This document shows, one piece after another, positions 1 through 64,000 of a stretch of 64,000 nucleotides of DNA. Numbering within the stretch: position 1 is the first letter of the stretch; every line of letters starts with the position of its first letter. The notes beneath the pieces were generated by a model. The model saw only the letters and a list, made by a program, of their open reading frames with translations, was not told the origin of the DNA and did not search any database. Source of the stretch: Novosphingobium sp. 9 (GTDB lineage Bacteria; Pseudomonadota; Alphaproteobacteria; Sphingomonadales; Sphingomonadaceae); NCBI RefSeq assembly GCF_025340265.1, contig NZ_CP022707.1, positions 930,501 through 994,500 of the forward strand, written 5' to 3'. The position numbers and the translations under genes are program-made.

Positions 1-19
1 ATCCGCCGAGGCGCACGCC

Positions 20-988
20 ATGAGCGGTGCCCTGACGAAACGGTCCGACAACGGTGTGTTGTCCCGCCTTATGGTCGGGCGCCTGCAGGGCGGCGGCGGG
101 CAGCGGCTGGCCGGGCGCGACCTGTTCCCGCAGGCGCGGTTGACCGGGCCGATGCCCTGGGTGATCGCGATCATGGTGGCACTGACCGCGATCGCGCTGG
201 CGGGCGGGCTTTCGCTCGGCAACGCAGTGTCTGCCGCGCGGGCCGAGATCGACGGCGGCGTGACCGTGCAGGTGCTCGAACCGCGCCCCGAGATCCGCGA
301 TGCACAGGCCCGCGCCGCCACGCGCCAGCTGGAGCACATGGCCCATGTCACCGGGCTGCGGCTGGTGCCTCAGGCCGAGACCGATGCGCTGATCGCGCCA
401 TGGCTGGGTACGGGCGCCAGCGACGAGGATGGCGTCTCGGTGCCGGTGCCTGCGCTGATCGACGTGCGGCTTGATGCCGCCGCGACGCCCAGCCGTGTCG
501 CGTTGATTGCCCGCGCGCTGCATGACGTGGCGCCGGCGGCGCGTGTCGATGCGCAGTCGGACTGGCTCAAGCCGGTGTTCCGGGCGATGCAGTCGCTGCG
601 CCTGCTGGCGGCGGCGCTTATCGTGCTGCTCGCCTGTGCGCTGGCCGCTGCCGTGCTGCTCGCCTCGCGCTCGGCGCTGGGGGCGAGCCGCGAGGTGATC
701 GAGATCGTCCACCTGCTCGGCGCGACGGACCGGCAGGTGGCAGGCGTGTTCCAGCGCGCGACGGCAACGGATGCAGGCGCGGGCGGGGCGCTGGGGCTGG
801 CGCTGGCGGTCGCGGTGATTCTCGGCCTCGGCCAGCGCTTTGCAGGGCTTGGCGCGGGGCTCGTCGATTACGGTGCGCTGGTGTGGAGCGACTGGGTGCT
901 GATCGTGCTCGTGCCCGTTCTGGCAACGCTGCTGGCGATGGTGACGGCGCGCATGACGGTGCTGCACGCGCTGCGCAAGATGCTATAG
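20..988 (+). CDS. ftsX: Cell division protein FtsX (ABC transporter permease-like)
   Basis: FtsX is the membrane half of the FtsEX complex, which links divisome assembly to activation of cell-wall hydrolases. The 322-residue protein has a cytoplasmic N-terminus, a first membrane segment (about residues 49-70), a periplasmic loop with many acidic and Arg residues, then three hydrophobic segments near the C-terminus (about 195-215, 245-270 and 290-312). This is the four-segment FtsX plan. The REVIEIVHLLGATDRQV stretch between the second and third segments is typical of the family. The ATG at 20 has a weak GAGG upstream; FtsE should lie just left of the window edge. A YdcF-type gene follows 10 bases later in the same direction. 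Family call is firm; the partner FtsE is not visible. Confidence 0.88.
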   Translation: MSGALTKRSDNGVLSRLMVGRLQGGGGQRLAGRDLFPQARLTGPMPWVIAIMVALTAIALAGGLSLGNAVSAARAEIDGGVTVQVLEPRPEIRDAQARAATRQLEHMAHVTGLRLVPQAETDALIAPWLGTGASDEDGVSVPVPALIDVRLDAAATPSRVALIARALHDVAPAARVDAQSDWLKPVFRAMQSLRLLAAALIVLLACALAAAVLLASRSALGASREVIEIVHLLGATDRQVAGVFQRATATDAGAGGALGLALAVAVILGLGQRFAGLGAGLVDYGALVWSDWVLIVLVPVLATLLAMVTARMTVLHALRKML

Positions 989-998
989 TGGACACAGC

Positions 999-1529
999 AT
1001 GTTTCGCCGTACCGCCGCCTTTGTCCTGCTGATCTGGCTTTTCGGGTTCGTCTGGTTCGCCGTCGCGCTGCCGGGGCCGCTGGGGCCGCGCCAGACCGAC
1101 GCGGCCATCGTGCTGACTGGGAGCGGCGGGCGGATCGAACAGGCGATCGCCGTGCTGAAGCGTGGTCAGGCGCCGCGCCTGCTGGTCTCGGGCGTCGGGC
1201 GCGAAGTGAAGCCGCGCGAGTTCCGGGTGGAATACAAGGTGCCGCCACGGCTGATGGCGTGCTGCATCACGCTGGGGTACGAGGCCTTCGACACGCGCTC
1301 CAACGCCATCGAGGCGGGGGACTGGGTGGCCGCGCACCACGCGCGCACGGTGCGCCTCATCACGGCGGACTGGCACATGCGCCGCGCCGAACTGGAACTG
1401 CGCAGAGAGCTGCCCAAGGGCGTCACGCTCTACCGCGACGCGGTGCCCTCGCGGCCGAGCCTGGGCACGCTGTTTCTCGAATATCACAAGCTGCTCGCAC
1501 GCGAGCTGACGACACTGTGGGGCGCCTGA
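999..1529 (+). CDS. YdcF family protein (DUF218)
   Basis: A 176-residue protein with one N-terminal hydrophobic segment (about residues 4-24) followed by a DUF218/YdcF-type Rossmann domain. The family signature is seen as DAAIVLTGSGGRIEQA near residue 31 and TRSNAIEAGDWV near residue 99, with the terminal ITADWHMRRA motif. YdcF-like proteins bind nucleotide-type ligands and several are tied to envelope metabolism; the substrate here cannot be read. The gene starts 10 bases after ftsX and its TGA overlaps the next ATG by one base, so ftsX-ydcF-plsC is probably one transcript. It is shorter than the typical E. coli protein, as is usual for alphaproteobacterial members. Confidence 0.82.
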   Translation: MFRRTAAFVLLIWLFGFVWFAVALPGPLGPRQTDAAIVLTGSGGRIEQAIAVLKRGQAPRLLVSGVGREVKPREFRVEYKVPPRLMACCITLGYEAFDTRSNAIEAGDWVAAHHARTVRLITADWHMRRAELELRRELPKGVTLYRDAVPSRPSLGTLFLEYHKLLARELTTLWGA

Positions 1530-2224
1530 TGCGAACGAGCGCGGCGGACGTGGTCCGCTCCCTTGCCTTCTATATCATCTTCTATCTCGGCACGCTGGCG
1601 ATGGTGCTGGTGACACTGGTCGCCGCGCGGATCGACCATGATCTGCTGGTGCGGATGGTCGCGCACTGGGCCGGGTTCCACCGGGGCTGCGCGCGGATGC
1701 TGCTGGGCATCGAGGTGCGCATCGAGGGCCAGATCCCGACCGACGGCGTGCTGGTGGCGATGAAGCACGAGAGCTTCTTCGAGGCGATCGACCTGCCGCT
1801 GCTGTTCGACCGTCCCGCGCCGTTTCCCAAGGCCGAGCTGACGCGCCTGCCCGGCTGGGGCAAGGCCGCGCTGGCCTATGGCGTGGTGCCGGTGGAGCGC
1901 GATCAGGGCGCGAAGGCCCTGCGTGCGATGGTGGCGCAGGGGCGTGCCTTTGCTGCCGAGGGCCGCGCGCTGGTGCTGTTTCCGGAAGGGACGCGCGTGC
2001 CGCATGGACAAAGGCCGCCGCTGCAATCGGGGTTTGCGGGGCTCTACAAGATGATCGGCGTGCCGGTGGTGCCCATCGCGGTCGACAGCGGGCGGCTCTA
2101 TCACCGGCTCTGGAAGAAGCCCGGCGTCATCACCTTCCGGGTGGGCGCGCGGATCGAGCCCGGCCTGCCGCGCGCCGAAGCCGAAGCACAAGTGCTCGCC
2201 GCGATCAACGCGCTGAACGGGTAA
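1529..2224 (+). CDS. 1-acyl-sn-glycerol-3-phosphate acyltransferase (PlsC family)
   Basis: Probable lysophosphatidic acid acyltransferase, which makes phosphatidic acid at the inner membrane. An N-terminal membrane segment (about residues 9-32) precedes the acyltransferase domain. The first motif reads KHESFFEAIDLP, where the family usually has H-x4-D; here the acidic position is Glu, a known variation in sphingomonad members. The FPEGTR motif is intact near residue 153, and VPVVPIAVDSG follows. The reading frame is open much further upstream, but the ATG at 1529 overlaps the stop of the previous gene (TGATG) and gives a normal 231-residue protein. A hairpin follows the stop. Confidence 0.85.
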   Translation: MRTSAADVVRSLAFYIIFYLGTLAMVLVTLVAARIDHDLLVRMVAHWAGFHRGCARMLLGIEVRIEGQIPTDGVLVAMKHESFFEAIDLPLLFDRPAPFPKAELTRLPGWGKAALAYGVVPVERDQGAKALRAMVAQGRAFAAEGRALVLFPEGTRVPHGQRPPLQSGFAGLYKMIGVPVVPIAVDSGRLYHRLWKKPGVITFRVGARIEPGLPRAEAEAQVLAAINALNG

Positions 2225-2225
2225 G

Positions 2226-2260
2226 CCAAAGCTCGATGAGCTTGGCTCATGGGGCTTTGG
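2226..2260 (+). terminator. Hairpin after plsC
   Basis: A two-part inverted repeat starts immediately after the plsC stop. The outer arm CCAAAGC pairs with GCTTTGG and the inner arm ATGAGC pairs with GCTCAT around a TTG loop. There is no clear T-run after it, so it may be a weak terminator or an RNA-stabilising hairpin. Confidence 0.45.
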
Positions 2261-2348
2261 TTAAGCCCGTGTGGCGTTTGAACATTTCCAAGGCGTGATG
2301 CGTCAGCATCTCGGCGCCTTGGCACAAGAGAAGAGGCAGGGCGCGCGC

Positions 2349-2801
2349 ATGGCTTTCCATCACCGGCTGATCGGATCGCTGGCCCGCCTGTTCTGGCGCG
2401 TGACGAAGCCCCGCACCATCGGCGTGCGCGCGGTGCTGACCGACGCGCAGGGGCGGGTGGCGCTGGTGCGGCATACCTATACCGCGCAGTGGTATCTGCC
2501 CGGCGGCGGTGTGAAGAAGGGCGAGAGCATCGGCGATGCCCTGCTGCGCGAGTTGCGCGAGGAAGTGGCGATCACCGACCCGGTGATCGAGCGGGTGCTC
2601 GGCGTCTACCACAGCCGCCGCGAGGGCAAGGACGACCACATCGTCATCTTCGCCGTACGCACCGATACGCCGCAGACCGCCGATCTCGCCAAAGCCGACC
2701 CGCTGGAAATCGCCGAAGCGGGCTGGTTCGCGCTCGACGATCTCCCCGACACCACTTCCCCGCCACCCGCCGCCGCATTGAGGAATACCGCAAGGGCGTG
2801 A
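2349..2801 (+). CDS. NUDIX hydrolase
   Basis: A 150-residue Nudix protein that hydrolyses a nucleoside diphosphate linked to another group; the substrate cannot be read. The Nudix box is complete at about residues 51-73, with GGGVKKGE, then the RELREE core. The domain begins at TIGVRAVLTDAQGRVALVRHTY, a common start for ADP-ribose or nucleotide-sugar type members. The frame opens earlier (a GTG at 2271), but the ATG at 2349 has a purine-rich AGAGGCAGGG upstream and fits family length. It lies about 120 bases after plsC and may be transcribed separately. The C-terminus is rich in Pro and Thr and not informative. Confidence 0.82.
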   Translation: MAFHHRLIGSLARLFWRVTKPRTIGVRAVLTDAQGRVALVRHTYTAQWYLPGGGVKKGESIGDALLRELREEVAITDPVIERVLGVYHSRREGKDDHIVIFAVRTDTPQTADLAKADPLEIAEAGWFALDDLPDTTSPPPAAALRNTARA

Positions 2802-3117
2802 CGGGGCTGGGGGGCTGGTAGGGTTTGAGGTGCTGTTGGCTGGTAGGCGAATGGCCAGTTCGGAACCGGGTCGTAGACGTGGTAGTCATCAATCGGCGCC
2901 GGCTGCCGGCCAGCACACTGGTTTCGGCCCTGTGGTGGGAATGTCGGTTCACGTCATGAACCAGCTATTCGTAAGTCTGGCCACTGGTGGGCAGTCGCGC
3001 CCCAATCAGCCGGGGGAAGTTGGGGAGACGGCGCGCTGATCGAGCAGCCATGACGACACAATGGTCACGTAGTCTGCGCTAGCGCTGACGAGCGAGGCTA
3101 AGCTAGGTGGCCGAGTT
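2802..3117. other. Intergenic region without a recognised gene
   Basis: This 316-base gap separates the Nudix gene from the convergent toxin-antitoxin pair. Short open frames here (such as 2830-3039) have no recognisable protein features. GGCTGGTAG occurs twice near its left end, about 25 bases apart. I see no RNA gene or clear terminator. Confidence 0.5.
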
Positions 3118-3516
3118 TTACTCGGCTTCCAACTCAGCGCAGCCGAGATACTTCTTTACCTTGCGCGGTGTCAGCGGCGAGCGGCAGGCGCCTTTTAGCA
3201 CGCGCAGAAAAGTTTGCCCGTTCATGTCGTCGTGAATGACCATAAGTTTAGCCGCCACCCCGTTCGCGAGGCTGCTCTCGCTGACGATCTTCGCTCGTGC
3301 GTAAAGCACGAAGGACTCATGCTTGAGGAAGGCATGCTCGTGTTCTTGAAGGATGCAGGTGGTGTCGTGGTTCGTACCAGTGACCGAGCAGATGCTTACT
3401 AGTGCTACGTTCCCATCGTCGTCTGGATCATTGCAGACCACATGCAGATGCTTACGTTCGGGATCGTGCTTCGGCCCAGACACAATGAGCAGTGTGCCCT
3501 TCTTCGCGAATGCCAT
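3118..3516 (-). CDS. Probable toxin of a Panacea-type toxin-antitoxin pair
   Basis: A 132-residue soluble protein of no family I can name with certainty. The N-terminus (KKGTLLIVSGPKHDPERKHL followed by a hydrophobic strand HVVCND) and the middle segment around HDTTCILQEHEHAFLKHES look like a small beta-rich PemK/MazF-like fold, in which the C-x-L and H-x-F elements recur. It lies directly downstream (14 bases) of a DUF4065/Panacea gene on the same strand, which is the standard toxin position for that antitoxin. Function as a toxin is inferred from position; the biochemical target cannot be read from the sequence. The start ATG at 3516 has a weak GGCGATGGGG upstream. Confidence 0.5.
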   Translation of the reverse strand: MAFAKKGTLLIVSGPKHDPERKHLHVVCNDPDDDGNVALVSICSVTGTNHDTTCILQEHEHAFLKHESFVLYARAKIVSESSLANGVAAKLMVIHDDMNGQTFLRVLKGACRSPLTPRKVKKYLGCAELEAE

Positions 3517-3530
3517 ACCCCATCGCCTGC

Positions 3531-4085
3531 TTATGCTAACTGGGCGAGCAGTTTAGTAATCGATGCTTGGTCGCGAAGGAATTGCGCATGTTCAGCAGTG
3601 TTTTCAATGCCGACCGCGTGGAGCAATCGCTCAAGCGGGATCGGGTTTGAGCTGCCGTTCGGGTCTTCCCATTCGGGAATGTTGTCGCTCTTGTGCGTCC
3701 AATCGCGGAGTTGCCACTGCGTCATGCTGCCGAACTTCTCCCAAACGCTGTCGAGCACCTCGACCTCGGCGTCGCTGAGTTCGTCAAGGTCGTCCACCTC
3801 GATATTCGGCTTGACGCCGATCATGTGGTTGGCCCGATCATCGAGGATGGTTGACCAGTTCGTGTCCTCGACTTCGCCCTTGGCGTTATCGTAGGTCAAC
3901 GAATTCACAGGGCCGTGCGGCAATGACGCTCGCGGCTCATCAAGCATCGGTATGGCGAAGCGCTTCAGTGCCTCCCGATCGCTAATGTAGACGAGCTTGA
4001 TCGCCTTCAACATATTGATCGCGCGAGCCTCAGTTTTCAGCGCAAGATAGGCGATGATCTGCGCCGCCTTTGCTGAATTATACAC
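3531..4085 (-). CDS. Panacea (DUF4065) domain antitoxin
   Basis: The N-terminal part (AKAAQIIAYLALKT, then LKAIKLVYISDREAL) is the helical signature of the DUF4065/Panacea domain, known from SocA/GepA-type antitoxins that neutralise many unrelated toxins. The following HGPVNSLTYDNAKGE segment matches the usual GPV..S.YD conserved stretch. I chose the GTG at 4085 because AGGAGG sits 7 bases before it; this removes ten residues from the longer frame that begins with ATG at 4115. Length is 184 residues, normal for single-domain members. The gene precedes the 132-residue presumed toxin, and the pair is probably one operon read from a promoter in 4086-4200. Confidence 0.72.
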   Translation of the reverse strand: MYNSAKAAQIIAYLALKTEARAINMLKAIKLVYISDREALKRFAIPMLDEPRASLPHGPVNSLTYDNAKGEVEDTNWSTILDDRANHMIGVKPNIEVDDLDELSDAEVEVLDSVWEKFGSMTQWQLRDWTHKSDNIPEWEDPNGSSNPIPLERLLHAVGIENTAEHAQFLRDQASITKLLAQLA

Positions 4086-4420
4086 TTGGAAGCCTCCTGC
4101 GACCGATCGTCGCATAATTCATATAGCAAAGCCTATCTTAATTTTCCACAACGCACGTACGGATATTGTGCTCTAGGAAAAGCATCCGTTTCAGCCAGCT
4201 GGCACTAAGGGTGTCAGTTGGTACCATACTCAGTCGAAATCCGAATGTCTGGTTCTGGGCGCGGGCACATTGCTGCCGAACGCCCTGAATGTGGGCGCAG
4301 CAGACCTCAAAACACGCAGTACGGTTTCGCTAAGTGCCGATACCTGCTCCGGGAGACGGAACGGGGTCCGGGGCGATGGCCCCGGAATCAGCTTTTCGCC
4401 CTAATCACCCCTCGCAACCC
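4086..4420. other. Intergenic region upstream of the antitoxin gene
   Basis: This gap of about 335 bases should contain the toxin-antitoxin promoter near its left end, where the DNA becomes A+T-rich (around 4115-4160). Its right part carries a perfect 8-base-pair GC hairpin at 4367-4386, described separately. No gene is recognised. Confidence 0.5.
4367..4386. repeat. GC-rich palindromic hairpin, REP-like
   Basis: TCCGGGGC and GCCCCGGA form a perfect stem around a GATG loop. An almost identical hairpin with the same CCGGGG...CCCCGGA arms occurs at 54518-54536, 50 kb away and also just outside a gene. It may be a small dispersed intergenic repeat rather than a dedicated terminator; no T-run follows on the minus strand. 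Confidence 0.5.
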
Positions 4421-5338
4421 TCACTTGCCCTTGCCGTGATCGCTGCGGCCGAAGTCGGGGCGGCTGTCGTCCTGGCCTTCCTGGATGATCGAGCGGCGGA
4501 TGTCGCGGGTGCGGGCGAAGTGGTCGAAGAGCTGGTCGCCGTCGCCCACGCGGATCGCGCGCTGGAGGGCGGTGAGGTCTTCGGTGAAGCGCTGGAGCAT
4601 CGTCAGCACGGCTTCGCGGTTGGTCAGGAACACGTCGCGCCACATCGTCGGGTCGGAGGCGGCGATGCGGGTGAAGTCGCGGAAGCCGCCCGCCGAATAC
4701 TTGATGACCTCGCTTTGGGTCACGTCTTCCAGATCGGACGCGGTGCCGACGATGGTATAGGCGATCAGGTGCGGCAGGTGGCTGGTGACGGCGAGCACGA
4801 GATCGTGATGCTCGGGGCTCATCCGCTCGACATTGGCGCCGAGCGCTTCCCAGAACTCGACCAGTGCCGAGAGCTTGAGGAGGTCGGTCTGCTCGGGCGG
4901 GGTGACGATGCACCAGCGGTTGCGGAACAGGGCGGCGAAGCCTGCGTCCGGCCCGGAATTCTCGGTGCCCGCGACCGGGTGCGCCGGGATCACGAGGTGG
5001 TCGGGCAGCGCCGCGCCCAGTTCGCGCGCGATCAGCTGCTTGGACGAGCCGACGTCGCTCACCAGCGCATCGGGAGCGATGGCTTCGCGTAAAGGTGCCG
5101 CGACCGCGCCCATGGCGCCCGGCGGCACGCAGAAGATCACCAGATCGGCGCCGGAGACGGCCTCTTCCGCGGTCTCGAACACCTGCTGGACAAGGCCGCG
5201 CTCGGCGGCGCGCAGGCGGGTCTCGGCGCTGATGTCATGCCCGGTCACGCGCATGTCGGGCAGGGCTTCCTGCACCGCAAGGCCGATCGAGCCGCCCTGA
5301 AGGCCAAGGCCGATGATCGCGACGTGACGGAAAGCCAT
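4421..5338 (-). CDS. Prephenate/arogenate dehydrogenase (TyrA family)
   Basis: Makes the 4-hydroxyphenylpyruvate or tyrosine precursor in the tyrosine branch. The NAD(P)-binding motif is at the N-terminus (IIGLGLQGGSIGLAV, residues 6-20). The conserved HPVAGTENSGPDAG segment (about residues 117-130) carries the catalytic His and the following ADLF-type loop, and the helical dimerisation region follows. Length 305 fits the single-domain class without ACT domain. The frame is open further upstream inside hisC, but the ATG at 5338 lies 10 bases after the hisC stop and gives the correct N-terminus. The C-terminal tail ends in a basic HGKGK. The hisC-dehydrogenase pairing is common in sphingomonads; I cannot tell prephenate from arogenate preference. 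Confidence 0.88.
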   Translation of the reverse strand: MAFRHVAIIGLGLQGGSIGLAVQEALPDMRVTGHDISAETRLRAAERGLVQQVFETAEEAVSGADLVIFCVPPGAMGAVAAPLREAIAPDALVSDVGSSKQLIARELGAALPDHLVIPAHPVAGTENSGPDAGFAALFRNRWCIVTPPEQTDLLKLSALVEFWEALGANVERMSPEHHDLVLAVTSHLPHLIAYTIVGTASDLEDVTQSEVIKYSAGGFRDFTRIAASDPTMWRDVFLTNREAVLTMLQRFTEDLTALQRAIRVGDGDQLFDHFARTRDIRRSIIQEGQDDSRPDFGRSDHGKGK

Positions 5339-5348
5339 CGGTGCCGCC

Positions 5349-6473
5349 TCAGCCCTGCTGTTCGACCATGCGGGTGAGCGCGTCGGCGATGGCCTCCATG
5401 TCGTGCGTCTTGCCGATGGTGATGCGCAGCGCCTGCGGCAGGCCCTGACCGGGCAGCCAGCGCACGATGTACCCGGCATCGGCCAGCCCTTCGAGCGCGG
5501 CCTCGGCGGTCAGCTTGCCCTCGAACAGCACCAGCACGAAGTTCGCCTGACTGGGCAGCGGGCGAAGGCCGTGGTTGCCGAGCGCGGTGAGGCGTTCGAC
5601 GAAGCGCGCGCGCTCGTCGCGGTTGTGGATGCGGGCGGCCTCGATGAAGGCCTCGTCGGAGAGCGCGGCCAACGCCATCGCCTGTCCGGTGGCCGAGACG
5701 TTGAAGGGGCCGCGAATGCGGTTGAGCGTGTCGATCAGGCCCGGCGCGCCGGTGGCCCAGCCGATCCGCTCTCCGGCAAGGCCGAAGATCTTGGAGAAAG
5801 TGCGCGTCACCAGCACATTGTCGTGCGCGGCGGCGAGGGCGAAGGCGCCGTCCTCGTCCTCTGCGGCGACATATTCGCCATAGGCCTGATCGATCACCAG
5901 CACCACGTCGGCAGGCAGCGCGGCGTGCAGGCGGGTGATCTCGCCCTTGGGCAGGTACGAGCCGGTGGGGTTGTTCGGATTGGCGACGAAGACCACGCGG
6001 GTCTTTTCGGTGACGAGCGCCAGCAGCGCGTCGATGTCGGTGCCGTAGTCGAGATCGGGCGCCACCACCGGCGTCGCCCCGCAGCGGCGCGCGGCGATGT
6101 CATACACCGCAAAGCCGTAGCGCACGTAGATCACCTCGTCGCCCGGCCCGGCATAGCCCTGCGCGATGATGTGCAGGATCTCGTCCGAGCCGGTGCCCAT
6201 CACCACGCGCGCGGCATCGAGGCCGTGCTTGTGCGCGATAGCGGCGCGCAGCGCGGTGCTGTCCGGGTCCGGGTAGAGCGCCGGGGCCTGCGCACGCGCG
6301 GCGAGCGCGGCGGGGCTGGTGCCGAGCGGGTTCTCGTTGGCCGAGAGCTTGATCAGCGGCTGACCGTCCTTGCCCTTGGACTTGCCCGGCACATAGGCAT
6401 GGATCGCCTCGATCCACGGCTTGGGCGTGGGGGCGGTGCGGGCTGCGGGCTCGGCGTTCACGGTCTCGGTCAT
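5349..6473 (-). CDS. hisC: Histidinol-phosphate aminotransferase
   Basis: PLP-dependent class I/II aminotransferase. The N-terminal [13 protein letters not shown] motif, the YADP-like LYPDPDS segment, the [10 protein letters not shown] loop and the PLP-lysine motif ([18 protein letters not shown], about residue 230) are all present. HisC converts imidazole acetol phosphate to histidinol phosphate. Beside a prephenate dehydrogenase gene it often also serves aromatic amino acid transamination, which is the likely reason for the pairing. I chose the ATG at 6473 ([12 protein letters not shown]) over an upstream ATG at 6506 because it fits family length (374 residues). It is divergent from metX, with about 125 bases between them. 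Confidence 0.9.
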
Positions 6474-6598
6474 AGCGCGGCGGGGCTTACCGCAGGCGCT
6501 GCGCAAATGACAGCGCGAGATGCACGAGGAGGCAATAGCGCTGCTTTGTCGCCTGAAAGTTGACTTGCAGACGCGGCAGGCCCACTTGGCGTGCCATC
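6474..6598. promoter_or_regulatory. Divergent hisC / metX promoter region
   Basis: These 125 bases separate two divergently read amino acid biosynthesis genes and must hold both promoters. I looked for a SAM-II or SAM-V riboswitch before metX, common in this class, but could not identify the conserved pseudoknot with confidence. Confidence 0.4.
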
Positions 6599-7705
6599 AT
6601 GGCCACGGCTCCCTTCATCGATTCCAGCCAGGTCCTCGACCTTGCGCAACCGCTCGTGCTCGACGGCGGGCAGAGCCTGCCCGGCGTGCGCATCGCCTAC
6701 GAAACCCACGGCACGCTGAACGCGGCCAAGGACAACGCGATCTTCATCTGTCACGCGCTGACGGGCGATCATCATGTCGTCTCGCACCACCCCAAGACCG
6801 GCAAGCCCGGCTGGTGGGTGCGCATGGTCGGCCCCGGCAGGCCGATCGACACCGACCGCTTCTTCGTGATCTGTGCGAACGTGATCGGATCGTGCATGGG
6901 CTCGACCGGTCCCGCCAGCCTTGCGCCGGATGGACAACCGTGGGGCATGCGCTTCCCGGTGATCACCATCCGCGACATGGTGCGCGGCCACATCGCCCTG
7001 CTCGATGCGCTGGGGATCGACAGCCTGCACGCGCTCGTCGGCGGATCGATGGGGGGCATGCAGGCGCTGAGCCTTGCCGCCAACTTCCCCGAGCGCGCCC
7101 GCGCGGTGCTGGTGCTCGCCTCCACCGCGCGCCACTCGGCCCAGAACATTGCCTTCCACGAGGTGGGCCGACAGGCGATCATGGCCGATCCCGAATGGCG
7201 CGAGGGCGACTATTACGCGCACGGGAAGGGGCCGGAGAAGGGCCTCTCGGTCGCCCGCATGGCCGCGCACATCACGTATCTGTCGGAAGCGGGCCTCACC
7301 GCCAAGTTCGGGCGCCGGTTGCAGGACCGCGACGAGAAGACCTTCGGGTTCGACGCCGATTTCCAGATCGAATCGTACCTGCGCTATCAGGGGCTGGCCT
7401 TCACCGACCGCTTCGATGCCAACTCGTACCTCTACATCACCCGCGCGATGGACTACTTCGACCTTGCCGAAGAGCACGGCGGCCTGCTCGCGAATGCCTT
7501 CGCGAAATCGAAGGCGCGCTTCTGCCTCGTCAGCTTCGATACCGACTGGCTCTATCCCACCGCCGAATCGCGCAGCGTCGTGCAGGCGCTGAACGCCGCC
7601 GGGCTGCCCGCCAGCTTCGTCGAGCTGTCCGCGCCTTACGGCCACGATTCCTTCCTTCTCGACGTGCCCGCGCTCGACCGCGTGGTGCAGGGGTTCATCG
7701 CATGA
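6599..7705 (+). CDS. metX: Homoserine O-acetyltransferase MetX (or succinyltransferase)
   Basis: First committed step of methionine synthesis: acylation of homoserine. Alpha/beta hydrolase fold of 368 residues. The early [17 protein letters not shown] and CHALTGDHH motifs are typical. The nucleophile elbow reads [10 protein letters not shown] (about residues 145-154). The acid is in FDTDWLYPT and the His in YGHDSFLLD near the C-terminus. The preferred start is the ATG at 6599 (MATAPFID), after an upstream open stretch without protein character. The stop overlaps the next start (ATGA), so metX is the first gene of a metX-GNAT-metW operon. MetX and MetW are a classical pair in alphaproteobacteria. 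Acyl donor (acetyl- or succinyl-CoA) cannot be decided by motif alone. Confidence 0.92.
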
Positions 7706-8153
7706 TCGCGCTTTCGCCGGAAATCATACTGGCTGACGACAAGGCCCGCCTCGATGTCGAGCGGGTGCACGGCTGGCTGGCCTCCAGCTACTGGACGCCG
7801 GGGATCGCCCGCGCGCAGGTGGACAAGCAGATCGCCAATTCGCACTGCCTCGGCGCCTATCACCCGGAGCTGGGGCAGGTGGGTTTCGCGCGCATGATCT
7901 CCGACAAGGCGAGCTTCGCCTGGCTGGCCGACGTCTTCGTCGACGATCGCGCGCGGGGGCAGGCGTGGGCCGCCGCATGGTCCAGTGGTTCGTCGAGAAT
8001 CCGGACTATGCCACCGTGCGCCGCTTCGCGCTCGTCACCGCCGATGCCCATGGCGTCTACGAGGGCGTGGGCTTCCACACCCCGATCCGGCCCGAGCGCT
8101 ACATGGAGCGCCTGTCGGACGCGTTTGCCGCCGAACTGAAAGCCCTTTCGTGA
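7702..8153 (+). pseudogene. GNAT family acetyltransferase, interrupted by a one-base frameshift
   Basis: The N-terminal half (from [15 protein letters not shown] to VFVDDRARGQ) is in the frame that starts at 7702. The C-terminal half (GRRMVQWFVENP to the end at 8153) is in the next frame. The GNAT acetyl-CoA motif, expected as RGQGVGRRM, is cut near 7962: a CAGGCGTGGGC tract would restore the frame as CAGGGCGTGGGC. Reading through gives a normal 150-residue GNAT protein whose start overlaps metX (ATGA) and whose stop overlaps metW (GTGA). Such tight coupling argues that the gene is real and intact in the organism and that one G is missing from this sequence. Acetyl-acceptor unknown. Confidence 0.72.
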
Positions 8154-8755
8154 CCGCTGCCGAAACAGCCCACTTGCGCCCCGACCTTGCGGTGATCGCC
8201 GCCAATGTCGCGCGCGGCAGCAGCGTTCTGGACGTCGGCTGCGGTGACGGCACGCTGATGGCGGCGCTGCGCGACCGGCTGGCGTGCGACACGCGCGGCA
8301 TGGACGTCGATCCGGCCAACGTCGGCGCCTGTGTGGCGCGCGGGCTCTCGGCGATCCAGGGCGATGCCGATCAGGACCTGTCGTTCTATCCCGACAAGTC
8401 GGTCGACTACGCGATCCTCTCGCAGACCCTGCAGACGACGATGCGCCCCGATCTGGTGCTCGACCAGTTGCTGCGCATCGGCCGCCGCGCCTTCGTGAGC
8501 TTCCCCAACTTCGCCCACTGGCGCGTGCGCCTCTCGTTGCTGTGGGGCGGCCGCATGCCGGTGACGCGCCTGCTGCCCGTGGCCTGGTACGAGACGCCCA
8601 ACATCCATCACCTGACCGTCGACGATTTTCGCGCGCTGCTGAACGAGCGCGGCATTACCGTCGAAGGCCGCTGGTTCCTTTCCGGTGACACGAAATGCAG
8701 CGCGGCGGCAGCGAACTTCCGCGCCGAACACGCGGTGTTTCTTCTGTCGCGGTGA
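8150..8755 (+). CDS. metW: Methionine biosynthesis protein MetW
   Basis: SAM-methyltransferase fold with the motif VLDVGCGDGTL (about residues 24-34). It also carries the MetW-specific QTLQTTMRPDLVLDQLLRIG and SFPNFAHWRVRLSLL segments. MetW works with MetX in methionine synthesis. The GTG at 8150 overlaps the preceding stop (GTGA), and the 201-residue product fits the family. An ATG-started frame begins further upstream inside the GNAT gene, but its extra residues have no homology to MetW, so the GTG is preferred. Confidence 0.9.
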   Translation: MTAAETAHLRPDLAVIAANVARGSSVLDVGCGDGTLMAALRDRLACDTRGMDVDPANVGACVARGLSAIQGDADQDLSFYPDKSVDYAILSQTLQTTMRPDLVLDQLLRIGRRAFVSFPNFAHWRVRLSLLWGGRMPVTRLLPVAWYETPNIHHLTVDDFRALLNERGITVEGRWFLSGDTKCSAAAANFRAEHAVFLLSR

Positions 8756-8813
8756 GGGTTTGCGGGCGTCGGCGCATTGAACTGTGGCGTAAGTCTCTGA
8801 CGCCTACTTACCT

Positions 8814-8976
8814 CCTTCGTCATTCCCGCGAAGGCGGGAATCCAGTGTCGACCTCGCGACAAAGGGCATTTTTTCGTCCGCTGTGTATATTCTAACTTCG
8901 GCGCGTAACTTGCTACTGATCTTCGTGTCGAAATGCTGCGCTAACTGGATTCCCGCCTTCGCGGGAATGACGAAGG
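8814..8976. repeat. Pair of perfectly inverted 33-bp repeats with ~100-bp spacer
   Basis: The arm at 8814-8846 contains CATTCCCGCGAAGGCGGGAA, itself a short hairpin, and its exact reverse complement lies at 8944-8976. The internal CCCGC-GAAG-GCGGG core is the well-known dispersed intergenic palindrome of sphingomonads and other proteobacteria. Together the two copies form a REP-doublet (BIME-like) element between metW and the next, convergent gene. Confidence 0.75.
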
Positions 8977-8987
8977 AGTGGGAAAAA

Positions 8988-9650
8988 TCAGCCATAGATG
9001 CGTTTATACGTGTCGCGGGCGAACCCTATGATGGTTGCAGCGTTTGCGTCGAGATCTTGTATGATCTCGTTTGTGTCGATGGTCATTACCTTGGTTAAGA
9101 GTCCGCTCACCTCGGGGTTCTCCCAGTTCCATGAAGGAGATTGGATCATCGACGTAAAGGCTTGCAGGCGACCGAAATGCCAAGTGATCTTGATCACGGC
9201 ATCGTGACATCTTTGGTAGTCACTGAAATTCAGTACCTGCCCTTTCACAGCTAGTGACCTTAATTTGACGACGGATGGCTCGATGGCCGCGAGCGCCTCC
9301 ATTAATCGCTTCCCGTCCTGCTCACCTCGCTTGTTGATGTATGCAATGGCTCCGGCGATAATCTTGTCATCCTCTTCGCGTGTTTCCCAGTCCCGAACAT
9401 GGCTTGCAGCTCCAATTTTCGCCATGCGCAAGAGTTCAACCGGAATCCGTATTTCTACGATGTACTGTTGTGCTGCATCTATGAGTTGGTCTAAAAATTC
9501 GACTTCGCGTTTCGCTCGATCTTGCCGTTGCCAGTTTCGTAGTGCTCTAAACGCGATCCATGCAGTCACAACCGGCGCGACGGTCCTGACGATCTCCAAC
9601 CAAGGCAGATGGATAGCTTCTTTCATCAAGGCAGTCGCCACGACTGTCAT
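8988..9650 (-). CDS. Hypothetical membrane-anchored protein
   Basis: No family recognised. A hydrophobic stretch near the N-terminus (IVRTVAPVVTAWIAFRAL, about residues 18-35) is followed by NWQRQDRAKREVEFLDQL, a charged, probably coiled helix. The rest is helical, soluble and rich in Lys, Glu and Ile. The plan, one membrane anchor plus a helical cytoplasmic domain, is common among small accessory proteins. I chose the ATG at 9650; 9626 (MKEAIHLP) is equally possible and neither has a strong ribosome binding site. G+C is visibly lower than in the neighbours, suggesting recent acquisition, and it lies next to the inverted-repeat pair. Confidence 0.5.
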   Translation of the reverse strand: MTVVATALMKEAIHLPWLEIVRTVAPVVTAWIAFRALRNWQRQDRAKREVEFLDQLIDAAQQYIVEIRIPVELLRMAKIGAASHVRDWETREEDDKIIAGAIAYINKRGEQDGKRLMEALAAIEPSVVKLRSLAVKGQVLNFSDYQRCHDAVIKITWHFGRLQAFTSMIQSPSWNWENPEVSGLLTKVMTIDTNEIIQDLDANAATIIGFARDTYKRIYG

Positions 9651-9883
9651 TCTTTTTGCTCTGCCCAGTAACGCATTCAAACCCCTACACTGTCGGAAAT
9701 ATCCGGCAAAACTGCAAGCTCTGCTCAAAGGGCTTTTCGACTTACGGGCTCCGGAACAGATCATTCCCCATCGCCCAAAATCTTCTCCCCCATTTACAAT
9801 CTGTCATCCGCCCCGACCGCCCTCCGTCTATAGCGCCCGGACCTTCCGAGAGGCGCTGGCCGAGCCCCGGCCGCGGCGGGGGG

Positions 9884-11023
9884 ATGGATTGCGATGATGA
9901 CCAGCCGTGCCGATGCTCCCGATTCTCCAACGCCTGCGCGCCGTGCGGGGCGGCGCTGGGGCAGGGGCTTGGGCGGGTGCTCGGGTGGTCGGTGGCGGGA
10001 CTGGTGCTTGCAGGCATCGGCGGGGCGGCGTGGCTGCGGGATCGCGTCGACAGCTACGTCGATCCGGGGCACGCGAAAGTCGCCGCCGCCGGGTTCGTGC
10101 CGAAGATGGCCGAGGTGAACGGCGTGCGCCTCAGCTATGTCGAGGGGCCGGACAATGGCCCGCCGCTGGTGCTGCTCCATGCCCAGTTGCTCGACTGGTT
10201 TTCCTACAACCGGGTGCTGCCCGCGCTCTCGAAGCGCTTCCACGTCTACGATATCGACTATCCGGGCCAAGGCGCGACGCGGGTGCCGCTGGGCTATCCG
10301 ATGACCGCGAACCGCATCGGCGCCGACCTTGGCGATTTCATCGCGCGGCAGATCGGCCAGCCGGTGTTCGTCTCGGGCAACAGTTCGGGCGGGCTGCTGG
10401 CGACATGGCTGGCGGCTAACCGCCCGCAACTGGTCCGCGCGGCGCTGCTCGAAGACCCGCCGCTGTTCTCCAGCGAGTATCCGCGCATCAAATCCACGAT
10501 CGCCCAGCGGGCCTTTCGCACCAGCTATACCGCGACGAAGGATGTGCCCGACGATTTCCTGCTCTACTGGATCGAGAAGAACGCGCGATTCTTCCGCCGC
10601 AACGTCGCGCCGGGCACGCCTTTCCTGCTGACGCAGGCCGTCAAGGCGTGGCGGTCCGGGCATCCGCATCAGCCGGTCGAGATCGGGCTGCTGAAGAACG
10701 ACACGGTCCGCATGCTGGTGCGCGGGCTCGACCAGTACGATCCCCGCTTCGGCGCGGCATTCTATGACGGCACCTGGAACGCCGGGTTCGATCACGCGGC
10801 GGCGCTGGCGCGGATCGAGTGCCCGGTGCTGCTGCTCCAGGCGAATTTCAGGATGCTGCCCGATGGTACGCTCGACGGCGCGATGGACGCTGACGATGCG
10901 AAGCGCGCGATGGCGCTGTTGAAGCACGGAACTTATCGTCGGATCGATGCGACCCATGTGGTCAATCTCGACCGGCCCGACGATTTCGTGAAGATCGCCG
11001 AAGGATTCTTCCTCGGCGTCTGA
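9884..11023 (+). CDS. Alpha/beta hydrolase, N-terminus likely affected by a frameshift
   Basis: Membrane-anchored alpha/beta hydrolase. A hydrophobic segment (VAGLVLAGIGGAAWL) precedes the hydrolase fold. The strand-turn DIDYPGQGATRVPL, the nucleophile elbow SGNSSGGLLATW and the terminal His in DATHVVNLDRP are all visible. The frame that encodes the domain opens upstream with a Cys-rich, unconvincing N-terminus. In another frame the ATG at 9894 gives MMTSRADAPDSPTPARRAGR, a much more natural start, preceded by a G-rich ribosome binding site. One extra G in the run at 9971-9973 would fuse the two. Substrate cannot be read. A strong terminator follows. Confidence 0.75.
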   Translation: MDCDDDQPCRCSRFSNACAPCGAALGQGLGRVLGWSVAGLVLAGIGGAAWLRDRVDSYVDPGHAKVAAAGFVPKMAEVNGVRLSYVEGPDNGPPLVLLHAQLLDWFSYNRVLPALSKRFHVYDIDYPGQGATRVPLGYPMTANRIGADLGDFIARQIGQPVFVSGNSSGGLLATWLAANRPQLVRAALLEDPPLFSSEYPRIKSTIAQRAFRTSYTATKDVPDDFLLYWIEKNARFFRRNVAPGTPFLLTQAVKAWRSGHPHQPVEIGLLKNDTVRMLVRGLDQYDPRFGAAFYDGTWNAGFDHAAALARIECPVLLLQANFRMLPDGTLDGAMDADDAKRAMALLKHGTYRRIDATHVVNLDRPDDFVKIAEGFFLGV

Positions 11024-11036
11024 TCGGGGTAGGGGC

Positions 11037-11084
11037 GGGGTAGAGGGGGCTGAGCCTGCCTCTAGCCCACCTCTACCCCCTTTT
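11037..11084 (+). terminator. Rho-independent terminator after the alpha/beta hydrolase
   Basis: GGGGTAGAGG and CCTCTACCCC form a perfect 10-base-pair stem, followed by C and TTTT. It ends the hydrolase transcript before the convergent VOC gene. Confidence 0.75.
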
Positions 11085-11110
11085 AGCCGATCAGTGTCAG
11101 CCGACCTGTG

Positions 11111-11494
11111 TCAGGCGACCGGATGGGCGCCGCACAGCTTGTTTCCGTCGGGATCGCGCAAGTAGGCAAGGTACAGTTCGCGTCCCGGCATCGAGCGGAT
11201 TCCCGGGGGATTTTCGCAGGTTGTACCGCCTGCCGCCACGCCCGCCGCGTGCCATGCCTCGACCATTTCGGGGGTGTCCATATGCAGGCCGATGGTCCCG
11301 CCATTGGCGAAGCTGGCGGTCTCGCCATTGTTCGGCGTCAGTACCACAAGGCGCCCGCCCTTGTGCTCGTACATCAGGCGCCCCGAAGCCGGATCGCTGG
11401 CTGTGGCGGTCCCGCCTGCTGCTGAAAAAATGGCGTCGTAGAAAGACTTGGAACGGGCAAGGTCATTGCTGCCGACACAGATATGCGTGAACAT
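11111..11494 (-). CDS. VOC family (glyoxalase/bleomycin resistance-like) protein
   Basis: A 127-residue single-module VOC protein. It begins MFTHICVGSNDLARSKSFYD, the usual first strand and helix with a metal-ligand His at residue 4. The C-terminal AYLRDPDGNKLCGAHP is the canonical RDPDGN..E-type end, although the metal Glu is replaced by Cys. Members are lyases, dioxygenases or binding proteins; the reaction cannot be inferred. An upstream ATG at 11548 opens the same frame, but the ATG at 11494 gives the conserved N-terminus. Convergent to the hydrolase and divergent from the GST. Confidence 0.82.
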   Translation of the reverse strand: MFTHICVGSNDLARSKSFYDAIFSAAGGTATASDPASGRLMYEHKGGRLVVLTPNNGETASFANGGTIGLHMDTPEMVEAWHAAGVAAGGTTCENPPGIRSMPGRELYLAYLRDPDGNKLCGAHPVA

Positions 11495-11624
11495 GGAAGC
11501 TCTCCGAAGGCGAAATTCGCGCCCGTCGAGTGCGCCTGCCCGCTGCACTTGTCCACCTGTTTAGCGCATCCCGCGCAAATCCGTGGGTGGACGCGCCTCG
11601 GAGCCTTTGGCATGCCGAAAAACC

Positions 11625-12296
11625 ATGTGGCACATCTATCAATTCCCGCTCTGTCCGTTCAGTCGCAAGGTCCGTCTGCTGATGGCCGAGAAGGGGATCG
11701 CCTACGAACTCCAGACCGCAAGGCCCTGGGAAGGCGAGGATCGTTTCTTCGCGATGAATCCGGCCGGGCGTACCCCGGTGGTCCACGAGACCGAGCGCGC
11801 GATCACGCTGTCGGACAGCCGGGCGATCTGCGAGTATTTCGAGGAAACCGTCGATCGCAATCCACTGATCAGCGGCACCGCCCAGCAACGTGCGGAGATC
11901 CGCCGTCTGGTGGCGATGTTCGACGAGAATTTCTATGCCGCCGTCACCGAGCCGCTGCTGCACGAGCGTATGAAGAAGCGCCTCGTCCTGCGTCAGTCGC
12001 CCGATGCGAAGATGCTGCGCGAGGCGATGAAGCTGGCGCACGATTATCTCGATTACATCGACTATCTGATCGACAATCGCCCCTGGCTGGCGGGCGCAAC
12101 GATCACGCTGGCAGACTTTGCCGCCGCTGCCCAGATTTCCGTCGCCGACTATCTCGGCGGCCTCGACTGGTCGAGCCACGAGCAGGCCCGTGCCTGGTAC
12201 ATGTGGATCAAGTCGCGCCCCAGCTTCCGCCCGCTGCTGTCCGAGCGGATGGAAGTGATCCAGCCGCCCAGCCACTATGCCGAAGTGGATGCCTGA
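11625..12296 (+). CDS. Glutathione S-transferase family protein
   Basis: 223 residues. The thioredoxin-like N-terminal domain starts MWHIYQFPLCPFSRKVRLLM, with Cys-Pro-Phe-Ser in the place of the catalytic residue, followed by the glutathione-binding NPAGRTPVV cis-Pro loop and SDSRAICEYFEE. The all-helical C-terminal domain holds the WLAGATITLADFAAAA motif, with the N-capping box typical of GSTs. Likely role is conjugation or disulfide exchange in the cytoplasm. The frame extends upstream to 11583, but the ATG at 11625 matches the family start. Its 3' end overlaps the following frame by 20 bases. Confidence 0.85.
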   Translation: MWHIYQFPLCPFSRKVRLLMAEKGIAYELQTARPWEGEDRFFAMNPAGRTPVVHETERAITLSDSRAICEYFEETVDRNPLISGTAQQRAEIRRLVAMFDENFYAAVTEPLLHERMKKRLVLRQSPDAKMLREAMKLAHDYLDYIDYLIDNRPWLAGATITLADFAAAAQISVADYLGGLDWSSHEQARAWYMWIKSRPSFRPLLSERMEVIQPPSHYAEVDA

Positions 12297-13173
12297 ACAG
12301 GGCCTGCGAGGCGGTGAAGGCAGGCTGTTGCCGCTCCGTTTCGCCTCGCCACGAGAGGGTCTCTTCGGGCGTATTGAGACCTGCCTCGCCAATCACGAGG
12401 GGCTGCGCCGCATCCGCCGCGCCTTCACCTCGCGCTTGCCCTTTCCCAAGCTGGTCAGCGATGTACGCGATGTGATCTATGCCAGTTGGGTGGTGCCGGT
12501 CGATCGTCTGGCCGATGTGATCCCGCCCGGCGTCACGATACGCAGTGTCGATGGCCATGCCATCCTGACCGTGCTCACTTACGTACACGGTCATTTCGGT
12601 CCCGCGTTGGCGGGCCCTTTGCGAGGGCTGTTCCCCTCGCCCAAGCAAAGCAACTGGCGGCTTTATGTCCAACGCATAGGCGGGCAGGAACCAGCGGTGG
12701 AGACCGTGCTGTTCCTGTGCAACGCGTTCGATAGCGATCTCTACGCGCTTGGCACCAGATTGTTCAGCGATGCCATGCTCTCGCATCGCGCAGTGAATTT
12801 CGGTCATCGCCGGGATGGGCTTGACTGGATCAGCGGCGCGGCCTCGGGTGGCGGCAGTGCACCGGACTGGCATTTGCGTGGGCGGGATACCGAACATCGT
12901 ATCCTGCCTGCGGAATTTGCACCTTTTTTCGGCGGATATGACGAAGCGCTCGCGCAGTTGACGCTTCAGGACGAAGCCATCGCTCCTCTTGAAAAGCCCG
13001 GCAACCTTGCCTTCGCGGGAATAGATCTACCCATCAACCTCGACTCGATTATTCCCATGCAGGCGCTGGACTGGAGGCCGGGCGCTTTTGCAAGGGCCTT
13101 GGGGCTTGATGCCATGCCGTTCTGCTTTCGAGTGCCTGCGGTCCGCTTCACGGCGCTTTGGGAGCGCATCTGA
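12277..13173 (+). CDS. Acetoacetate decarboxylase-like protein of the DUF2071 type
   Basis: 298 residues. The segment VSDVRDVIYASWVVPVDRLA followed by DVIPPGVTIRSVDGHAILTVLTY resembles DUF2071/YqjF-type proteins: an aTW.VP...L....P.G pattern, then a G-rich strand. The later Trp-rich and Arg-rich parts fit a beta-barrel fold. No catalytic residue can be pointed to. The ATG at 12277 overlaps the GST end by 20 bases; an ATG at 12289 is the alternative. Translational coupling with the GST is possible, hinting at a shared detoxification or membrane-lipid role, but this is only inference. Confidence 0.55.
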   Translation: MPKWMPEQGLRGGEGRLLPLRFASPREGLFGRIETCLANHEGLRRIRRAFTSRLPFPKLVSDVRDVIYASWVVPVDRLADVIPPGVTIRSVDGHAILTVLTYVHGHFGPALAGPLRGLFPSPKQSNWRLYVQRIGGQEPAVETVLFLCNAFDSDLYALGTRLFSDAMLSHRAVNFGHRRDGLDWISGAASGGGSAPDWHLRGRDTEHRILPAEFAPFFGGYDEALAQLTLQDEAIAPLEKPGNLAFAGIDLPINLDSIIPMQALDWRPGAFARALGLDAMPFCFRVPAVRFTALWERI

Positions 13174-13182
13174 CGCTGATTT

Positions 13183-14157
13183 TTACGGGGCTACGGCATT
13201 GTCATCGGTAAAGCGCCCGGTCTTGCGGAACGGCGCCATCCAGCGGTTCAGGAAAAGCCCTATGGGGCGCGGGGTAACGCCCAGCGCATCGAGGCCCGGC
13301 AACGCACCCGTCAGCGTATTACCGGCCTTTAGCACCTTGTACTGATCGGCGCTGATCGGTGTGAAGGGCAGGGCGCGAAGCACTTTTGCCATGCTGTCCG
13401 AGAGTGGCCAGATATGGCGCTTGCGCTCCTGCGCAGCAGCAATGCGCTGGGTGATTTCAAGCATCGAGATCGCCTCAGGCCCGGCAACCTCGTAAATCTT
13501 GCCTTCATGGTGCTCGGTGTTGGCGAGTACGTTGACGATCGCCTTGGCCAAATCATCCACGTAAAGCGGCTGGAGCTTCGCTTCCGGCGCGAAGACCGGC
13601 ATGATCGGCGCGCTTGCCATGGCATCGGCCAGCATCATCACGAAATGGTCATCCGGCCCGAACAATACAGAGGGGCGAAGTATCGTGGCCTGCGGGTATG
13701 CTGTCAGTATCGCGCGCTCGCCTTCGGCCTTTGTCCGCAGATAGGGTACGTCTGACGTAGCGTCCGCTCCGAGCACTGAGACGTGAATGAACGCGCGAAC
13801 CCCTGCAGCTTTTGCTGCTGCCGCGATTCTGCCTGCTCCCTCGCCCTGTATTGCATCGAGCTTGCCGGTGAACGCACTGACCAGATTGACAACCATATCC
13901 GAACCCGTGAATCCTGCTGTCAGCATTTCCGGACGGGTGACATCCGTGCCGATGAACTGGACTTGCCCCAGGTTGGCAAGCGCTCGCACGGCATAGGCTT
14001 TGCCGGGACTGCGACTGGCGATGCGCAGGCGTGCGCCGTGCTCGAAAAGGTGCTGCGCGAGATGTCGGCCCACGAAACCGCTGCCACCGATGACAGTGAC
14101 GATTTTCCCGGAAAGTGGGTGAGGGGCGGAAATTGAGGCGGAAAGCTGTTGGGTCAC
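13183..14157 (-). CDS. NAD(P)H-binding protein, NDUFA9-like / atypical SDR
   Basis: Atypical short-chain dehydrogenase with the nucleotide-binding motif IGGSGFVGRHLAQ near the N-terminus. It continues VQFIGTDVTRPEML, NLVSAFTG, HVSVLGADATS and ILRPSVLFGPDDHF, the pattern of complex I NDUFA9-like and NmrA-like proteins. In alphaproteobacteria these are often annotated as complex I NDUFA9 subunit family, with an assumed role in assembly or cofactor binding; no complex I gene is nearby. I chose the GTG at 14157 (MTQQLSASISAPH) because AAGGAA lies 10 bases before it; the ATG at 14196 is the alternative. Convergent with the previous gene. Confidence 0.82.
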   Translation of the reverse strand: MTQQLSASISAPHPLSGKIVTVIGGSGFVGRHLAQHLFEHGARLRIASRSPGKAYAVRALANLGQVQFIGTDVTRPEMLTAGFTGSDMVVNLVSAFTGKLDAIQGEGAGRIAAAAKAAGVRAFIHVSVLGADATSDVPYLRTKAEGERAILTAYPQATILRPSVLFGPDDHFVMMLADAMASAPIMPVFAPEAKLQPLYVDDLAKAIVNVLANTEHHEGKIYEVAGPEAISMLEITQRIAAAQERKRHIWPLSDSMAKVLRALPFTPISADQYKVLKAGNTLTGALPGLDALGVTPRPIGLFLNRWMAPFRKTGRFTDDNAVAP

Positions 14158-14418
14158 GTTGGATGTGTTCCTTGCAGGAAAGCCGGGGATGCGCACAGCC
14201 CGGCTTCGTTTTCGTCAGCTGCCTTGTCCGTTATCCCGCAAATATAGCGATTTTCTGCGGTTTCCTGTACCCAACGTGCAAGTGCGGCGCCGGCTTCACG
14301 GCAAGTGAAGAATTTTCTGGGAAAATTTCTTCATGAACCGCGTTGACAACCCTCCCGCAGCCGCTTAGAGGCGCCCTCCTACCCAGCGAGGATAGCAAGC
14401 CTGCTCCCTCGCTACCGT

Positions 14419-14505
14419 GCCCAGATGGCGGAATTGGTAGACGCACCAGCTTCAGGTGCTGGCGCTCGCAAGGGCGTGGAGGTTCGAGTCCTCTTCTGGG
14501 CACCA
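14419..14505 (+). tRNA. tRNA-Leu (anticodon CAG)
   Basis: 87 bases including an encoded CCA. The acceptor arm GCCCAGA pairs with TCTGGGC. The anticodon stem CCAGC/GCTGG encloses the loop TTCAGGT (anticodon CAG), there is a long variable arm, and the T-loop is GGTTCGAGTCC. A TTGACA-like element is visible upstream at about 14343. The next gene is an integrase, so its 3' end is the probable insertion site of the island. Confidence 0.95.
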
Positions 14506-14540
14506 TTTGTTCTCCTGCGGACGTCCATAGACGTCCGCAG
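14485..14540 (+). other. Presumed left attachment site at tRNA-Leu 3' end, with hairpin
   Basis: P4-type integrases usually recombine at the 3' part of a tRNA gene, and the integrase starts 166 bases to the right. Immediately after the tRNA a perfect inverted repeat, CTGCGGACGT/ACGTCCGCAG around CCATAG (14515-14540), forms a hairpin that could be the tRNA terminator or an arm site. No perfect second copy of the tRNA end was found. Confidence 0.5.
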
Positions 14541-14670
14541 AGAGGCTGAAATCTGCCATTTTTTGTGTTATGATCGTCCAGTCAAATCCGGGCGAATTCG
14601 GCACCAATCGGGAACAATTCGGGTATATCCGAGGGTATCGATTTTCGTCCTTTCACGGGACGATACCTTC

Positions 14671-15912
14671 ATGGCCACCCTTTTCGCCACAACCGTCGCC
14701 AACGCCAAGCCACGCGAGCGCGACTATAAGCTATCGGACGGCGGAGGTCTCTACCTTCTTGTCCGCCCCAATGGCACGAAGCTGTGGCGCCTCAATTATC
14801 GCTATCTCGAAAAGCACCGCACGCTGGCGTTCGGAGCATGGCCCGAGGTCAGCCTCGCTGACGCCAGAGAGCGGCGTGACGAAGCCCGCCACCTGCTTGC
14901 TGCCGGAACCGACCCTTCCCACCAGCAGAAGGTCAATTCGGCGCGTGCACGGATCGAGGAGAACGACACCTTCCGGCTCGTGGCCGAGGAATGGGTCGCG
15001 AAGAACGAGCGCGAGGGTATGGCCGAGGTCACGCTCAGCAAACTTCGCTGGCTACTCGACAAAGCGTATCCCAAAATCGGCAATCGTCCGATCGCCAAAA
15101 TCACAGCACAGGAGGTCCTGGCCGTTCTGCGTGCCGTCGAGGCCACGGGACGGCACGAGAGCGCCCGGCGCATGCGCAGCGTGCTTAGCCGGGTCTTCCG
15201 TTATGCCATCGCCACGACGCGCGCCGAGCGTGATCCTGCGAGCGATCTGCGCGGCGCATTGACGGTGCCCAAAACCAAGCACCTCGCCGCGATCACCACC
15301 GAAGATCGGGCGGGAGACCTCATGCGCGCTATCGAGGGTTATTCAGGCCATGCCATCACGCTATTCGCCTTGAAGCTGTCAGCGCACCTCTTCGTTCGCC
15401 CCGGTGAGCTTCGGCAGGCCGAGTGGCCGGAGTTCGATTTCGATCGCTGCGTTTGGAACATTCCCGCTGAGAAGATGAAGATGCGTCGGCCGCATCGCGT
15501 CCCCCTTTCGCCTCAGGTGGTAAGGCTGTTCGAGGAGTTATGGGACCTGACAGGCCACGGCCGCTATTGCTTCCCTTCGTTCCGGTCTGGGCAGCGCCCG
15601 ATGTCCGAGAACACTGTCAATGCGGCGCTCCGGGCTCTTGGCTTTGGCCAAGAGGAGATGACGGCGCATGGGTTTCGGGCGATGGCAGCGACGCTGCTCA
15701 ATGAAGCCGGGCGATTCAATCCCGATGCGATTGAGCGCCAGTTGGCACACATGGAGAACAATGGGGTGCGCCGCGCGTATACCCGCGGCGAATACTGGAA
15801 TGAACGTGTGGCGTTGATGCAGTTTTGGTCTGACGAGTTGGAGCGTTTGCGTGATGGCGCCCGCGTCCTCAAACCCAACTTCGCGAGGCGAGCCCGTTCG
15901 GACGCGGCGTGA
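14671..15912 (+). CDS. Tyrosine recombinase, P4-type integrase (DUF4102)
   Basis: 413-residue site-specific integrase. The N-terminal arm-binding DUF4102 region has ANAKPRERDYKLSDGGGLYL and the LRLNY-like WRLNYRYLEK, and a SAM-like core-binding region follows. The catalytic residues are present in order: Arg in VRPGELRQAEW, Lys/His in RRPHRVPLS, HGFR in MTAHGFRAMAATLLNE, and the terminal nucleophile Tyr in RRAYTRGEYW. The ATG at 14671 begins MATLFATTVANAK; the frame is open further upstream through the tRNA. A frame of 98 codons overlapping its end is not a gene. It defines the left end of the island. Confidence 0.92.
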   Translation: MATLFATTVANAKPRERDYKLSDGGGLYLLVRPNGTKLWRLNYRYLEKHRTLAFGAWPEVSLADARERRDEARHLLAAGTDPSHQQKVNSARARIEENDTFRLVAEEWVAKNEREGMAEVTLSKLRWLLDKAYPKIGNRPIAKITAQEVLAVLRAVEATGRHESARRMRSVLSRVFRYAIATTRAERDPASDLRGALTVPKTKHLAAITTEDRAGDLMRAIEGYSGHAITLFALKLSAHLFVRPGELRQAEWPEFDFDRCVWNIPAEKMKMRRPHRVPLSPQVVRLFEELWDLTGHGRYCFPSFRSGQRPMSENTVNAALRALGFGQEEMTAHGFRAMAATLLNEAGRFNPDAIERQLAHMENNGVRRAYTRGEYWNERVALMQFWSDELERLRDGARVLKPNFARRARSDAA

Positions 15913-16245
15913 GTTTCTTTCGAAGGGTTTTCGAATCAGCGCGGCTGAATGCGCCCCTATGATTTTGGTTGGCGGTGCGCCCCCGATACTGCAACTTTGC
16001 GCCCATGTTGGCCGTTCAGAGATTGCCTATCCGATCCGCAAAGCTGCGCGTTCATTGCACGATGTGCGAATGACCTTTAAGGGCGGGGAGCGGACTTTCG
16101 CTGCATCTCGGTCGATCGGCAGAGATGCGCACGAAGCGACTGACTAACATGTGCGCAAACCGATATTCATTCTTTTGCTAAAGCATTTTCAGTGGATTCA
16201 AGATTGGGCGTCACTTAGCTACGGGTAAGTATCTCGAGGCTCTTG
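15913..16245. other. Region between integrase and methyltransferase
   Basis: 333 bases with no gene recognised. The right half (from about 16140) becomes A+T-rich and should carry the promoter of the methyltransferase-helicase-nuclease operon. I see no clear operator. Confidence 0.5.
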
Positions 16246-18942
16246 ATGAACCCTACTGAAATTTATGACGCATTGGCGGAGATTGCCGCCGAACCGTTTT
16301 GCGCCACCGAATTCCCCTTCGCCTTTGCCGCCGCCACAGATGGTGCCAAGGCTGCGATCTCCAAGCTGCGGAGCGGGGCGACCAACAAGTCCGACCTTCA
16401 AGGCGGTGTGCTGTTCGGCAAGAAGTTCCACTATGCCCCTGCGCTTGCAGGCATGACCGATGTCACGCTGGACCAGCTGCGTAGCTCGAAGAAGACCAAA
16501 ACCTCAAAGCCCGCGATTTTGATCGCCACCGATGGCGAGATGATCTCGGCAGAGCATCCGGCCTCGGGCGATACGCTCCATAGCCGCTTTGCCGAGCTTG
16601 GCGACAACTTCGGCTTCTTCCTACCTGCCGCGGGCAAGGAACGCTACCGCGCGGTCGAAGAAAACCCCGTCGACGTCAAGGCGACTGGCAAGCTGGCCCG
16701 GCTCTATGACGCGCTGACCAAAGCCAATCCGGACTGGGGCAGCGACGAACGTCGGCACGAGATGAACCAGCTGATGATGCGGCTGATCTTCTGCATGTTT
16801 GCCGAGGATGTCGGCATCTTTCCCGACAACCAGTTCTCACGCTTGCTGTTCATCCATGCGGGCGACAAGGGCGAGGAAGCGCGCGAAGCCATCATCGCGG
16901 CCTTTCAGGCGATGAACCGGCCCAAGGCAAAACGCGAGGGCCTGCCTGCCTGGACGGGCGAGCTGGAATACGTCAACGGCGGGCTTTTCGCGGGCGCCAT
17001 CGACGCGCCGCGCTTTGACGGCGTGGCCTTCCGCTATCTGCGCGAGGCTTGCGATCTGAACTGGCGAGAGATCAACCCCGACATCTTCGGCTCGATGATC
17101 CAGTCGGTTGCGGATCCGAAGCAACGCTCGGAACTGGGGATGCACTACACCTCCGTGCCGAACATCATGAAGGTGATCGGGCCGCTGTTCCTCGATGACC
17201 TCGATGCCGATATCCACAAGGCCTGGGACCGCGCCCGCGCGCTGCAACAGGTGCTGGACCGGATGTCGCGCATCCGCGTGTTTGACCCGGCCTGTGGCTC
17301 GGGCAACTTTCTTGTCGTGTCTTATCGCGAGCTGCGGGCGCGCGAGACGCGCATCCTGCGGCGGCTGGAAGAGATGAATGGCCCCGGCTCGATGCAGATG
17401 TTCTCGGCCATCTCGATCAGCCATTTCTATGGGATCGAGATCGCGGATTTCGCTGCCGAGACTGCCAAGCTGGCGCTGTTCATCGCCGAATACCAGGCGA
17501 ATGCAAGCTTTGCCGAAGTCTTTGGGCGCCGCCCCGCAGCGCTGCCCCTGAAGGACGCAGCGCATATCCGCACCGAGAACTCGCTGCGCATCGACTGGGA
17601 AGAGGTCTGCCCGCCCCCCGGTGAAGGCGAGGAAGTGTTTATTGCGGGCAATCCGCCGTTCCTTGGGTCAACGTATCAGAGCAAAGAACAGAAGGCCGAC
17701 TTTGCGCACGTCTTCTCAGGGCAAGTGAAGAGCTTCGCAGCCTTCGATTTCGTCGCTGCCTGGTTTTTCAAGGCATCCTGCTTCATTCGAGGCAGGGCAT
17801 CGCGAGCTGCGTTGGTGTCGACCAACTCGGTTTGCCAAGGATACTCGGTCGCGGCCTTGTGGCCTTACGTCTTGGAGGGTGACCTTGAAATCGGCTTCGC
17901 GCATAAGGACTTCAAATGGCGTAACAATGCTTCGGCGAACGCGGCTGTTATTTGTTCCGTCATTGGAATACGTAATAGCAGCAAAGAGCCGAAGCGTCTA
18001 TTTGTGGACGGTATCGAAAGCGTCATCGAAAATATCAACGCTTACTTGGTGGCTGGACCTTCACTCTACGTTGAAGCTATACGGAATGGCATCTTTGGCC
18101 TGCCATACATGGATTACGGCAACAAACCAGCCGATGGCGGCTTCCTAATCCTCTCAGTCGACGAACGAAATTCAATCATGTCGTCTGCACCAGATGCTGA
18201 GCCCTTCATCAAGAGGTACATGGGGTCTCAAGAGGTAACCAAAGGGATCGAGCGATACTGCCTGTGGGTTTCAGCCAGTCAATATGAAGAAGCGCGCAAG
18301 ATTCCCGCCTTGGAAGAGCGCTTTGAAAACGTCAGGCAGTTTCGGCTTGCCAGCACCAAAGAGCCTACTCGCCGAATGGCGGAGTGGCCTTATGAGTTCG
18401 ATCAAATACGTATCGACCCGAAGGCGCATTCGATCCTCGTCCCCAGCGTCACCTCCGAACGCCGTCCATACTTGCCTGTTGAGCGTGTCGGGGCAGATGT
18501 GATAGCCTCGAACCTTAACCAGGTGCTTTACAACGCTCCCGAATGGTGCATCGCCCTGATCGCCTCACGCCTGCACCTCGTTTGGATCGCTACCGTCTGC
18601 GGCAAGCTGAAATCCGACTTCCGCTACTCCAACACCCTCGGCTGGAACACCTTCCCGGTGCCGAAGTTCGCTGAGGATCAGTTGGAGGCGCTCTCGGCCT
18701 CGGCCCGCAAGATCCTGCGCTGCCGCTATTCCCATTACCCCGCCACGATTGCCGAGCTCTATGACCCCGACAAAATGCCCGCCGACCTGCGCGCCGTGCA
18801 TCGGGAAAACGACGAGCTTTTGGAAAGCATGTATATCGGCCGCTCCTTCCGCAATGACACCGAACGGTTGGAGAAGCTCTTCAAGCTCTATGCCGCCAAG
18901 GTGAAATCGCTGGAAGCCACGCCAAAGAAAAAGAGGGCCTGA
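16246..18942 (+). CDS. MmeI-like class I DNA methyltransferase (N6-adenine type)
   Basis: 898-residue DNA methyltransferase. The SAM motif I is FDPACGSGNFLVVSY (about residue 346) and the catalytic motif is AGNPPFLGS (about 469), the N-P-P-F signature of amino-methyltransferases that modify adenine. The order of parts (N-terminal domain, helical spacer with LMMRLIFCMFAEDVGIF, methylase, target-recognition region around 560-780, C-terminal KLKSDFRYSNTLGWNTFPVP) matches MmeI-like proteins. In MmeI the N-terminal domain holds a PD-(D/E)XK nuclease; I do not see an ExK motif here. The nuclease is probably the GIY-YIG protein downstream. ATG 16246 follows a TTG at 16243. First gene of a tight operon (3 bases to the helicase). 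Confidence 0.88.
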   Translation: MNPTEIYDALAEIAAEPFCATEFPFAFAAATDGAKAAISKLRSGATNKSDLQGGVLFGKKFHYAPALAGMTDVTLDQLRSSKKTKTSKPAILIATDGEMISAEHPASGDTLHSRFAELGDNFGFFLPAAGKERYRAVEENPVDVKATGKLARLYDALTKANPDWGSDERRHEMNQLMMRLIFCMFAEDVGIFPDNQFSRLLFIHAGDKGEEAREAIIAAFQAMNRPKAKREGLPAWTGELEYVNGGLFAGAIDAPRFDGVAFRYLREACDLNWREINPDIFGSMIQSVADPKQRSELGMHYTSVPNIMKVIGPLFLDDLDADIHKAWDRARALQQVLDRMSRIRVFDPACGSGNFLVVSYRELRARETRILRRLEEMNGPGSMQMFSAISISHFYGIEIADFAAETAKLALFIAEYQANASFAEVFGRRPAALPLKDAAHIRTENSLRIDWEEVCPPPGEGEEVFIAGNPPFLGSTYQSKEQKADFAHVFSGQVKSFAAFDFVAAWFFKASCFIRGRASRAALVSTNSVCQGYSVAALWPYVLEGDLEIGFAHKDFKWRNNASANAAVICSVIGIRNSSKEPKRLFVDGIESVIENINAYLVAGPSLYVEAIRNGIFGLPYMDYGNKPADGGFLILSVDERNSIMSSAPDAEPFIKRYMGSQEVTKGIERYCLWVSASQYEEARKIPALEERFENVRQFRLASTKEPTRRMAEWPYEFDQIRIDPKAHSILVPSVTSERRPYLPVERVGADVIASNLNQVLYNAPEWCIALIASRLHLVWIATVCGKLKSDFRYSNTLGWNTFPVPKFAEDQLEALSASARKILRCRYSHYPATIAELYDPDKMPADLRAVHRENDELLESMYIGRSFRNDTERLEKLFKLYAAKVKSLEATPKKKRA

Positions 18943-18945
18943 TAG

Positions 18946-20742
18946 ATGGTTCAGATGGTCAATGTCACCTATGGAACCTCCAAGGCGACAACGAACTCCC
19001 TTGGTCAGCGCCCGATGCAGGCCCGCACCTATGCTGCCCGTGCCGCGCAGTTCCTGCTGCTGAAAGCGCCCCCGGCGGCGGGCAAGAGTCGCGCGCTGAT
19101 GTTCGTGGCGCTCGACAAGCTGCGCCATCAGGGGCTGGACAAGACCATCGTCTGCGTGCCCGAAACCTCGATCGGCGGCTCGTTCCGCTCGACCGATCTG
19201 ACCAGCTATGGCTTCGAGGCGGATTGGGAGGTCGATGACCGCTGGAACCTTTGCCTGACCGGCGAGGATGCCGGCAAACAGAAGGTGAAAGCCTTCCAGA
19301 CCTTCATGGAGAGCGATGCCAGGGTGCTGGTCTGCACCCATGCCACCTTCCGCTTCGGTTTTGACGAGGTGATCAAGACCAAGGGAATCGAGGCCTTCGA
19401 CAGCTGCTTCATTGCTATCGACGAATTCCACCATGTGTCGGCTTCGGACAATAACAGGCTGGGGGTCATCCTGCGCAGCCTGATCAATCGCGCCGAGTGC
19501 CATGTGATGGCGATGACCGGCAGCTATTTCCGTGGCGATGCAGATCCGGTGCTTCGTCTCGAGGACGAGGATCGCTTCACCAAGATCACCTACAGCTATT
19601 ACGAGCAGCTGGAGGGCTACGCCTGGCTCAAGGCGCTCGGGATTAACTACGACTTCTACAAGGGCAATTACGTCAACGGGCTGCCGGGCGTGCTGAACCC
19701 CGATCAGAAAACGATCATCCACATCCCGCATCGTGGGTCGTCCGAGGCGTTCGATGACAAGTTCAACGAGGTGGGCAAGATCCTCGACCTGCTGGGCACA
19801 CATGAGGGGCGCGATCCCGAGACGGGGTTTGATCTGGTGCGCAAGCCCGATGGCGGACTGCTGAAAGTGGCGGACCTGGTGGATGACGGGACGGGCCGCG
19901 ATATCGTGAAGGCATCGCTGTCGCGTGAAATCAAAGGGCCAGATGGCAAACGCGATGATGTTGCGGACCGAGCCAAGGTCGACATCATCATTGCTCTCGG
20001 CATGGCTAAGGAGGGTTTCGACTGGGTCTGGTGTGAACATGCTCTGACGATCGGCTATCGGTCGTCTCTGACCGAGATCGTGCAGATCATCGGGCGCGCG
20101 ACCCGCGACGCGCCGGGCAAGCCCCGCGCGCTGTTCACGAACCTTGTTGCCGAACCCGGCGTCGAAACCGGTGTCGTGACCGATGCCGTAAACGACATGC
20201 TCAAGGCCATCTCCGGGTCGCTTCTGATGGAGCAGGTACTGGCCCCCAACTTCAAGTTCTACCGCCGCGAAGATGGCGACGTGCGGGCGCCCATAGGCAC
20301 CGATGATGAAGGCAATATTACAATCGGCATTAAGGGACTGGTCGAGCCGCCCACGAACCGTTCGCGCGAGATCTGCGAAAAGGACATGAACGATCTGATA
20401 GCGACTGCCTATCAGGAGATGGACCGGCGCGTACTGTCGCCTGAAACGGCCCCCGAGGTCGCGACCCAGATGGTGCTCACCGATATCATCGAGAAGCGGT
20501 ATGAGGCGCTGGATGCCGAGGAAGCGGAATCCGTCCGTCAGCATCTGGCGGCGCATATGAACGTCTTGACGCTGGCGCGGAAGGAAGCCGAACGCGGTTT
20601 TGCTGGGGGGCAGTCGCCCTTGAGCGGTTCGCCCCGAAGCCGAGCGGTGACGACGATGATGACGAGCCCGCCAGCGCACCGAATACGCTTCTGGAGATGG
20701 TCCGAAAATTCATCAACGTCCGAGACATCGATATCGAGTTGA
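18946..20742 (+). CDS. DEAD/DEAH-box helicase, frameshifted near the C-terminus
   Basis: Superfamily 2 helicase. The P-loop is APPAAGKSR (about residues 43-51), the Walker B is IAIDEFHHVS (DExH), and motif VI is QIIGRATRD (about residue 380). It starts 3 bases after the methyltransferase. The frame ends at 20742, but protein-like coding continues in another frame from about 20610 to 21020. A single extra G in the run GGGGGG at 20605-20610 would join them as one protein of about 690 residues with an acidic DDDDEPAS linker. So the last part of this frame (from about residue 554) is probably wrong. It may translocate DNA for the methyltransferase/nuclease. Confidence 0.85.
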   Translation: MVQMVNVTYGTSKATTNSLGQRPMQARTYAARAAQFLLLKAPPAAGKSRALMFVALDKLRHQGLDKTIVCVPETSIGGSFRSTDLTSYGFEADWEVDDRWNLCLTGEDAGKQKVKAFQTFMESDARVLVCTHATFRFGFDEVIKTKGIEAFDSCFIAIDEFHHVSASDNNRLGVILRSLINRAECHVMAMTGSYFRGDADPVLRLEDEDRFTKITYSYYEQLEGYAWLKALGINYDFYKGNYVNGLPGVLNPDQKTIIHIPHRGSSEAFDDKFNEVGKILDLLGTHEGRDPETGFDLVRKPDGGLLKVADLVDDGTGRDIVKASLSREIKGPDGKRDDVADRAKVDIIIALGMAKEGFDWVWCEHALTIGYRSSLTEIVQIIGRATRDAPGKPRALFTNLVAEPGVETGVVTDAVNDMLKAISGSLLMEQVLAPNFKFYRREDGDVRAPIGTDDEGNITIGIKGLVEPPTNRSREICEKDMNDLIATAYQEMDRRVLSPETAPEVATQMVLTDIIEKRYEALDAEEAESVRQHLAAHMNVLTLARKEAERGFAGGQSPLSGSPRSRAVTTMMTSPPAHRIRFWRWSENSSTSETSISS

Positions 20743-21020
20743 TCGACAGCGTAAACACCTTCCAGGAGCGCTTCGAGGTCGCATCGAAATCGCTGAACTC
20801 TGAGCTACTGTCACATGTGCAGTCAGCGATGGTGGCCTTGCGCGTAAACATGACCGGCGATGAGGCCCGAACGCTTTGGCCTCGCATCAAGGCATTCCGC
20901 GCTGCCGAAGGGCATGAGCCTAATGTCCATTCCGCCAATCCCCTTGAAAAGCGCATGGCAGAGGCACTCGCTTGGCTGAAGGCCGAAAAGGCCAAGCGCC
21001 TGCGTGAGGGGGCTCTGTGA
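20697..21020 (+). CDS. C-terminal part of the helicase (separate frame here)
   Basis: 107 residues beginning MVRKFINVRDIDIELIDSVN and ending in a Lys/Ala-rich tail. The frame is continuous with protein-like sequence upstream (ALERFAPKPSGDDDDE, read from about 20613), so it is most likely the end of the 18946 helicase, displaced by a missing G in a G-run. It may also be a small independent subunit started at the ATG 20697. Its stop overlaps the GIY-YIG start by one base (TGATG), which suggests translational coupling in the same operon. Confidence 0.6.
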   Translation: MVRKFINVRDIDIELIDSVNTFQERFEVASKSLNSELLSHVQSAMVALRVNMTGDEARTLWPRIKAFRAAEGHEPNVHSANPLEKRMAEALAWLKAEKAKRLREGAL

Positions 21021-22237
21021 TGTCACGCCCGAGCTTGGAAGATATTTTCATGGAAGACGACGAGTTCGGCCTGTTGGATGTCAAACCTCGCGCGGGGCGC
21101 GGTGGTCCTTCGCAGGATCGTGGCGTCGCAGCCTTGCTCGAAGTAACCGCCTTCTATGAGCGTCATTCGCGCCTCCCCGATCCAGACGCAATGGATCATG
21201 ACGAGATGCGCCTTGGAGCAATCTGGGATACCGTAAAGTTGGCTCCCGCCGATCAAATGCGGGCTGTGGATCGGTTGGGCCTGCTAAGCGCCTCCGCCGC
21301 CCCAAAGTCGCGTTCATGGCAAGATGAGCCTGTCGACGCTGATATTCCCAATAGCTTGGATGACATCTTTGCTGATGACGATCTTGATGTTGATGCGTCA
21401 CTGGTCAGCCTCAAGCACACCACACCGGCTGCAGAAAGGCACGTTCCTGATCATCGCGCGGACTTCGTGCTCTGTCAGGATTTCGAGCAATTCCGGGAGC
21501 GCTTTGAGACAGTTCAGCGGGGCTTGGAAGCAGGTGAGCGCCAAGCAAGCCCGGTACGGAAATGGTCGGTGATCGAGCCGATCGAAGGGGACTTCTTCAT
21601 AAGGAACGGTTTGCTCGCCATGATCGCCGAGAAGTCGGAAATGACCGCCCGTGGCGGCACGCGCGACCATCGGCTTCGCGTCATCTTTTCAAACGGTACA
21701 GAGAGCGACCCGCTCATGTCGTCATTCCGAAAATCCCTGAATGACGATAAGACAGCTCGCATGGTCCAGAAGGTTGGCCTCGGACCGCTTGATCCTGAAT
21801 GGGAAAACGATCAGCTCGAACTGTCGGGAACGATCTATGTTGCCCGCTCCCGATCTGAAAATCCCGAGATCAAAGGGCAGCGTATGATCTTGCATAAGAT
21901 CGGCGTCACCAGCCAGGATGTATCCCGCCGTGTTGCGGACGCCAGAAACGATCCAACGTTTCTTCTGGCGCCGGTGGAAATCGTCGCGACCTACAGCCTG
22001 CAAAATCTGTCCCGCAACAAAGTCGAGAACTTGCTGCATCGTTTCTTCGCAGCGGCTCGTCCGGCTAAACTATTCGTCACAGATCGGTTCGGGAAGAAGG
22101 TTCTTCCTAAGGAATGGTTCTATGTCCTGCCAGAACACGTCGGTCAGGCAGCTAAGCTGATCGAAGAGGGGACCTTGCATCGGTATCTTTATGATGTCGA
22201 AACTCAGAGGATTCTATTAAAAAACGAGATAACCTGA
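21020..22237 (+). CDS. GIY-YIG nuclease, T5orf172-like
   Basis: 405 residues. The C-terminal half carries the T5orf172-type GIY-YIG domain: SGTIYVARS (about residue 268), LHKIGVTSQDVSRRV with the KIG and Arg, and the Glu in NKVENLLHRFF (about residue 335). The N-terminal half has two acidic SL(E/D)DIF repeats (about residues 5-15 and 110-122) and a Gln/Lys-rich middle. This is the nuclease partner of the methyltransferase and helicase upstream. I chose the ATG at 21020; the GTG at 21017 is the alternative. Last gene of the operon, followed by about 190 bases without a gene. Confidence 0.85.
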   Translation: MSRPSLEDIFMEDDEFGLLDVKPRAGRGGPSQDRGVAALLEVTAFYERHSRLPDPDAMDHDEMRLGAIWDTVKLAPADQMRAVDRLGLLSASAAPKSRSWQDEPVDADIPNSLDDIFADDDLDVDASLVSLKHTTPAAERHVPDHRADFVLCQDFEQFRERFETVQRGLEAGERQASPVRKWSVIEPIEGDFFIRNGLLAMIAEKSEMTARGGTRDHRLRVIFSNGTESDPLMSSFRKSLNDDKTARMVQKVGLGPLDPEWENDQLELSGTIYVARSRSENPEIKGQRMILHKIGVTSQDVSRRVADARNDPTFLLAPVEIVATYSLQNLSRNKVENLLHRFFAAARPAKLFVTDRFGKKVLPKEWFYVLPEHVGQAAKLIEEGTLHRYLYDVETQRILLKNEIT

Positions 22238-22429
22238 GTTCTGCACATTCAGCTTCTTCGAAAAATACCAGCAATTCCGGCTGTCGGAAAGGGACTGGGG
22301 CCTGCCATCTGCCGCGCCTGGTGCGAAGGTCGGCTCTTGGGCCGAAGGGGACTATGCGCTTTAAGCGTGAATGTCTGCTTCGCCATTTTCTGGCCAAAAC
22401 CCGTCCTTCTCCTTTCGGCCAAGTGCAGT

Positions 22430-23047
22430 CTATTCGCGGACGTCCGGCGCTTGCCCGGCTACTTCGCGTAAAGCGGCGAAGGCAGCCCTGCCGAAGGTGT
22501 CGGGGCCGGTTTCGGGGGCCGCGAGCCAGGCCTGTGTCGACAGCTTCAGAATGCCGATCGCAGCTGCCGCAGTGACGCGGCATTCGATGTCGTCTTGCGG
22601 GCGCTCTTTCCTATCGGCCAGAGCTTTGGCGAGCACCCGCTCGAATTTCTCGTACTTGGCCTGATCGCCCGCGCTCAGCGCAGGGGTGTCCTGGATTAGC
22701 CGGGCAAGGTCGCGCGACGCTTCCGACAGATGGGTCTGTGCCAATTCCACGAAGGCGTTCTCGACCATGTCGAGCAGCGGTTCCTCGACGGGGCGCCGAT
22801 TTATCGCTTCTGCCACGAGCGCCGGAAAATCGGCCTTGGTGGAGAAGACGATCTCCTCCTTCGAGCCGAAATAATGGAACAGACTGCGGCGCGAAACGTC
22901 TGCCGCTGCAGCGATGTCGTCGAGCGTCGTCGCTTCGAACCCGCGTTCCAGAAACAGGCGCATCGCCTCGTCCTGAATGCGGGCGCGGGTCCGGGAGCGC
23001 TTTCGCGCTCGCAGACCGACCGTGTCAGGTGAGAGTATGTCTTGCAC
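22430..23047 (-). CDS. TetR family transcriptional regulator
   Basis: 205-residue repressor. The DNA-binding helix-turn-helix is RIQDEAMRLFLERGFEATTL followed by DDIAAAADVSRRSLFHYFGS (about residues 21-60), a canonical TetR N-terminus. The C-terminal ligand domain is helical and ends near a conserved LLRL-like stretch; the ligand cannot be read. The GTG at 23047 is chosen as start. It is divergent from the SDR gene with a strong palindrome between them, so it likely represses the SDR and itself. Confidence 0.87.
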   Translation of the reverse strand: MQDILSPDTVGLRARKRSRTRARIQDEAMRLFLERGFEATTLDDIAAAADVSRRSLFHYFGSKEEIVFSTKADFPALVAEAINRRPVEEPLLDMVENAFVELAQTHLSEASRDLARLIQDTPALSAGDQAKYEKFERVLAKALADRKERPQDDIECRVTAAAAIGILKLSTQAWLAAPETGPDTFGRAAFAALREVAGQAPDVRE

Positions 23048-23059
23048 TGCTTGTATTTT

Positions 23060-23072
23060 TGCACTGAGTGCA
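23060..23072. promoter_or_regulatory. Palindromic operator between tetR and SDR genes
   Basis: TGCACTGAGTGCA is a perfect palindrome (TGCACT-G-AGTGCA). It lies 13 bases upstream of the regulator start and about 50 bases before the SDR. A half-site TTGCACTG repeats just to its left. It is the obvious binding site for the adjacent TetR protein. Confidence 0.6.
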
Positions 23073-23125
23073 CAATATCGCGCCCAGTGCCCTCCTGTGG
23101 CTGATCGATGCGAAGGATAGCAAAA

Positions 23126-24046
23126 ATGGCGAGCTGGACCACCAAGGATATTCCCGACCAGTCCGGCAGGCTGGCGATCGTCACTGGCGCCACCGGAGGC
23201 CTCGGGCTGGAGACGGCCCTCGCGCTGGCAGGCGCGGGAGCAGAGGTCATTCTGGCGGCGCGCAATCCGAACAAAGGACGCGCGGCGGAAGCGCTGATCC
23301 GCCAGCGACATCCCGATGCCCGCGTCCGCTTCGATCGTGTCGATCTGGCCAGCCTCGCTTCGGTTCGCGATTTTGCCCAGCGGCAACTGGCGAGCGAGCG
23401 CCCGATCGACATTCTCGTCAACAACGCCGGCATCATGGCGCTGCCCCGGCGCGAAACCACGCTCGACGGGCACGAGATGCAGTTCGCCACCAACTACCTC
23501 TCGCACTTCGCGCTGACCGGCCAGTTGCTGCCGCTGCTGAGCGCAGGCAAGGCGCGCGTGGTGGAGGTGTCGAGCATCGCCCATCGCAGCGGCAGAATCC
23601 GGATCGACGATCTCGATTACGGGCAAGGCTACAGGCCCTGGCCGGTCTATGCGCAGTCCAAGCTGGCGATGCTGATGTTCGCGCTCGAACTGGATCGCCG
23701 CAGCCGCGCGAACGGCTGGGGGATCACCAGCGTGGCTGCCCATCCGGGTGCTGCCGACACCGATCTGGTCGCGAACGGTATGGGCGCTGCGAGCCGGTTG
23801 ATGACCTGGGGAAGCGCGATAGCCCTCAAGCTGATCGGCCATTCCGCCCAAGACGGCGCGCTGCCGCTACTGATGGCCGCGACCATGCCGGGTATCCGGG
23901 GCGGCGAGTATTTCGGGCCGCAGGGCTTTCGCGAGATGAAAGGACCACCGGGCGCGGGCAGGATTGAGCCACAGGCGCGCGATGCCGAGGTCGCCGCGCA
24001 GCTGTGGGCGCGGTCCGAGGCGATGACCGGCGTGGCGTTCGGCTGA
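23126..24046 (+). CDS. Short-chain dehydrogenase/reductase, retinol-dehydrogenase-like
   Basis: SDR of 306 residues. The NAD(P) motif is TGATGGLGLETALALA (about residues 22-37), followed by NNAGIMALPRRET (NNAG), the catalytic Ser in VEVSSIAHRSG, and the YxxxK in YAQSKLAMLMF. The arrangement and length match the retinol dehydrogenase-like subgroup of classical SDRs, oxidising an unknown alcohol. ATG 23126 (MASWTTKDIPD) has AAGGAT 8 bases upstream; an upstream ATG at 23108 is in frame but less likely. It is probably controlled by the divergent TetR through the palindrome. Confidence 0.88.
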   Translation: MASWTTKDIPDQSGRLAIVTGATGGLGLETALALAGAGAEVILAARNPNKGRAAEALIRQRHPDARVRFDRVDLASLASVRDFAQRQLASERPIDILVNNAGIMALPRRETTLDGHEMQFATNYLSHFALTGQLLPLLSAGKARVVEVSSIAHRSGRIRIDDLDYGQGYRPWPVYAQSKLAMLMFALELDRRSRANGWGITSVAAHPGAADTDLVANGMGAASRLMTWGSAIALKLIGHSAQDGALPLLMAATMPGIRGGEYFGPQGFREMKGPPGAGRIEPQARDAEVAAQLWARSEAMTGVAFG

Positions 24047-24057
24047 AGCACAAGACC

Positions 24058-25179
24058 ATGTTCCATCTGATCTTCGCCTTGCCGTGGGCCTATGTTGTCG
24101 CGCGCACCCTGCTGCCATTGCCCTGGGCGCTCGGCGTGAAGCTGGCGGTCGCCCTGATCCTGCTCGTCGGAGCGCAGTCGCACCTGTGGAGCCGTATCTC
24201 TTCGGGATCGGTGTTCAGTCCGGAATTTCCCCGGCCGCTCATCGTCGTGCTTAACTGGCTGTTCGGGTGTATTGCCCAGCTGGCCGTGTTCCAGATCGCG
24301 CTCGACGTGGTGAGGCTGGCAGCCACGATAACCGGGATCGGCGCAGACGCCCCCTGGATCGAGGCGCGCTACGCCATCGCTGTGCTGGCCTTGGTGCTGG
24401 CGGCCATCGGCGTGTGGAACGCCATCGGCGTACCGCGCCTGCGCAAGGTGACCGTCACGATCCCAGCGCTTCCCGAAGCGTTCGAGGGCTATACCCTCAT
24501 CCAGCTTACCGACCTGCACATCAGCCGGCTGTTCCCCGCCGGCTGGACGCGCGCCGTGGTCGAGGCGACCAACCGGCTGGATGCGGACCTGATCGTCGTG
24601 ACGGGTGACGTGATCGATGGCAGCGTCGACAACCGGCGCACAGGCGTCGAACCCTTGCGCGAACTGCGCGCGAAAGACGGGGTGTACCTTTGTCCCGGCA
24701 ACCATGAATACCTCTCGGGCTACGATCCATGGATGGCGCACCTTGCATCGCTGGGCATGCGGGTACTGGGCAATGCCCATGCGGTGATCGCGCGAGGCGA
24801 TGAGGCTCTCGTCGTGGCCGGTCTCACCGATCCTTCGGCGCGCGGCGTCGGCAAGCCGCTCCCCGATCTGGGGCAGGCGCTTGAGGGATCTCCACCGGAC
24901 GCCCCGATCATCCTGCTCGATCACGAACCGGGGCGGGCGCAAGAAGCGGCCCGGCGCGGCGTGGCGTTGCAGCTCTCGGGCCATACCCACGGCGGCATGA
25001 TCGTCGGGCTCGACCGACTGGTCGCGCGCGGCAATAGCGGCTTCGTCTCGGGGCTCTATGAGGTTGGCACAATGGCGCTCTACGTCAACAACGGCACCGG
25101 CATTTGGCCGGGGTTCGCCCTGAGGTTGGGCAAGCCGTCCGAACTGACCTTGATTACCTTGCATCGTGCGACTGGCTGA
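24058..25179 (+). CDS. Membrane metallophosphoesterase
   Basis: 373 residues: four N-terminal hydrophobic segments, then a calcineurin-like phosphoesterase domain. The motifs are in order: LTDLHISRLFPAG (D-x-H), VTGDVIDGS (GD), CPGNHEYLSG (GNHE), DHEPGRA and SGHTHGG (GHTHGG). The whole dinuclear metal site is present. The plan is that of YaeI/YkuE-like membrane phosphoesterases. Substrate unknown. It starts 11 bases after the SDR and is likely co-transcribed with it. Confidence 0.87.
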   Translation: MFHLIFALPWAYVVARTLLPLPWALGVKLAVALILLVGAQSHLWSRISSGSVFSPEFPRPLIVVLNWLFGCIAQLAVFQIALDVVRLAATITGIGADAPWIEARYAIAVLALVLAAIGVWNAIGVPRLRKVTVTIPALPEAFEGYTLIQLTDLHISRLFPAGWTRAVVEATNRLDADLIVVTGDVIDGSVDNRRTGVEPLRELRAKDGVYLCPGNHEYLSGYDPWMAHLASLGMRVLGNAHAVIARGDEALVVAGLTDPSARGVGKPLPDLGQALEGSPPDAPIILLDHEPGRAQEAARRGVALQLSGHTHGGMIVGLDRLVARGNSGFVSGLYEVGTMALYVNNGTGIWPGFALRLGKPSELTLITLHRATG

Positions 25180-25264
25180 GCGATTTGGCAAGTTTCCCGG
25201 CTCCCTTTTGATCAGGCAACAGTCCGGCTTTCGCTTGGCTGTTGCTGAAGCTAGAGAGCCGGGC

Positions 25265-26152
25265 ATGGTGACCGTTTCGCCCGACGTCTATAATCGAGCC
25301 GCTTCGCTGCTGGCTGAAAATCCGGAATACCGGGTGCTGCGCAAGCTTCGTCCAGTGGCAGGGTTTCATCGACCGGTGCCTGGCGCTCGCAACCGTATCG
25401 GCGTTGCGATCGATGTCGAGACCACTGGGCTGGACTACGAATCCGACCGGATCATTGAACTGGCCCTCCAGCGATTTCGCTACGACGATGCCGGGCGGAT
25501 CGTGCAGGTCGGCCAGGCCCGGGTCTGGCGTGAAGAGCCGGGTGAGCCCCTCGATCTCAGGATAACGAAACTGACCGGCTTGACCGATGAGGTCCTGGCG
25601 GGACAGTCGATCGACGATACCCTTGCGCTCGAAATTCTGGGCTCGGCCGATTTGATCGTTGCCCATAACGCGCGGTTCGATCGGCCGTTCGTCGATCGCA
25701 GGTTGCCCGCGCTCGCCGGTAAGGCCTGGGCCTGCTCGATGTCCGAACTGGACTGGCTGGAACTCGGTTTCGACGGGCGTGCGCTTGCCCATCTCGTCTC
25801 GCAGTGCGGCTGGTTCTATGAAGGTCATCGGGCTGAAAACGACATCCTCGCGCTCCTATACCTTCTGGCGCATGACTTGCCGGACGGCGAAACCGTGATG
25901 GCCAAGCTGATAGCCTGTTCGGAGCGGTCGTCTTTCCAGGTGAATGCGGTCGATGCCCCCTTCGATGCCAAGGACCGCCTAAAAGCCCGAGGCTATCGCT
26001 GGAATTCTGCGTTGCGCTTCTGGACGACCGAGATCGCGGAGGCGGATCACGGTGCGGAGCGGGCATGGCTGATGAGCGAGGTCTATACCGGGTACGGCGA
26101 GCCCGCGTTCATTCCTGTCAGCGCCTGCGAACGGCATTCCAGAGCAGTATGA
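25265..26152 (+). CDS. 3'-5' exonuclease, DNA polymerase III epsilon-like (DnaQ)
   Basis: 295-residue DEDD exonuclease. ExoI is AIDVETTGLDYE (D-x-E), ExoII is AHNARFDRPFVD (N-x3-D), and ExoIII is HRAENDILALLYLLA (H-x4-D, DEDDh type). The N-terminal 40 residues are not part of the fold. A C-terminal extension of about 80 residues contains a Gly/Arg-rich ARGYRWNSALRFW stretch. Similar stand-alone exonucleases are common in sphingomonad plasmids and integrated elements, where they process element DNA. It starts the mobilization-type block. Start chosen at ATG 25265. Confidence 0.86.
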   Translation: MVTVSPDVYNRAASLLAENPEYRVLRKLRPVAGFHRPVPGARNRIGVAIDVETTGLDYESDRIIELALQRFRYDDAGRIVQVGQARVWREEPGEPLDLRITKLTGLTDEVLAGQSIDDTLALEILGSADLIVAHNARFDRPFVDRRLPALAGKAWACSMSELDWLELGFDGRALAHLVSQCGWFYEGHRAENDILALLYLLAHDLPDGETVMAKLIACSERSSFQVNAVDAPFDAKDRLKARGYRWNSALRFWTTEIAEADHGAERAWLMSEVYTGYGEPAFIPVSACERHSRAV

Positions 26153-26385
26153 AGTCCTACTGAAAAGATCGCTTGTCTAGCTCTGGCTCTGACGCCCCGT
26201 ATCCGGCAAGACTGCATTCTAACGCTTCAGCGCTTCGTGCTTCCATCGTGTCTCTCGTAGGGGGCCCGGCTGTGATGCCCCGAACCTAAATCACCATGCG
26301 GACTTTGCGTTGATAGCTGCCTATGGTCTGGTTCGCGCTACATCGACGCTTTTTGGGAATCTCGATCCAAACGAAGGACAGCTCG

Positions 26386-26910
26386 TCATCTGGTAGATTG
26401 CGGGCAAACTCTGGCGACGCGCTGCCCATCGTCCCACCGCTTCTTGTAGATCGCGGCCCCTTTGCCCAGTTGCCAGCAGGATAGGTCTCCTGTTTCGCTG
26501 GATACCAGAGCCAGGGTTCGACCGTACCTGTCGGTTCCTATCCTCTCGATCGTGAGGCGGCCATGCAGTGCATCTCGCAGGCTATCCGTCGATGCTTCCG
26601 GATTGCCAGGTGCGCACTGCCTTCCCTTTCGGCAATGGCCGGCAAGTTCGGGAGCATCGATGCCCAGCAAGCGAATGCGTTCGCCGGCACAATTGAGCGT
26701 ATCACCGTCCACCACACGACAGTCGGTGAGCGGGTGGCCGGTACGGGCCGGTGGATTTTCCGGCCAAATTAGTGATGCCGCACCGGCACCAGCTCCCGCC
26801 AGCGCAGCTGCGCCGAACCATGCGGCAATTACTTTGGTCGTTCTGGACCGTGACCTGCGGCGGTAGTGGTCAAATTTGATCAGGTTGTCAGTTCGATGGC
26901 GCCTGCGCAT
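26386..26910 (-). CDS. Thermonuclease (SNase) family protein
   Basis: 174 residues with one N-terminal membrane segment (about residues 29-50, preceded by a very basic stretch) and a staphylococcal nuclease-like fold. The catalytic pattern is visible: Arg/Asp in IRLLGIDAPEL, then IGTDRYGRTLA. The KGRQCAPG segment, with a Cys spacing that suggests a disulfide, fits a periplasmic or secreted enzyme. Such genes are typical cargo of sphingomonad plasmids and islands. ATG 26910 (MRRRHRTDNLI) is chosen; an ATG at 26943 is the alternative. Confidence 0.8.
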   Translation of the reverse strand: MRRRHRTDNLIKFDHYRRRSRSRTTKVIAAWFGAAALAGAGAGAASLIWPENPPARTGHPLTDCRVVDGDTLNCAGERIRLLGIDAPELAGHCRKGRQCAPGNPEASTDSLRDALHGRLTIERIGTDRYGRTLALVSSETGDLSCWQLGKGAAIYKKRWDDGQRVARVCPQSTR

Positions 26911-27331
26911 GGCGCTCTTTACGCCGTGTGGGGAGGTTTCCAAACACTCAGATTAGAATGCTGCCCCGCGCCTTTCGCGCGGCCGCGCTCTATCCTCGCT
27001 TCGCTTCGACCGAGCCGCCTGCGGCGTCTCGTCCCATGCGGGCAAGGATCGCTGGCAGGGGCCGTCCCGCCTTCCGCGCTCCGGATGCGGACAGCGCGGC
27101 GGGCCGCGCTGGCGCCGGGTTGATGGACCTGCCGGGCAGGCGGAGTGGGCGTCACTACCCTCTAGGCCCGCCGCGGCGGCGCGCAACCTGAGCTCTGGCT
27201 CAGGTCCTGCACTTCGTTGCGGCCTTGTCAGGTGCGCCCCGCCTCGGACGGCGGGCCTTGCCGGTTCGCTCCTGTCGCCCACCCCGCCCTCCGGCCGGTC
27301 AATGCGCGCGATGGAAGAAGGAGTGAAGATC
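26911..27331. other. GC-rich region between thermonuclease and ParB-like gene
   Basis: Many overlapping short frames on both strands, none with protein features. It is very G+C-rich and contains several short inverted repeats around 26970-27120. It must contain the promoter of the ParB-like operon. Confidence 0.4.
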
Positions 27332-29191
27332 ATGGAACTCAAGCACATCGACATCACCCGTCTGTCGGTTTCCAGCCTCAACATGCGGGGCACGAGGAAG
27401 GCCTGCGACATCGCCAATATCCTGCCCTCGGTCAGGGCACGCGGCGTGCTGGTGCCGCTGATCGTTCGCGAGATGGATCGGTCTGGAAGTGAGGTCGCAG
27501 ACGGGGTGGAGCATCGCCCTGCTTACGAGATTCTGGCAGGCAAGCGGCGCTATCATGCGGCGCTTACCGTGGTGGAAGAAGGTGGCGGCATTGAGGACCT
27601 GCCCTGCGCGGTGATCGAGCCGGGGGACGATGCAGGGGCGCTCGAAGCCTCGCTGATCGAGAACATTGCACGGCTCGATCCTGACGAGATGACCCGCTGC
27701 GAAACGTTCACCCGGCTGGTGCGCGAGGGCCGCGATGTGGATGGCATTGCCCTGACCTTCGGGCTGACGGCTTTGCAGGTGAAGCGCACGCTGGCGCTCG
27801 GCAACCTGATCCCGCGCCTGCGCAACCTCTACCGGGCAGACGGTATCGATGCAGTGTCGCTGCGGCACCTGACGATGGCCTCGAAGGCAAAGCAGAAGGA
27901 GTGGCTGGCCCTTTATGACGACGAACGCGCAACAGCACCGACCGGAGCATGGCTCAAGGCATGGCTGTTCGGGGGTGCCTCGATCCCGGTCGGGGCCGCG
28001 CTGTTCGATGTGGAGGCCTATCCCGGCGAGATCGTTGCCGACCTGTTCGGCGAGGAGCGCTACTTCGCCTGTGCCGAGGTGTTCTGGAGCGCGCAGATGG
28101 AGGCCATCGAGGCCCGTGCCGACGCCTGTCGCGAAGCAGGCTGGGGCGAGGTGGTGATCCTCCCGCGCGGCGATGCCTTCCACACATGGGAGCACGAGCG
28201 CATGGCCAAGGGTAAAGGCGGGCGGGTCTATGTCGTTATCGGCCATCGCGGCGATGTCACGTTCCACGAAGGCTATGTGACCACGAAGGAAGCACGGCGG
28301 CTGGAACGCGGGGAGGTACTGGAGAAGGTCTCCCGGCCCGAAGTGTCGAGCACGGTGAATGCCTATATCGATCTGCACCGCCATGCTGCCGTGCGGGCCA
28401 GACTGGTGGAAGATACCGGCCTGTCGCTGCGGGTGATGGTGGCCCATGCGATCATGGGGTCGGGGCTGTGGACCGTGCGGATCGAACCACAGAAATGCCC
28501 CACCGATGCCGTGGTCGAGAGCATCGAGTCCTGCCTGTCCGAAGCCCTGTTCGATGCAAGGCGGCGCGAGGTTCTGGCCTTGCTGGAACGCGATCCCGAT
28601 ACCCCGACTGTCACCGGCAGCGAGGAAGAGCACGGCATCTGCGGTCTGCTGCTGCGGCTGATCGCCCTGGACGATGCAGCGGTGCTGCAAGTTCTGGCCG
28701 TGGTCATGGGCGAGACGCTCGATGTGGGTACAGGCCTGATCGAAATGCTGGGCACGCACATGGGCGTGACCATGGCCGATGTCTGGCAGGCCGACGATGC
28801 GCTGCTCGAGGCCGTGCGCGACCGCGAGGTGATCGGGCATTTGCTGGCCGATCTGGCAGGCGAAGCGGTGGCAACCGAGAACGCCAAGGCCACTACCAAG
28901 GTACAGCGCGGGATCATCCGCGATTGCCTTGCCGGGGCCAGTGGACGGCGCAGACACGAAAGCTGGGTGCCGCGCTGGATGGCGTTTCCGGCGAGCGCCT
29001 ACACGATGCGCGGCGGGGTCGGCAGTGTCGAGCGGGCAGGCCGGATCGCATCTACCGAGGCGCCTGTGTCAGAGGTCGAAGACGCCGACGCCGAGGGCGA
29101 TGTCCAAGCCGATGAAGGCGAAGGGGCAACCGCCCCCACACCGACACCGATGCCGATACCGCCTTGCCCAAGGCGGCATGACAGGGGATAG
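27332..29191 (+). CDS. Large ParB/Spo0J-like protein
   Basis: 619 residues. The N-terminal ParB/Srx domain has LNMRGTRKACDIA, VPLIVRE, EILAGKRRYHAALTV (the GxRR box, here GKRR) and SLIENIARLDPDEM, followed by a KorB/ParB-type helix-turn-helix around ALTFGLTALQVKR. The large C-terminal part (about residues 220-600) is specific to plasmid/ICE members and carries no motif I can name. Such proteins occur with relaxases and exonucleases in sphingomonad mobile elements, often as plasmid-type regulators or accessory partition proteins; no ParA is next to it. ATG 27332 has AAGGAG 8 bases upstream. Confidence 0.85.
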   Translation: MELKHIDITRLSVSSLNMRGTRKACDIANILPSVRARGVLVPLIVREMDRSGSEVADGVEHRPAYEILAGKRRYHAALTVVEEGGGIEDLPCAVIEPGDDAGALEASLIENIARLDPDEMTRCETFTRLVREGRDVDGIALTFGLTALQVKRTLALGNLIPRLRNLYRADGIDAVSLRHLTMASKAKQKEWLALYDDERATAPTGAWLKAWLFGGASIPVGAALFDVEAYPGEIVADLFGEERYFACAEVFWSAQMEAIEARADACREAGWGEVVILPRGDAFHTWEHERMAKGKGGRVYVVIGHRGDVTFHEGYVTTKEARRLERGEVLEKVSRPEVSSTVNAYIDLHRHAAVRARLVEDTGLSLRVMVAHAIMGSGLWTVRIEPQKCPTDAVVESIESCLSEALFDARRREVLALLERDPDTPTVTGSEEEHGICGLLLRLIALDDAAVLQVLAVVMGETLDVGTGLIEMLGTHMGVTMADVWQADDALLEAVRDREVIGHLLADLAGEAVATENAKATTKVQRGIIRDCLAGASGRRRHESWVPRWMAFPASAYTMRGGVGSVERAGRIASTEAPVSEVEDADAEGDVQADEGEGATAPTPTPMPIPPCPRRHDRG

Positions 29192-29263
29192 GGCCGGTTC
29201 CCGGTGGGACCGGCCTGCCACTTTGTGCTTGGCATTACAGGGAATAGCAGCGAGTCTGGCCTT

Positions 29264-30187
29264 ATGAAAACCGACCTCGATCATCTGCCTGCAAGCAAGC
29301 AGCGGGACCTGGACCGTGTGGTCCAGATCCTGTTCGAGGAATTCGCCGCAGCGCACGAGAATGCCACCGCGCGCCGTCGGCGGGGCCGGATCCTCAAGGT
29401 TATTCTCTACGGCAGCCATGCCCGTGGCGGCTGGGTCGACGAGCCGCATACCGCCAAGGGCTACGTCTCGGACTTCGACCTGCTGGTGATCGTCAACCAG
29501 AAGGACCTGACCGACCGCGCCGCGCACTGGACCGCTGCCGACCAGCGGTTGATCGAGGAGAAGCTCGCAGGGCGTCTGCGCACGCCTGCCAACTTCGTGG
29601 TCCATACGTGGCAGGAAGTCGGCGATGGTCTGGCCCACGGGCGCTACTTCTTCATGGACATCGCCCGCGATGGCGTGGTGCTGTTCGAGGCCGACGACAG
29701 ACCGCTTCCCGAGCCCAAGCCCAAGACGCCCGAACAGGCGCTGGCCATGGCGCAGGAATACTTCGACGAGTGGTTTCCTGCAGCTAATAAGCGCTTCAAC
29801 ATTGCGCGCTTCGACATCAAAGAAGGCTACCTGAAAGAAGCTGCATTCGACCTGCACCAGTCAGCAGAATTTCTCTTTCATTGCGTACTTTTAGTCGGCA
29901 CTTTCTACACCCCACACAACCACAATCTCGCCTTCCTGCGCGCGCAGGCTGAGGGCCTCGACATGCGCCTTGTCGATGCATGGCCGCGCAATACCCGGCG
30001 TGAACGAGCGCTCTTCGAGAAGCTCAAGGATGCCTATGTGAAGGCGCGCTACTCCAAGCACTACCGCATCGCAAAAGAGGACTTGGAGTGGCTTGCCGCC
30101 AGGGTCGAAAAGCTCGGCCAGCTGGTGCAGGAAGTCTGTCAGGAACGCCTGACGCTGCTCGCCTCGCAAGTTCGCGAAGCAGGCTGA
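29264..30187 (+). CDS. MNT-HEPN fusion protein (nucleotidyltransferase plus HEPN)
   Basis: 307 residues in two parts. The N-terminal minimal nucleotidyltransferase has ILYGSHARGGW with the GS motif, and SDFDLLVIV with the D-x-D metal site. The C-terminal part (from AQEYFDEWFPAANKRF to the end) is HEPN-like, with the KEAAFDLHQSAEFLFH helix typical of these proteins. Separate MNT/HEPN pairs form toxin-antitoxin modules in which MNT AMPylates the HEPN RNase; the fusion may combine both. ATG 29264 (MKTDLDHLPAS) is chosen. The gene is 72 bases after the ParB-like gene. Confidence 0.82.
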   Translation: MKTDLDHLPASKQRDLDRVVQILFEEFAAAHENATARRRRGRILKVILYGSHARGGWVDEPHTAKGYVSDFDLLVIVNQKDLTDRAAHWTAADQRLIEEKLAGRLRTPANFVVHTWQEVGDGLAHGRYFFMDIARDGVVLFEADDRPLPEPKPKTPEQALAMAQEYFDEWFPAANKRFNIARFDIKEGYLKEAAFDLHQSAEFLFHCVLLVGTFYTPHNHNLAFLRAQAEGLDMRLVDAWPRNTRRERALFEKLKDAYVKARYSKHYRIAKEDLEWLAARVEKLGQLVQEVCQERLTLLASQVREAG

Positions 30188-30259
30188 GCCCTGTTTTACA
30201 GGAGTGGGCGGCCCTCTTGCGTCCATTGATCATCACCGTGCGCGCGTTCCCACTACCCT

Positions 30260-30622
30260 TCAGGCTTCTTCCCGCACCTCGATATCGAGCGTAAGCTGCA
30301 GCACGTCCTCGCTCTCGTTATCGGCATCGGGCTGCAGCGTCTGCGCGCCGCAGGCGAGCGTGATCCAGTCGAAACTCCAGTCCAGATCGAGCGCATCGCC
30401 AAGGCCATGACGGGTGATCCTGGCCATCGCCGCGCCCTCGCTGGCGATCCCGAAACGGCAGGCATCGCCGCCCGGAATGCAGGTGCCCTGCACCAGCGTT
30501 CCATCCGAAAATGCCAGCGAGAACCCCTCGGCAATCCCGCGTGCCGGGACATCGAGAACGGTCTCGATATCCCCTGTCAGATGCAGGCGATGGCCTGCCT
30601 GCGCTTCGATCCGCACACCCAT
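30260..30622 (-). CDS. Hypothetical protein
   Basis: 120 residues, unrecognised. Acidic, beta-rich: GHRLHLTGDIETVLDVPARG, then SLAFSDGTLVQGTCIPGG, and DLDWSFDWITLACGAQ. This looks like a small beta-sandwich, ending in an acidic strand. ATG 30622 (MGVRIEAQAGH) has GGACAG upstream; an ATG at 30685 in the same frame is less likely. Convergent with the MNT-HEPN gene and divergent from the relaxase. Similar short genes beside relaxases are found in sphingomonad elements, but the function is unknown. Confidence 0.55.
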   Translation of the reverse strand: MGVRIEAQAGHRLHLTGDIETVLDVPARGIAEGFSLAFSDGTLVQGTCIPGGDACRFGIASEGAAMARITRHGLGDALDLDWSFDWITLACGAQTLQPDADNESEDVLQLTLDIEVREEA

Positions 30623-30982
30623 GGCTCTGTCCTTCCTTCGCGACTCATGTGACGAGATGGATATAGAACATATAGCGAACATCATGAAGTGCGATGATGG
30701 GGTTCGGAAGGGTAAGGGCAGCGAAGGGGCAGGAAGAAAGGCTATGGCAAGTTAAAGGCCCCTGTCTCTCTGGTTCGACTAAGTGGCTGTCTGCACGTCT
30801 TTTTCTTGAGAGATAAGGGGTGCCGGAGCCCAGCCTAAGCCTCCGCTCATGAAGCAAATCGCAAAGAAACACTGGTTTTGCAGGCGCTTATCGGGAGGCA
30901 ACCGTGGAGGCCCTTGCCGCTGGGCATGCGCGTCCCCTGATTGCTGGCTCGGGCAGGCATCGACAGCATCAAGGAAGCGGCA
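30623..30982. other. Region upstream of the relaxase, possible oriT location
   Basis: 360 bases between divergent genes. In mobilizable elements the origin of transfer usually lies next to the relaxase gene. I do not see a definite nic-site consensus. A moderately A+T-rich stretch with direct GATG/GCGATG repeats is at about 30650-30710. Confidence 0.35.
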
Positions 30983-32935
30983 ATGGACGATGGGTTCGAC
31001 GTGTGGCTGGGCCATATCGGCAAGGAACGGCCCATGCGCCACGCCCTGCGCCGCGCGGTCAATCAGGCGGGCGGATCGCGCCTGTCGAAGGGGGGCAAGC
31101 CGCGCTTCACCGGCGCGCGGACCGGGCGCGGCGTCGCGGCCGCACAGATGCTCGGCGATGGTCCCCGTCACGGCGGTTCGAGAACGCGCCGGGTGGTCGT
31201 GAAGGCCCGCTTCGTGAAGCTTGCGGGCAAGGGCGCCAAGGCAGCTTCCGCCCACCTCAGCTACCTGCAGCGCGACGGGACCACCCGCGAGGGCGAGCGC
31301 GGCACGCTCTACGGCCCCGACAGCGACTGCGCCGACGGCAAGGCCTTCCTCGAGCGGGGCGCCGGGGACCGGCACCAGTTCCGCTTCATCGTCGCGCCCG
31401 AGGATGGCGAGCAGTATGCCGACCTGCGGCCAGTGACCCGTAGGCTCATGCAGCAGGTCGAAAAGGATCTGGGCACTTCGCTCGAATGGGTTGCGGTCGA
31501 TCACTTCAACACCGGCCACCCCCATACCCACATCGTCGTGCGCGGCGTGGATGATACAGGGGAGAACCTCGTCATCGCTCGCGACTACATCAGCCAGGGC
31601 ATGGCCGCACGGGCTTGCGAGATCGTCAGCCGCGATCTGGGCCCGCGCACCGAACGGGAAATCGCCGCAGCCAACGAGCGCGAAGTGACGCAGGAGCGCT
31701 TCACCCGGATCGACCGACGCCTGCTGGGCGATCTCGACGACAAGGGCCTTGCCTCGGCATGGCATGGTGACCCGGCCGAGCAGGCGTTGCGCGCGGCCCG
31801 CCTTGGCACGCTGCGCTCGATGGGGCTCGCCGAAGAGGAAGGCAAAGGGCGTGGACGCTATCGCCTCGATCCCGAACTGGAAACGAAGCTGCGCACCATG
31901 GGCAGGCGCGGCGACATCATCGCCACCATGCACGAACGCCTGCGCAGCCATCCCGAGGTGCTGCCCCAGGACTATGCGATCCATGAGCCTGCACAAGCTA
32001 AGCCCTTCGTCGGGCGCGTGCTCGACCGGGGTCTCTCCGACGAGCACGCCGATCGCCGTTACCTGATCGTCGAGGCAACCGACGGGCGTACCCTCTTCGT
32101 TGATCTGGGAGAGGACATCGCCGAGGGGGCAAGGCGCGGCGGACTGGTCAGAGTGTCCCCCTCCGACTTCGGACTGCGCAAGGCCGACCCGGTGATCGCC
32201 GAGGTCGCTGCGGCGAGCAACGGACGCTACAATGTCGACCTTCACCTTGCTCACGATCCGTATGCTTCGGAACGCTTCGCACAGGCCCATGTGCGCAGGC
32301 TCGAGGCGCTGCGGCGCGACGGGGCATCGATAGACCGCGAGCCCAACGGCACCTGGATCATCGGCCCGGATTATCTGGACGAGGCGCAGCGCTACGAGGA
32401 GCGCCAGGCCCAGCGTCGGCCGGTGATCGTCGACGTACTGGCCGACCGGCCGCTGGAGCAGCTCGTCCGCCACGACGGTCCCACATGGCTTGACCGCCAG
32501 TGCGTGGAAAGTCCCCGCGAGCGCCTGCACGGGCGCATGGGCGGCGAGGTCGCGGCAGCGCTGCGTCAGCGGAGGCAGTGGCTTGTAGAGCAGGGACTGG
32601 CCGAACAAGAGGGCAATGCCCTGCGCTACCGCAGCGATCTCATCGCCACGCTGCGCGGGCGCGAGTTGCGCCGCGTCGGCGCGCAGCTCTCCGGCGAACT
32701 GGGCTTGCGGTTCACGCCGATGGAGGGCGGCCGGGTCGAGGGCATCTATCGCAAGGCCGTGAACGTGGGCGGCGAGAAATATGCCGTGATCGAGAAATCT
32801 CGGGAGTTCACCCTGGTGCCCTGGCAGCCGGTGCTGGAGAAGCAGCTCGGCCGCAGTGTCGCGGGCACCATCGAGCGAAGCGGGAGCATCAACTGGACCT
32901 TTGGTCGCCAGCGCTCGGGGCCGCAGATCACCTGA
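30983..32935 (+). CDS. Relaxase/mobilization nuclease, DUF3363 type
   Basis: 650 residues. The catalytic histidine cluster is HFNTGHPHTHIVV (about residues 174-186), the HxH of VirD2/TraI-type relaxases. The N-terminal ARLRYLxRDG-like segment (AHLSYLQRDGTTR) is typical of the TraI/DUF3363 family. The C-terminal half (LDRGLSDEHADRRYLIVEA and later) is the DUF3363-type region. It nicks oriT and pilots DNA during conjugative mobilization. ATG 30983 (MDDGFDVWLGHIG) has AGGAAG upstream. No mating-pair or coupling protein genes lie in the window, so the element is mobilizable at best. Confidence 0.88.
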   Translation: MDDGFDVWLGHIGKERPMRHALRRAVNQAGGSRLSKGGKPRFTGARTGRGVAAAQMLGDGPRHGGSRTRRVVVKARFVKLAGKGAKAASAHLSYLQRDGTTREGERGTLYGPDSDCADGKAFLERGAGDRHQFRFIVAPEDGEQYADLRPVTRRLMQQVEKDLGTSLEWVAVDHFNTGHPHTHIVVRGVDDTGENLVIARDYISQGMAARACEIVSRDLGPRTEREIAAANEREVTQERFTRIDRRLLGDLDDKGLASAWHGDPAEQALRAARLGTLRSMGLAEEEGKGRGRYRLDPELETKLRTMGRRGDIIATMHERLRSHPEVLPQDYAIHEPAQAKPFVGRVLDRGLSDEHADRRYLIVEATDGRTLFVDLGEDIAEGARRGGLVRVSPSDFGLRKADPVIAEVAAASNGRYNVDLHLAHDPYASERFAQAHVRRLEALRRDGASIDREPNGTWIIGPDYLDEAQRYEERQAQRRPVIVDVLADRPLEQLVRHDGPTWLDRQCVESPRERLHGRMGGEVAAALRQRRQWLVEQGLAEQEGNALRYRSDLIATLRGRELRRVGAQLSGELGLRFTPMEGGRVEGIYRKAVNVGGEKYAVIEKSREFTLVPWQPVLEKQLGRSVAGTIERSGSINWTFGRQRSGPQIT

Positions 32936-33000
32936 TGATACTGAAAACACCCCTGGGGATACCGGAAAGGCTCTGTCGCCTATCGGAAGCCATGCCCATC

Positions 33001-33432
33001 ATGGCCTCCATGCAGACGCGCAAGACCCGCCACCAGTTCTACCTTCCAGATCATCTCTCGGCCCGGCTCGATACCATGGCGGGAGAGCCGGGAGCATCGA
33101 AGACGACGATCCTGAGCGAGGCCCTCGCTGCCTGGATTCAGCGCACCGATGATGAACAGACCGGAGCGCAGTTCGGCAAGGTGCTGGCCAGGCAGGCTCG
33201 TGCGTCCGAGCGCCTCGATCAGCGGGTAGACCACCTGACCGAAGTGCTCGGCTTGTTCGTGCGCTACTATCTGACCTTCACCGCGCATCACCCGGCCTTC
33301 GACGAGGAGACCCGCAATCTGGGCCTGCGGCGCTACGAGAACTTCCTCAGGCATGCGGGAGAGCTGGCGGCGAAAAAGTCCAATGCCAAGCCAAGCGCAT
33401 CCCCACCTTCGCCGCAGGAGAACGAGGCATGA
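33001..33432 (+). CDS. Ribbon-helix-helix (CopG-type) regulator
   Basis: 143 residues. The N-terminus has TRHQFYLPDHLSARLD (the beta-strand and first helix of a ribbon-helix-helix) and SKTTILSEALAAWI. The helical C-terminal tail is rich in Arg and ends in Lys/Ser/Pro. RHH proteins next to relaxases usually bind oriT or regulate the mobilization operon. Three in-frame ATGs (32992, 33001, 33010) are close; 33001 (MASMQTRKTRHQF) is chosen. Stop overlaps the next start (ATGA). Confidence 0.8.
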   Translation: MASMQTRKTRHQFYLPDHLSARLDTMAGEPGASKTTILSEALAAWIQRTDDEQTGAQFGKVLARQARASERLDQRVDHLTEVLGLFVRYYLTFTAHHPAFDEETRNLGLRRYENFLRHAGELAAKKSNAKPSASPPSPQENEA

Positions 33433-33653
33433 GCAGTCCATCCGATCGCGCCGCACTGCTGCCCTACAAAACCGATCCCCTGACGGTGCGGATTCCCGAA
33501 GCCTGCCGGTTGACCGGCATCGGCCGCTCCAAGCTCTATGAGCTCATTGCCGACGGCAGCATCGAGGTCGTCAAGGTCGGAGCCATGACGCTGGTGTCGT
33601 TCGAAAGCCTGAAGCGGTTGATTGCCGATGCCCGTGAAGGGGAAGAATCATGA
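33429..33653 (+). CDS. AlpA-like / excisionase-type helix-turn-helix protein
   Basis: 74 residues. The core TVRIPEACRLTGIGRSKLYE followed by LIADGSIEVVKVGAMTLV is the winged-helix signature of MerR-like excisionase/AlpA proteins: RLTGIGRSKLYELI then a basic Lys/Val wing. Such small DNA-binding proteins regulate excision or element genes. Its ATG overlaps the stop of the RHH gene (ATGA), and its stop overlaps the following ATG. Confidence 0.82.
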   Translation: MSSPSDRAALLPYKTDPLTVRIPEACRLTGIGRSKLYELIADGSIEVVKVGAMTLVSFESLKRLIADAREGEES

Positions 33654-33871
33654 GCGTCCATCCCATCCTTCTGCGCGCGGTGCTGACGGCGGTTGTGGCG
33701 GAAATCACGAACGAGCAGCGTGAGGCTCTTTACTCGCCAGATGACGGCATCAGATTTGAGGCTGAGGACGACCTTGTGGGCGACATTATGGTGGCGATGG
33801 CGAGCTTAGATGGCACGATCCGCGACGCGTGTGCTTCGCTCGGTTCTCATCAGCGCAAAGACCATCGGTAG
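33650..33871 (+). CDS. Small hypothetical protein
   Basis: 73 residues, unrecognised and acidic in the middle. It contains an aliphatic N-terminal helix (ILLRAVLTAVVAEI) and a second helix around DDLVGDIMVAMASLDGTI. The ATGA overlap with the AlpA-like gene supports that it is translated. It ends just before a fragment of old insertion sequence, so it may have lost its own C-terminus. Confidence 0.45.
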   Translation: MSVHPILLRAVLTAVVAEITNEQREALYSPDDGIRFEAEDDLVGDIMVAMASLDGTIRDACASLGSHQRKDHR

Positions 33872-34183
33872 TTTCTGCCTCCCCCTTTTCCAGCGACATC
33901 TGATTTTCGTTTCAGATGTTGACGGCCTGCTCTTCCGGTCGGAATGCCCCTTTGTCGCCGTGCAGCCATCGATTTCGCGTTCCCAAGTCCGGACTGTCCT
34001 CTGTGAATGGCTCCAGCGTTGCAAGTGCAAAGTGATGTTCTGACATTCCGTCGGATGCAGTCGTCTGTCCGGCCTTTTGATGCAGTAGGTTTAGACTGCT
34101 GGCCCTGATGGGGCGCACGAACAAGGTCCGACCGGTCTCGCCATCACATCCTTCGCGCTTACAACCTCGTGAAGCTGATCTCT

Positions 34184-34297
34184 TCAGCCAAGCTCTTGGT
34201 CTATGCGGCTGCCAATCGGCATGTGCCCGCGTTCGAAGACGCCGCCGCGCGCCATGAGCGCCCATGCGATCCGCGCCATCAGTCCTGCGAAGCCGCG
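34184..34297 (-). pseudogene. C-terminal remnant of an IS110-type transposase
   Basis: A short frame reads RGFAGLMARIAWALMARGGV on to a stop at 34184. The ARIAWALMARGG segment is the C-terminal motif of IS110-family transposases. Nothing upstream of it belongs to the family, so it is the last ~38 codons of an old element whose 3' non-coding end probably extends to about 33872. The region 33872-34183 holds no gene. It overlaps, in another frame, the end of the RHH gene. Confidence 0.5.
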
Positions 34298-34617
34298 GCA
34301 CTCTTGCGACCGGGCCTCTTCGGAGCGTCAGTCGAGGCCGTTGCGGCCTTTACGCCTTTGGCTCTCGGCTTGCGGCTCACTGCCGCAGGCTTGACCGCCT
34401 TGACCGTGGCTTGGCGGCCGCCCGCTCGAAGCCCGGCCTGCACGTCGTCGCCCAGTTTCGTCCCGGTGTTGTCGCCGCGCCATTCCTCGGCTTTGAGCGC
34501 AACTGCGGCCCGGATGAGGTCGCTCTTGGAAAAACCCTTTTCATGAGCGATTTGACGCAGCTCAGCATCAAGCGTCGCTGGAAGGTAAACCGAGCGCATG
34601 ACCAGAACCTCAGACAT
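34279..34617 (-). CDS. Ribbon-helix-helix-like regulator with basic C-terminal tail
   Basis: 112 residues. The N-terminus, MSEVLVMRSVYLPATLDAEL then FSKSDLIRAAVALKAEEW, is a ribbon-helix-helix DNA-binding unit (beta-strand and two helices). The C-terminal 50 residues are an Ala/Lys/Arg-rich low-complexity tail, like histone H1-like tails, and run into the IS110-type remnant, so its end may be formed by that insertion. An A+T-rich imperfect palindrome lies just upstream of the ATG at 34617, consistent with autoregulation. Confidence 0.65.
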   Translation of the reverse strand: MSEVLVMRSVYLPATLDAELRQIAHEKGFSKSDLIRAAVALKAEEWRGDNTGTKLGDDVQAGLRAGGRQATVKAVKPAAVSRKPRAKGVKAATASTDAPKRPGRKSAAASQD

Positions 34618-34656
34618 ACAGCTTATCCTTCCACCAAGGTGTGTTCGGTTTGAATG

Positions 34657-34678
34657 AACATATATGCATATATATGTT
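34657..34678. promoter_or_regulatory. A+T-rich imperfect palindrome upstream of the RHH gene
   Basis: The 22 bases contain ATATATGCATATAT centred on a GC step and flanked by AACAT and ATGTT. In G+C-rich surroundings this is striking. It may be the RHH operator or a -10 region. Confidence 0.4.
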
Positions 34679-34712
34679 GATCCACGCTACCACAAGGGCA
34701 GCAGAGCATCTG

Positions 34713-35987
34713 TTACAAATAACTCTTCAGGATCGCGCTGGCCAAGAGGCCAAGGCTTCCCAGCGTCGCCATGCCCGGGCCGCGCGCCAGCGCTGCAAGG
34801 GAAGGGGCATGCAGTCCAGCCCCCAGTCCGGCGCTCGCCGGGAACGACAGATCCGCGAGCATTTCGCTCTCAAGGCGATCCCGCGTGTCCTTGCCTCTAG
34901 GGCCAAGGATGTCTTTGACGGCGACAGCATCGACCAGATCGAGCAAACTCCAGGCATCGAAACCGATCGCATTGATCACACAGTCGGCCCTCACCTGCTT
35001 CTGCAATTTCCCGTCATAGGTGATATCAATGGCCAGTTCATCGTCATCCCAAGAGGCATCAGTGGCCTTTCCGAGGACATAGTCGACGTTGCTGGCGCTA
35101 TCGATAATCGACTTGTTCCGCGAGGAAATGACCCCGGCCTCGGTCCGCTCGAGTAGTTTGCGCCGATCTGCGAGGCTAAGATCAGTCCAGGCATCAGGAT
35201 CAGTAAACCATCGACGCTCCGCGTAACCATCGCCGCGCAAGAACAGTGTGCCCATCGGACTGATGGAGCGTACAGTCGCTTGGGGCTTTTCGGCCAATGC
35301 ATTGGAAAGCCAGGCTACTATTGCACCAGCTGCGCCTCCGGCCCCCGTAACAGCAATCTCGCCCCACTCCCGGACCTTGTCGCGATGGCTCCAGAAAGTT
35401 TCGGCATCAAGCAAGCGTTCCGCAGGAATCTTTGATGTAAGACCGCTGATGGCCCTGGCCTTGCCCGTCCCGGTCAAAACCACGCCATCTGCCTCGACTG
35501 TAACTTCCTCCTCATCATCGCGATAGGTGATGAGCCAGCCGCCAGCCTTCTGCGGGGTGATCCTGATCACCTCGCCCTCGACGACCCCCTGGTCGGCTTT
35601 CTCGAATACCCACTCCAGATAATCCGCCCATAACTCATGGGTCGGGTGATCGCGTCCGCGATCCACCCATTCCGAAAAGTAGCCCGTCGCAACGAGATAG
35701 GCCGACCAGGAAAATCGCGCATGCAGTGCCGAAGCGATCGACCGCTTCCCATCCTTTGCGCCAAACTCGGCGTAGGGGAAGCCCACATCCTTTTCCGCCG
35801 GAGAACATAGTGTGAGGTGACCGCTCGAATAGCCGGCCTCACCTCTCCAGGCGGAGCCGACCGCCTTCTTCTCGAACACAAAAAGCTCGGGGACGTTTTC
35901 AACATCGAGATTTCGCAACACTGCCGCGCGCGCGACCAAGGCCGCTGCCTTGGGACCGCCCCCCACAATGGCAAGCTTTTTGGTCAT
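34713..35987 (-). CDS. FAD/NAD(P)-binding protein, SidA/PvdA-like monooxygenase fold
   Basis: 424 residues. The FAD Rossmann motif is IVGGGPKAAALVARAAVL (residues 7-24). A second nucleotide-binding motif reads AVTGAGGAAGAIVAWL near residue 215, and an ATG-like INAIGFDAW lies near residue 345. This two-dinucleotide plan and the GPKA signature fit N-hydroxylating flavin monooxygenases (ornithine/lysine class) and their uncharacterised relatives. Neither siderophore genes nor a partner are next to it. It lies on the same strand as the SIR2-HerA cluster, separated by 406 bases, so association with defence is possible but unproven. Confidence 0.7.
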   Translation of the reverse strand: MTKKLAIVGGGPKAAALVARAAVLRNLDVENVPELFVFEKKAVGSAWRGEAGYSSGHLTLCSPAEKDVGFPYAEFGAKDGKRSIASALHARFSWSAYLVATGYFSEWVDRGRDHPTHELWADYLEWVFEKADQGVVEGEVIRITPQKAGGWLITYRDDEEEVTVEADGVVLTGTGKARAISGLTSKIPAERLLDAETFWSHRDKVREWGEIAVTGAGGAAGAIVAWLSNALAEKPQATVRSISPMGTLFLRGDGYAERRWFTDPDAWTDLSLADRRKLLERTEAGVISSRNKSIIDSASNVDYVLGKATDASWDDDELAIDITYDGKLQKQVRADCVINAIGFDAWSLLDLVDAVAVKDILGPRGKDTRDRLESEMLADLSFPASAGLGAGLHAPSLAALARGPGMATLGSLGLLASAILKSYL

Positions 35988-36393
35988 AGCGCTTCTTTAC
36001 CCTGTTCGCCGCGCGTTCGTCACTGATCCCGCTCGCACCGGCTACAGTTCGACGGATCACAAGGCAAGCCTTTGGTCGCCAAAGGGAAATGGCAAATTCG
36101 GATGCCGACCGGGTTCGATGTGGGCATTCAAGCAAGGTCGGTTCGGCGTATCGCTGGCAGAGCGTGACCTTCAAGGTTAGCTGAGGAACTACCCGTTCGG
36201 GCGGATGCTACCGCTCGGCACGAGACTGGCGAATGCCGGGTTTGCCCCCACGAAACGGCGTGGCGCCTTGGCGAAACCAACCCTTCTTTGTCGTTCAGCT
36301 GCCGATTTCCAATCTCTGGAGCGGTCAGCTCCTTGCTTCGGACGAGGCCAACACGCTCGGCTTGAAGGCCGAAGCTAGCGCTACCCATACTGC
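35988..36393. other. Region between the FAD protein and the nuclease gene
   Basis: 406 bases without a recognised gene. Several short frames on both strands have a composition unlike the adjacent genes. The right part may be a scar of a mobile element. The promoter of the FAD gene should lie in the left part. Confidence 0.35.
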
Positions 36394-37431
36394 TCACTCG
36401 CCCCCGTTCGCAAGCTCAGTTGCGATCAGCTGATACCGGGCCTTCAAATCACCCCCGGTGGCGAACGCCAATAAATCTTCTTTCGACAGTATGCCGTCGC
36501 GGAGAAACTTGGAGAGGTAGGTTTGGCAGAACTCAATGGAAAGCATGGACTGATCGATCCGACCAAGGATCTCCTCGCAGCTCTTGATATTGCGTTCAAT
36601 CAGCTTCCGGATGTCCGATAGCCGGTTAATCTCGCTGACCACCCTCCCGATCAGCAGGTCGAGAATGTTTGTGTCGAGATCGACCTTTCGGTCAGCGACT
36701 GCAAGGTCGCGCGCCACCAGATAAGCCAGACCAAGATTGGAAAAATCGCCGTGCAGCATATCGATCACGACGATGAACCCGTAGCCGGGGCGATACGCGA
36801 CATTCTCGACGCGCTTTAGCAACGACGGATTGATCGACGACCGATCGAGGACGATGATCGCTTGCGTACTTTTGCGATTGACCTGCGCTTCCAACAACTG
36901 ACTGAGAGCCGTGTCGATATTCTTACCATACCAGTCGCGCTCGTCAGGATTACCCAAGCTGATCGCTTTATCGAATTTGCACTCGATGACGATAGACTGA
37001 TCGTCCCCGCCGTCAATGGCGCACAGAATATCGCCAGTCTTGTTCTTCGGCAGAGTGCCCGTAATATTGCCAGTCGGCGAGATCGTGTCACCGATGCCCT
37101 TAGCAGTAAGAAAGTCGTCGAGATAGTTCGCCACCGCAATCTCGCCGGCAACGCCCTTCATCGAACTTTTCGAGAAAAGCTCCGTGCTCATTTCGAGCCG
37201 GATCTTCAACGATTCGAGTTCCGTGCCGAGTTCGTTCTCAGTCCGGGCCAGAAAGGCTGATAGGCGTTCCTGGCTTAGTGCAAGCACACCTATATGAAGC
37301 GCCTTTGCAAAAACGCCATCGCGCTGATCAACGGGAACCCGGTCGAAATAGTCGAAAATCAGGTCATTCTCCAGCTCGATACCAGAGACTTCGAGCCTGC
37401 GAAGGCCGTGATTGAGTTTAATAGAAGACAT
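36394..37431 (-). CDS. PD-(D/E)XK nuclease-like protein in the SIR2-HerA cluster
   Basis: 345 residues. A restriction-endonuclease-like core is visible at about residues 93-160: KGVAGEIAVANYLDDF (helix with Glu), then GDILCAIDGGDD (catalytic Asp) and IVIECKFDKA (E-x-K). The C-terminal half is helical, with a coiled region near RRLSDIRKLIERNIKSCEEI-like sequence. Such nucleases are common in HerA-associated defence. It lies 21 bases downstream of the KTSC gene and ends the four-gene operon. The function in this cluster is inferred. Start ATG 37431 (MSSIKLNHGL). Confidence 0.7.
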   Translation of the reverse strand: MSSIKLNHGLRRLEVSGIELENDLIFDYFDRVPVDQRDGVFAKALHIGVLALSQERLSAFLARTENELGTELESLKIRLEMSTELFSKSSMKGVAGEIAVANYLDDFLTAKGIGDTISPTGNITGTLPKNKTGDILCAIDGGDDQSIVIECKFDKAISLGNPDERDWYGKNIDTALSQLLEAQVNRKSTQAIIVLDRSSINPSLLKRVENVAYRPGYGFIVVIDMLHGDFSNLGLAYLVARDLAVADRKVDLDTNILDLLIGRVVSEINRLSDIRKLIERNIKSCEEILGRIDQSMLSIEFCQTYLSKFLRDGILSKEDLLAFATGGDLKARYQLIATELANGGE

Positions 37432-37452
37432 TACAGTCCTGAATTCTATCCG

Positions 37453-37665
37453 TTAGACCTTACTGTACCGATAGGTGCCTTTGATCTCGGCATTGAGGAA
37501 AACTCCCTTCGAATCCGCAAGCTTGAAGGCCTCCCAAATTTGCTGCGGGACATCGAAATACTGATATGCCGAGCCGTTATGGAACGACACCTGCAGCGTC
37601 AGGGTATCAGAATCATATTTAAGCGAGGCGATGTTCGAGGATTCGAACGCGTCATAGGTTTCCAT
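37453..37665 (-). CDS. KTSC domain protein
   Basis: 70 residues that are almost entirely one KTSC domain: SSNIASLKYDSDTLTLQVSF, GSAYQYFDVPQQIWEAF, and DSKGVFLNAEIKGTYRYSKV, with the terminal Y-R-Y-S-K that is the family hallmark. KTSC domains occur in lysyl-tRNA synthetases and as stand-alone small proteins, possibly binding nucleic acid. It sits 3 bases after the HerA stop and before the PD-(D/E)XK gene, so its presence in a SIR2-HerA operon is notable. Confidence 0.85.
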   Translation of the reverse strand: METYDAFESSNIASLKYDSDTLTLQVSFHNGSAYQYFDVPQQIWEAFKLADSKGVFLNAEIKGTYRYSKV

Positions 37666-37668
37666 TTT

Positions 37669-39572
37669 CTATCCTTGCGTTTCGTCGAGATTGACTAATG
37701 CGGATGTGAACGGGGTCTGTTGCCGCCACAACGCCACGACTTCCTCATAATTCGGATCAGCTTCCATCGGAATACCCCAGCCACCGGGAATCATCGAATC
37801 ATCGGGACTTGTTTCATCGCACACCACCGGGTCGGCACTGTCGGGGCGCTTGTCCTTCGGCGGAGGCTCGATCATCGTGCGCATCGGGATACCCACACCT
37901 TCGCCAAGGATGATCGCCTCGCCTGTCCGCAGGATGGGCAACATACTGGTAAGACCTTCAAGGTTCTCGGAAATCGCTCCGGTAATTTTTGACCGGTCGT
38001 TACCATTGGACAGACGTAACGCGAAAAAGGTGCCGCATTGCGACAGAATGGTCGAGTTGATCTCGGACGGGCGCTGGCTAACAATCATCGCGCCAATACC
38101 GTACTTTCGCCCTTCTTTGACGATGCGTTGCACCACAGTTGAAGCACGTCCGCCGATGTCACCATTGAGGTAGGTATGGGCCTCTTCGAGCACCAGCAGT
38201 AGCGGTCGCTCGCGGCCGCCCTGCGAAAGGTGGCGTGCCCAAAACAAGCAATCGTATATCAACCGAAGAAGAATACCGATCACGTCGTTGGTGATCGCGC
38301 TCGGGACGCCGGACAGGTCTAGAATGGTAACCGGCCGGTCCGATCCGATCCACCCTTTCATCAGGCACGCCAGCGTCTCCTCGGTCTTCCCCTCCGGATC
38401 GGGATCCCACCCGCCCGGACGCAGGAAGAAATTGTACCGGGGGATACGAAGCTTTGCTCCAAACGCCTCGAGCTGCGCACGTATGTTCAAGGTCTCAGGC
38501 AGATAGTTGATTTTCTCGTCGTCGCCCGCAACGCTTTTAACCTCGCGAAAGCGCGGAGGGAGGCCCTTTGATGCGTCACCCTTGATCGGCTGGCCATGCG
38601 CATCAAGCTTGTATGCCCAGTTTTCCTCGACCGGGGTTTTGCCCTTACCTGAGAAATAGGTGCCGAACTCCTGGCAGTACAGGTCGTACCACAGCTTCTT
38701 GATATCGAACGGAATTGGCGAATCCGCGTTTACAGCTTCGGGATCGATGTCGCTGTCGTCATCAGATTCGACTGTCGCGACCTTCGCTGCGATGATGCGC
38801 TCCATGATGAGATTTCTGGCCTTTGAATCCACTGGAAAGGACCCGAAGGTCAGGCTCATGAGTTCATCAAATTCCATCGCCCAGAATGGGAGACACAGCC
38901 GTTCCTGATCTGCCTTGCTGGCGTCAACGTTGACCTTGTAGACATGAGCACGATCCGCAAACGCGGCCTGATATTCACCGTGGATATCAAGAATCAGGAT
39001 ACGCGACGACGGATAGTTCTTCGCCGACGACAAGGATCGTACGACGCTCGCTACAGTAGTTGATTTTCCCGACCCGTCGTCCCCACCACCGCGCTATGCC
39101 GGGTGACTAGTTTGTTGATATCCACGAGCGCGTCGATGGACTGAGATCCCGCGATGTGGCCGACCTTCACAAGGTGATGTTGTTTGCCGCGCCGTCCGTA
39201 GATCCGCTCAAGATCACGTTGCGACACCAAATGGACATCGTCATCGATCGTCGGATATTGCGAGATTCCGCGCCGGAACTGGCCACCTGCCGAGCCCTCG
39301 CCGATAAGTTGAACCTTTAGCCAACGATATCCGGCACCTCCAGTGTCGGCCAGAGTCTCGGGGATGGCGCTCGCGCCGACTTGCGAAACGATGCCGAACA
39401 AATCTGCATAGCCGACCGGTATGCGTACGAAGCTGCCGATCTGGCCGATCCGGTACCCTTGGCCGTCGACGAAAGTCAGCCCCGAAAGCTGCGCGCCGGT
39501 CAACGCGACACTGACCGAAGTGCCATTCACGTCCTGAACGGTTCCGATAAGGGTAGGCGACGCACTATTCAT
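37669..39572 (-). CDS. HerA-like ATPase, split by a one-base frameshift in the P-loop
   Basis: Hexameric DNA-translocase/helicase of the FtsK-HerA superfamily. The N-terminal HAS-barrel lies in the frame from 39572 (MNSASPTLIG) to about 39060. It ends AVVGTTGRENQLL, where AVVGTTGSGKST is expected. The rest, from SSAKNYPSSRILILDIHGEY on, is in the next frame. One extra C in the run at 39073-39075 (plus strand) restores the Walker A. Walker B is LLLVLEEAHTYL, followed by IVKEGRKYGIGAMIVSQRPS (sensor). The repaired protein has about 634 residues. Its start overlaps the end of SIR2 by a few bases, giving a SIR2-HerA operon. Confidence 0.82.
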
Positions 39573-40814
39573 GTGTTGCGCTTTGCAGTTCGTCACGGCT
39601 CAGCGACCGCAGCAGCAAGCCCAGCTTTGCAAAATCGCCAAGATTGAGCTGGCAGGGAATTCTCCCCTCATTCTCGTCGTTCTCCGCGCCAAGAAGGTGG
39701 ATGACCTCCTGCGCCAGCCCACCTGGCTCCGATACGCCGACGCTGATCCAGCCCGCCCGTCGGCGGCCGATAATCGCCTCGTCCTGCGCGGCGATCGCGA
39801 GATTGGGGCCTGTTGCGCACACGCAATCGCCTTGGCATAGCCGGTGCCGCCCAACGGACCGAAGAGAAAGGCGTGCACCATCGCAGTTGGATTGTTCTTG
39901 AGGCTGCTCACAATGATATCGTTGATATGATCGTCACTGAACGAATATCCGGACATGAACAGGAGTGAAGATGGGCAGCTGATAAAATCCTTCAATCGGT
40001 CCATAAGAGCCAAATACGGCATCTTCCGGCTCTGGTCGAACTTCAGATGCGACGGATAAATCAGATGCTTCTGACCGGATTCGATCTTGTCTGAACGGAT
40101 GACCGAGCCAGCTGCAGCGTTCTGTGGGAGCTTGAGTTTCCAGTTGATCGACCCGTGTATCTTCCAGAGCCTTAGCCAGCGCGGTCCGATCAATTTCTCG
40201 TTCTCTACCGCGCCAAGGTCGAAGAACGCATTCCGTGATCCGATGAACCCGTCGAAATAGGGCGCACTCTCATCTTCGAGCGCTTCTTCCATCAACAAAT
40301 CATAGTTCGTGGTGAAAATGTGTACGGGCTTGTCGCGTGATAGTGATCGCGCCCATATCGCTAAATCGTGGTAAGGGCTTTCGTTGGTTGGAAGGTTTCG
40401 GTCGACAATGTCGGAAATTATCTCGCAAATCGACCGGTCCAACTGTTCAAGTTCCGCAGCTTTGAAACCGCGAACCTCGCCCTTGCCCACGACTTGCGAC
40501 ATCGAGCGGATCATCGACAACGCATCTTCGATATTGAAATGCGACTTTTCATCTTCGACAAACAATTTTGCCAAGCGATCGTATAGGCTCTCTTCCCCGC
40601 CTGATGGCGTTCTGAGCTTCGTGGCAATCATCTTGGTGAGGCCGGCAACATCCGGAATGATTGGTTCGTTGACGGTTTGGCCATTTTCGAGCTGGCGTTC
40701 GACACGGACGGCCAGCGGGCAACCTGCGCCAATGAAAAAGCCGACATGCTTCTTGTTTTGCGACAGCGACTGGCGAATATAATCCAGTTGCCGCGATGCG
40801 TCGTGATAAGTCAC
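39565..40814 (-). CDS. SIR2-like NAD-hydrolase domain protein (frameshifted near the 3' end)
   Basis: SIR2-type effector. The NAD-binding pocket is seen in HVGFFIGAGCPLAV (about residues 22-35). HIFTTNYDLLMEEA (about 165) carries the TTNYD motif, LWKIHGSINW (about 222) the catalytic His, and MSGYSFSDDHINDI (about 292) the terminal G-Y-S-F. Shared by antiphage SIR2 proteins, these imply NAD+ hydrolysis upon infection. After GTGYAKAIACA the frame becomes meaningless. One extra G near 39816 joins it to a frame reading GPNLAIAAQDEAIIGRR and ending ...SRDELQSATHE at 39565. The frame drawn otherwise stops at 39600. GTG start at 40814 with AGGGGG upstream. Confidence 0.85.
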
Positions 40815-41356
40815 CCGATCCCCCTAGTGTCGGCTTCATATTCACCATGCATGGAGTAAAAAGTCGAGCAGCGATCGCTAAATTTTGCCGTTCCGGTTCC
40901 GGGTTCTGGACTGTCGGCCTACCCGACCAACTAATGGCTCGCAGAGATCATTCGACAAAGCCAGTTCGACCTTGGCACGGTCGAACTGGCGGGCGGTCTG
41001 TTCGCGATAAACGCAGCGGTCAGGCTGTTGACCTGGATTCGTGGCGTCAACGATCGAATTTCGGCTTACCGAGGACAGCTGCTCCAAAGGCAACGGGCCG
41101 GAAGGTCCCAATCACTCACGCCCTTTGTCAGCCTGAATAGCCGCTCAGCCGCCGATTCTTCGTCCTCAGCTGTGGACGGTCAGGCGTTATAGAGCGCCGA
41201 CACCTGAGCTCGCGGTTGATTGTGAGCGATCTTGGCTCGTCCTAATGAACTGCGGCGATGCCCACAGCGATTTGGTGAAAACTGCGCTCATTTTTGCTGC
41301 CGGTACTGGACTTGTCCCCCATTCAATCCGACCAATTGCCGCTCAGGGGGGATAGT
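40815..41356. other. Divergent spacer with a perfect 11-bp inverted repeat
   Basis: The 542 bases between the divergent SIR2 and ATPase genes hold no recognised gene. A perfect hairpin, CCAGTTCGACC and GGTCGAACTGG around a TTGGCAC loop, spans 40961-40989. It may be an operator, a scar of a recombination site or a transcribed structure. Both operon promoters should lie here. Confidence 0.5.
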
Positions 41357-44300
41357 ATGATTGAAGAAACACCGCGGCCTGCTCGCGACATTCACTTGCT
41401 TACAACCGAAGTTCTCCTTAGCGAACTCGTTGGAGGTCGATCAATCGCGCTTGAAGGCGGCGAGGAGTTGACGATGGTAGACGCCGACGCTCGGGCCGTT
41501 CTCGACTGGTATCGCCTGAACCAGAACAAATGGACCTCCCGGTTGAGCGCCGACGATGCCGAAGCGGTGGTTGGAAAGATTGCGATCGGAGCGCCCGAAC
41601 TTGCCGCTGCCGAGGAAGTTCGGGGTCATGCTACCGGCCGGCGGCGCTTGCGTCTCGTCAAGGTGGAAGCGCATCGGTTTGCTGGCCTCCACATGTTTGG
41701 CACATTGGCTCAGCCACCCGAGACGTTCGTCTTCGAGCCGGCGAAGGCGGTCACCCTGTTTGAGGGTTCCAACGGGTCGGGCAAGACTTCGATCGTCAAT
41801 TCGATCGTTTGGTGCCTCACGGGGGAACTGATCCGCTCCCAGCGCGTGCCGGCATCGGGTCAGGAGGAATTTACCTGTGAAGTGAGCGGCACAAATGGTG
41901 CGCTGAGCACGCACAAGATGTCGCCGGTCACGCCGATGCCAGGAAGGAATAGCGGCCTTGTTGCGTCGGGAAGACCGGTACCTGCAGACACCTGGGTGGA
42001 ACTGACCTTCGCTGACGAGGCGGGCAATGTCCTGCCCCCGGTCCGGCGAACTCAGTCTCGAAACGATCGCGGCAAGTTGCTGGAGGATGCGCCCGATCTC
42101 AGCGGCTTGGGCCTTGATCCAATCGCCTGGCGGATCGGCACGACGATGCCGGCAATCCTGCCTTATCTTGCGGTAGGATCCGCCTCGCAGCTTGGACAGG
42201 CTGCGGCCCGATTGACCGGCCTCGCGGACCTTTCTGATCTCGCCGACCACGCAGGGCGAATGGGTAAGCGCCTTAAGACCGATCTGATGAAATCGGCGGA
42301 CGAAGCGCTCGCGGCAATCATTCTACGCTTTGGCGATGCTGCGAGCGACCTCACGCGGGAACTTGGCGAGAGCCCCGACCTTGCTTTTGAGGGCGAAATC
42401 CCAACGCTGGACAAAGAGGATTGCCCTCAGCGCCTCGATGCGATCGAGAGGCATTTCACGCAGCGCAAGGCAGGAGCCCTAGGCGCTGCACAAGAAGTGC
42501 TGGGCCAGGATTTCGATCCTGAAGATCATGCATCGCGCGACAACCTCGAACGGTCGATCCAGCCAGCGATCATCCAGTTGAAGCAGTCGAGGCAATTGCC
42601 ATCGGTAAGCCGGCTCAGCGGTTTGACGCTTTCCGACAAGGATGCAGAGCGAAGCCAGGCACTTCTGGACAAGATCGCAAGCGAAGCTGCCTTGCTGGCA
42701 CGTCTTGCTGAAAGCCCGGACCGGGCACGCCGCGAGCAACTCTACGCGCGCGTCGCCTCGTGGGTTCACGAACACGGCCATGAGGACCAGACCAGATGCC
42801 CAGTATGCGTGGGCGACCTTTCCCTGGCGCGCGACCCTGTCACCGATCTGCCGGTGACACAGCATCTGGTATCTGCGGCGAATGACCGCGATGTCGTGTC
42901 TCGCACGATCACGCAATGGGTCGAGCACTGGACCGGTGAACTACTTAGAGAACTTCCCGCAGCAATTGCAGCCGAGGCGCGCCGCGACCTGCCGTCTACT
43001 CCCGCCGATCTGCTTGTGCACGGCATGACTGTGGAGCTTTTCGAAAGCGAAGGCTTCCGGGGTGTGCTGGGCGCGCTGCGCCCCGATGCCGAGGCTTTGG
43101 TGCATGAACAGGCGCAATTACTGCCGCCGTTTGCCGCAGTCGGCACTACGCCGCTGCCGCCTGCCATCTCCGTGACAGCCACCCAGCTCGAAACCATGGT
43201 TGGCAGGGTTAGGCGGGCGCTTGCCTTTGCGGCCTGGCGCGATCGCCACAAGGAGGTGATACTAGCCTTCATTGGGGCTGTGCGGCGGGGACATGAGGGC
43301 TCTGCGGACGCCCAACGCGCCATCGGCAAAAGGCTCGATACACTGCTGGGAATCGTCGAGAGCGTCGCGCCACTCAACCGGGCACTGGTTCTGGTAAAGC
43401 GGCTCGCCGACACGCGCGCAAGCTACGAGAACGCAGCGCGGCGCAAAAATCACTGTGGGCGCGCCGAAGCCGCATTGTTCAAGCTTACGCCGCTCGGCGG
43501 ACTAGCGCAGCAGCAAGTCGACGGTCTGCGCGAACGGTTGCACGTTAGATCCGAATTGTGGCGCAAGGCCGTCTACCGCAACGCCAACACCACCGCACCA
43601 GAACTTGCCGGCACTGCGATGAGCCGCACAGGCGTGCTTGAACTTACTGTAGGGCGCGAAGGCGTGACAGCACCGGCACAGCATATCTCGAATGCATCGG
43701 CACTGCGCGGCGCGTTGTTCGGCTTCTACCTTGCTTTTCGTGAACACGTGCTTGACCAGCGGGGCGGCATCGAGACGCTCGTACTCGATGACCCGCAGGA
43801 ACTACTCGACAACGAAAACCGGGAGCGCCTGGCCCGCGGGATTTCGAAGATTTCAGAGGCGGGAGCGCAAGTCATCGTCACCACGCACGATGGCAAGTTT
43901 GCGCGTTGCCTAGTCGCCGAGCACCGCGCGACCGACGGCATCGAGCACTACTCGGTCCATCCGGTAAACCCGGCGCGCCCACGGCTTGTGCCCTGTCCCG
44001 CTATCGAGGAAGTTGATCGTAAGCGTGACGCATTTAGGGAGGCCCCGAATGATCACGTTGCTGCCCGCGATTACGCAGCGCACGTGCGCGTATTCTTGGA
44101 AGCACGGCTTGGCGATCTCTTCGACGATGTCGCCCATCCTGCCCACGGCCAGCCAAGCCGTACACCGACACTGATGCAGCTGATGGACCGCCTCCGCAGA
44201 CTTTCCACCGCCGAAGGCGCAAGCGAGCTGTTCCGTCACCCAGTGGTGCTCCGTTTCCTAAACCATGCGGCACTAGCAGAAGGAGCCGAACCACGCCGCG

Positions 44301-45277
44301 TCCTCAACGAAGCCCATCACGGCAGCCAGACGATTTCCTATGCCGATGTCGAAGCAGTGCAGAGCGAGCTGCAAGGCTTGCGCACCGCGATCGAAAAGGT
44401 TCACGAGCAGTTCCGCCTTTATCGCTGGCGCGAACCCCTAGAGCCAGAGGCCGGTGCACCGGTTGTAATTTCGCTACCAGTCATGCGCAGGCCCGCTTTC
44501 AGCGTGCCGGTTTGTCCTGACATTGCTGCTTTTGCGGGTAGCGCACCTGCCGGCGGCTCTCAGGACGAAGCGGAAGAGATGCTTGGCGGCGAGTGGTTCG
44601 AGGGCAAGGCTTTATACTATGTCAGCGGTGAGACGCTTGGCTTTGCAGTACCGGCGGGCTCGATCGCAATTGTTGATTTTGAGCCATATGCTGGCCGTGA
44701 CAGCAACCTGGTAATTGCCCGGTACAGAGGGCAAGTTCTTGCCCGTCGACTGGTGAAGCCAAGCCGGTCAATTGGGGTTTCGCTTTCTGCACAGATGCCC
44801 GATCCCCGCACGTCGCGCCCGGCCCTGACTTTCGACAGTGGGGTTCGGCTGTATCGCATTGTCGGTGCTCTATTCACTCAAGCTCAACCTCCTGACGGAG
44901 GCGGGGAAGCACAGCCCATCGAGGTTTGCCCGGAGCTCGAGAACGTTGCGGTCGCCTACCGGGTGAAGGAAGACAGCGCAATCCCCCTTGCCCTGCCCGG
45001 TCAGATCATCTTGGGCGGCGCAGAGCTCACACCAGTTGATCTCGATCATTGGGAAGACAGGCTCGTGGCCGTCACGCTCGACGATGGAACCAGTATCTTC
45101 AAACGCGTGGGTCGGCGACTTCCCGGTCGATTCAGTCACCTGCGCCTGTTCGAGACCATCGGCGGCCTCGGGTCCTCGATGATCGTTGCGACGGAGGCCG
45201 TCGAGAGCGATCAAGGTGATTCGGGCGTTCCGCTCATGATAAGCGCACGGCGTGTCATCGGGGTCCTTTACAGCTGA
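41357..45277 (+). CDS. Giant Rad50-like ATPase with zinc-hook motif and S24/LexA-like C-terminal region
   Basis: 1306 residues. Walker A is GSNGSGKTS (about residue 137), preceded by a Rad50-type strand (FEPAKAVTLFEG). Walker B is LVLDDPQE (about 808), with the ABC-type D-D and a D-loop-like helix after it. The central part carries CPVC (about residue 481) in TRCPVCVGDLSL, resembling a Rad50/RloC zinc hook. After the ATPase, a helical region (about 880-1075) is followed by what I read as one or two LexA/UmuD (S24)-like modules. The first (YYVSGETLGFAVPAGSIAI, about 1086-1104) has Thr at the usual Ser position and RRL for the K-R. The second is around IPLALPGQIIL and SIFKRVGRR. Such a fusion is unusual. 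ATG 41357 has GGGGGG upstream. Confidence 0.78.
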   Translation: MIEETPRPARDIHLLTTEVLLSELVGGRSIALEGGEELTMVDADARAVLDWYRLNQNKWTSRLSADDAEAVVGKIAIGAPELAAAEEVRGHATGRRRLRLVKVEAHRFAGLHMFGTLAQPPETFVFEPAKAVTLFEGSNGSGKTSIVNSIVWCLTGELIRSQRVPASGQEEFTCEVSGTNGALSTHKMSPVTPMPGRNSGLVASGRPVPADTWVELTFADEAGNVLPPVRRTQSRNDRGKLLEDAPDLSGLGLDPIAWRIGTTMPAILPYLAVGSASQLGQAAARLTGLADLSDLADHAGRMGKRLKTDLMKSADEALAAIILRFGDAASDLTRELGESPDLAFEGEIPTLDKEDCPQRLDAIERHFTQRKAGALGAAQEVLGQDFDPEDHASRDNLERSIQPAIIQLKQSRQLPSVSRLSGLTLSDKDAERSQALLDKIASEAALLARLAESPDRARREQLYARVASWVHEHGHEDQTRCPVCVGDLSLARDPVTDLPVTQHLVSAANDRDVVSRTITQWVEHWTGELLRELPAAIAAEARRDLPSTPADLLVHGMTVELFESEGFRGVLGALRPDAEALVHEQAQLLPPFAAVGTTPLPPAISVTATQLETMVGRVRRALAFAAWRDRHKEVILAFIGAVRRGHEGSADAQRAIGKRLDTLLGIVESVAPLNRALVLVKRLADTRASYENAARRKNHCGRAEAALFKLTPLGGLAQQQVDGLRERLHVRSELWRKAVYRNANTTAPELAGTAMSRTGVLELTVGREGVTAPAQHISNASALRGALFGFYLAFREHVLDQRGGIETLVLDDPQELLDNENRERLARGISKISEAGAQVIVTTHDGKFARCLVAEHRATDGIEHYSVHPVNPARPRLVPCPAIEEVDRKRDAFREAPNDHVAARDYAAHVRVFLEARLGDLFDDVAHPAHGQPSRTPTLMQLMDRLRRLSTAEGASELFRHPVVLRFLNHAALAEGAEPRRVLNEAHHGSQTISYADVEAVQSELQGLRTAIEKVHEQFRLYRWREPLEPEAGAPVVISLPVMRRPAFSVPVCPDIAAFAGSAPAGGSQDEAEEMLGGEWFEGKALYYVSGETLGFAVPAGSIAIVDFEPYAGRDSNLVIARYRGQVLARRLVKPSRSIGVSLSAQMPDPRTSRPALTFDSGVRLYRIVGALFTQAQPPDGGGEAQPIEVCPELENVAVAYRVKEDSAIPLALPGQIILGGAELTPVDLDHWEDRLVAVTLDDGTSIFKRVGRRLPGRFSHLRLFETIGGLGSSMIVATEAVESDQGDSGVPLMISARRVIGVLYS

Positions 45278-45333
45278 TATCAGTTCAAGAAGCAGTGCGG
45301 CAATGCCGTGAGGCTACCACCGAAAAAGAAGGT

Positions 45334-46322
45334 ATGACGTCCATGAATAAAGCTGTCCGCGTGCTCATCCCCGACGATTGCCATTCCCAGAAACCTGGGG
45401 CCTTGCCCTCAGCTATGCTCAGAAAATCGCCGAAGATCAGGGGACGGAAAGGATCGTGCTATTCACCCCGTCCAAACAGCAACTCAAGACTACCACGCTT
45501 GCTCAAACCCTGGGCCCGGTCGTTGCCAAGTCGTTGACCGACAATCGGCGAACGAGCCTGAACGGGCGTTTCACGCTGGAGAACAAGACACTGCAGACCG
45601 GTCGCTTTGCGCTGCCCCAATCCGTCGTCATCGCGTGTTACGCCAACGAGAAAATGATGGAACATCTCGACGGTCTCAAAGGCCTCGTCGGAGTTGTCGC
45701 GGTTCCGTATATTCGAGATGCAGCGGACGTCTGGCAGAAACGCTGGAACGCGCATGTCCATGGGGCCGCCCGGCAAGCGCAGCCTGCCCCTCTGATCGAA
45801 GATCGAGTGGTCGCGGCAGCGCTTACCTCGCTCACGATTCTGGTGAACGTCTCGCACGGCATCCTGCATCCGCGCGACAAGCAATCCGCAGACATGATCT
45901 TGCGTATCTTACGCGCAAAAGGCCATGAGCTCGATCCCGTCTCGATTAAGTCCTGGGCAATCCGCAACGGCTGGGACCCAAAGGGGGGCGAAGATCTTGC
46001 AAAGCTTGCTGCGCGTATCGCCGGCCTCAAGGGAACGCCCAGCCTTACCAAATTCAACGACCCGGCAGCGCTCTATGCGCGCTGGCAGTCCAGGCCGCCG
46101 AACAGCCCTGAGTCATCCGCGCCATTTCAACTTGTGCTCCGTCCGCGACGGCGGGCAGGTGCACCATTGTGCATCCTGATATTGGAGGAACATGCTGGCA
46201 GACGCGCCCCTGGGCAAGTGGCCTATTCCGGAAACAAGGCGTTGCTCAAATTTCTCTACCGCACTGCGCATCGAGCGTCGGCTTACCTTGGCCGGCGGCT
46301 CCAAAGGCGACTGTCGCCATAG
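45334..46322 (+). CDS. Partner of the giant ATPase, unknown function (frameshifted at the start)
   Basis: Probably one gene: the start at 45334 (MTSMNKAVRVLIPDDC) is in one frame, and WGLALSYAQKIAEDQGTERI continues in another. One C inserted in the CC at 45381-45382 fuses them into a protein beginning with a short strand and a Rossmann-like pattern (VRVLIPDD, RIVLFTPSK, VVIACYANEK, VVAVPYIRDAADVWQKRW). This resembles a helicase-like or nucleotide-binding N-terminal domain, but I see no Walker motif. The last ~60 residues look out of frame, so the end is uncertain. It follows the ATPase by 56 bases and is the natural second gene of the system. Confidence 0.5.
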
Positions 46323-46340
46323 TCCCACATCTGACCATTA

Positions 46341-47391
46341 GAGCGGATTTCGACCGGTATGAATCGGTAGGGATTCCCTACGATAGCGTTTTGTGATTCA
46401 TAATCCGTGCTGGTGAAGGAGGCTGGCATGGATGGGTCATCCGCTTTCGATGGATTTGCGCTCGCGGCTTTTGGCAGCGATCGATAACGGATTGAGTTGC
46501 CGGGCGGCGGCGGCGCGATTTGGTGTTGCCCCCTCGACGGCGATCCGCTGGCATGCACTTCGGCGCGACACGGGCGCCTTTGCCGCCAAACCGCAAGGCG
46601 GTGATGTGCGTTCGCGCCGGATCGAGGAACGAGCGGCGGAAGTCCTCGCTGTCTGGGAGGCGCGGAAGGACATTTCGCTGGAAGAACTACGGGTGGATCT
46701 GGCCGCAGCCGGACTGATCGTCTCGGTAGCGGGACTTCATCGGTTTTTTGTACGTCGGGGCATGACGCGCAAAAAAAGACTGGCCATGCAATCGAGCAGG
46801 ACCGTCCCGACGTCCTGAAGCAGCGGCATGATTGGTTCGAGGGGCAGGTCGACCTCGAACCAGGACGCCTGGTCTTCATCGATGAAACCTGGACCGCCAC
46901 CAACATGACCCGCAGCCATGGCCGCTGTGCCAAAGGCGAGCGACTGCGGATGGGTTTCCCTCACGGGCACCGCAAGACCACTACGCTGGTCGCGGCTCTG
47001 CGCATGACGGGCATGGTCGCACCGATGGTACTGGACGGTCCCATCAACGGCGATTGGTTCGAGGCCTACGTGGCCCAGGTTCTCGTACCTGAACTGCGGC
47101 CAGGTGACATCGTCATAATGGACAATCTGTCGAGCCATAAGCGTCCGGCTGTCCGGGATCGGATCGAAGCAGCAGGTGCGACACTGCGCTTCCTTCCGCC
47201 CTACAGCCCGGACTTCAATCCGATCGAGAAGGCTTTCTCCCGCCTCAAGGCCCTCCTAAGGAAAATCGGGGAGCGAACAGTCAGCGGTCTGTGGAGCCTC
47301 ATCGGAAAGCTCGTCGACATCTTCCAACCCGCCGAATGCGCCAATTACTTCAGCTCTTGCGGATATGATCCAGACTGATCGAAATCCGCTC
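46341..47391 (+). mobile_element. IS630-type insertion sequence, 1051 bp, TA target site
   Basis: Complete element. The left end GAGCGGATTTCG and the right end CGAAATCCGCTC are exact inverted repeats. Outside them TA is present on both sides (46339-46340 and 47392-47393), which is the duplicated target of IS630/Tc1-mariner elements. It inserted at the 3' side of the ATPase-partner gene and may have removed or separated its end. Confidence 0.88.
46432..47378 (+). CDS. IS630 family transposase, two frames joined by -1 slippage
   Basis: The first frame (46432-46818) encodes the N-terminal helix-turn-helix (LAAIDNGLSCRAAAARFGVA) and ends in PTS. The second, from about 46777 to 47378, encodes the DDE domain: VFIDETW (Asp), IVIMDNLSSHK (Asp) and DFNPIEKAFSRLK (Glu). 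At the junction, ACGCGCAAAAAAAG contains a 7-A run; a -1 shift there reads AAA AAG ACT GGC CAT, giving a continuous transposase. This is the usual programmed frameshift of such elements, so the gene is intact. RBS AGGAGG lies 9 bases before the ATG. Confidence 0.86.
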
Positions 47392-47626
47392 TAGAAGAAC
47401 GCTGATAACATCCCCATCCAGATGGAAGGTAATTCCACGCGAATCGCATGATGAGGAAAGTTTATGGTGATAAAGGACTCGAACCTCTTCTCGAATAAGT
47501 TTTGCGGGTATCGTTGGAGGTATCCGGTCAACGATCGAGTTTAGAAAGCTTGGAATTCTGCCGAAAATGCCCCTCAATGTGAGTGTTCTTCTGGCACCAT
47601 TCACCTTTTCGGAGGTGGCCGTAAAT

Positions 47627-47660
47627 AGCAAAAAGCCCCGGGGAACCGGGGCTTTTTGCT
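47627..47660. terminator. Perfect 15-bp bidirectional terminator
   Basis: AGCAAAAAGCCCCGG and CCGGGGCTTTTTGCT enclose a GGAA loop, with T-runs on both strands. It can end transcripts from the left (plus) and from the integrase fragment (minus). Confidence 0.85.
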
Positions 47661-47688
47661 TATCTGGCGTTCGCGAACGGTCGTCTGT

Positions 47689-47758
47689 AAAGGCCCCCAG
47701 CCGCGACCACGTGGGGGCCTTTTGGGGGCCTCCGAAGGGGCCTCGGATCAGGCCCCTT
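47689..47758 (-). terminator. Two further GC hairpins at the end of the integrase fragment
   Basis: AAAGGCCCCC/GGGGGCCTTT (47689-47722) and AAGGGGCCT/AGGCCCCTT (47735-47758) are perfect stems. The second overlaps the stop of the integrase fragment, and the first lies just beyond it. Both look like terminators of the fragment. Confidence 0.55.
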
Positions 47759-48167
47759 TTGCTCTGAGTTCGTCGAGCCAGTCGCTCCACCACTGCATCA
47801 TTTCAACGCGCTCGCTCCAATAAGTGCCACGGTTGTACGTAGCTCGTGTCGTGTTCCCAACTTTATGAGCGAGCGCAGCTTCGATGGCATCCGGGTTCCA
47901 CTTGCTCGACTCGTTCAGCAACGTGCTGGCCATGGAGCGAAAACCGTGGGCAGTCATTTTGCCTTTATATCCGATCCGGCGAAGCGCGCCGTTGACAGTG
48001 TTCTCCGAGATAGGGCGACGGCCCGTGTGAAACGTCGGAAACACGTACGGGCCATTTCGCAACGGTGCCATCTCGTTGATGATGGCGATCGCCTGCTTCG
48101 AGAGCGGAACCTCATGCCGCTTTCGCATTTTCATATCCTCGATTTGCGGAATCCACCGAGCCTCCGA
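47748..48167 (-). pseudogene. C-terminal fragment of a second P4-type integrase
   Basis: A P4-type tyrosine recombinase of which only about the last 140 residues remain: ARWIPQIEDMKMRKRHEVPL, MTAHGFRSMASTLLNES (HxxR region), and the nucleophile Tyr in NTTRATYNRGTYWSERVEMM. The catalytic Arg and the N-terminal half are lost. The break at about 48165 coincides with the left end of the IS3 fragment, so insertion/deletion by that IS truncated it. It lies 33 kb from the intact integrase and points inward, like a right-end remnant of another element. Confidence 0.82.
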
Positions 48168-48921
48168 AAGCTTACGGTGACCGCCGGGTGACAGCGTTGC
48201 ATGTGCCATGCGGGATGGACGGTAAACCATAAGCGGGTCGAGCGAATATGGCGGCGCGAAGGGCTCAAGGTGCCGCAGCGCCAGCCAAAGCGCGGACGTC
48301 TATGGCAGGGCGACGGATCATGCATCCGCCTGCTGCCTGAGTATCCGGGACATGTCTGGGCCTACGATTTCGTCGAGGGGCGAACGCATGATGGCCGCAA
48401 GTTCCGTATCCTCACGATCATTGACGAGGCCAGCAGGGAATGCCTGGCGCTCATCGTTGCGCGTCAGCTCAAGCACGAGGATGTTCTGGCGGCTCTGGCC
48501 GACCTGTTCATCTCGCGCGGCCCGCCTGCACATATACGGTCCGATAATGGCAGCGAACTTATCGCGACCGCTGTGCAGAAATGGCTGGGTCAGATCGGTG
48601 TGAAGACGCTTTACATCACCCTGGGATCACCATGGGAGAATGGCTATACCGAAAGCTTCAATGGGTCGCTTCGCGACGAACTGCCGGGCGGCGAGATCTT
48701 CTACAGCCTCGCCGGGGCCAAGGTCCTGATCGAAGCCTGGCGGCGGCATTACAACACCGTCCGCCCGCATAGCAGCCTGGGCTATCGACCGCCGGAACCG
48801 GAAACAGCGACACCGCCATATCCGCCCTCCGGTTCCGCTTCGCTCCACCTCCGTCCGGATATGGCGGCGATGGCCTTAATCCACTAAAAAACCAATCGGG
48901 CCACTCGGTGGGGGCAGGTCA
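48165..48921 (+). mobile_element. IS3-type element remnant (orfB half and right end)
   Basis: The right end is preserved: GGGCCACTCGGTGGGGGCAG lies after the transposase stop and GGTCA closes the element at 48921, the usual terminal bases of such IS3-group elements. The left end is lost. It begins inside orfB, directly at the junction with the integrase fragment. Confidence 0.7.
48201..48887 (+). pseudogene. IS3-type transposase OrfB, N-terminally truncated and frameshifted
   Basis: The integrase core is clear: AYDFVEGRTHDGRKFRILTI (first Asp), HIRSDNGSELIA (second Asp) and GSPWENGYTESFNGSLRDEL (the Glu of D,D-35-E). The upstream part (EPPKAYGDRRVTAL) is in another frame, broken near 48194, and the helix-turn-helix OrfA is missing. 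The remnant is therefore inactive. Start shown is the ATG of the open frame. Confidence 0.78.
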
Positions 48922-49048
48922 GTTGTATCGTGGTCAGCCAACGATCTCTGAAAAGCAGTTTGATTGAGATATGCTCAATTTTACCGAGGCGAAGAAAAAG
49001 GCAAGACAAGCTAAGCGGTTCGGCGACCCCGGCACGGCATTGCCTCCT

Positions 49049-49297
49049 TCAATTGAAGCCGATATGCAGATGTCGGCCTACGAAGATCAGCACGATCGCG
49101 CCCAGGATCGAGGCAAGGCAACCGGCGCGATGAAATTCGGTGCGACCACGACTGGTGACGAGTCCGGCCACCAGCGAGCCGCCGATGCCCAGCAGGATCG
49201 TGGCGATCCAGCCCATTTGGATTGTGCCCGGATAGACGAATCGCGCCAGCACACCGACGATAAGTCCGCTGATGATGGCGCCGATGATGTTGAACAT
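49049..49297 (-). CDS. GlsB/YeaQ/YmgE family stress-response membrane protein
   Basis: 82-residue protein with three hydrophobic helices: MFNIIGAIISGLIVGVLARF (first), IATILLGIGGSLVAGLV, and a C-terminal GAIVLIFVGRHLHI. The G-x-I-x-G-x-L-A-R pattern is that of the transglycosylase-associated (YeaQ/YmgE) family. It sits in the membrane, where its function is poorly known. ATG 49297 follows AGGAAG; the longer upstream frame has no protein character. First core-type gene after the island remnant. Confidence 0.82.
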   Translation of the reverse strand: MFNIIGAIISGLIVGVLARFVYPGTIQMGWIATILLGIGGSLVAGLVTSRGRTEFHRAGCLASILGAIVLIFVGRHLHIGFN

Positions 49298-49913
49298 GCT
49301 GTCGTTTCTTCCTGACTGCGCCGGTGAGCGCTTGGTGAATGGCTCTGCTGCGCCTGCACAATGCCCGAGGCCGGGCGGGGTTTCCAGCGCGCCGTGTGCC
49401 TTGAGAAGGGGCAGTTGTCCCGGCAGGTGCGCGCGGCCTCGGCTGGTCGATGTGGTATTTCGTTTCGTCGCACGCCCGATTCGCTTCATCGCGCATTTAT
49501 GTGGAAAAATTCTGACAGAACGGGTGCATCTGACCTCTTGCCTTTGACGTAGCACAGGAAAGTCCACGCGTCGCGAGAGGCGACGGGAATGGTCACTCCA
49601 TTTTCGCTGCACTTGCATCGGCGCGGCAAAGGTCCACTATAGGTTGTGTCGCACAGCCCGCGTCGCCTCAAGACCTTGATGGTCCTCGGTGGGATGGCAA
49701 TGTGCTGCTTCGACGGATCCGGTCAATGCGGAGCGTGTGATGCAGGTCTGTGTGATGGGGTCGGACAGGGAAGATCGTTCTCGATTGGGCTGTTCGTGGT
49801 AAGGGAAAGCGGATCGTCGCTTTCGTCGCCACGAGGCGGCCGTGTCTGGCTCTGAAGGTTGGAACGCAAGGCGTCAGGGCGGCAGGCCGCCTGCGCGGAC
49901 AAAGGGGCGAACT
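49298..49913. other. Upstream region of nrdA
   Basis: About 616 bases between the divergent membrane protein gene and nrdA. It carries one NrdR-like box (listed separately) and the nrdA promoter. No gene recognised. Confidence 0.5.
49634..49649. promoter_or_regulatory. Probable NrdR box
   Basis: The 16 bases CCACTATAGGTTGTGT match the NrdR consensus ACACWATATATWGTGT at 13 of 16 positions. It is 265 bases before the chosen nrdA start and in the direction of that operon. NrdR represses ribonucleotide reductase when dATP is high. A second, tandem box, usual for NrdR, is not obvious. Confidence 0.55.
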
Positions 49914-51941
49914 GTGGATTTCAGGAACGATAGCGACGCGCGCGTGGACGGTTCGGACGTAGAGACGACGATCGACACGGCCATCGACAGCAGCAGCAAG
50001 GAGGCGGGGAGCACCCCGGCCATCGCCATGGACAAGACCGATACCGCAACCGACACGCTGGTCGCCGATGCCCTAGGTAACGCGATGAAGGCCGCCGGTG
50101 CCGCCGCTGCCGAGAAGATCGATTCCAAGACCGTGCGTCCGCGCCGCTTCAACGTCGTCGTCGACGAGAGCCGCGATGCGCTGCTGACCGCGTTCGGCAA
50201 GGAAACGCTGGAAGATCGCTATCTGCTTCCCGGCGAGAAGTATCAGGACCTGTTCGCGCGCGTCGCCGATGCCTATGCCGATGACGAGGCGCATGCCCAG
50301 CGCCTGTACGACTATATCTCGAAGCTGTGGTTCATGCCGGCAACCCCGGTGCTGTCGAACGGCGGCACGGGCCGTGGTCTGCCGATCTCGTGCTATCTCA
50401 ACTCGGTCGAGGACAGCCTTGAGGGCATCGTCGCCACCTGGAACGAGAACGTCTGGCTCGCCTCGCGCGGCGGCGGCATCGGTACCTACTGGGGCAACGT
50501 GCGCGGCATCGGTGAGCCGGTCGGCCTCAACGGCAAGACCAGCGGCATCATTCCCTTCGTGCGCGTGATGGATTCGCTGACGCTGGCGATCTCGCAGGGC
50601 TCGCTGCGTCGCGGTTCGGCGGCGTGCTACATCGACGTGTCGCACCCCGAGATCGAGGAATTCCTCGAAATCCGCACCACTACCGGTGACTTTAACCGCA
50701 AGGCGCTGAACCTGCACCACGGCGTGCTGCTGTCGGACGAGTTCATGGAAGCGGTGCGCGACGGCACCGAATTCAATCTGCGCAGCCCCAAGGACCAGTC
50801 GATTCGCAAGACGGTGGACGCGCGTTCGCTGCTCCAGAAGCTGGTCGAAGTGCGCCTGCGCACCGGCGAGCCCTACTTCGTGTTCTCCGACACCGTGAAC
50901 CGCATGATGCCCAAGCACCAGCGCGATCTCGGCCTCAAGGTCTCCACCTCGAACCTGTGCTCGGAAATCACGCTGCCCACCGGCCGCGATCACCTGGGCA
51001 ACGACCGTACCGCCGTGTGCTGCCTCTCCTCGCTCAACCTGGAGACCTGGGAAGAGTGGAAGGGCGAGAAGCATGTGGTGGAGGACATCATGCGCTTCCT
51101 CGACAACGTGCTGCAGGACTTCATCGACCGCGCGCCGGACGAGATGGCCCGTGCCAAGTACTCGGCTGCGCGCGAGCGTTCGGTGGGTCTGGGCGTGATG
51201 GGCTTCCACTCGTACCTGCAGAAGCGCGGCGTCGCGTTCGAGAGCGCGATGGCCAAGGCGATCAACCTGCAGATCTTCCAGCACATCGCCGCCAAGGCGG
51301 ACGAGGCCTCGCTGCTGCTGGCGCACGAGCGCGGCGCGTGCCCCGATGCGCAGGACATGGGCGTGATGCAGCGCTTCTCCAGCAAGATGGCGATCGCGCC
51401 CACCGCGTCGATCTCGATCATCTGCGGCGGCACCTCGGCCTGCATCGAGCCGATTCCGGGCAACATCTATACCCACAAGACGCTCTCGGGCTCGTTCTCG
51501 GTGAAGAACCCGTATCTCGAAAAGCTGCTGGCCTCGAAGTCGAAGGATTCCGCCAATGTGTGGAACTCGATCCTCGAAAAGGGCGGTTCGGTCCAGCACC
51601 TCGACTTCCTGACGCAGGACGAGAAGGACTGCTTCAAGACCAGCTTCGAGATCGACCAGCGCTGGCTGCTCGAATTCGCGGGCGATCGCACGCCCTACAT
51701 CGATCAGGCGCAGTCGCTGAACCTGTTCATCCCGGCAGACGTGGACAAGTGGGACCTGCTGATGCTGCACTTCCAGGCGTGGGAGCGGGGTATCAAGTCA
51801 CTGTATTACCTGCGCTCGAAGTCGGTGCAGCGTGCAGGCTTCGCAGGGTCCGGCGGCGTCGAGGCGGACAACACCGCCATCGCCCCCAAGTTCGAGATCG
51901 GCGAGAGCACCGACTACGACGAGTGCCTTGCCTGCCAGTAA
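49914..51941 (+). CDS. nrdA: Ribonucleoside-diphosphate reductase, alpha subunit
   Basis: Class Ia reductase large subunit, 675 residues; reduces NDPs to dNDPs. Cysteines of the active site are present: GLPISCYLNSVE (Cys), TSNLCSEITLP (radical Cys) and TAVCCLSSLN (pair Cys). The C-terminal CxxC-type tail DECLACQ shuttles electrons. An N-terminal ATP cone is absent: after a low-complexity Asp/Ala/Thr leader the protein goes directly to RRFNVVVDESRDALL. I chose the GTG at 49914 (AAGGGG upstream); 49842 and 50029 are alternatives. nrdB is about 1 kb downstream, with two small genes between. Confidence 0.9.
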   Translation: MDFRNDSDARVDGSDVETTIDTAIDSSSKEAGSTPAIAMDKTDTATDTLVADALGNAMKAAGAAAAEKIDSKTVRPRRFNVVVDESRDALLTAFGKETLEDRYLLPGEKYQDLFARVADAYADDEAHAQRLYDYISKLWFMPATPVLSNGGTGRGLPISCYLNSVEDSLEGIVATWNENVWLASRGGGIGTYWGNVRGIGEPVGLNGKTSGIIPFVRVMDSLTLAISQGSLRRGSAACYIDVSHPEIEEFLEIRTTTGDFNRKALNLHHGVLLSDEFMEAVRDGTEFNLRSPKDQSIRKTVDARSLLQKLVEVRLRTGEPYFVFSDTVNRMMPKHQRDLGLKVSTSNLCSEITLPTGRDHLGNDRTAVCCLSSLNLETWEEWKGEKHVVEDIMRFLDNVLQDFIDRAPDEMARAKYSAARERSVGLGVMGFHSYLQKRGVAFESAMAKAINLQIFQHIAAKADEASLLLAHERGACPDAQDMGVMQRFSSKMAIAPTASISIICGGTSACIEPIPGNIYTHKTLSGSFSVKNPYLEKLLASKSKDSANVWNSILEKGGSVQHLDFLTQDEKDCFKTSFEIDQRWLLEFAGDRTPYIDQAQSLNLFIPADVDKWDLLMLHFQAWERGIKSLYYLRSKSVQRAGFAGSGGVEADNTAIAPKFEIGESTDYDECLACQ

Positions 51942-51982
51942 GTAAGGGCCTGCCAATTAGCGCCTGAGTTCTGATTGAACGC

Positions 51983-52015
51983 AAAGGGCGGTCCGAAGTT
52001 CGGGCCGCCCTTTTG
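51983..52015 (+). terminator. Terminator after nrdA
   Basis: AAAGGGCGG and CCGCCCTTT form the outer stem, with CCG/CGG inner pairs and an AAGTT loop; TTTT follows. Confidence 0.85.
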
Positions 52016-52161
52016 TCGTCATTGTGACGGGTCAGTCGGGAACTGGCGGGTTTCCCAACGCTTGTAAATTTCTGGCGTCATGCGGATTTGTGGCGGATGA
52101 TCGATCCGGTCGCCGCATCACGACGGCGCCCGGCTGGATGCCGACGAACAGGAGAGAACTT

Positions 52162-52326
52162 ATGCGTAAGACCCGAATTATCGCCGTGCTGGCTGTCGCG
52201 GTGCTGGCCTCGACCACGCTGGCCGCGTGCAACTATGGCCATCCGGGACATCATCGCCCGCCGCATGGCGATCATGGCCATGACGGTCATCGCGGTGACG
52301 GCAACTGGGATGGCGATCACCACTGA
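52162..52326 (+). CDS. Small His/Asp-rich lipoprotein
   Basis: 54 residues. Signal peptide MRKTRIIAVLAVAVLASTTL, then the lipobox LAAC, so it is a lipoprotein of the inner or outer membrane. The mature part is almost only His, Gly, Asp, Pro and Arg (HHRPPHGDHGHDGHRGD), which suggests metal binding. ATG 52162 has AGGAGAG upstream; the longer frame is open from 52024. Function unknown. Confidence 0.75.
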   Translation: MRKTRIIAVLAVAVLASTTLAACNYGHPGHHRPPHGDHGHDGHRGDGNWDGDHH

Positions 52327-52336
52327 CGATGGATCG

Positions 52337-52375
52337 CCCCCGCTCCCGCAGGCGCGATGCCTGCGGGAGCGGGGG
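52337..52375. terminator. Perfect 17-bp hairpin between convergent genes
   Basis: CCCCCGCTCCCGCAGGC pairs perfectly with GCCTGCGGGAGCGGGGG around GCGAT. It lies between the lipoprotein stop and the convergent DUF2171-like gene stop. No long T-run follows, but the stem is so stable that it likely ends both transcripts. Confidence 0.7.
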
Positions 52376-52381
52376 TGAATT

Positions 52382-52639
52382 TCAGGGAAGCGCGCCTTCG
52401 CCGAAGGTCGCATCCCCCCGGCGGGACAGCAACACCGTGTCGCCGTCGATGCCATCGACCTGCGAGGCCAGAATGAAGCTGCGCGCATCGTCGTTCGGCG
52501 TATCCGCGAGATGGATTTCCTCGCCCTCCACATGATCGACCGTGCCGAGAGGCACTGCGTCCGGATCGAGCACGGTCATGCCGCGCCGGATGGTTCCGGC
52601 AGAGGTCCACCAGCTGTGCTGTTCGTCGATTCCGGCCAT
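52382..52639 (-). CDS. DUF2171 domain protein
   Basis: 85 residues. MAGIDEQHSWWTSAGTIRRG leads to GMTVLDPDAVPLGTVDHVEGE, a PRC-barrel-like DUF2171 signature (ID-xG...G-VD). The ending GDTVLLSRRGD is the last strand. Role unknown; these proteins are found in many alphaproteobacteria. ATG 52639. A gap of about 360 bases follows before nrdB, with no gene seen, and should hold the promoters of both genes. Confidence 0.72.
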   Translation of the reverse strand: MAGIDEQHSWWTSAGTIRRGMTVLDPDAVPLGTVDHVEGEEIHLADTPNDDARSFILASQVDGIDGDTVLLSRRGDATFGEGALP

Positions 52640-52999
52640 GATCGTCCTTTCCGTCTCACACGGGCTCTCAAGGATCAAACCCTGTCGGCAGCGAGGGTTC
52701 CGAAGCGGTCGAAAATGGGCTTTCGGGATGCCTGAGGCAGCGACTTTTCGGCCATATCGACGCAAACCCGGCGATTCGGAGCGAACACAACCCCTTGCGA
52801 TGGACTCTATCCACAGTCGCAAGATGTGCTAAAAGATTTGTCAAAGCTGTGCAAACCTCAGGAAAAGCTATCCCTCTTTTCCAGGGTTTGCGGTTAGGAT
52901 GACCGTCCTGCCCGCCGCTGCGCCGGCGCGGCCTTGGTGTCGCTGCCCGGAAACGCGCCGGGGCAAGCAAAATTCGTCGTTCACCGGAGTTGTCCCGTC

Positions 53000-54052
53000 A
53001 TGTCCCTTCTCGAAGCCCGCAAGACCTACAAGCCTTTCGAGTACCCCTGGGCCTACGACTACTGGAAGATCCAGCAGCAGCTGCACTGGCTGCCCGAGGA
53101 AGTGCCGCTGGGCGAGGACTGCCGCGACTGGGCGCAGAAGATTTCCGAGCATGAGCGCAACCTGCTGACGCAGATCTTCCGCTTCTTCACGCAGGCCGAC
53201 GTCGAGGTGCAGGATTGCTACCACGACAAGTATGCGCGCGTGTTCAAGCCGACCGAGATCAAGATGATGCTCACCGCCTTCTCCAACATGGAGACGGTGC
53301 ACATCGCGGCCTATTCACACCTGCTCGACACCATCGGCATGCCCGAGAGCGAATACGGCGCCTTCCTCGAATATGCCGAGCTGAAGGACAAGCATGACTA
53401 CATGCACACCTTCGGAGTCGATTCGGACGAGGATATCGCCCGTACGCTGGCGATGTTCGGCGGCTTCACCGAGGGACTTCAGCTGTTCGCCAGCTTCGCG
53501 ATGCTGATGAACTTCCCGCGCTTCAACAAGATGAAGGGCATGGGGCAGATCGTCTCGTGGTCGGTCCGCGACGAGACGCTGCACTGCGAGGGCATCATCA
53601 AGATGTTCCATACTTTCGTGAAGGAGCGCGGCTGCCTCACCAAGTCGGTCAAGCAGGATATCATCGACTGCTGCATGACCACCGTGCGTCTTGAGGACAA
53701 CTTCATCGACCTGGCCTTTGAACTCGGCCCGGTGCCGGGGATGAGCGCCAAGGACATCAAGCGCTACATCCGCTTCATCGCCGACTGGCGCCTTGGCCAG
53801 CTGGGCCTGCCGCCGGTCTACCTGATCGAGGAGCATCCGCTGCCCTGGCTGACGCCGCTGCTCAACGGCGTGGAGCACGCCAACTTCTTCGAGACGCGCG
53901 CGACCGAATACTCGAAGGGCGCGACGCGCGGTGACTGGAACACCGTCTGGGCGAACTTCGATTCGCGCCGCAAGGCCAAGTTGGGCGAGACCGCCGCGAA
54001 CGTCGAAGGCGGCGAGCCGGGCCTGTTCGGGACGACCGAAGCGGCAGAGTGA
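53000..54052 (+). CDS. nrdB: Ribonucleoside-diphosphate reductase, beta subunit
   Basis: Small subunit with the diiron-tyrosyl site, 350 residues. Iron-ligand motifs are visible: EHERNLLTQIFRFFTQADVE (first Glu), METVHIAAYSHLLD (E-x2-H) and DETLHCEGIIKMF (E-x2-H). The radical Tyr is expected near YHDKYARVF. It pairs with NrdA. The frame starts with a TTG at 52934, but the ATG at 53000 (MSLLEARKTYKPFEYPWAY) matches the family N-terminus. Terminator follows. Confidence 0.93.
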   Translation: MSLLEARKTYKPFEYPWAYDYWKIQQQLHWLPEEVPLGEDCRDWAQKISEHERNLLTQIFRFFTQADVEVQDCYHDKYARVFKPTEIKMMLTAFSNMETVHIAAYSHLLDTIGMPESEYGAFLEYAELKDKHDYMHTFGVDSDEDIARTLAMFGGFTEGLQLFASFAMLMNFPRFNKMKGMGQIVSWSVRDETLHCEGIIKMFHTFVKERGCLTKSVKQDIIDCCMTTVRLEDNFIDLAFELGPVPGMSAKDIKRYIRFIADWRLGQLGLPPVYLIEEHPLPWLTPLLNGVEHANFFETRATEYSKGATRGDWNTVWANFDSRRKAKLGETAANVEGGEPGLFGTTEAAE

Positions 54053-54079
54053 TTGCACTCAGCTTGACGAAACAATGCG

Positions 54080-54106
54080 AAGGGCGGCCGCAAGGTCGCC
54101 CTTTTC
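54080..54106 (+). terminator. Terminator after nrdB
   Basis: AAGGGCG and CGCCCTT form the stem, followed by TT. A typical rho-independent terminator, 27 bases after the stop. Confidence 0.8.
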
Positions 54107-54152
54107 GTATGGGGGCTTTCTGTATGAGACTTGCGCGGTTAGGCGCCGAGCC

Positions 54153-54446
54153 ATGCCTGATCTCTTCCAGCTGATTCTCGTTGCGCTTGGCTGCGTGAAC
54201 CTTGCGGCGTTCATCATGTTCTGGACGGACAAGCGGCTGGCGCAGGCAGGGCGGTCGCGTCAGCGTATTTCAGAGCGCCATTTGCTCATGCTGGCATTTT
54301 TCGGTGGGACGCCGGGCGCCTATGCGGCGCGTTCGCTGTTCCGGCACAAGACGCGCAAGCAGCCGTTCGTGCGCAATCTTCACGCCATCGCGATCCTGCA
54401 GGCCGTTGCGCTGGCGGTGGGCGGCGGCTGGTGGCTGGGCGGTTGA
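54153..54446 (+). CDS. DUF1294 family membrane protein
   Basis: 97 residues: two hydrophobic helices (about 6-22 and 77-95) around a conserved middle, WTDKRLAQAGRSRQRISERH then GGTPGAYAARSLFRHKTRKQ. The F-GG-xPGA and RHKTxKxxF pattern is that of DUF1294. In some proteins this domain is fused to cold-shock domains; here it stands alone. ATG 54153. Confidence 0.82.
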   Translation: MPDLFQLILVALGCVNLAAFIMFWTDKRLAQAGRSRQRISERHLLMLAFFGGTPGAYAARSLFRHKTRKQPFVRNLHAIAILQAVALAVGGGWWLGG

Positions 54447-54517
54447 TGAGCCGTCACGTGTTGAAGAACATGCGCCGGATCTGGGTAAACCGAATGCGTC
54501 GGAAGACGTAACGGGGG

Positions 54518-54545
54518 CCGGGGCCGCTGGCCCCGGAACTGTCTT
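54518..54545 (+). terminator. GC hairpin with T-tract after the DUF1294 gene
   Basis: CCGGGGCC and GGCCCCGG with a GCT loop, then AACTGTCTTTG and a T-run. It has the same arms as the hairpin at 4367-4386, so it may be both terminator and repeat. Confidence 0.65.
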
Positions 54546-54572
54546 TGTTTTTCTTCTGAACCAGCCGCTCGA

Positions 54573-54953
54573 TCAGACCAGCCAGGTCTTGGGCGAGGGC
54601 ATGGGCTCATGCTTCTGGGCCAGCAGCAGCGACTTCACGCTGCGCACGATCACCAGCACGCTCGTGGCGATCAGCAGGACGATCCCGACGACCACGACGC
54701 TCAGCGCGATGCCTACCACGGTCCACAGCACGCTCATCCAGAACGTGCGGATCATGTAGGTGTAGTGCGAGACTTCCCACTCGGCGCGGGGCTCCTTGCG
54801 CCACAGGTAGGCCATGACCAGCCCGGCGATCGCCGAGACGCCGAAGGTCAGTGATCCGCCAAGATAGAGCAGGGCCAGAACCGAGGGCTGGTTCGCCTCG
54901 AAGTTGCTTTTCCTGCTGTCGCTGGCGCTGCCGCTGGTGGGCTTGTCGGTCAC
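54573..54953 (-). CDS. DUF4870-like membrane protein
   Basis: 126 residues with three hydrophobic segments: YLGGSLTFGVSAIAGLVMAY, then MSVLWTVVGIALSVVVVGIV and LLIATSVLVIVRSV. A soluble Ser/Asp-rich N-terminus precedes them, and EWEVSHYTYMIRTFW lies between the first and second segment, as in DUF4870. GTG 54953 is the chosen start. Followed by the CNT transporter gene on the same strand, with 79 bases between. Confidence 0.72.
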   Translation of the reverse strand: MTDKPTSGSASDSRKSNFEANQPSVLALLYLGGSLTFGVSAIAGLVMAYLWRKEPRAEWEVSHYTYMIRTFWMSVLWTVVGIALSVVVVGIVLLIATSVLVIVRSVKSLLLAQKHEPMPSPKTWLV

Positions 54954-55032
54954 ATCATCATCCTGTCTGTTGTCGTCGCAAGAAAGCTCTGCGCGCAAAC
55001 GTCGGGAGAGGCAACTGGCTCAACCGGACCTA

Positions 55033-56385
55033 TCAGTGCAGGCCGAGGAACAGCCCCGCCAGTGCCGCGCTCATCAGGTTGGAGAGACTGCCGGCGGCCA
55101 GCGCGCGCAGGCCCAGCTTGGCGATCACCGGGCGCTGGTTGGGGGCGAGGCTGCCGGTCACGGCCAGCTGGATCGCGATCGAGGAGAAGTTGGCGAAACC
55201 GCACAGCGCAAACGTCACGACGGCAACGGTCCGCTGGCTGAGCAGCGGGTCCTTGCCCATCTCGATGAAGGCGACGAATTCGTTGAGCACGATCTTGGTG
55301 CCGAACAGGCCGCCCGCGTGCATCGCCTGAGTCCAGTCCGGAGCGGCGAGCAGGTAGAAGATCGGTGCGAAGACGTAGCCGAGCAGCGCCTGCACGGTCA
55401 CGTCGTGGAAGCCCAGCAGGCTGGCGATCGAGCCGAACAGGCCGTTGGCCAGCGCGATCAGCGCCACGAAGGCCAGCACCATCGCGCCCACGGCCACGGC
55501 CAGCTTCACGCCGGTCTGGGCGCCCTGCGCGGCGGCCATGATGATGTTTGCGGGCTTTTCCTCGTCGTGCGGTACTTCGACGGGGATGTCACCCTGACTG
55601 TCCGCAACTTCCTCGACATGGACGCCGGGCTGGTGCGCCACGTCCTGCCGGTTGAGCGCGGCGGCGGCGAGGCCTGCGGGCGGCGGGGTGTTGTCCGACA
55701 GGTGCGCAAGCGGATGGGTCTCGCCCGGCAGCGGGTCGGGCATGATCATCTTGGCCATGAAGATGCCGCCCGGCGCGGCCATGAAGGCGGCGGCGACGAG
55801 GTAGTCGATGCGGATGCCCATGCTGGCGTAGGCGGCCAGGATCGTGCCTGCTACACCGGCCAGGCCCACGCTCATCACGCAGAACAGTTGCGAGGGGTTG
55901 AGCGCGGCAAGGTAAGGCCGGATCACCAGCGGGCTTTCGCTCTGGCCGACGAAGATGTTCGAGGCCGCGCACAGGCTTTCCACCTTGCTGATCCCCGTCA
56001 CCTTTTGCAGCGCGCCGCCGATCCAGCGGATCACCAGCGGCATGATGCGCAGGTAATAGAGGATCGAGATCAACGAGGCGAAGAAGATGATCACCGGCAG
56101 CGCCGAGATCGCGAAGCTGGCGCCGCCCACGTTCGGTGCGGCGAGCGGGCCGAACAGGAAGTCCACACCGGCATGGGCATAGCCGAGCAGGCTCTCCACC
56201 GCCGATGCCGCGCCCGACAGCAGTTTGCGGCCGATCGGGACGTAGAGCACCAGCGCCGCGAAGCCTGCCTGAAGCGCGAAAGCTGCGCCCACGACTCGCA
56301 GGCGAATCGCACGGCGATTCGAGGAAAGCAGGTAGGCGATGGCAATGATGAGAGCGACGCCGAGGGCGCTGAAAAGGGTTGGCAT
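55033..56385 (-). CDS. Concentrative nucleoside transporter (NupC family)
   Basis: 450 residues with about ten membrane segments. NupC/CNT signatures are present: NIFVGQSESPLVIRPYL (substrate/cation site), GIRIDYLVAAAFMAAPGG and NEFVAFIEMG. A hydrophilic, acidic stretch (about residues 230-270, PGVHVEEVADSQGDI) interrupts the core, as in many CNT proteins. It imports nucleosides with a cation. Placement near nrdAB fits nucleotide salvage. ATG 56385; an upstream frame continues but lacks homology. Confidence 0.87.
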   Translation of the reverse strand: MPTLFSALGVALIIAIAYLLSSNRRAIRLRVVGAAFALQAGFAALVLYVPIGRKLLSGAASAVESLLGYAHAGVDFLFGPLAAPNVGGASFAISALPVIIFFASLISILYYLRIMPLVIRWIGGALQKVTGISKVESLCAASNIFVGQSESPLVIRPYLAALNPSQLFCVMSVGLAGVAGTILAAYASMGIRIDYLVAAAFMAAPGGIFMAKMIMPDPLPGETHPLAHLSDNTPPPAGLAAAALNRQDVAHQPGVHVEEVADSQGDIPVEVPHDEEKPANIIMAAAQGAQTGVKLAVAVGAMVLAFVALIALANGLFGSIASLLGFHDVTVQALLGYVFAPIFYLLAAPDWTQAMHAGGLFGTKIVLNEFVAFIEMGKDPLLSQRTVAVVTFALCGFANFSSIAIQLAVTGSLAPNQRPVIAKLGLRALAAGSLSNLMSAALAGLFLGLH

Positions 56386-56497
56386 CGAGAAAACTGTCCC
56401 CCGGGGCAGGTCTGAAGCGAAAATTGCGTGGAATTCTATAGGCCGACTGTCGCTGGCTTCTAGTCCAAAGCGCCACATTTGCCTAAATGCCTTGAGG

Positions 56498-57145
56498 ATG
56501 TCGACCCGATCCTGCCCTCCCGCCCTGATGTTGTTCACTGTCCTGTACGGGGGCATGGTCACGCTGGGGGGCGTTCTGGGCTCCAAGCAGGTGGCGCTGG
56601 GGCCGCTGGCGGTGGAGGCGGGGATCTTCCCGTTCCTGACGCTGGTGGCGACATCGAGCGGCATCGCGCAGCTTTATGGCGCATCGACAGCGCAGCGCCT
56701 TGCCCGCTTCGGGATGATCCCGCTGGTCATGGCGATCCTGCTCACGCTGTTCGTGCTGCGCCTGCCCACCGATCCGGGCATGTACGAACCTGCCAAGGCC
56801 GCGTTCCCGATCGTGCTGGGCCAGTCGTGGCGAATGATGGCGGCGGGGATCTGCGCCTATGCCGTGTCGCTGACGCTCAATATCTTCATCTTCTCGCGTC
56901 TGGGCGGCGCTGTGGGCGGAGGGCGCCTTGCACCCTTGCGCGGGGCCATCGCTGCGGCGCTCTCGCAGATCGCCGATACGATGATCTTCATCACGCTTTC
57001 GTTCTATGGCGAGCGTGATATCCTGCCGATCATGCTGGGCCAGATGCTGGCCAAGGTGGCGCTATCGGCCGTGCTTGTGCCGATCATCATCACCATCGTG
57101 GTGCGCATCGGACGCAGCATTGATGCGCGGGAAGGCGGATTTTAA
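56498..57145 (+). CDS. Queuosine precursor transporter (YhhQ / VUT family)
   Basis: 215 residues with six membrane segments. The segments GPLAVEAGIFPFLTLVATS and IVLGQSWRMMAAGICAYAVS, then SQIADTMIFITLSFYGE, with the Q-x-x-D-T-x-I motif, are the signature of YhhQ-type transporters for the queuosine precursors preQ0/preQ1. Start is uncertain: 56498 (MSTRSCPPALM) or 56528. It is divergent from the nucleoside transporter. I looked for a preQ1 riboswitch upstream and did not find the conserved core. Confidence 0.82.
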   Translation: MSTRSCPPALMLFTVLYGGMVTLGGVLGSKQVALGPLAVEAGIFPFLTLVATSSGIAQLYGASTAQRLARFGMIPLVMAILLTLFVLRLPTDPGMYEPAKAAFPIVLGQSWRMMAAGICAYAVSLTLNIFIFSRLGGAVGGGRLAPLRGAIAAALSQIADTMIFITLSFYGERDILPIMLGQMLAKVALSAVLVPIIITIVVRIGRSIDAREGGF

Positions 57146-57201
57146 GCGCCATTCGGCCACAAATGGCTTCAAATCCGGCGCAAGGGGGTTAAAGCACCCC
57201 C

Positions 57202-58101
57202 ATGCCGAATCCGCACGATCCCCAGCTTCTCTCCAAGGCCGCAACCCTCGTCGATGCGCTGCCCTATCTGCAGCGATACGCCGGGCGCACGTTCGTCGTG
57301 AAATACGGCGGCCATGCGATGGGCGATCCGGCGCTGGCGGAGGATTTCGCCGAAGACGTCGTGTTACTGAAGGCGATCGGCATCAACCCGGTGGTCGTCC
57401 ACGGCGGCGGGCCGCAGATCGGCAACATGCTCAAGACCATGGGTGTCGAATCGCAGTTCATCGACGGGCTTCGCGTGACCGACAAGCAGACCGCACAGGT
57501 CGCCGAAATGGTGCTGTGCGGCGCGATCAACAAGGAAATCGTCGGCTGGATCGCCAAGGCGGGCGGCAAGGCCATGGGCATTTCCGGCAAGGACGGTGGC
57601 CTCGCCACCGCGCGCAAGGTCGCCCGCACCAAGAAGGACCCCGACAGCCAGATTGAGAAGGTCGTCGACCTCGGCTTCGTGGGCGAGCCCGAGCACATCG
57701 ACATCCGCGTGATCGAGACGATCTCGTCCGCAGGCTACATCCCGGTGATCTCGCCGATCGCGGCGGGGCCGGATGGCGAGACCTACAACGTCAATGCCGA
57801 TACGATGGCAGGCGCGGTCGCCGCAGCGCTGGGCGCGGCGCGGCTGTTCCTGCTCACCGACGTGCGCGGCGTGCTCGACAAGCAGGGCGAACTGCTGACC
57901 GACCTGACGCCTGCCGACATTGCCGCGCTTCAGGAAGATGGCACGATATCGGGCGGGATGATCCCCAAGCTGGAAACCTGCATCCACGCCGTGGAAGCGG
58001 GCTGCGAAGCCGCCGTCGTGCTTGACGGACGGGTCTCGCATGCCATGTTGCTGGAAATCTTCACGCAGGAAGGAGCCGGCACGCTCATCCGCGCTGGCTA
58101 G
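57202..58101 (+). CDS. argB: Acetylglutamate kinase
   Basis: Second step of arginine synthesis: phosphorylates N-acetylglutamate. 299 residues; amino acid kinase fold. Motifs: [57 protein letters not shown] and [14 protein letters not shown]. The [13 protein letters not shown] helix and the [15 protein letters not shown] site are intact, so the enzyme should be active. Arginine feedback inhibition is typical of the alphaproteobacterial, N-helix containing form (short N-terminal [16 protein letters not shown] helix present). ATG 57202. Confidence 0.93.
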
Positions 58102-58149
58102 TTTTCCTCGCCAAGAGGCTAGAACCAGAAAAAGGCCGTATAGTTTATC

Positions 58150-58713
58150 ATGATGAAAATGCCCGCATTCCGCCCCGTTCGTCGACTGGTCCCTGCTGCA
58201 ACCGCGCTGGCCGTCGCCTCTCTGGTGCTGGCGGGTTGTCAGGGCGGCAGCGATCCTTCGTCGGCGGCCAGTGCTTCGGCCAGCGCTGGGCCAGATGTGC
58301 AGCCTTCCGCCGACGCCACGGGTTCGGGGAATGGCGCGGTCGTCTCCAATCTCGATTTCGGCGCGCTGACCGATCGCCAGCAGCCCGAGCGCCTGCTGCA
58401 GTTCTACACCAGCGCGATCCGCTCCCAGAACTGGGCGGCTGCGGCGAAAGCGTGGAGCCTCGATGCGCAGATGACGCCCGACAAGCTCAAGGCGGAATTC
58501 GCCGGTGCCGGGGCTCGCCTGACGCTGGGCAAGGGCGATGTCGAGGGTGCTGCCGGTTCGCTCTACTATGAAGCGCCACTGGTGGTGGACTTCTCGGACG
58601 GTCGACCTTCGCAGCGCGGGACCATCGTCGTGCGCCGCGTCAACGACGTGCCGGGGGCGAGCGAGGAACAGCTTAACTGGCGGATCGAGCGGACGTCGAC
58701 CTTCTCGTCCTGA
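58150..58713 (+). CDS. Putative lipoprotein
   Basis: 187 residues. Signal peptide RRLVPAATALAVASLVLAGC with the lipobox LAGC (Cys at about residue 30), followed by Ser/Gly/Ala-rich linker and a domain including QPERLLQFYTSAIRSQNWAA and YYEAPLVVDFSDGRPSQRG. No known family. ATG 58150 (MMKMPAFRPV). Likely an envelope protein, function unknown. Confidence 0.75.
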   Translation: MMKMPAFRPVRRLVPAATALAVASLVLAGCQGGSDPSSAASASASAGPDVQPSADATGSGNGAVVSNLDFGALTDRQQPERLLQFYTSAIRSQNWAAAAKAWSLDAQMTPDKLKAEFAGAGARLTLGKGDVEGAAGSLYYEAPLVVDFSDGRPSQRGTIVVRRVNDVPGASEEQLNWRIERTSTFSS

Positions 58714-58845
58714 TGCTGGTCATGACCGCGGCAGTGCCCGGTATACCGGGCCCGGACCAGATTGTTCCCCGCACACTCTTGCCGGAGGGTCGGGCTGCCC
58801 GCTATTGAGCGCGGGTATCCCTCTCGCGCACTCCAGGAGCACGCC

Positions 58846-59139
58846 TTGATCTTCTTCACCCTCTACCAGATCGTGAACTATCTCATCACGATCATCGTGT
58901 GGATCGTGATCGTCCAGTTCGTGCTGGGCCTGCTGATCGCGTTCAACGTGGTCAATACCCACAACCAGTTCGTCGCCTCGCTGTGGCGCGCGCTTAATGC
59001 GCTGCTGGAACCGATGCTGGCGCCGATCCGGCGTATCCTGCCCAATACCGGTGGGATCGACTTTTCGCCGATGGTGCTGATCATCGGCCTGAACGTGCTC
59101 AACATTATCCTCGGCAACCTTGCCCGCACCTATATCTGA
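58846..59139 (+). CDS. YggT family protein
   Basis: 97 residues, two long membrane helices and the YggT pattern: [20 protein letters not shown], then [36 protein letters not shown]. These small proteins sit in the membrane and are linked to cell shape or osmotic balance. I chose the TTG at 58846, since AGGAG is 7 bases upstream and it gives the usual length; an upstream ATG gives a poor N-terminus. Next to folD, as in many sphingomonads. Confidence 0.84.
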
Positions 59140-59153
59140 GAGCTGATCCCGAC

Positions 59154-60065
59154 ATGACCGATACTGCGACCGCCGCTGCCGCCATCATCGACGGCAAGGC
59201 CTTTGCGCAAGGCCTGCGCGAGAAGGTGGCTGTCGCCGCCGCCGATTTCGAGGCGAAGGCGGGGCGCAAGGCGGGCCTTGCAGTGGTACTGGTGGGCGAG
59301 GACCCGGCCAGCCAGGTCTATGTCCGCTCCAAGGGCAAGATGACCGTCGCCTGCGGGATGAACAGCTTCGAGCACAAGCTGCCTGCCGACGCTAGCGAAG
59401 CCGAACTGCTGGCGGTGGTGCAGGCGCTCAACGCCGATCCGGCGGTGGACGGCATCCTCGTCCAGTTGCCGCTGCCCGCGCACATGAACGAGCAGACGGT
59501 GATCGCTGCGATCGATCCCGACAAGGATGTCGATGGTTTTCACGTCATCAATGTCGGGCGCCTTGCCACCGGGCTGCCGGGCTTTGTGCCCTGCACGCCG
59601 CTCGGCTGCCTGATGCTGCTGAAGGACAAGCTCGGTTCGCTTTCCGGCCTCGATGCGGTGGTGATCGGTCGTTCGAACATCGTCGGCAAGCCGATGGCGC
59701 AATTGCTCACTGCCGAGAGCTGCACCGTCACGCTGGCGCATAGCCGCACCAGGGATCTGCCCGATGTCGTGCGCCGCGCCGATATCGTCGTGGCCGCGGT
59801 GGGTCGTCCTGAGATGGTGCGGGGCGAGTGGATCAAGCCCGGCGCGACCGTGATCGACGTCGGCATCAACCGTGTCGAGGGCGCCGAGGGGGAGAAGGCG
59901 CGTTTGGTCGGCGATGTCGATTTCGCCTCGGCCAGCGCGGTTGCAGGCGCGATCACGCCGGTGCCCGGCGGTGTCGGCCCGATGACCATTGCCGTGCTGC
60001 TGCGCAACGCCATCGTCGCCGCCCATCGCAACGCCGGGATCGCCTTCGACGACGCCAGCCTGTGA
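59154..60065 (+). CDS. folD: Bifunctional methylenetetrahydrofolate dehydrogenase/cyclohydrolase FolD
   Basis: 303 residues. FolD catalyses NADP-dependent oxidation of methylene-THF and hydrolysis of methenyl-THF. Motifs: [18 protein letters not shown] (Y and K catalytic), [44 protein letters not shown] (nucleotide binding) and [25 protein letters not shown]. All sites appear intact. ATG 59154 lies 14 bases after the YggT gene, so it is probably co-transcribed. Confidence 0.94.
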
Positions 60066-60075
60066 CGGCGCGGCC

Positions 60076-60861
60076 GTGATCCGGTCAAGGCCTCTTGCCC
60101 TCGTGGCGGGCGCGCTCGTGCTCTCGGCGCTGCTGGTACCGGGGGCGGCGGAGGCCCGCAAGCGGATGCGGCTTGGCATCGGGCCGGGTACGGCCAACCC
60201 CAGCGAACTGATCGCCACCGAGATCGCGCTTGGACGCCGGGCCATGGATAAAGGCCTCGCGAAGGCGTTGCGCGATGCGGCGATGGACGAGGCAGTCGTG
60301 CTGGCGCCGGATCCGGTGCCCGCGAAAGACTGGCTCTCGCGCCACGGAGATGGGCTTGGCCCGCAACGCTGGGATGCAAAGTCTGTCTGGATGAGCTGCG
60401 ACGGCACGCTGGGCGTCACGCGCGGAACATGGCGCGATGCCGCGGGCAGTGGTCCTTTCGTCAGGGTCTGGCAGCAACGCAAGCCCGGCGACTATCGCTG
60501 GGTAGCGTTTGCCGAGGGGCCTGCGGAACCGGAAGCTCAGGCCGTGGCTGCCAAGCCCGATGACGAACTGGAAACGCTCAGCGCCAGCGTTGCCGAATGC
60601 ATTCGCCGGGCGCCCGATGCGCCCCCTGTGCCCAGCGTTTCGCTGGAAAGCCGGGCCTCTACTGTGGGCAGTGGCGGCATGTCGCGTGACGGAACGCTCG
60701 CATGGTCCTATGCAGAGGCAGATGGCGGGGGCACACTCGAAGTGTCGCTGCGCAAGGCCGGGGCCATGGTTCCGGTGATCGATTTCAACCTGTCCGCCGC
60801 CTCTGTCGCGGCGCTGACACCCCCGCGGGGATACTTGCGCGCGGGCAGGGAGGCCCGCTGA
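60076..60861 (+). CDS. Hypothetical exported protein
   Basis: 261 residues with an N-terminal signal peptide (ALVAGALVLSALLVPGAAEA), so it is periplasmic. The rest has GPGTANPSELIATEIALGRR, CDGTLGVTRGTWRDAAG and QQRKPGDYRWVAFAEGP. The latter resembles a DUF4440/SnoaL-like cone fold. GTG 60076 starts 10 bases after folD. No further family assigned. Confidence 0.68.
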   Translation: MIRSRPLALVAGALVLSALLVPGAAEARKRMRLGIGPGTANPSELIATEIALGRRAMDKGLAKALRDAAMDEAVVLAPDPVPAKDWLSRHGDGLGPQRWDAKSVWMSCDGTLGVTRGTWRDAAGSGPFVRVWQQRKPGDYRWVAFAEGPAEPEAQAVAAKPDDELETLSASVAECIRRAPDAPPVPSVSLESRASTVGSGGMSRDGTLAWSYAEADGGGTLEVSLRKAGAMVPVIDFNLSAASVAALTPPRGYLRAGREAR

Positions 60862-60864
60862 GCG

Positions 60865-61491
60865 ATGCTCGATTTGTTCATGTCCGCCTTCGTTACGCTG
60901 TTCGTGGTGATCGATCCGCCGGGCTGCGCGCCGATCTATGCGGGGCTCTCCGCCGGTGCTTCGCGCGCGCAGGCGATCTCGATGGCGGCACGCGCCTGCC
61001 TGATCGCGGCGGGCATTCTTGTGGTCTTCGCGCTGTTCGGCGAGAAGCTGCTCGGCTTCCTGCACATCGAACTGAACGCGTTCCGCATGGCGGGCGGCAT
61101 CATGCTGTTCATCATCGCGCTGGAAATGGTGTTCGAAAAGCGCACCCAGCGCCGCGAGGAGCGTGCCGAGAAGCTGCTGACCGAGCATCCCGAGGTCGAG
61201 GATGTTTCGGTCTTCCCGATGGCGATGCCGATGCTGGCAGGCCCCGGTTCGATCGCGACGATCATGCTGCTGACGCAGCGCGCCCACGGTGCCGAGGAGA
61301 CCGCGATGGTGCTGGGCGCCATGCTGCTGGTGCTGCTGATCAGCTTCGCCGGGCTCGCTGCCGCCGGGCCGCTCATGCGCATTCTGGGCGACAAGGTGGA
61401 GGCCGTCATCACCCGTATTCTGGGTGTGCTGCTGGCCGCACTGGCCGCGCAATTCGTGATCGACGGGATCAAGGCCGCACTGACCAGCTGA
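60865..61491 (+). CDS. MarC family membrane protein
   Basis: 208 residues with six hydrophobic helices: LFMSAFVTLFVVIDPPGCAP (first, containing the VIDPPG motif), then AARACLIAAGILVVFALFG, FRMAGGIMLFIIALEMVF, and FPMAMPMLAGPGSIATIMLL, where the P-M-A-x-P-x-L-A-G-P-G motif is typical of MarC. Putative membrane transporter of unknown substrate; the old link with multiple antibiotic resistance is not proven. ATG 60865 is 3 bases after the previous stop. Confidence 0.86.
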   Translation: MLDLFMSAFVTLFVVIDPPGCAPIYAGLSAGASRAQAISMAARACLIAAGILVVFALFGEKLLGFLHIELNAFRMAGGIMLFIIALEMVFEKRTQRREERAEKLLTEHPEVEDVSVFPMAMPMLAGPGSIATIMLLTQRAHGAEETAMVLGAMLLVLLISFAGLAAAGPLMRILGDKVEAVITRILGVLLAALAAQFVIDGIKAALTS

Positions 61492-61596
61492 TCCGTCCGC
61501 CGGACCACATTCATCTGGCGTTCGTCGGTCGGGGCGGAATTTTCGTCCCGGCCGATGTCGTTTCCGGCATCCGGCGGTTTGCAAAGGATATGCCCG

Positions 61597-61971
61597 ATGC
61601 GCCTGCCTGCTGTGCTGTTCTTCACCTGCTCCACACTGATCGCGCTTCCTGCGCAGGCGCAGATCGTCGGGCCCTTGCCCGATGGCTCGACGGTGGACCG
61701 AACGGTTTACGCGCAGACGCAGTCCGAGGCTGTCGATTATGGCCAGGATCGTCTGCGCACTCGCGCGGTGATCGACGAAGCGCGCAGTTCGGGCCATCTC
61801 AGCCATCACGAATCGAAAGCCCTGCGCAGGCAGGCTGGCTATATCGACGCGCTGGCCGACCGCTTCGGTGCGGACGGCTATTCGCCCAGCAAGCTGAAGG
61901 AACTGGACTTCCGCGAGCGGGCGCTGGAAGGTCTGGCAGGCGCGGCAAAATCCCGCAATGCCAAGCATTGA
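61597..61971 (+). CDS. Hypothetical secreted protein
   Basis: 124 residues with a signal peptide (MRLPAVLFFTCSTLIALPAQ-AQ). The mature protein is helical and rich in Arg/Asp, and ends in GLAGAAKSRNAKH. It has HHESKALRRQAGYIDALADR, resembling small sphingomonad periplasmic proteins of unknown function. ATG 61597 has AAAGGATA upstream. It is convergent with the Lon-like gene downstream. Confidence 0.65.
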   Translation: MRLPAVLFFTCSTLIALPAQAQIVGPLPDGSTVDRTVYAQTQSEAVDYGQDRLRTRAVIDEARSSGHLSHHESKALRRQAGYIDALADRFGADGYSPSKLKELDFRERALEGLAGAAKSRNAKH

Positions 61972-62005
61972 AGCGGATTTGTCAGCCCGGACCGCTGGCC
62001 GGGTG

Positions 62006-62614
62006 CTACTGAAGCGTCACGCCGTCCTCGTCGCCATTGCGACGTCCGAAGAACTGCATCAACTGCACCAGTAACTCGCAGCGCTGGGCCAGCGTGTCGA
62101 CTTCCAGCAGCGCCTGCTTGGCGGCGCTGTCGAACGGAGCGATCTGCGCCACGCCATTGATAAGCGAGGTATCGTCGAGGCGGACCACCTTGTCCCAGTC
62201 CACCGAATAGCCCTGCCGGTCGGCAAAGCGGCGCGCCTCGCGCTCGAAGCTGGCACGTTCGATGGGGGAAAGGGCTTCCAGTTCGGGATCGGCGATAAGC
62301 TCCGCCTCGATCTGCCGGAACGGCGTGGTGACGTCGAGTTCGCGCAGGACCCGGAAGCGCTGTTCGCCTTCGAGAATGATGTTGAAGCGCCCGTCCTCCA
62401 GCGCCTCCACTTCCGCGATCCGGCCAAGGCACCCCACCGCATAGAGCGGGGCACCCTCGGCATTCGCCTGAGGCTGGATCATGCCGATCCGCCGGTCACG
62501 GGCGAGGGCATCCGTCACCATTGCGCGATAGCGCGGCTCGAAGATGTGCAGCGGCAGTTGCAGCTCGGGGTAGAGCATCGCGCCGGTCAGCGGGAAGATC
62601 GAGATCCGCGTCAC
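62006..62614 (-). CDS. Lon N-terminal (substrate-binding) domain protein
   Basis: 202 residues. It matches the LON substrate-binding domain of Lon-like proteins (LonN/PUA-like): ISIFPLTGAMLYPELQLPLH then IFEPRYRAMVTDAL, GRIAEVEALEDGRFNIILEG and the helical C-terminus (IERASFEREARRFADRQGYS). No ATPase or protease part, so it is a stand-alone member. GTG 62614 is the chosen start, 20 bases after the thioredoxin stop, so both probably share a transcript. Confidence 0.84.
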   Translation of the reverse strand: MTRISIFPLTGAMLYPELQLPLHIFEPRYRAMVTDALARDRRIGMIQPQANAEGAPLYAVGCLGRIAEVEALEDGRFNIILEGEQRFRVLRELDVTTPFRQIEAELIADPELEALSPIERASFEREARRFADRQGYSVDWDKVVRLDDTSLINGVAQIAPFDSAAKQALLEVDTLAQRCELLVQLMQFFGRRNGDEDGVTLQ

Positions 62615-62634
62615 GGCGCGCCTGCTCCGCCCGC

Positions 62635-63552
62635 TCAGCCGAACAGGATCGTCGAGAGGCGACGGCGGGTGGCCGCGACCCACGGGTCTTCAAGGCCTAC
62701 GACCTCGAAGATCTGGAGCAGCTTGGAGCGCGCGGCGCCTTCGTTCCAGGCGCGGTCGGCCTGGACCATCGCCAGCAGCGTATCGGCGGCGGTGTCGCGC
62801 TCCCCTGCGGCAAAAGCGGCGTTGGCGAAGGCGAGCTGCGCGTCCATGTCCGCGGGGCGCTCGGCAGCAGCGGCACGCAGGGCGGAGAGTTCGCTGTCCT
62901 CGGGCTTGTCGGCGGCGAGTTCCAGCGCAGCGCGGGCGCGTTCGATGTGAGCGTCGGCCAGCATCTCGGGCGTCAGGCCTTCGAGCAGTTGGCGGGCCTC
63001 GTCGATCCGTCCGGCAGTGACGAGCGCGCGGATGAACCCGGCGGCGGCCTCGGCGTTATCGGGCGCGACCTCGAGGATCTGCATGAACATCGCGGCGGCG
63101 CGCTCGGCATCGCCTGCGGCCAGCGTTTCTTCGCCCATCGCGAGCAGCGGGGCCAGATCGGGCGCCGGTTCCTCGCCCAGTGCACCGGGCTGGACCGGAA
63201 GCTGCGAAAGCAACTGGTCGAGCACCTGGCGCAGCTGCGTCTCGCTGCGCGCATTGGTCAGGTCTGCCACCGGCTGGCCCTGGAACATCGCATAGACCGT
63301 CGGGATCGAGCGGACCTGGAACTGCGAGGCGATGAATTGCTCCTCGTCCACATTCACCTTGGCGAGGATCACGCCCTTTTCGGCATATTCGGCAGCGATC
63401 TTTTCCAGCGTGGGGGTCAGCGCCTTGCACGGGCCGCACCATTCTGCCCAGAAATCGAGGATGACCAGCTTGGTCATCGACGGTTCGGCCACGTCCTTGC
63501 GGAATCGCTCGACGGCCTTCTGTTCCTCGATGTTCAGACCCATGCTGGCCAC
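62635..63552 (-). CDS. Thioredoxin-TPR co-chaperone (YbbN/CnoX-like)
   Basis: 305 residues. The N-terminal thioredoxin fold has the WAEWCGPCK active site (about residues 35-43), NVDEEQFIASQFQVRSIPTV and the cis-Pro. A C-terminal TPR-like region of about 180 residues (AERAAAMFMQILEVAPDNAE, etc.) follows. This is the plan of YbbN/CnoX co-chaperones that hold oxidised clients for DnaK/GroEL; here the CGPC is complete, so redox activity may be kept. GTG 63552 with GGAG 7 bases upstream; an internal ATG at 63543 is the alternative. The following 227 bases to the tRNA hold no gene. Confidence 0.87.
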   Translation of the reverse strand: MASMGLNIEEQKAVERFRKDVAEPSMTKLVILDFWAEWCGPCKALTPTLEKIAAEYAEKGVILAKVNVDEEQFIASQFQVRSIPTVYAMFQGQPVADLTNARSETQLRQVLDQLLSQLPVQPGALGEEPAPDLAPLLAMGEETLAAGDAERAAAMFMQILEVAPDNAEAAAGFIRALVTAGRIDEARQLLEGLTPEMLADAHIERARAALELAADKPEDSELSALRAAAAERPADMDAQLAFANAAFAAGERDTAADTLLAMVQADRAWNEGAARSKLLQIFEVVGLEDPWVAATRRRLSTILFG

Positions 63553-63779
63553 GCGTAATCTCCATTCGTCGCAAATATGTTTTGCAGGTGGCGGCCTAGA
63601 TCGCCCTTCGGAGGCGATTTGTGAAGGGGCAAACCCCGTAGCGTCCAGCCTTTTGCCGAGGCTTTGCCATCGCTGCTGAAGTTTTTGAACTTTTTCGCTT
63701 GCCGAGTCAGACGGCCCCTGTTAGTGGCCCGCCTCACCCGAGAGGACAGGCCATCTGGCCGGTTCTTTCAAACGCCAGA

Positions 63780-63854
63780 GCGGGCGTAGCTCAGGGGTAG
63801 AGCACAACCTTGCCAAGGTTGGGGTCGAGGGTTCGAATCCCTTCGCCCGCTCCA
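63780..63854 (+). tRNA. tRNA-Gly (anticodon GCC)
   Basis: 75 bases with encoded CCA. Acceptor GCGGGCG pairs with CGCCCGC. The anticodon stem ACCTT/AAGGT surrounds GCC, and the T-loop GGTTCGAATCC is intact. A second copy starts at 63947. Confidence 0.96.
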
Positions 63855-63946
63855 GTTTTCCTAGAGAAATCAGGCGTTTCGCGTTCCTGCATGGTTCGCG
63901 TTCCGGGTTTACCTGTGAGGCCTTTTCGGCCTGCACCAGCGCCAGA

Positions 63947-64000
63947 GCGGGCGTAGCTCAGGGGTAGAGCACAACCTTGCCAAGGTTGGGGTCGAGGGTT
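63947..64000 (+). tRNA. Second tRNA-Gly (GCC), cut by the window edge
   Basis: 54 bases identical to the first copy, with the same GCGGGCG acceptor and GCC anticodon loop. The 3' part lies beyond the window. Both copies are preceded by GCCAGA. Confidence 0.9.

Follow-up and report, generated by a model that had tools for sequence, protein, structure and literature searches.

We identified, in the 64,000-nucleotide stretch of the Novosphingobium sp. 9 genome analysed here (the window), a gene encoding a 1306-aa protein (41357..45274, + strand, stop codon to 45277) in which an ABC ATPase with a zinc-hook motif is followed by a HEPN-like domain and two predicted S24 (LexA/UmuD-like) units. Our preferred reading, to which we assign a probability of roughly 0.62, is that this gene encodes a single-gene, RloC-like, DNA-gated toxic RNase for phage defence or suicide, with the tandem S24 part serving as a sensor or latch. 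The new element is the pair of S24 domains placed after HEPN on the RloC plan: a widespread family joins the RloC layout to an SOS-sensing fold, which raises the question of whether the RecA filament talks to a translation-killing RNase. The gene would add a single-gene defence candidate of ~3.9 kb and tie abortive infection to the S24 switch. If RecA-triggered self-cleavage of the tail does free the nuclease, a more speculative possibility taken up below, DNA-damage sensing and translation shut-off would be united in one protein without transcription, and this would be, to our knowledge, the first case of the LexA/CI/UmuD self-cleavage switch directly controlling a toxic nuclease, not a repressor or a polymerase subunit. 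Among the titles and abstracts listed from a largely open-access literature, none describes an ABC-hook-HEPN-S24-S24 fusion, though one may have been mentioned elsewhere; the terms S24, LexA and RloC do not occur in the excerpts of PMC12839542 and PMC10853773.

Conservation and spread of the protein

The reading frame is uninterrupted, and within its own genome the protein matches only itself. A database search returned 311 proteins at an E-value cutoff of 0.001 (8000 candidates scored); the best 120 of these 311 relatives are 1172-1330 aa long with a query coverage of 90-100%, and all organism-named ones among them are alphaproteobacterial. An alignment search with the same protein gave 471 matches, and single copies outside the alphaproteobacteria were found in Achromobacter and Pseudomonas veronii. 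In an even sample of the class, 8 of 385 genomes contain a match, which in three genomes, one being that of the window, covers nearly the full length, and the gene is present in 5 of 61 related genomes. Since there are many full-length relatives, the domain order is an old and stable arrangement, neither a chance fusion nor an assembly error.

Searching Pfam with the protein yielded AAA_23, SMC_N slightly below its cut-off and a sub-threshold hint of S24; NCBIfam gave likewise generic ATPase matches, and PADLOC partial matches only. The N-terminal extension (residues 1-118; 41357..41710, +) matches no Pfam family, nor did it match S24 or the RloC HEPN in profile comparisons. We assessed conservation in an alignment of 128 rows (the query, 120 listed matches and seven loci), which are not independent, as they include some duplicates and the database record of the query (P0001). 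Residues C481, C484, D811-D812-P813-Q814, R911, E915, N984, H987, H988, S1207, A1208, P1210, K1249 and R1250 are identical in all 128 rows; C481, C484, R911, E915, H988, S1207, P1210, K1249 and R1250 are also invariant in 18 rows picked for diversity (down to 22% identity), as are their counterparts in a 55-row alignment numbered on P0112, where R911, E915 and H988 correspond to R777, E781 and H853.

The ATPase head, the zinc hook and the HEPN-like domain

The Walker A motif GSNGSGKT (residues 137-144; 41765..41788, +) retains G137, N139, G140, G142 and K143 in 128/128 rows, the Walker B and D-loop region LVLDDPQ (residues 808-814; 43778..43798, +) is equally constant at its DDPQ positions, and so are both cysteines of the zinc-hook motif CPVC (residues 481-484; 42797..42808, +). 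These results bear out three claims of a preliminary description of this DNA, namely, that the 1306-residue protein is real (its frame is intact and its many full-length relatives are mostly alphaproteobacterial), that it contains an ABC/SMC-type ATPase with Walker A and B, and that it carries a zinc-hook-like motif. Placed by its position before Walker B, SNASALR (residues 778-784; 43688..43708, +) is a probable divergent ABC signature, with N779 in 127/128 rows and S781, L783 and R784 in all; a pattern for the LSxGD/E-like signature was found in 12 of 14 RloC-like and 5 of 5 SbcC-like proteins. As for the hook, a profile of residues 417-517 matched the Rad50 hook chain 6zff weakly (E = 0.079), and one relative (L101) scored 21.4 bits against Rad50_zn_hook, below the cut-off of 24.3.

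Residues 883-1023 (44003..44425, +), overlooked in the preliminary description, lie between the ATPase and the S24 tail, are predicted to adopt a HEPN helical fold, and resemble a HEPN ribonuclease in which the set R-x3-E...N-x2-HH is invariant. The putative RNase triad of R911, E915 and H987/H988, together with N984 (44087..44320, +), follows the ATPase C-lobe in 128/128 rows and aligns with the RloC triad, 71 residues separating its Glu and His. With respect to the HEPN superfamily motif Rx4-6H (given in the excerpts of PMC3710099), six residues lie between R980 (123/128 rows) and H987 and five between R981 (110/128 rows) and H987, neither Arg being invariant. When compared alone with RloC in two profile comparisons, the HEPN-like domain scored 0.3% and 5.6%, while a profile of the C-terminal ATPase lobe plus HEPN matched RloC/AAA_13 proteins at 95.7%, mostly from the lobe.

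RloC, a wobble-nucleotide-excising anticodon nuclease of the AAA_13/ABC-HEPN type, shares with the window protein an ABC head split by a CXXC-hook insert, a DDP Walker B, and a HEPN domain after the C-lobe with an R-x3-E then H triad, often with Ser before the His. The earlier contrast, that RloC has the hook and the HEPN nuclease but not S24, therefore falls in so far as the window protein has a hook and a HEPN-like domain too. On the other hand, the latter differs from RloC in its extra N-terminal 118 residues, its tandem S24 tail and its divergent signature region. According to the excerpts of PMC2610378, RloC proteins are 658-897 aa long with a Glu-His spacing of 36-52 residues, whereas the window protein has 1306 aa and a spacing of 71; by pattern, we found spacings of 30-50 in 9 of 14 RloC-like proteins and of 75-76 in three (probably the wrong site), two being unmatched. 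At E ≤ 0.001 nothing in the window's genome matches Pfam AAA_13 (PF13166), nor does the protein itself at E ≤ 1, and the relative L101 scores 11.0 bits against a cut-off of 36. Because length, triad spacing and AAA_13 match all fail, we did not file the protein as RloC: as judged from sequence, it is RloC-like with an added S24 pair, yet outside RloC sensu stricto. In PrrC, too, an anticodon nuclease with an R-x3-E...H triad comes after the ABC ATPase (excerpts of PMC2610378), but PrrC is without a hook and lies within a type I R-M locus, and the S24 tail is confined to the window protein.

The tandem S24 tail and a proposed mechanism

The C-terminal tail is predicted to form two S24 (LexA/CI/UmuD) folds, the first spanning residues ~1049-1175 (44501..44881, +) and the second residues ~1185-1306 (44909..45274, +). 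This agrees with the preliminary description, which saw one or two such folds here; the contrary outcome, a tail devoid of an S24 fold, did not arise. Its statement that the catalytic Ser and Lys are replaced holds for the first unit, which has Thr or Ser and Arg at these positions (T1093 and R1130 in the window) and lacks the Lys in 128/128 rows, but not for the second, where S1207 (44975-44977) and K1249 (45101-45103) are kept in 128/128 rows and are invariant down to 22% identity. In the Azospirillum copy (L099), the Arg of the first unit is lost and the dyad of the second is kept. Against S24 profiles the first unit scored 77% with 4 sequences and 39% with 29, and the second 0.4% and 0.2%; in one such weak comparison of the second unit, S1207 and K1249 nonetheless pair with the S24 Ser and Lys. 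Comparing the profiles of the two units with each other gave 2.4%, and an 88% score for the same pair was discarded as void, as it rests on 12 shared residues. Several of the structures matched by the tail are RecA complexes.

Compared with LexA, lambda CI and UmuD, the fold is present twice, and the Ser and Lys of the second copy are 42 positions apart (43 in lambda CI), but the first copy is without the Lys, and within residues 1160-1206 no conserved Ala-Gly or Cys-Gly cleavage site was found, an Ala-Gly at 1180-1181 occurring in at most 29 of 128 rows. Moreover, in LexA, lambda CI and UmuD the S24 fold goes with a DNA-binding domain or a polymerase partner, whereas here it is fused to ABC-HEPN. 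Among 24 upstream regions, the SOS box GTTC-N7-GTTC or its reverse was found in none, CTG-N10-CAG in one (2.5 expected), and GTTC-GAAC inverted pairs in three (1.3 expected). The invariance of the second dyad favours catalysis, while the lack of a conserved cleavage site before S1207 and of SOS boxes calls for caution, and on these sequence grounds the odds that the tail is proteolytically competent appear evenly balanced.

Since head, hook and HEPN are homologous to RloC, the most economical reading is the logic of an ATP- and DNA-gated RNase, and an RNase-based role in defence is probable. By analogy with RloC, the Rad50-like ABC ATPase with its putative zinc-hook coiled coil would likely be a sensor of DNA ends or DNA structure that restrains the C-terminal HEPN ribonuclease. 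DNA damage or phage DNA processing would alter the state of the ATPase and release the HEPN domain, which would then cut cellular RNA, most likely the tRNA anticodon loop, so that translation stops; the protein may thereby shut down the infected or damaged cell. Known S24 members answer to RecA filaments, and the S24 tandem would most likely be a latch or second sensor that responds to a DNA-damage signal much as LexA, CI and UmuD respond to these filaments; were the second unit to cleave, nuclease release would become irreversible. In the full sequence of events, RecA filaments arising upon DNA damage or phage replication would bind the tail, the intact second unit would sever the polypeptide, and the ABC-HEPN portion thus set free would degrade tRNA; we regard this tentative extension as unlikely. 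In the natural host of RloC, double-strand breaks activate the enzyme, and its authors describe activation through a 'putative' break sensor and a coupled ATPase (excerpts of PMC3874168).

Alternatively, the S24 pair could be a structural scaffold, or a platform on which RecA, a clamp or a phage protein docks, with no proteolysis and the ATPase alone gating the RNase as in RloC. The first unit without Lys in every row and the want of a conserved Ala-Gly or Cys-Gly site before S1207 speak for such a role, as does the functioning of RloC without any S24 (excerpts of PMC2610378 and PMC3874168), but an S1207-K1249 pair invariant to 22% identity would be needless in a pure scaffold, and the Azospirillum copy has dropped the Arg of the first unit while retaining this very dyad. 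We consider this reading rather unlikely.

Genomic context and mobility

The window contains, in order, a tRNA-Leu gene (14419-14505) with a tyrosine integrase ORF, forming the probable left island end (14419..15912, +), an MmeI-like R-M protein, a helicase, a SIR2-HerA defence system (37669..40814, -) back to back with the ABC-HEPN-S24 gene, and, after this gene, DDE_3 (IS630-like) and rve (IS3-like) transposase genes and then ribonucleotide reductase. The mobile, defence-rich setting of the preliminary description is supported, and with it the presence there of an S24 module on a Rad50-like ATPase. The left part of the island (14419-22237) encodes an MmeI-like type IIL R-M protein, a DEAD helicase and a T5orf172 protein, which we take to be GIY-YIG-like; two ORFs near the defence genes, of 723 aa (30779-32950, -) and 345 aa (36394-37431, -), have no significant Pfam or PADLOC match, the latter giving a PDDEXK_15 hint at E = 0.17. 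HerA is broken into two frames (39051-39596 and 37669-39033, -), and a genuine pseudogene or faulty assembly may account for this; in another locus (L004) an intact SIR2-HerA pair adjoins a relative of our gene. A search for att sites found no exact repeat of at least 15 bases of 14419-14620 elsewhere in the window. Counting best hits and leaving out weak ones such as that of G040, both island-flank genes lie on one contig, 48-154 kb apart, in four related genomes (G005, G039, G041 and G042), and on different contigs in the others.

Matches to the protein occur in 25 of 72,556 plasmid records, 17 of them over at least 80% of the query, and in none of 50,697 phage records. We scanned 20 chosen neighbours in 12 loci with PADLOC at an E-value cutoff of 1e-10, the loci being non-random and without a background rate, and obtained strong matches in six: SIR2-HerA (L004), PsyrTA (L027), Shango SngB/C (L029), HEC-04/PtuA-like (L007), DRT UG17 (L042) and Shedu (L040). 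A weak PDC-S05 match was seen in L099, and the chosen neighbours in L002, L005, L030, L032 and L100 had none. The Paracoccus sediminis and Kaistia adipata records (L002 and L006) have 14 kb in common at 99.86% identity (1-14076), which reflects either shared DNA or contamination of one assembly; upstream in both are four genes of 668, 423, 391 and 226 aa, unrecognised by PADLOC. Pannonibacter, compared with flanks of 10 kb before the gene and 0.3 kb after it, shares only the gene and ~90 bases before it (4005 bp, 97.6%). Because Paracoccus and Kaistia share 14 kb and Pannonibacter just the gene and these bases, the gene seems, from these comparisons, to move as a single unit; it appears to travel without companions, both on plasmids and in the vicinity of defence systems of various kinds.

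We find it improbable that the protein, instead of being a defence toxin, is a Rad50/SbcC-like protein for DNA repair or plasmid maintenance. Its head halves are Rad50-like, it has a zinc hook, and its N-lobe is slightly nearer to SbcC than to RloC (score 74 vs 56); furthermore, 5 of 25 loci (L004, L029, L041, L097 and L103) include an SbcD-like gene, its position varying and the flanks compared differing in length, and Croceicoccus and Bradyrhizobium quebecense have an SbcD-SbcC-like pair directly adjacent. Each flanking SbcD-like gene adjoins its own separate SbcC-like or ATPase gene, however, an SbcC-like gene accompanying it in four of the five loci by blast and in L103 by position and annotation. 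The C-lobe profile matches RloC and not SbcC, HEPN (with its invariant triad) and S24 domains are added, and the distribution is patchy (3 of 385 class genomes near full length, as counted above) with varied defence neighbours. Assignment to the Rad50/SbcC family was accordingly rejected, as a Mre11/SbcD partner is not the rule and the C-lobe is unlike SbcC. An AbiEii-family gene was observed in addition to the SbcD-SbcC-like pair in L097 and, by annotation, in L103.

A Lamassu-type (LmuB) SMC component acting with a separate effector is very improbable: LmuB, likewise an SMC-like defence ATPase, is the best, albeit partial, PADLOC model (E 1.1e-16, best stretch 351-857), but the window system is a single gene with the effector-like domain in the same chain, no neighbour within ~6.5 kb recurs in more than two of 15 ORF-mapped loci, and annotated plasmid loci, read by eye, show no recurring neighbour apart from SbcCD pairs. 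There is accordingly no steady LmuA or LmuC, and the Lamassu family was rejected for want of an LmuA effector steadily encoded beside the gene.

The downstream DUF1889-family gene

About 100 bases past the ATPase gene and in the same direction lies a frame-broken gene (45343..46322, +) of the DUF1889 family (PF08986; ~250 aa, 112 matches), which we judge to lie outside the system and to be most likely a bystander; it begins in a different frame and extends past the end of the family, and, as with the split HerA, a genuine pseudogene or faulty assembly may be the cause. The preliminary description took it for a partner, a view that the comparisons contradict. Relatives of it were found beside the ATPase in none of 15 loci (L002-L016, with flanks of varying length and L008 without downstream sequence), nor when longer flanks were taken for the final six among them (L027-L032). 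By blast of the L001-L025 ORFs, it appears only in the window's own loci (L001 and L022) and in L023, which was fetched using this gene as the query. Among the 61 related genomes the family was matched in two, the window's own and, weakly, one without the ATPase, and it is absent from all four same-genus genomes carrying the ATPase. Five plasmid contexts of the family contain no annotated ABC-HEPN-S24-type ATPase. Some 979-kb Bradyrhizobium plasmids carry relatives of both genes, ~290 kb apart on the one measured (H4, H28), with the ATPase copies in pieces. Orthologues of the ATPase thus lack the supposed partner, but they are not found to lie outside islands, because many copies are plasmid-borne or have defence genes nearby.

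A two-gene system in which the DUF1889-family gene would supply an antitoxin, regulator or effector, suggested by its close codirectional position and by the Bradyrhizobium plasmids, is hardly credible given these locus and genome comparisons, the broken frame and the other contexts of its relatives, a haloarchaeal plasmid included, and was rejected. The plasmids that carry family members (L035-L039) come from haloarchaea as well as from alpha-, beta- and gammaproteobacteria and show no evident common neighbour, and in Thalassobaculum a 1266-aa hypothetical protein, encoded in a stretch (also L026) for which blast gave no similarity to the window's ATPase, is divergent from the DUF1889-family gene (L035, 1644-5444, -).
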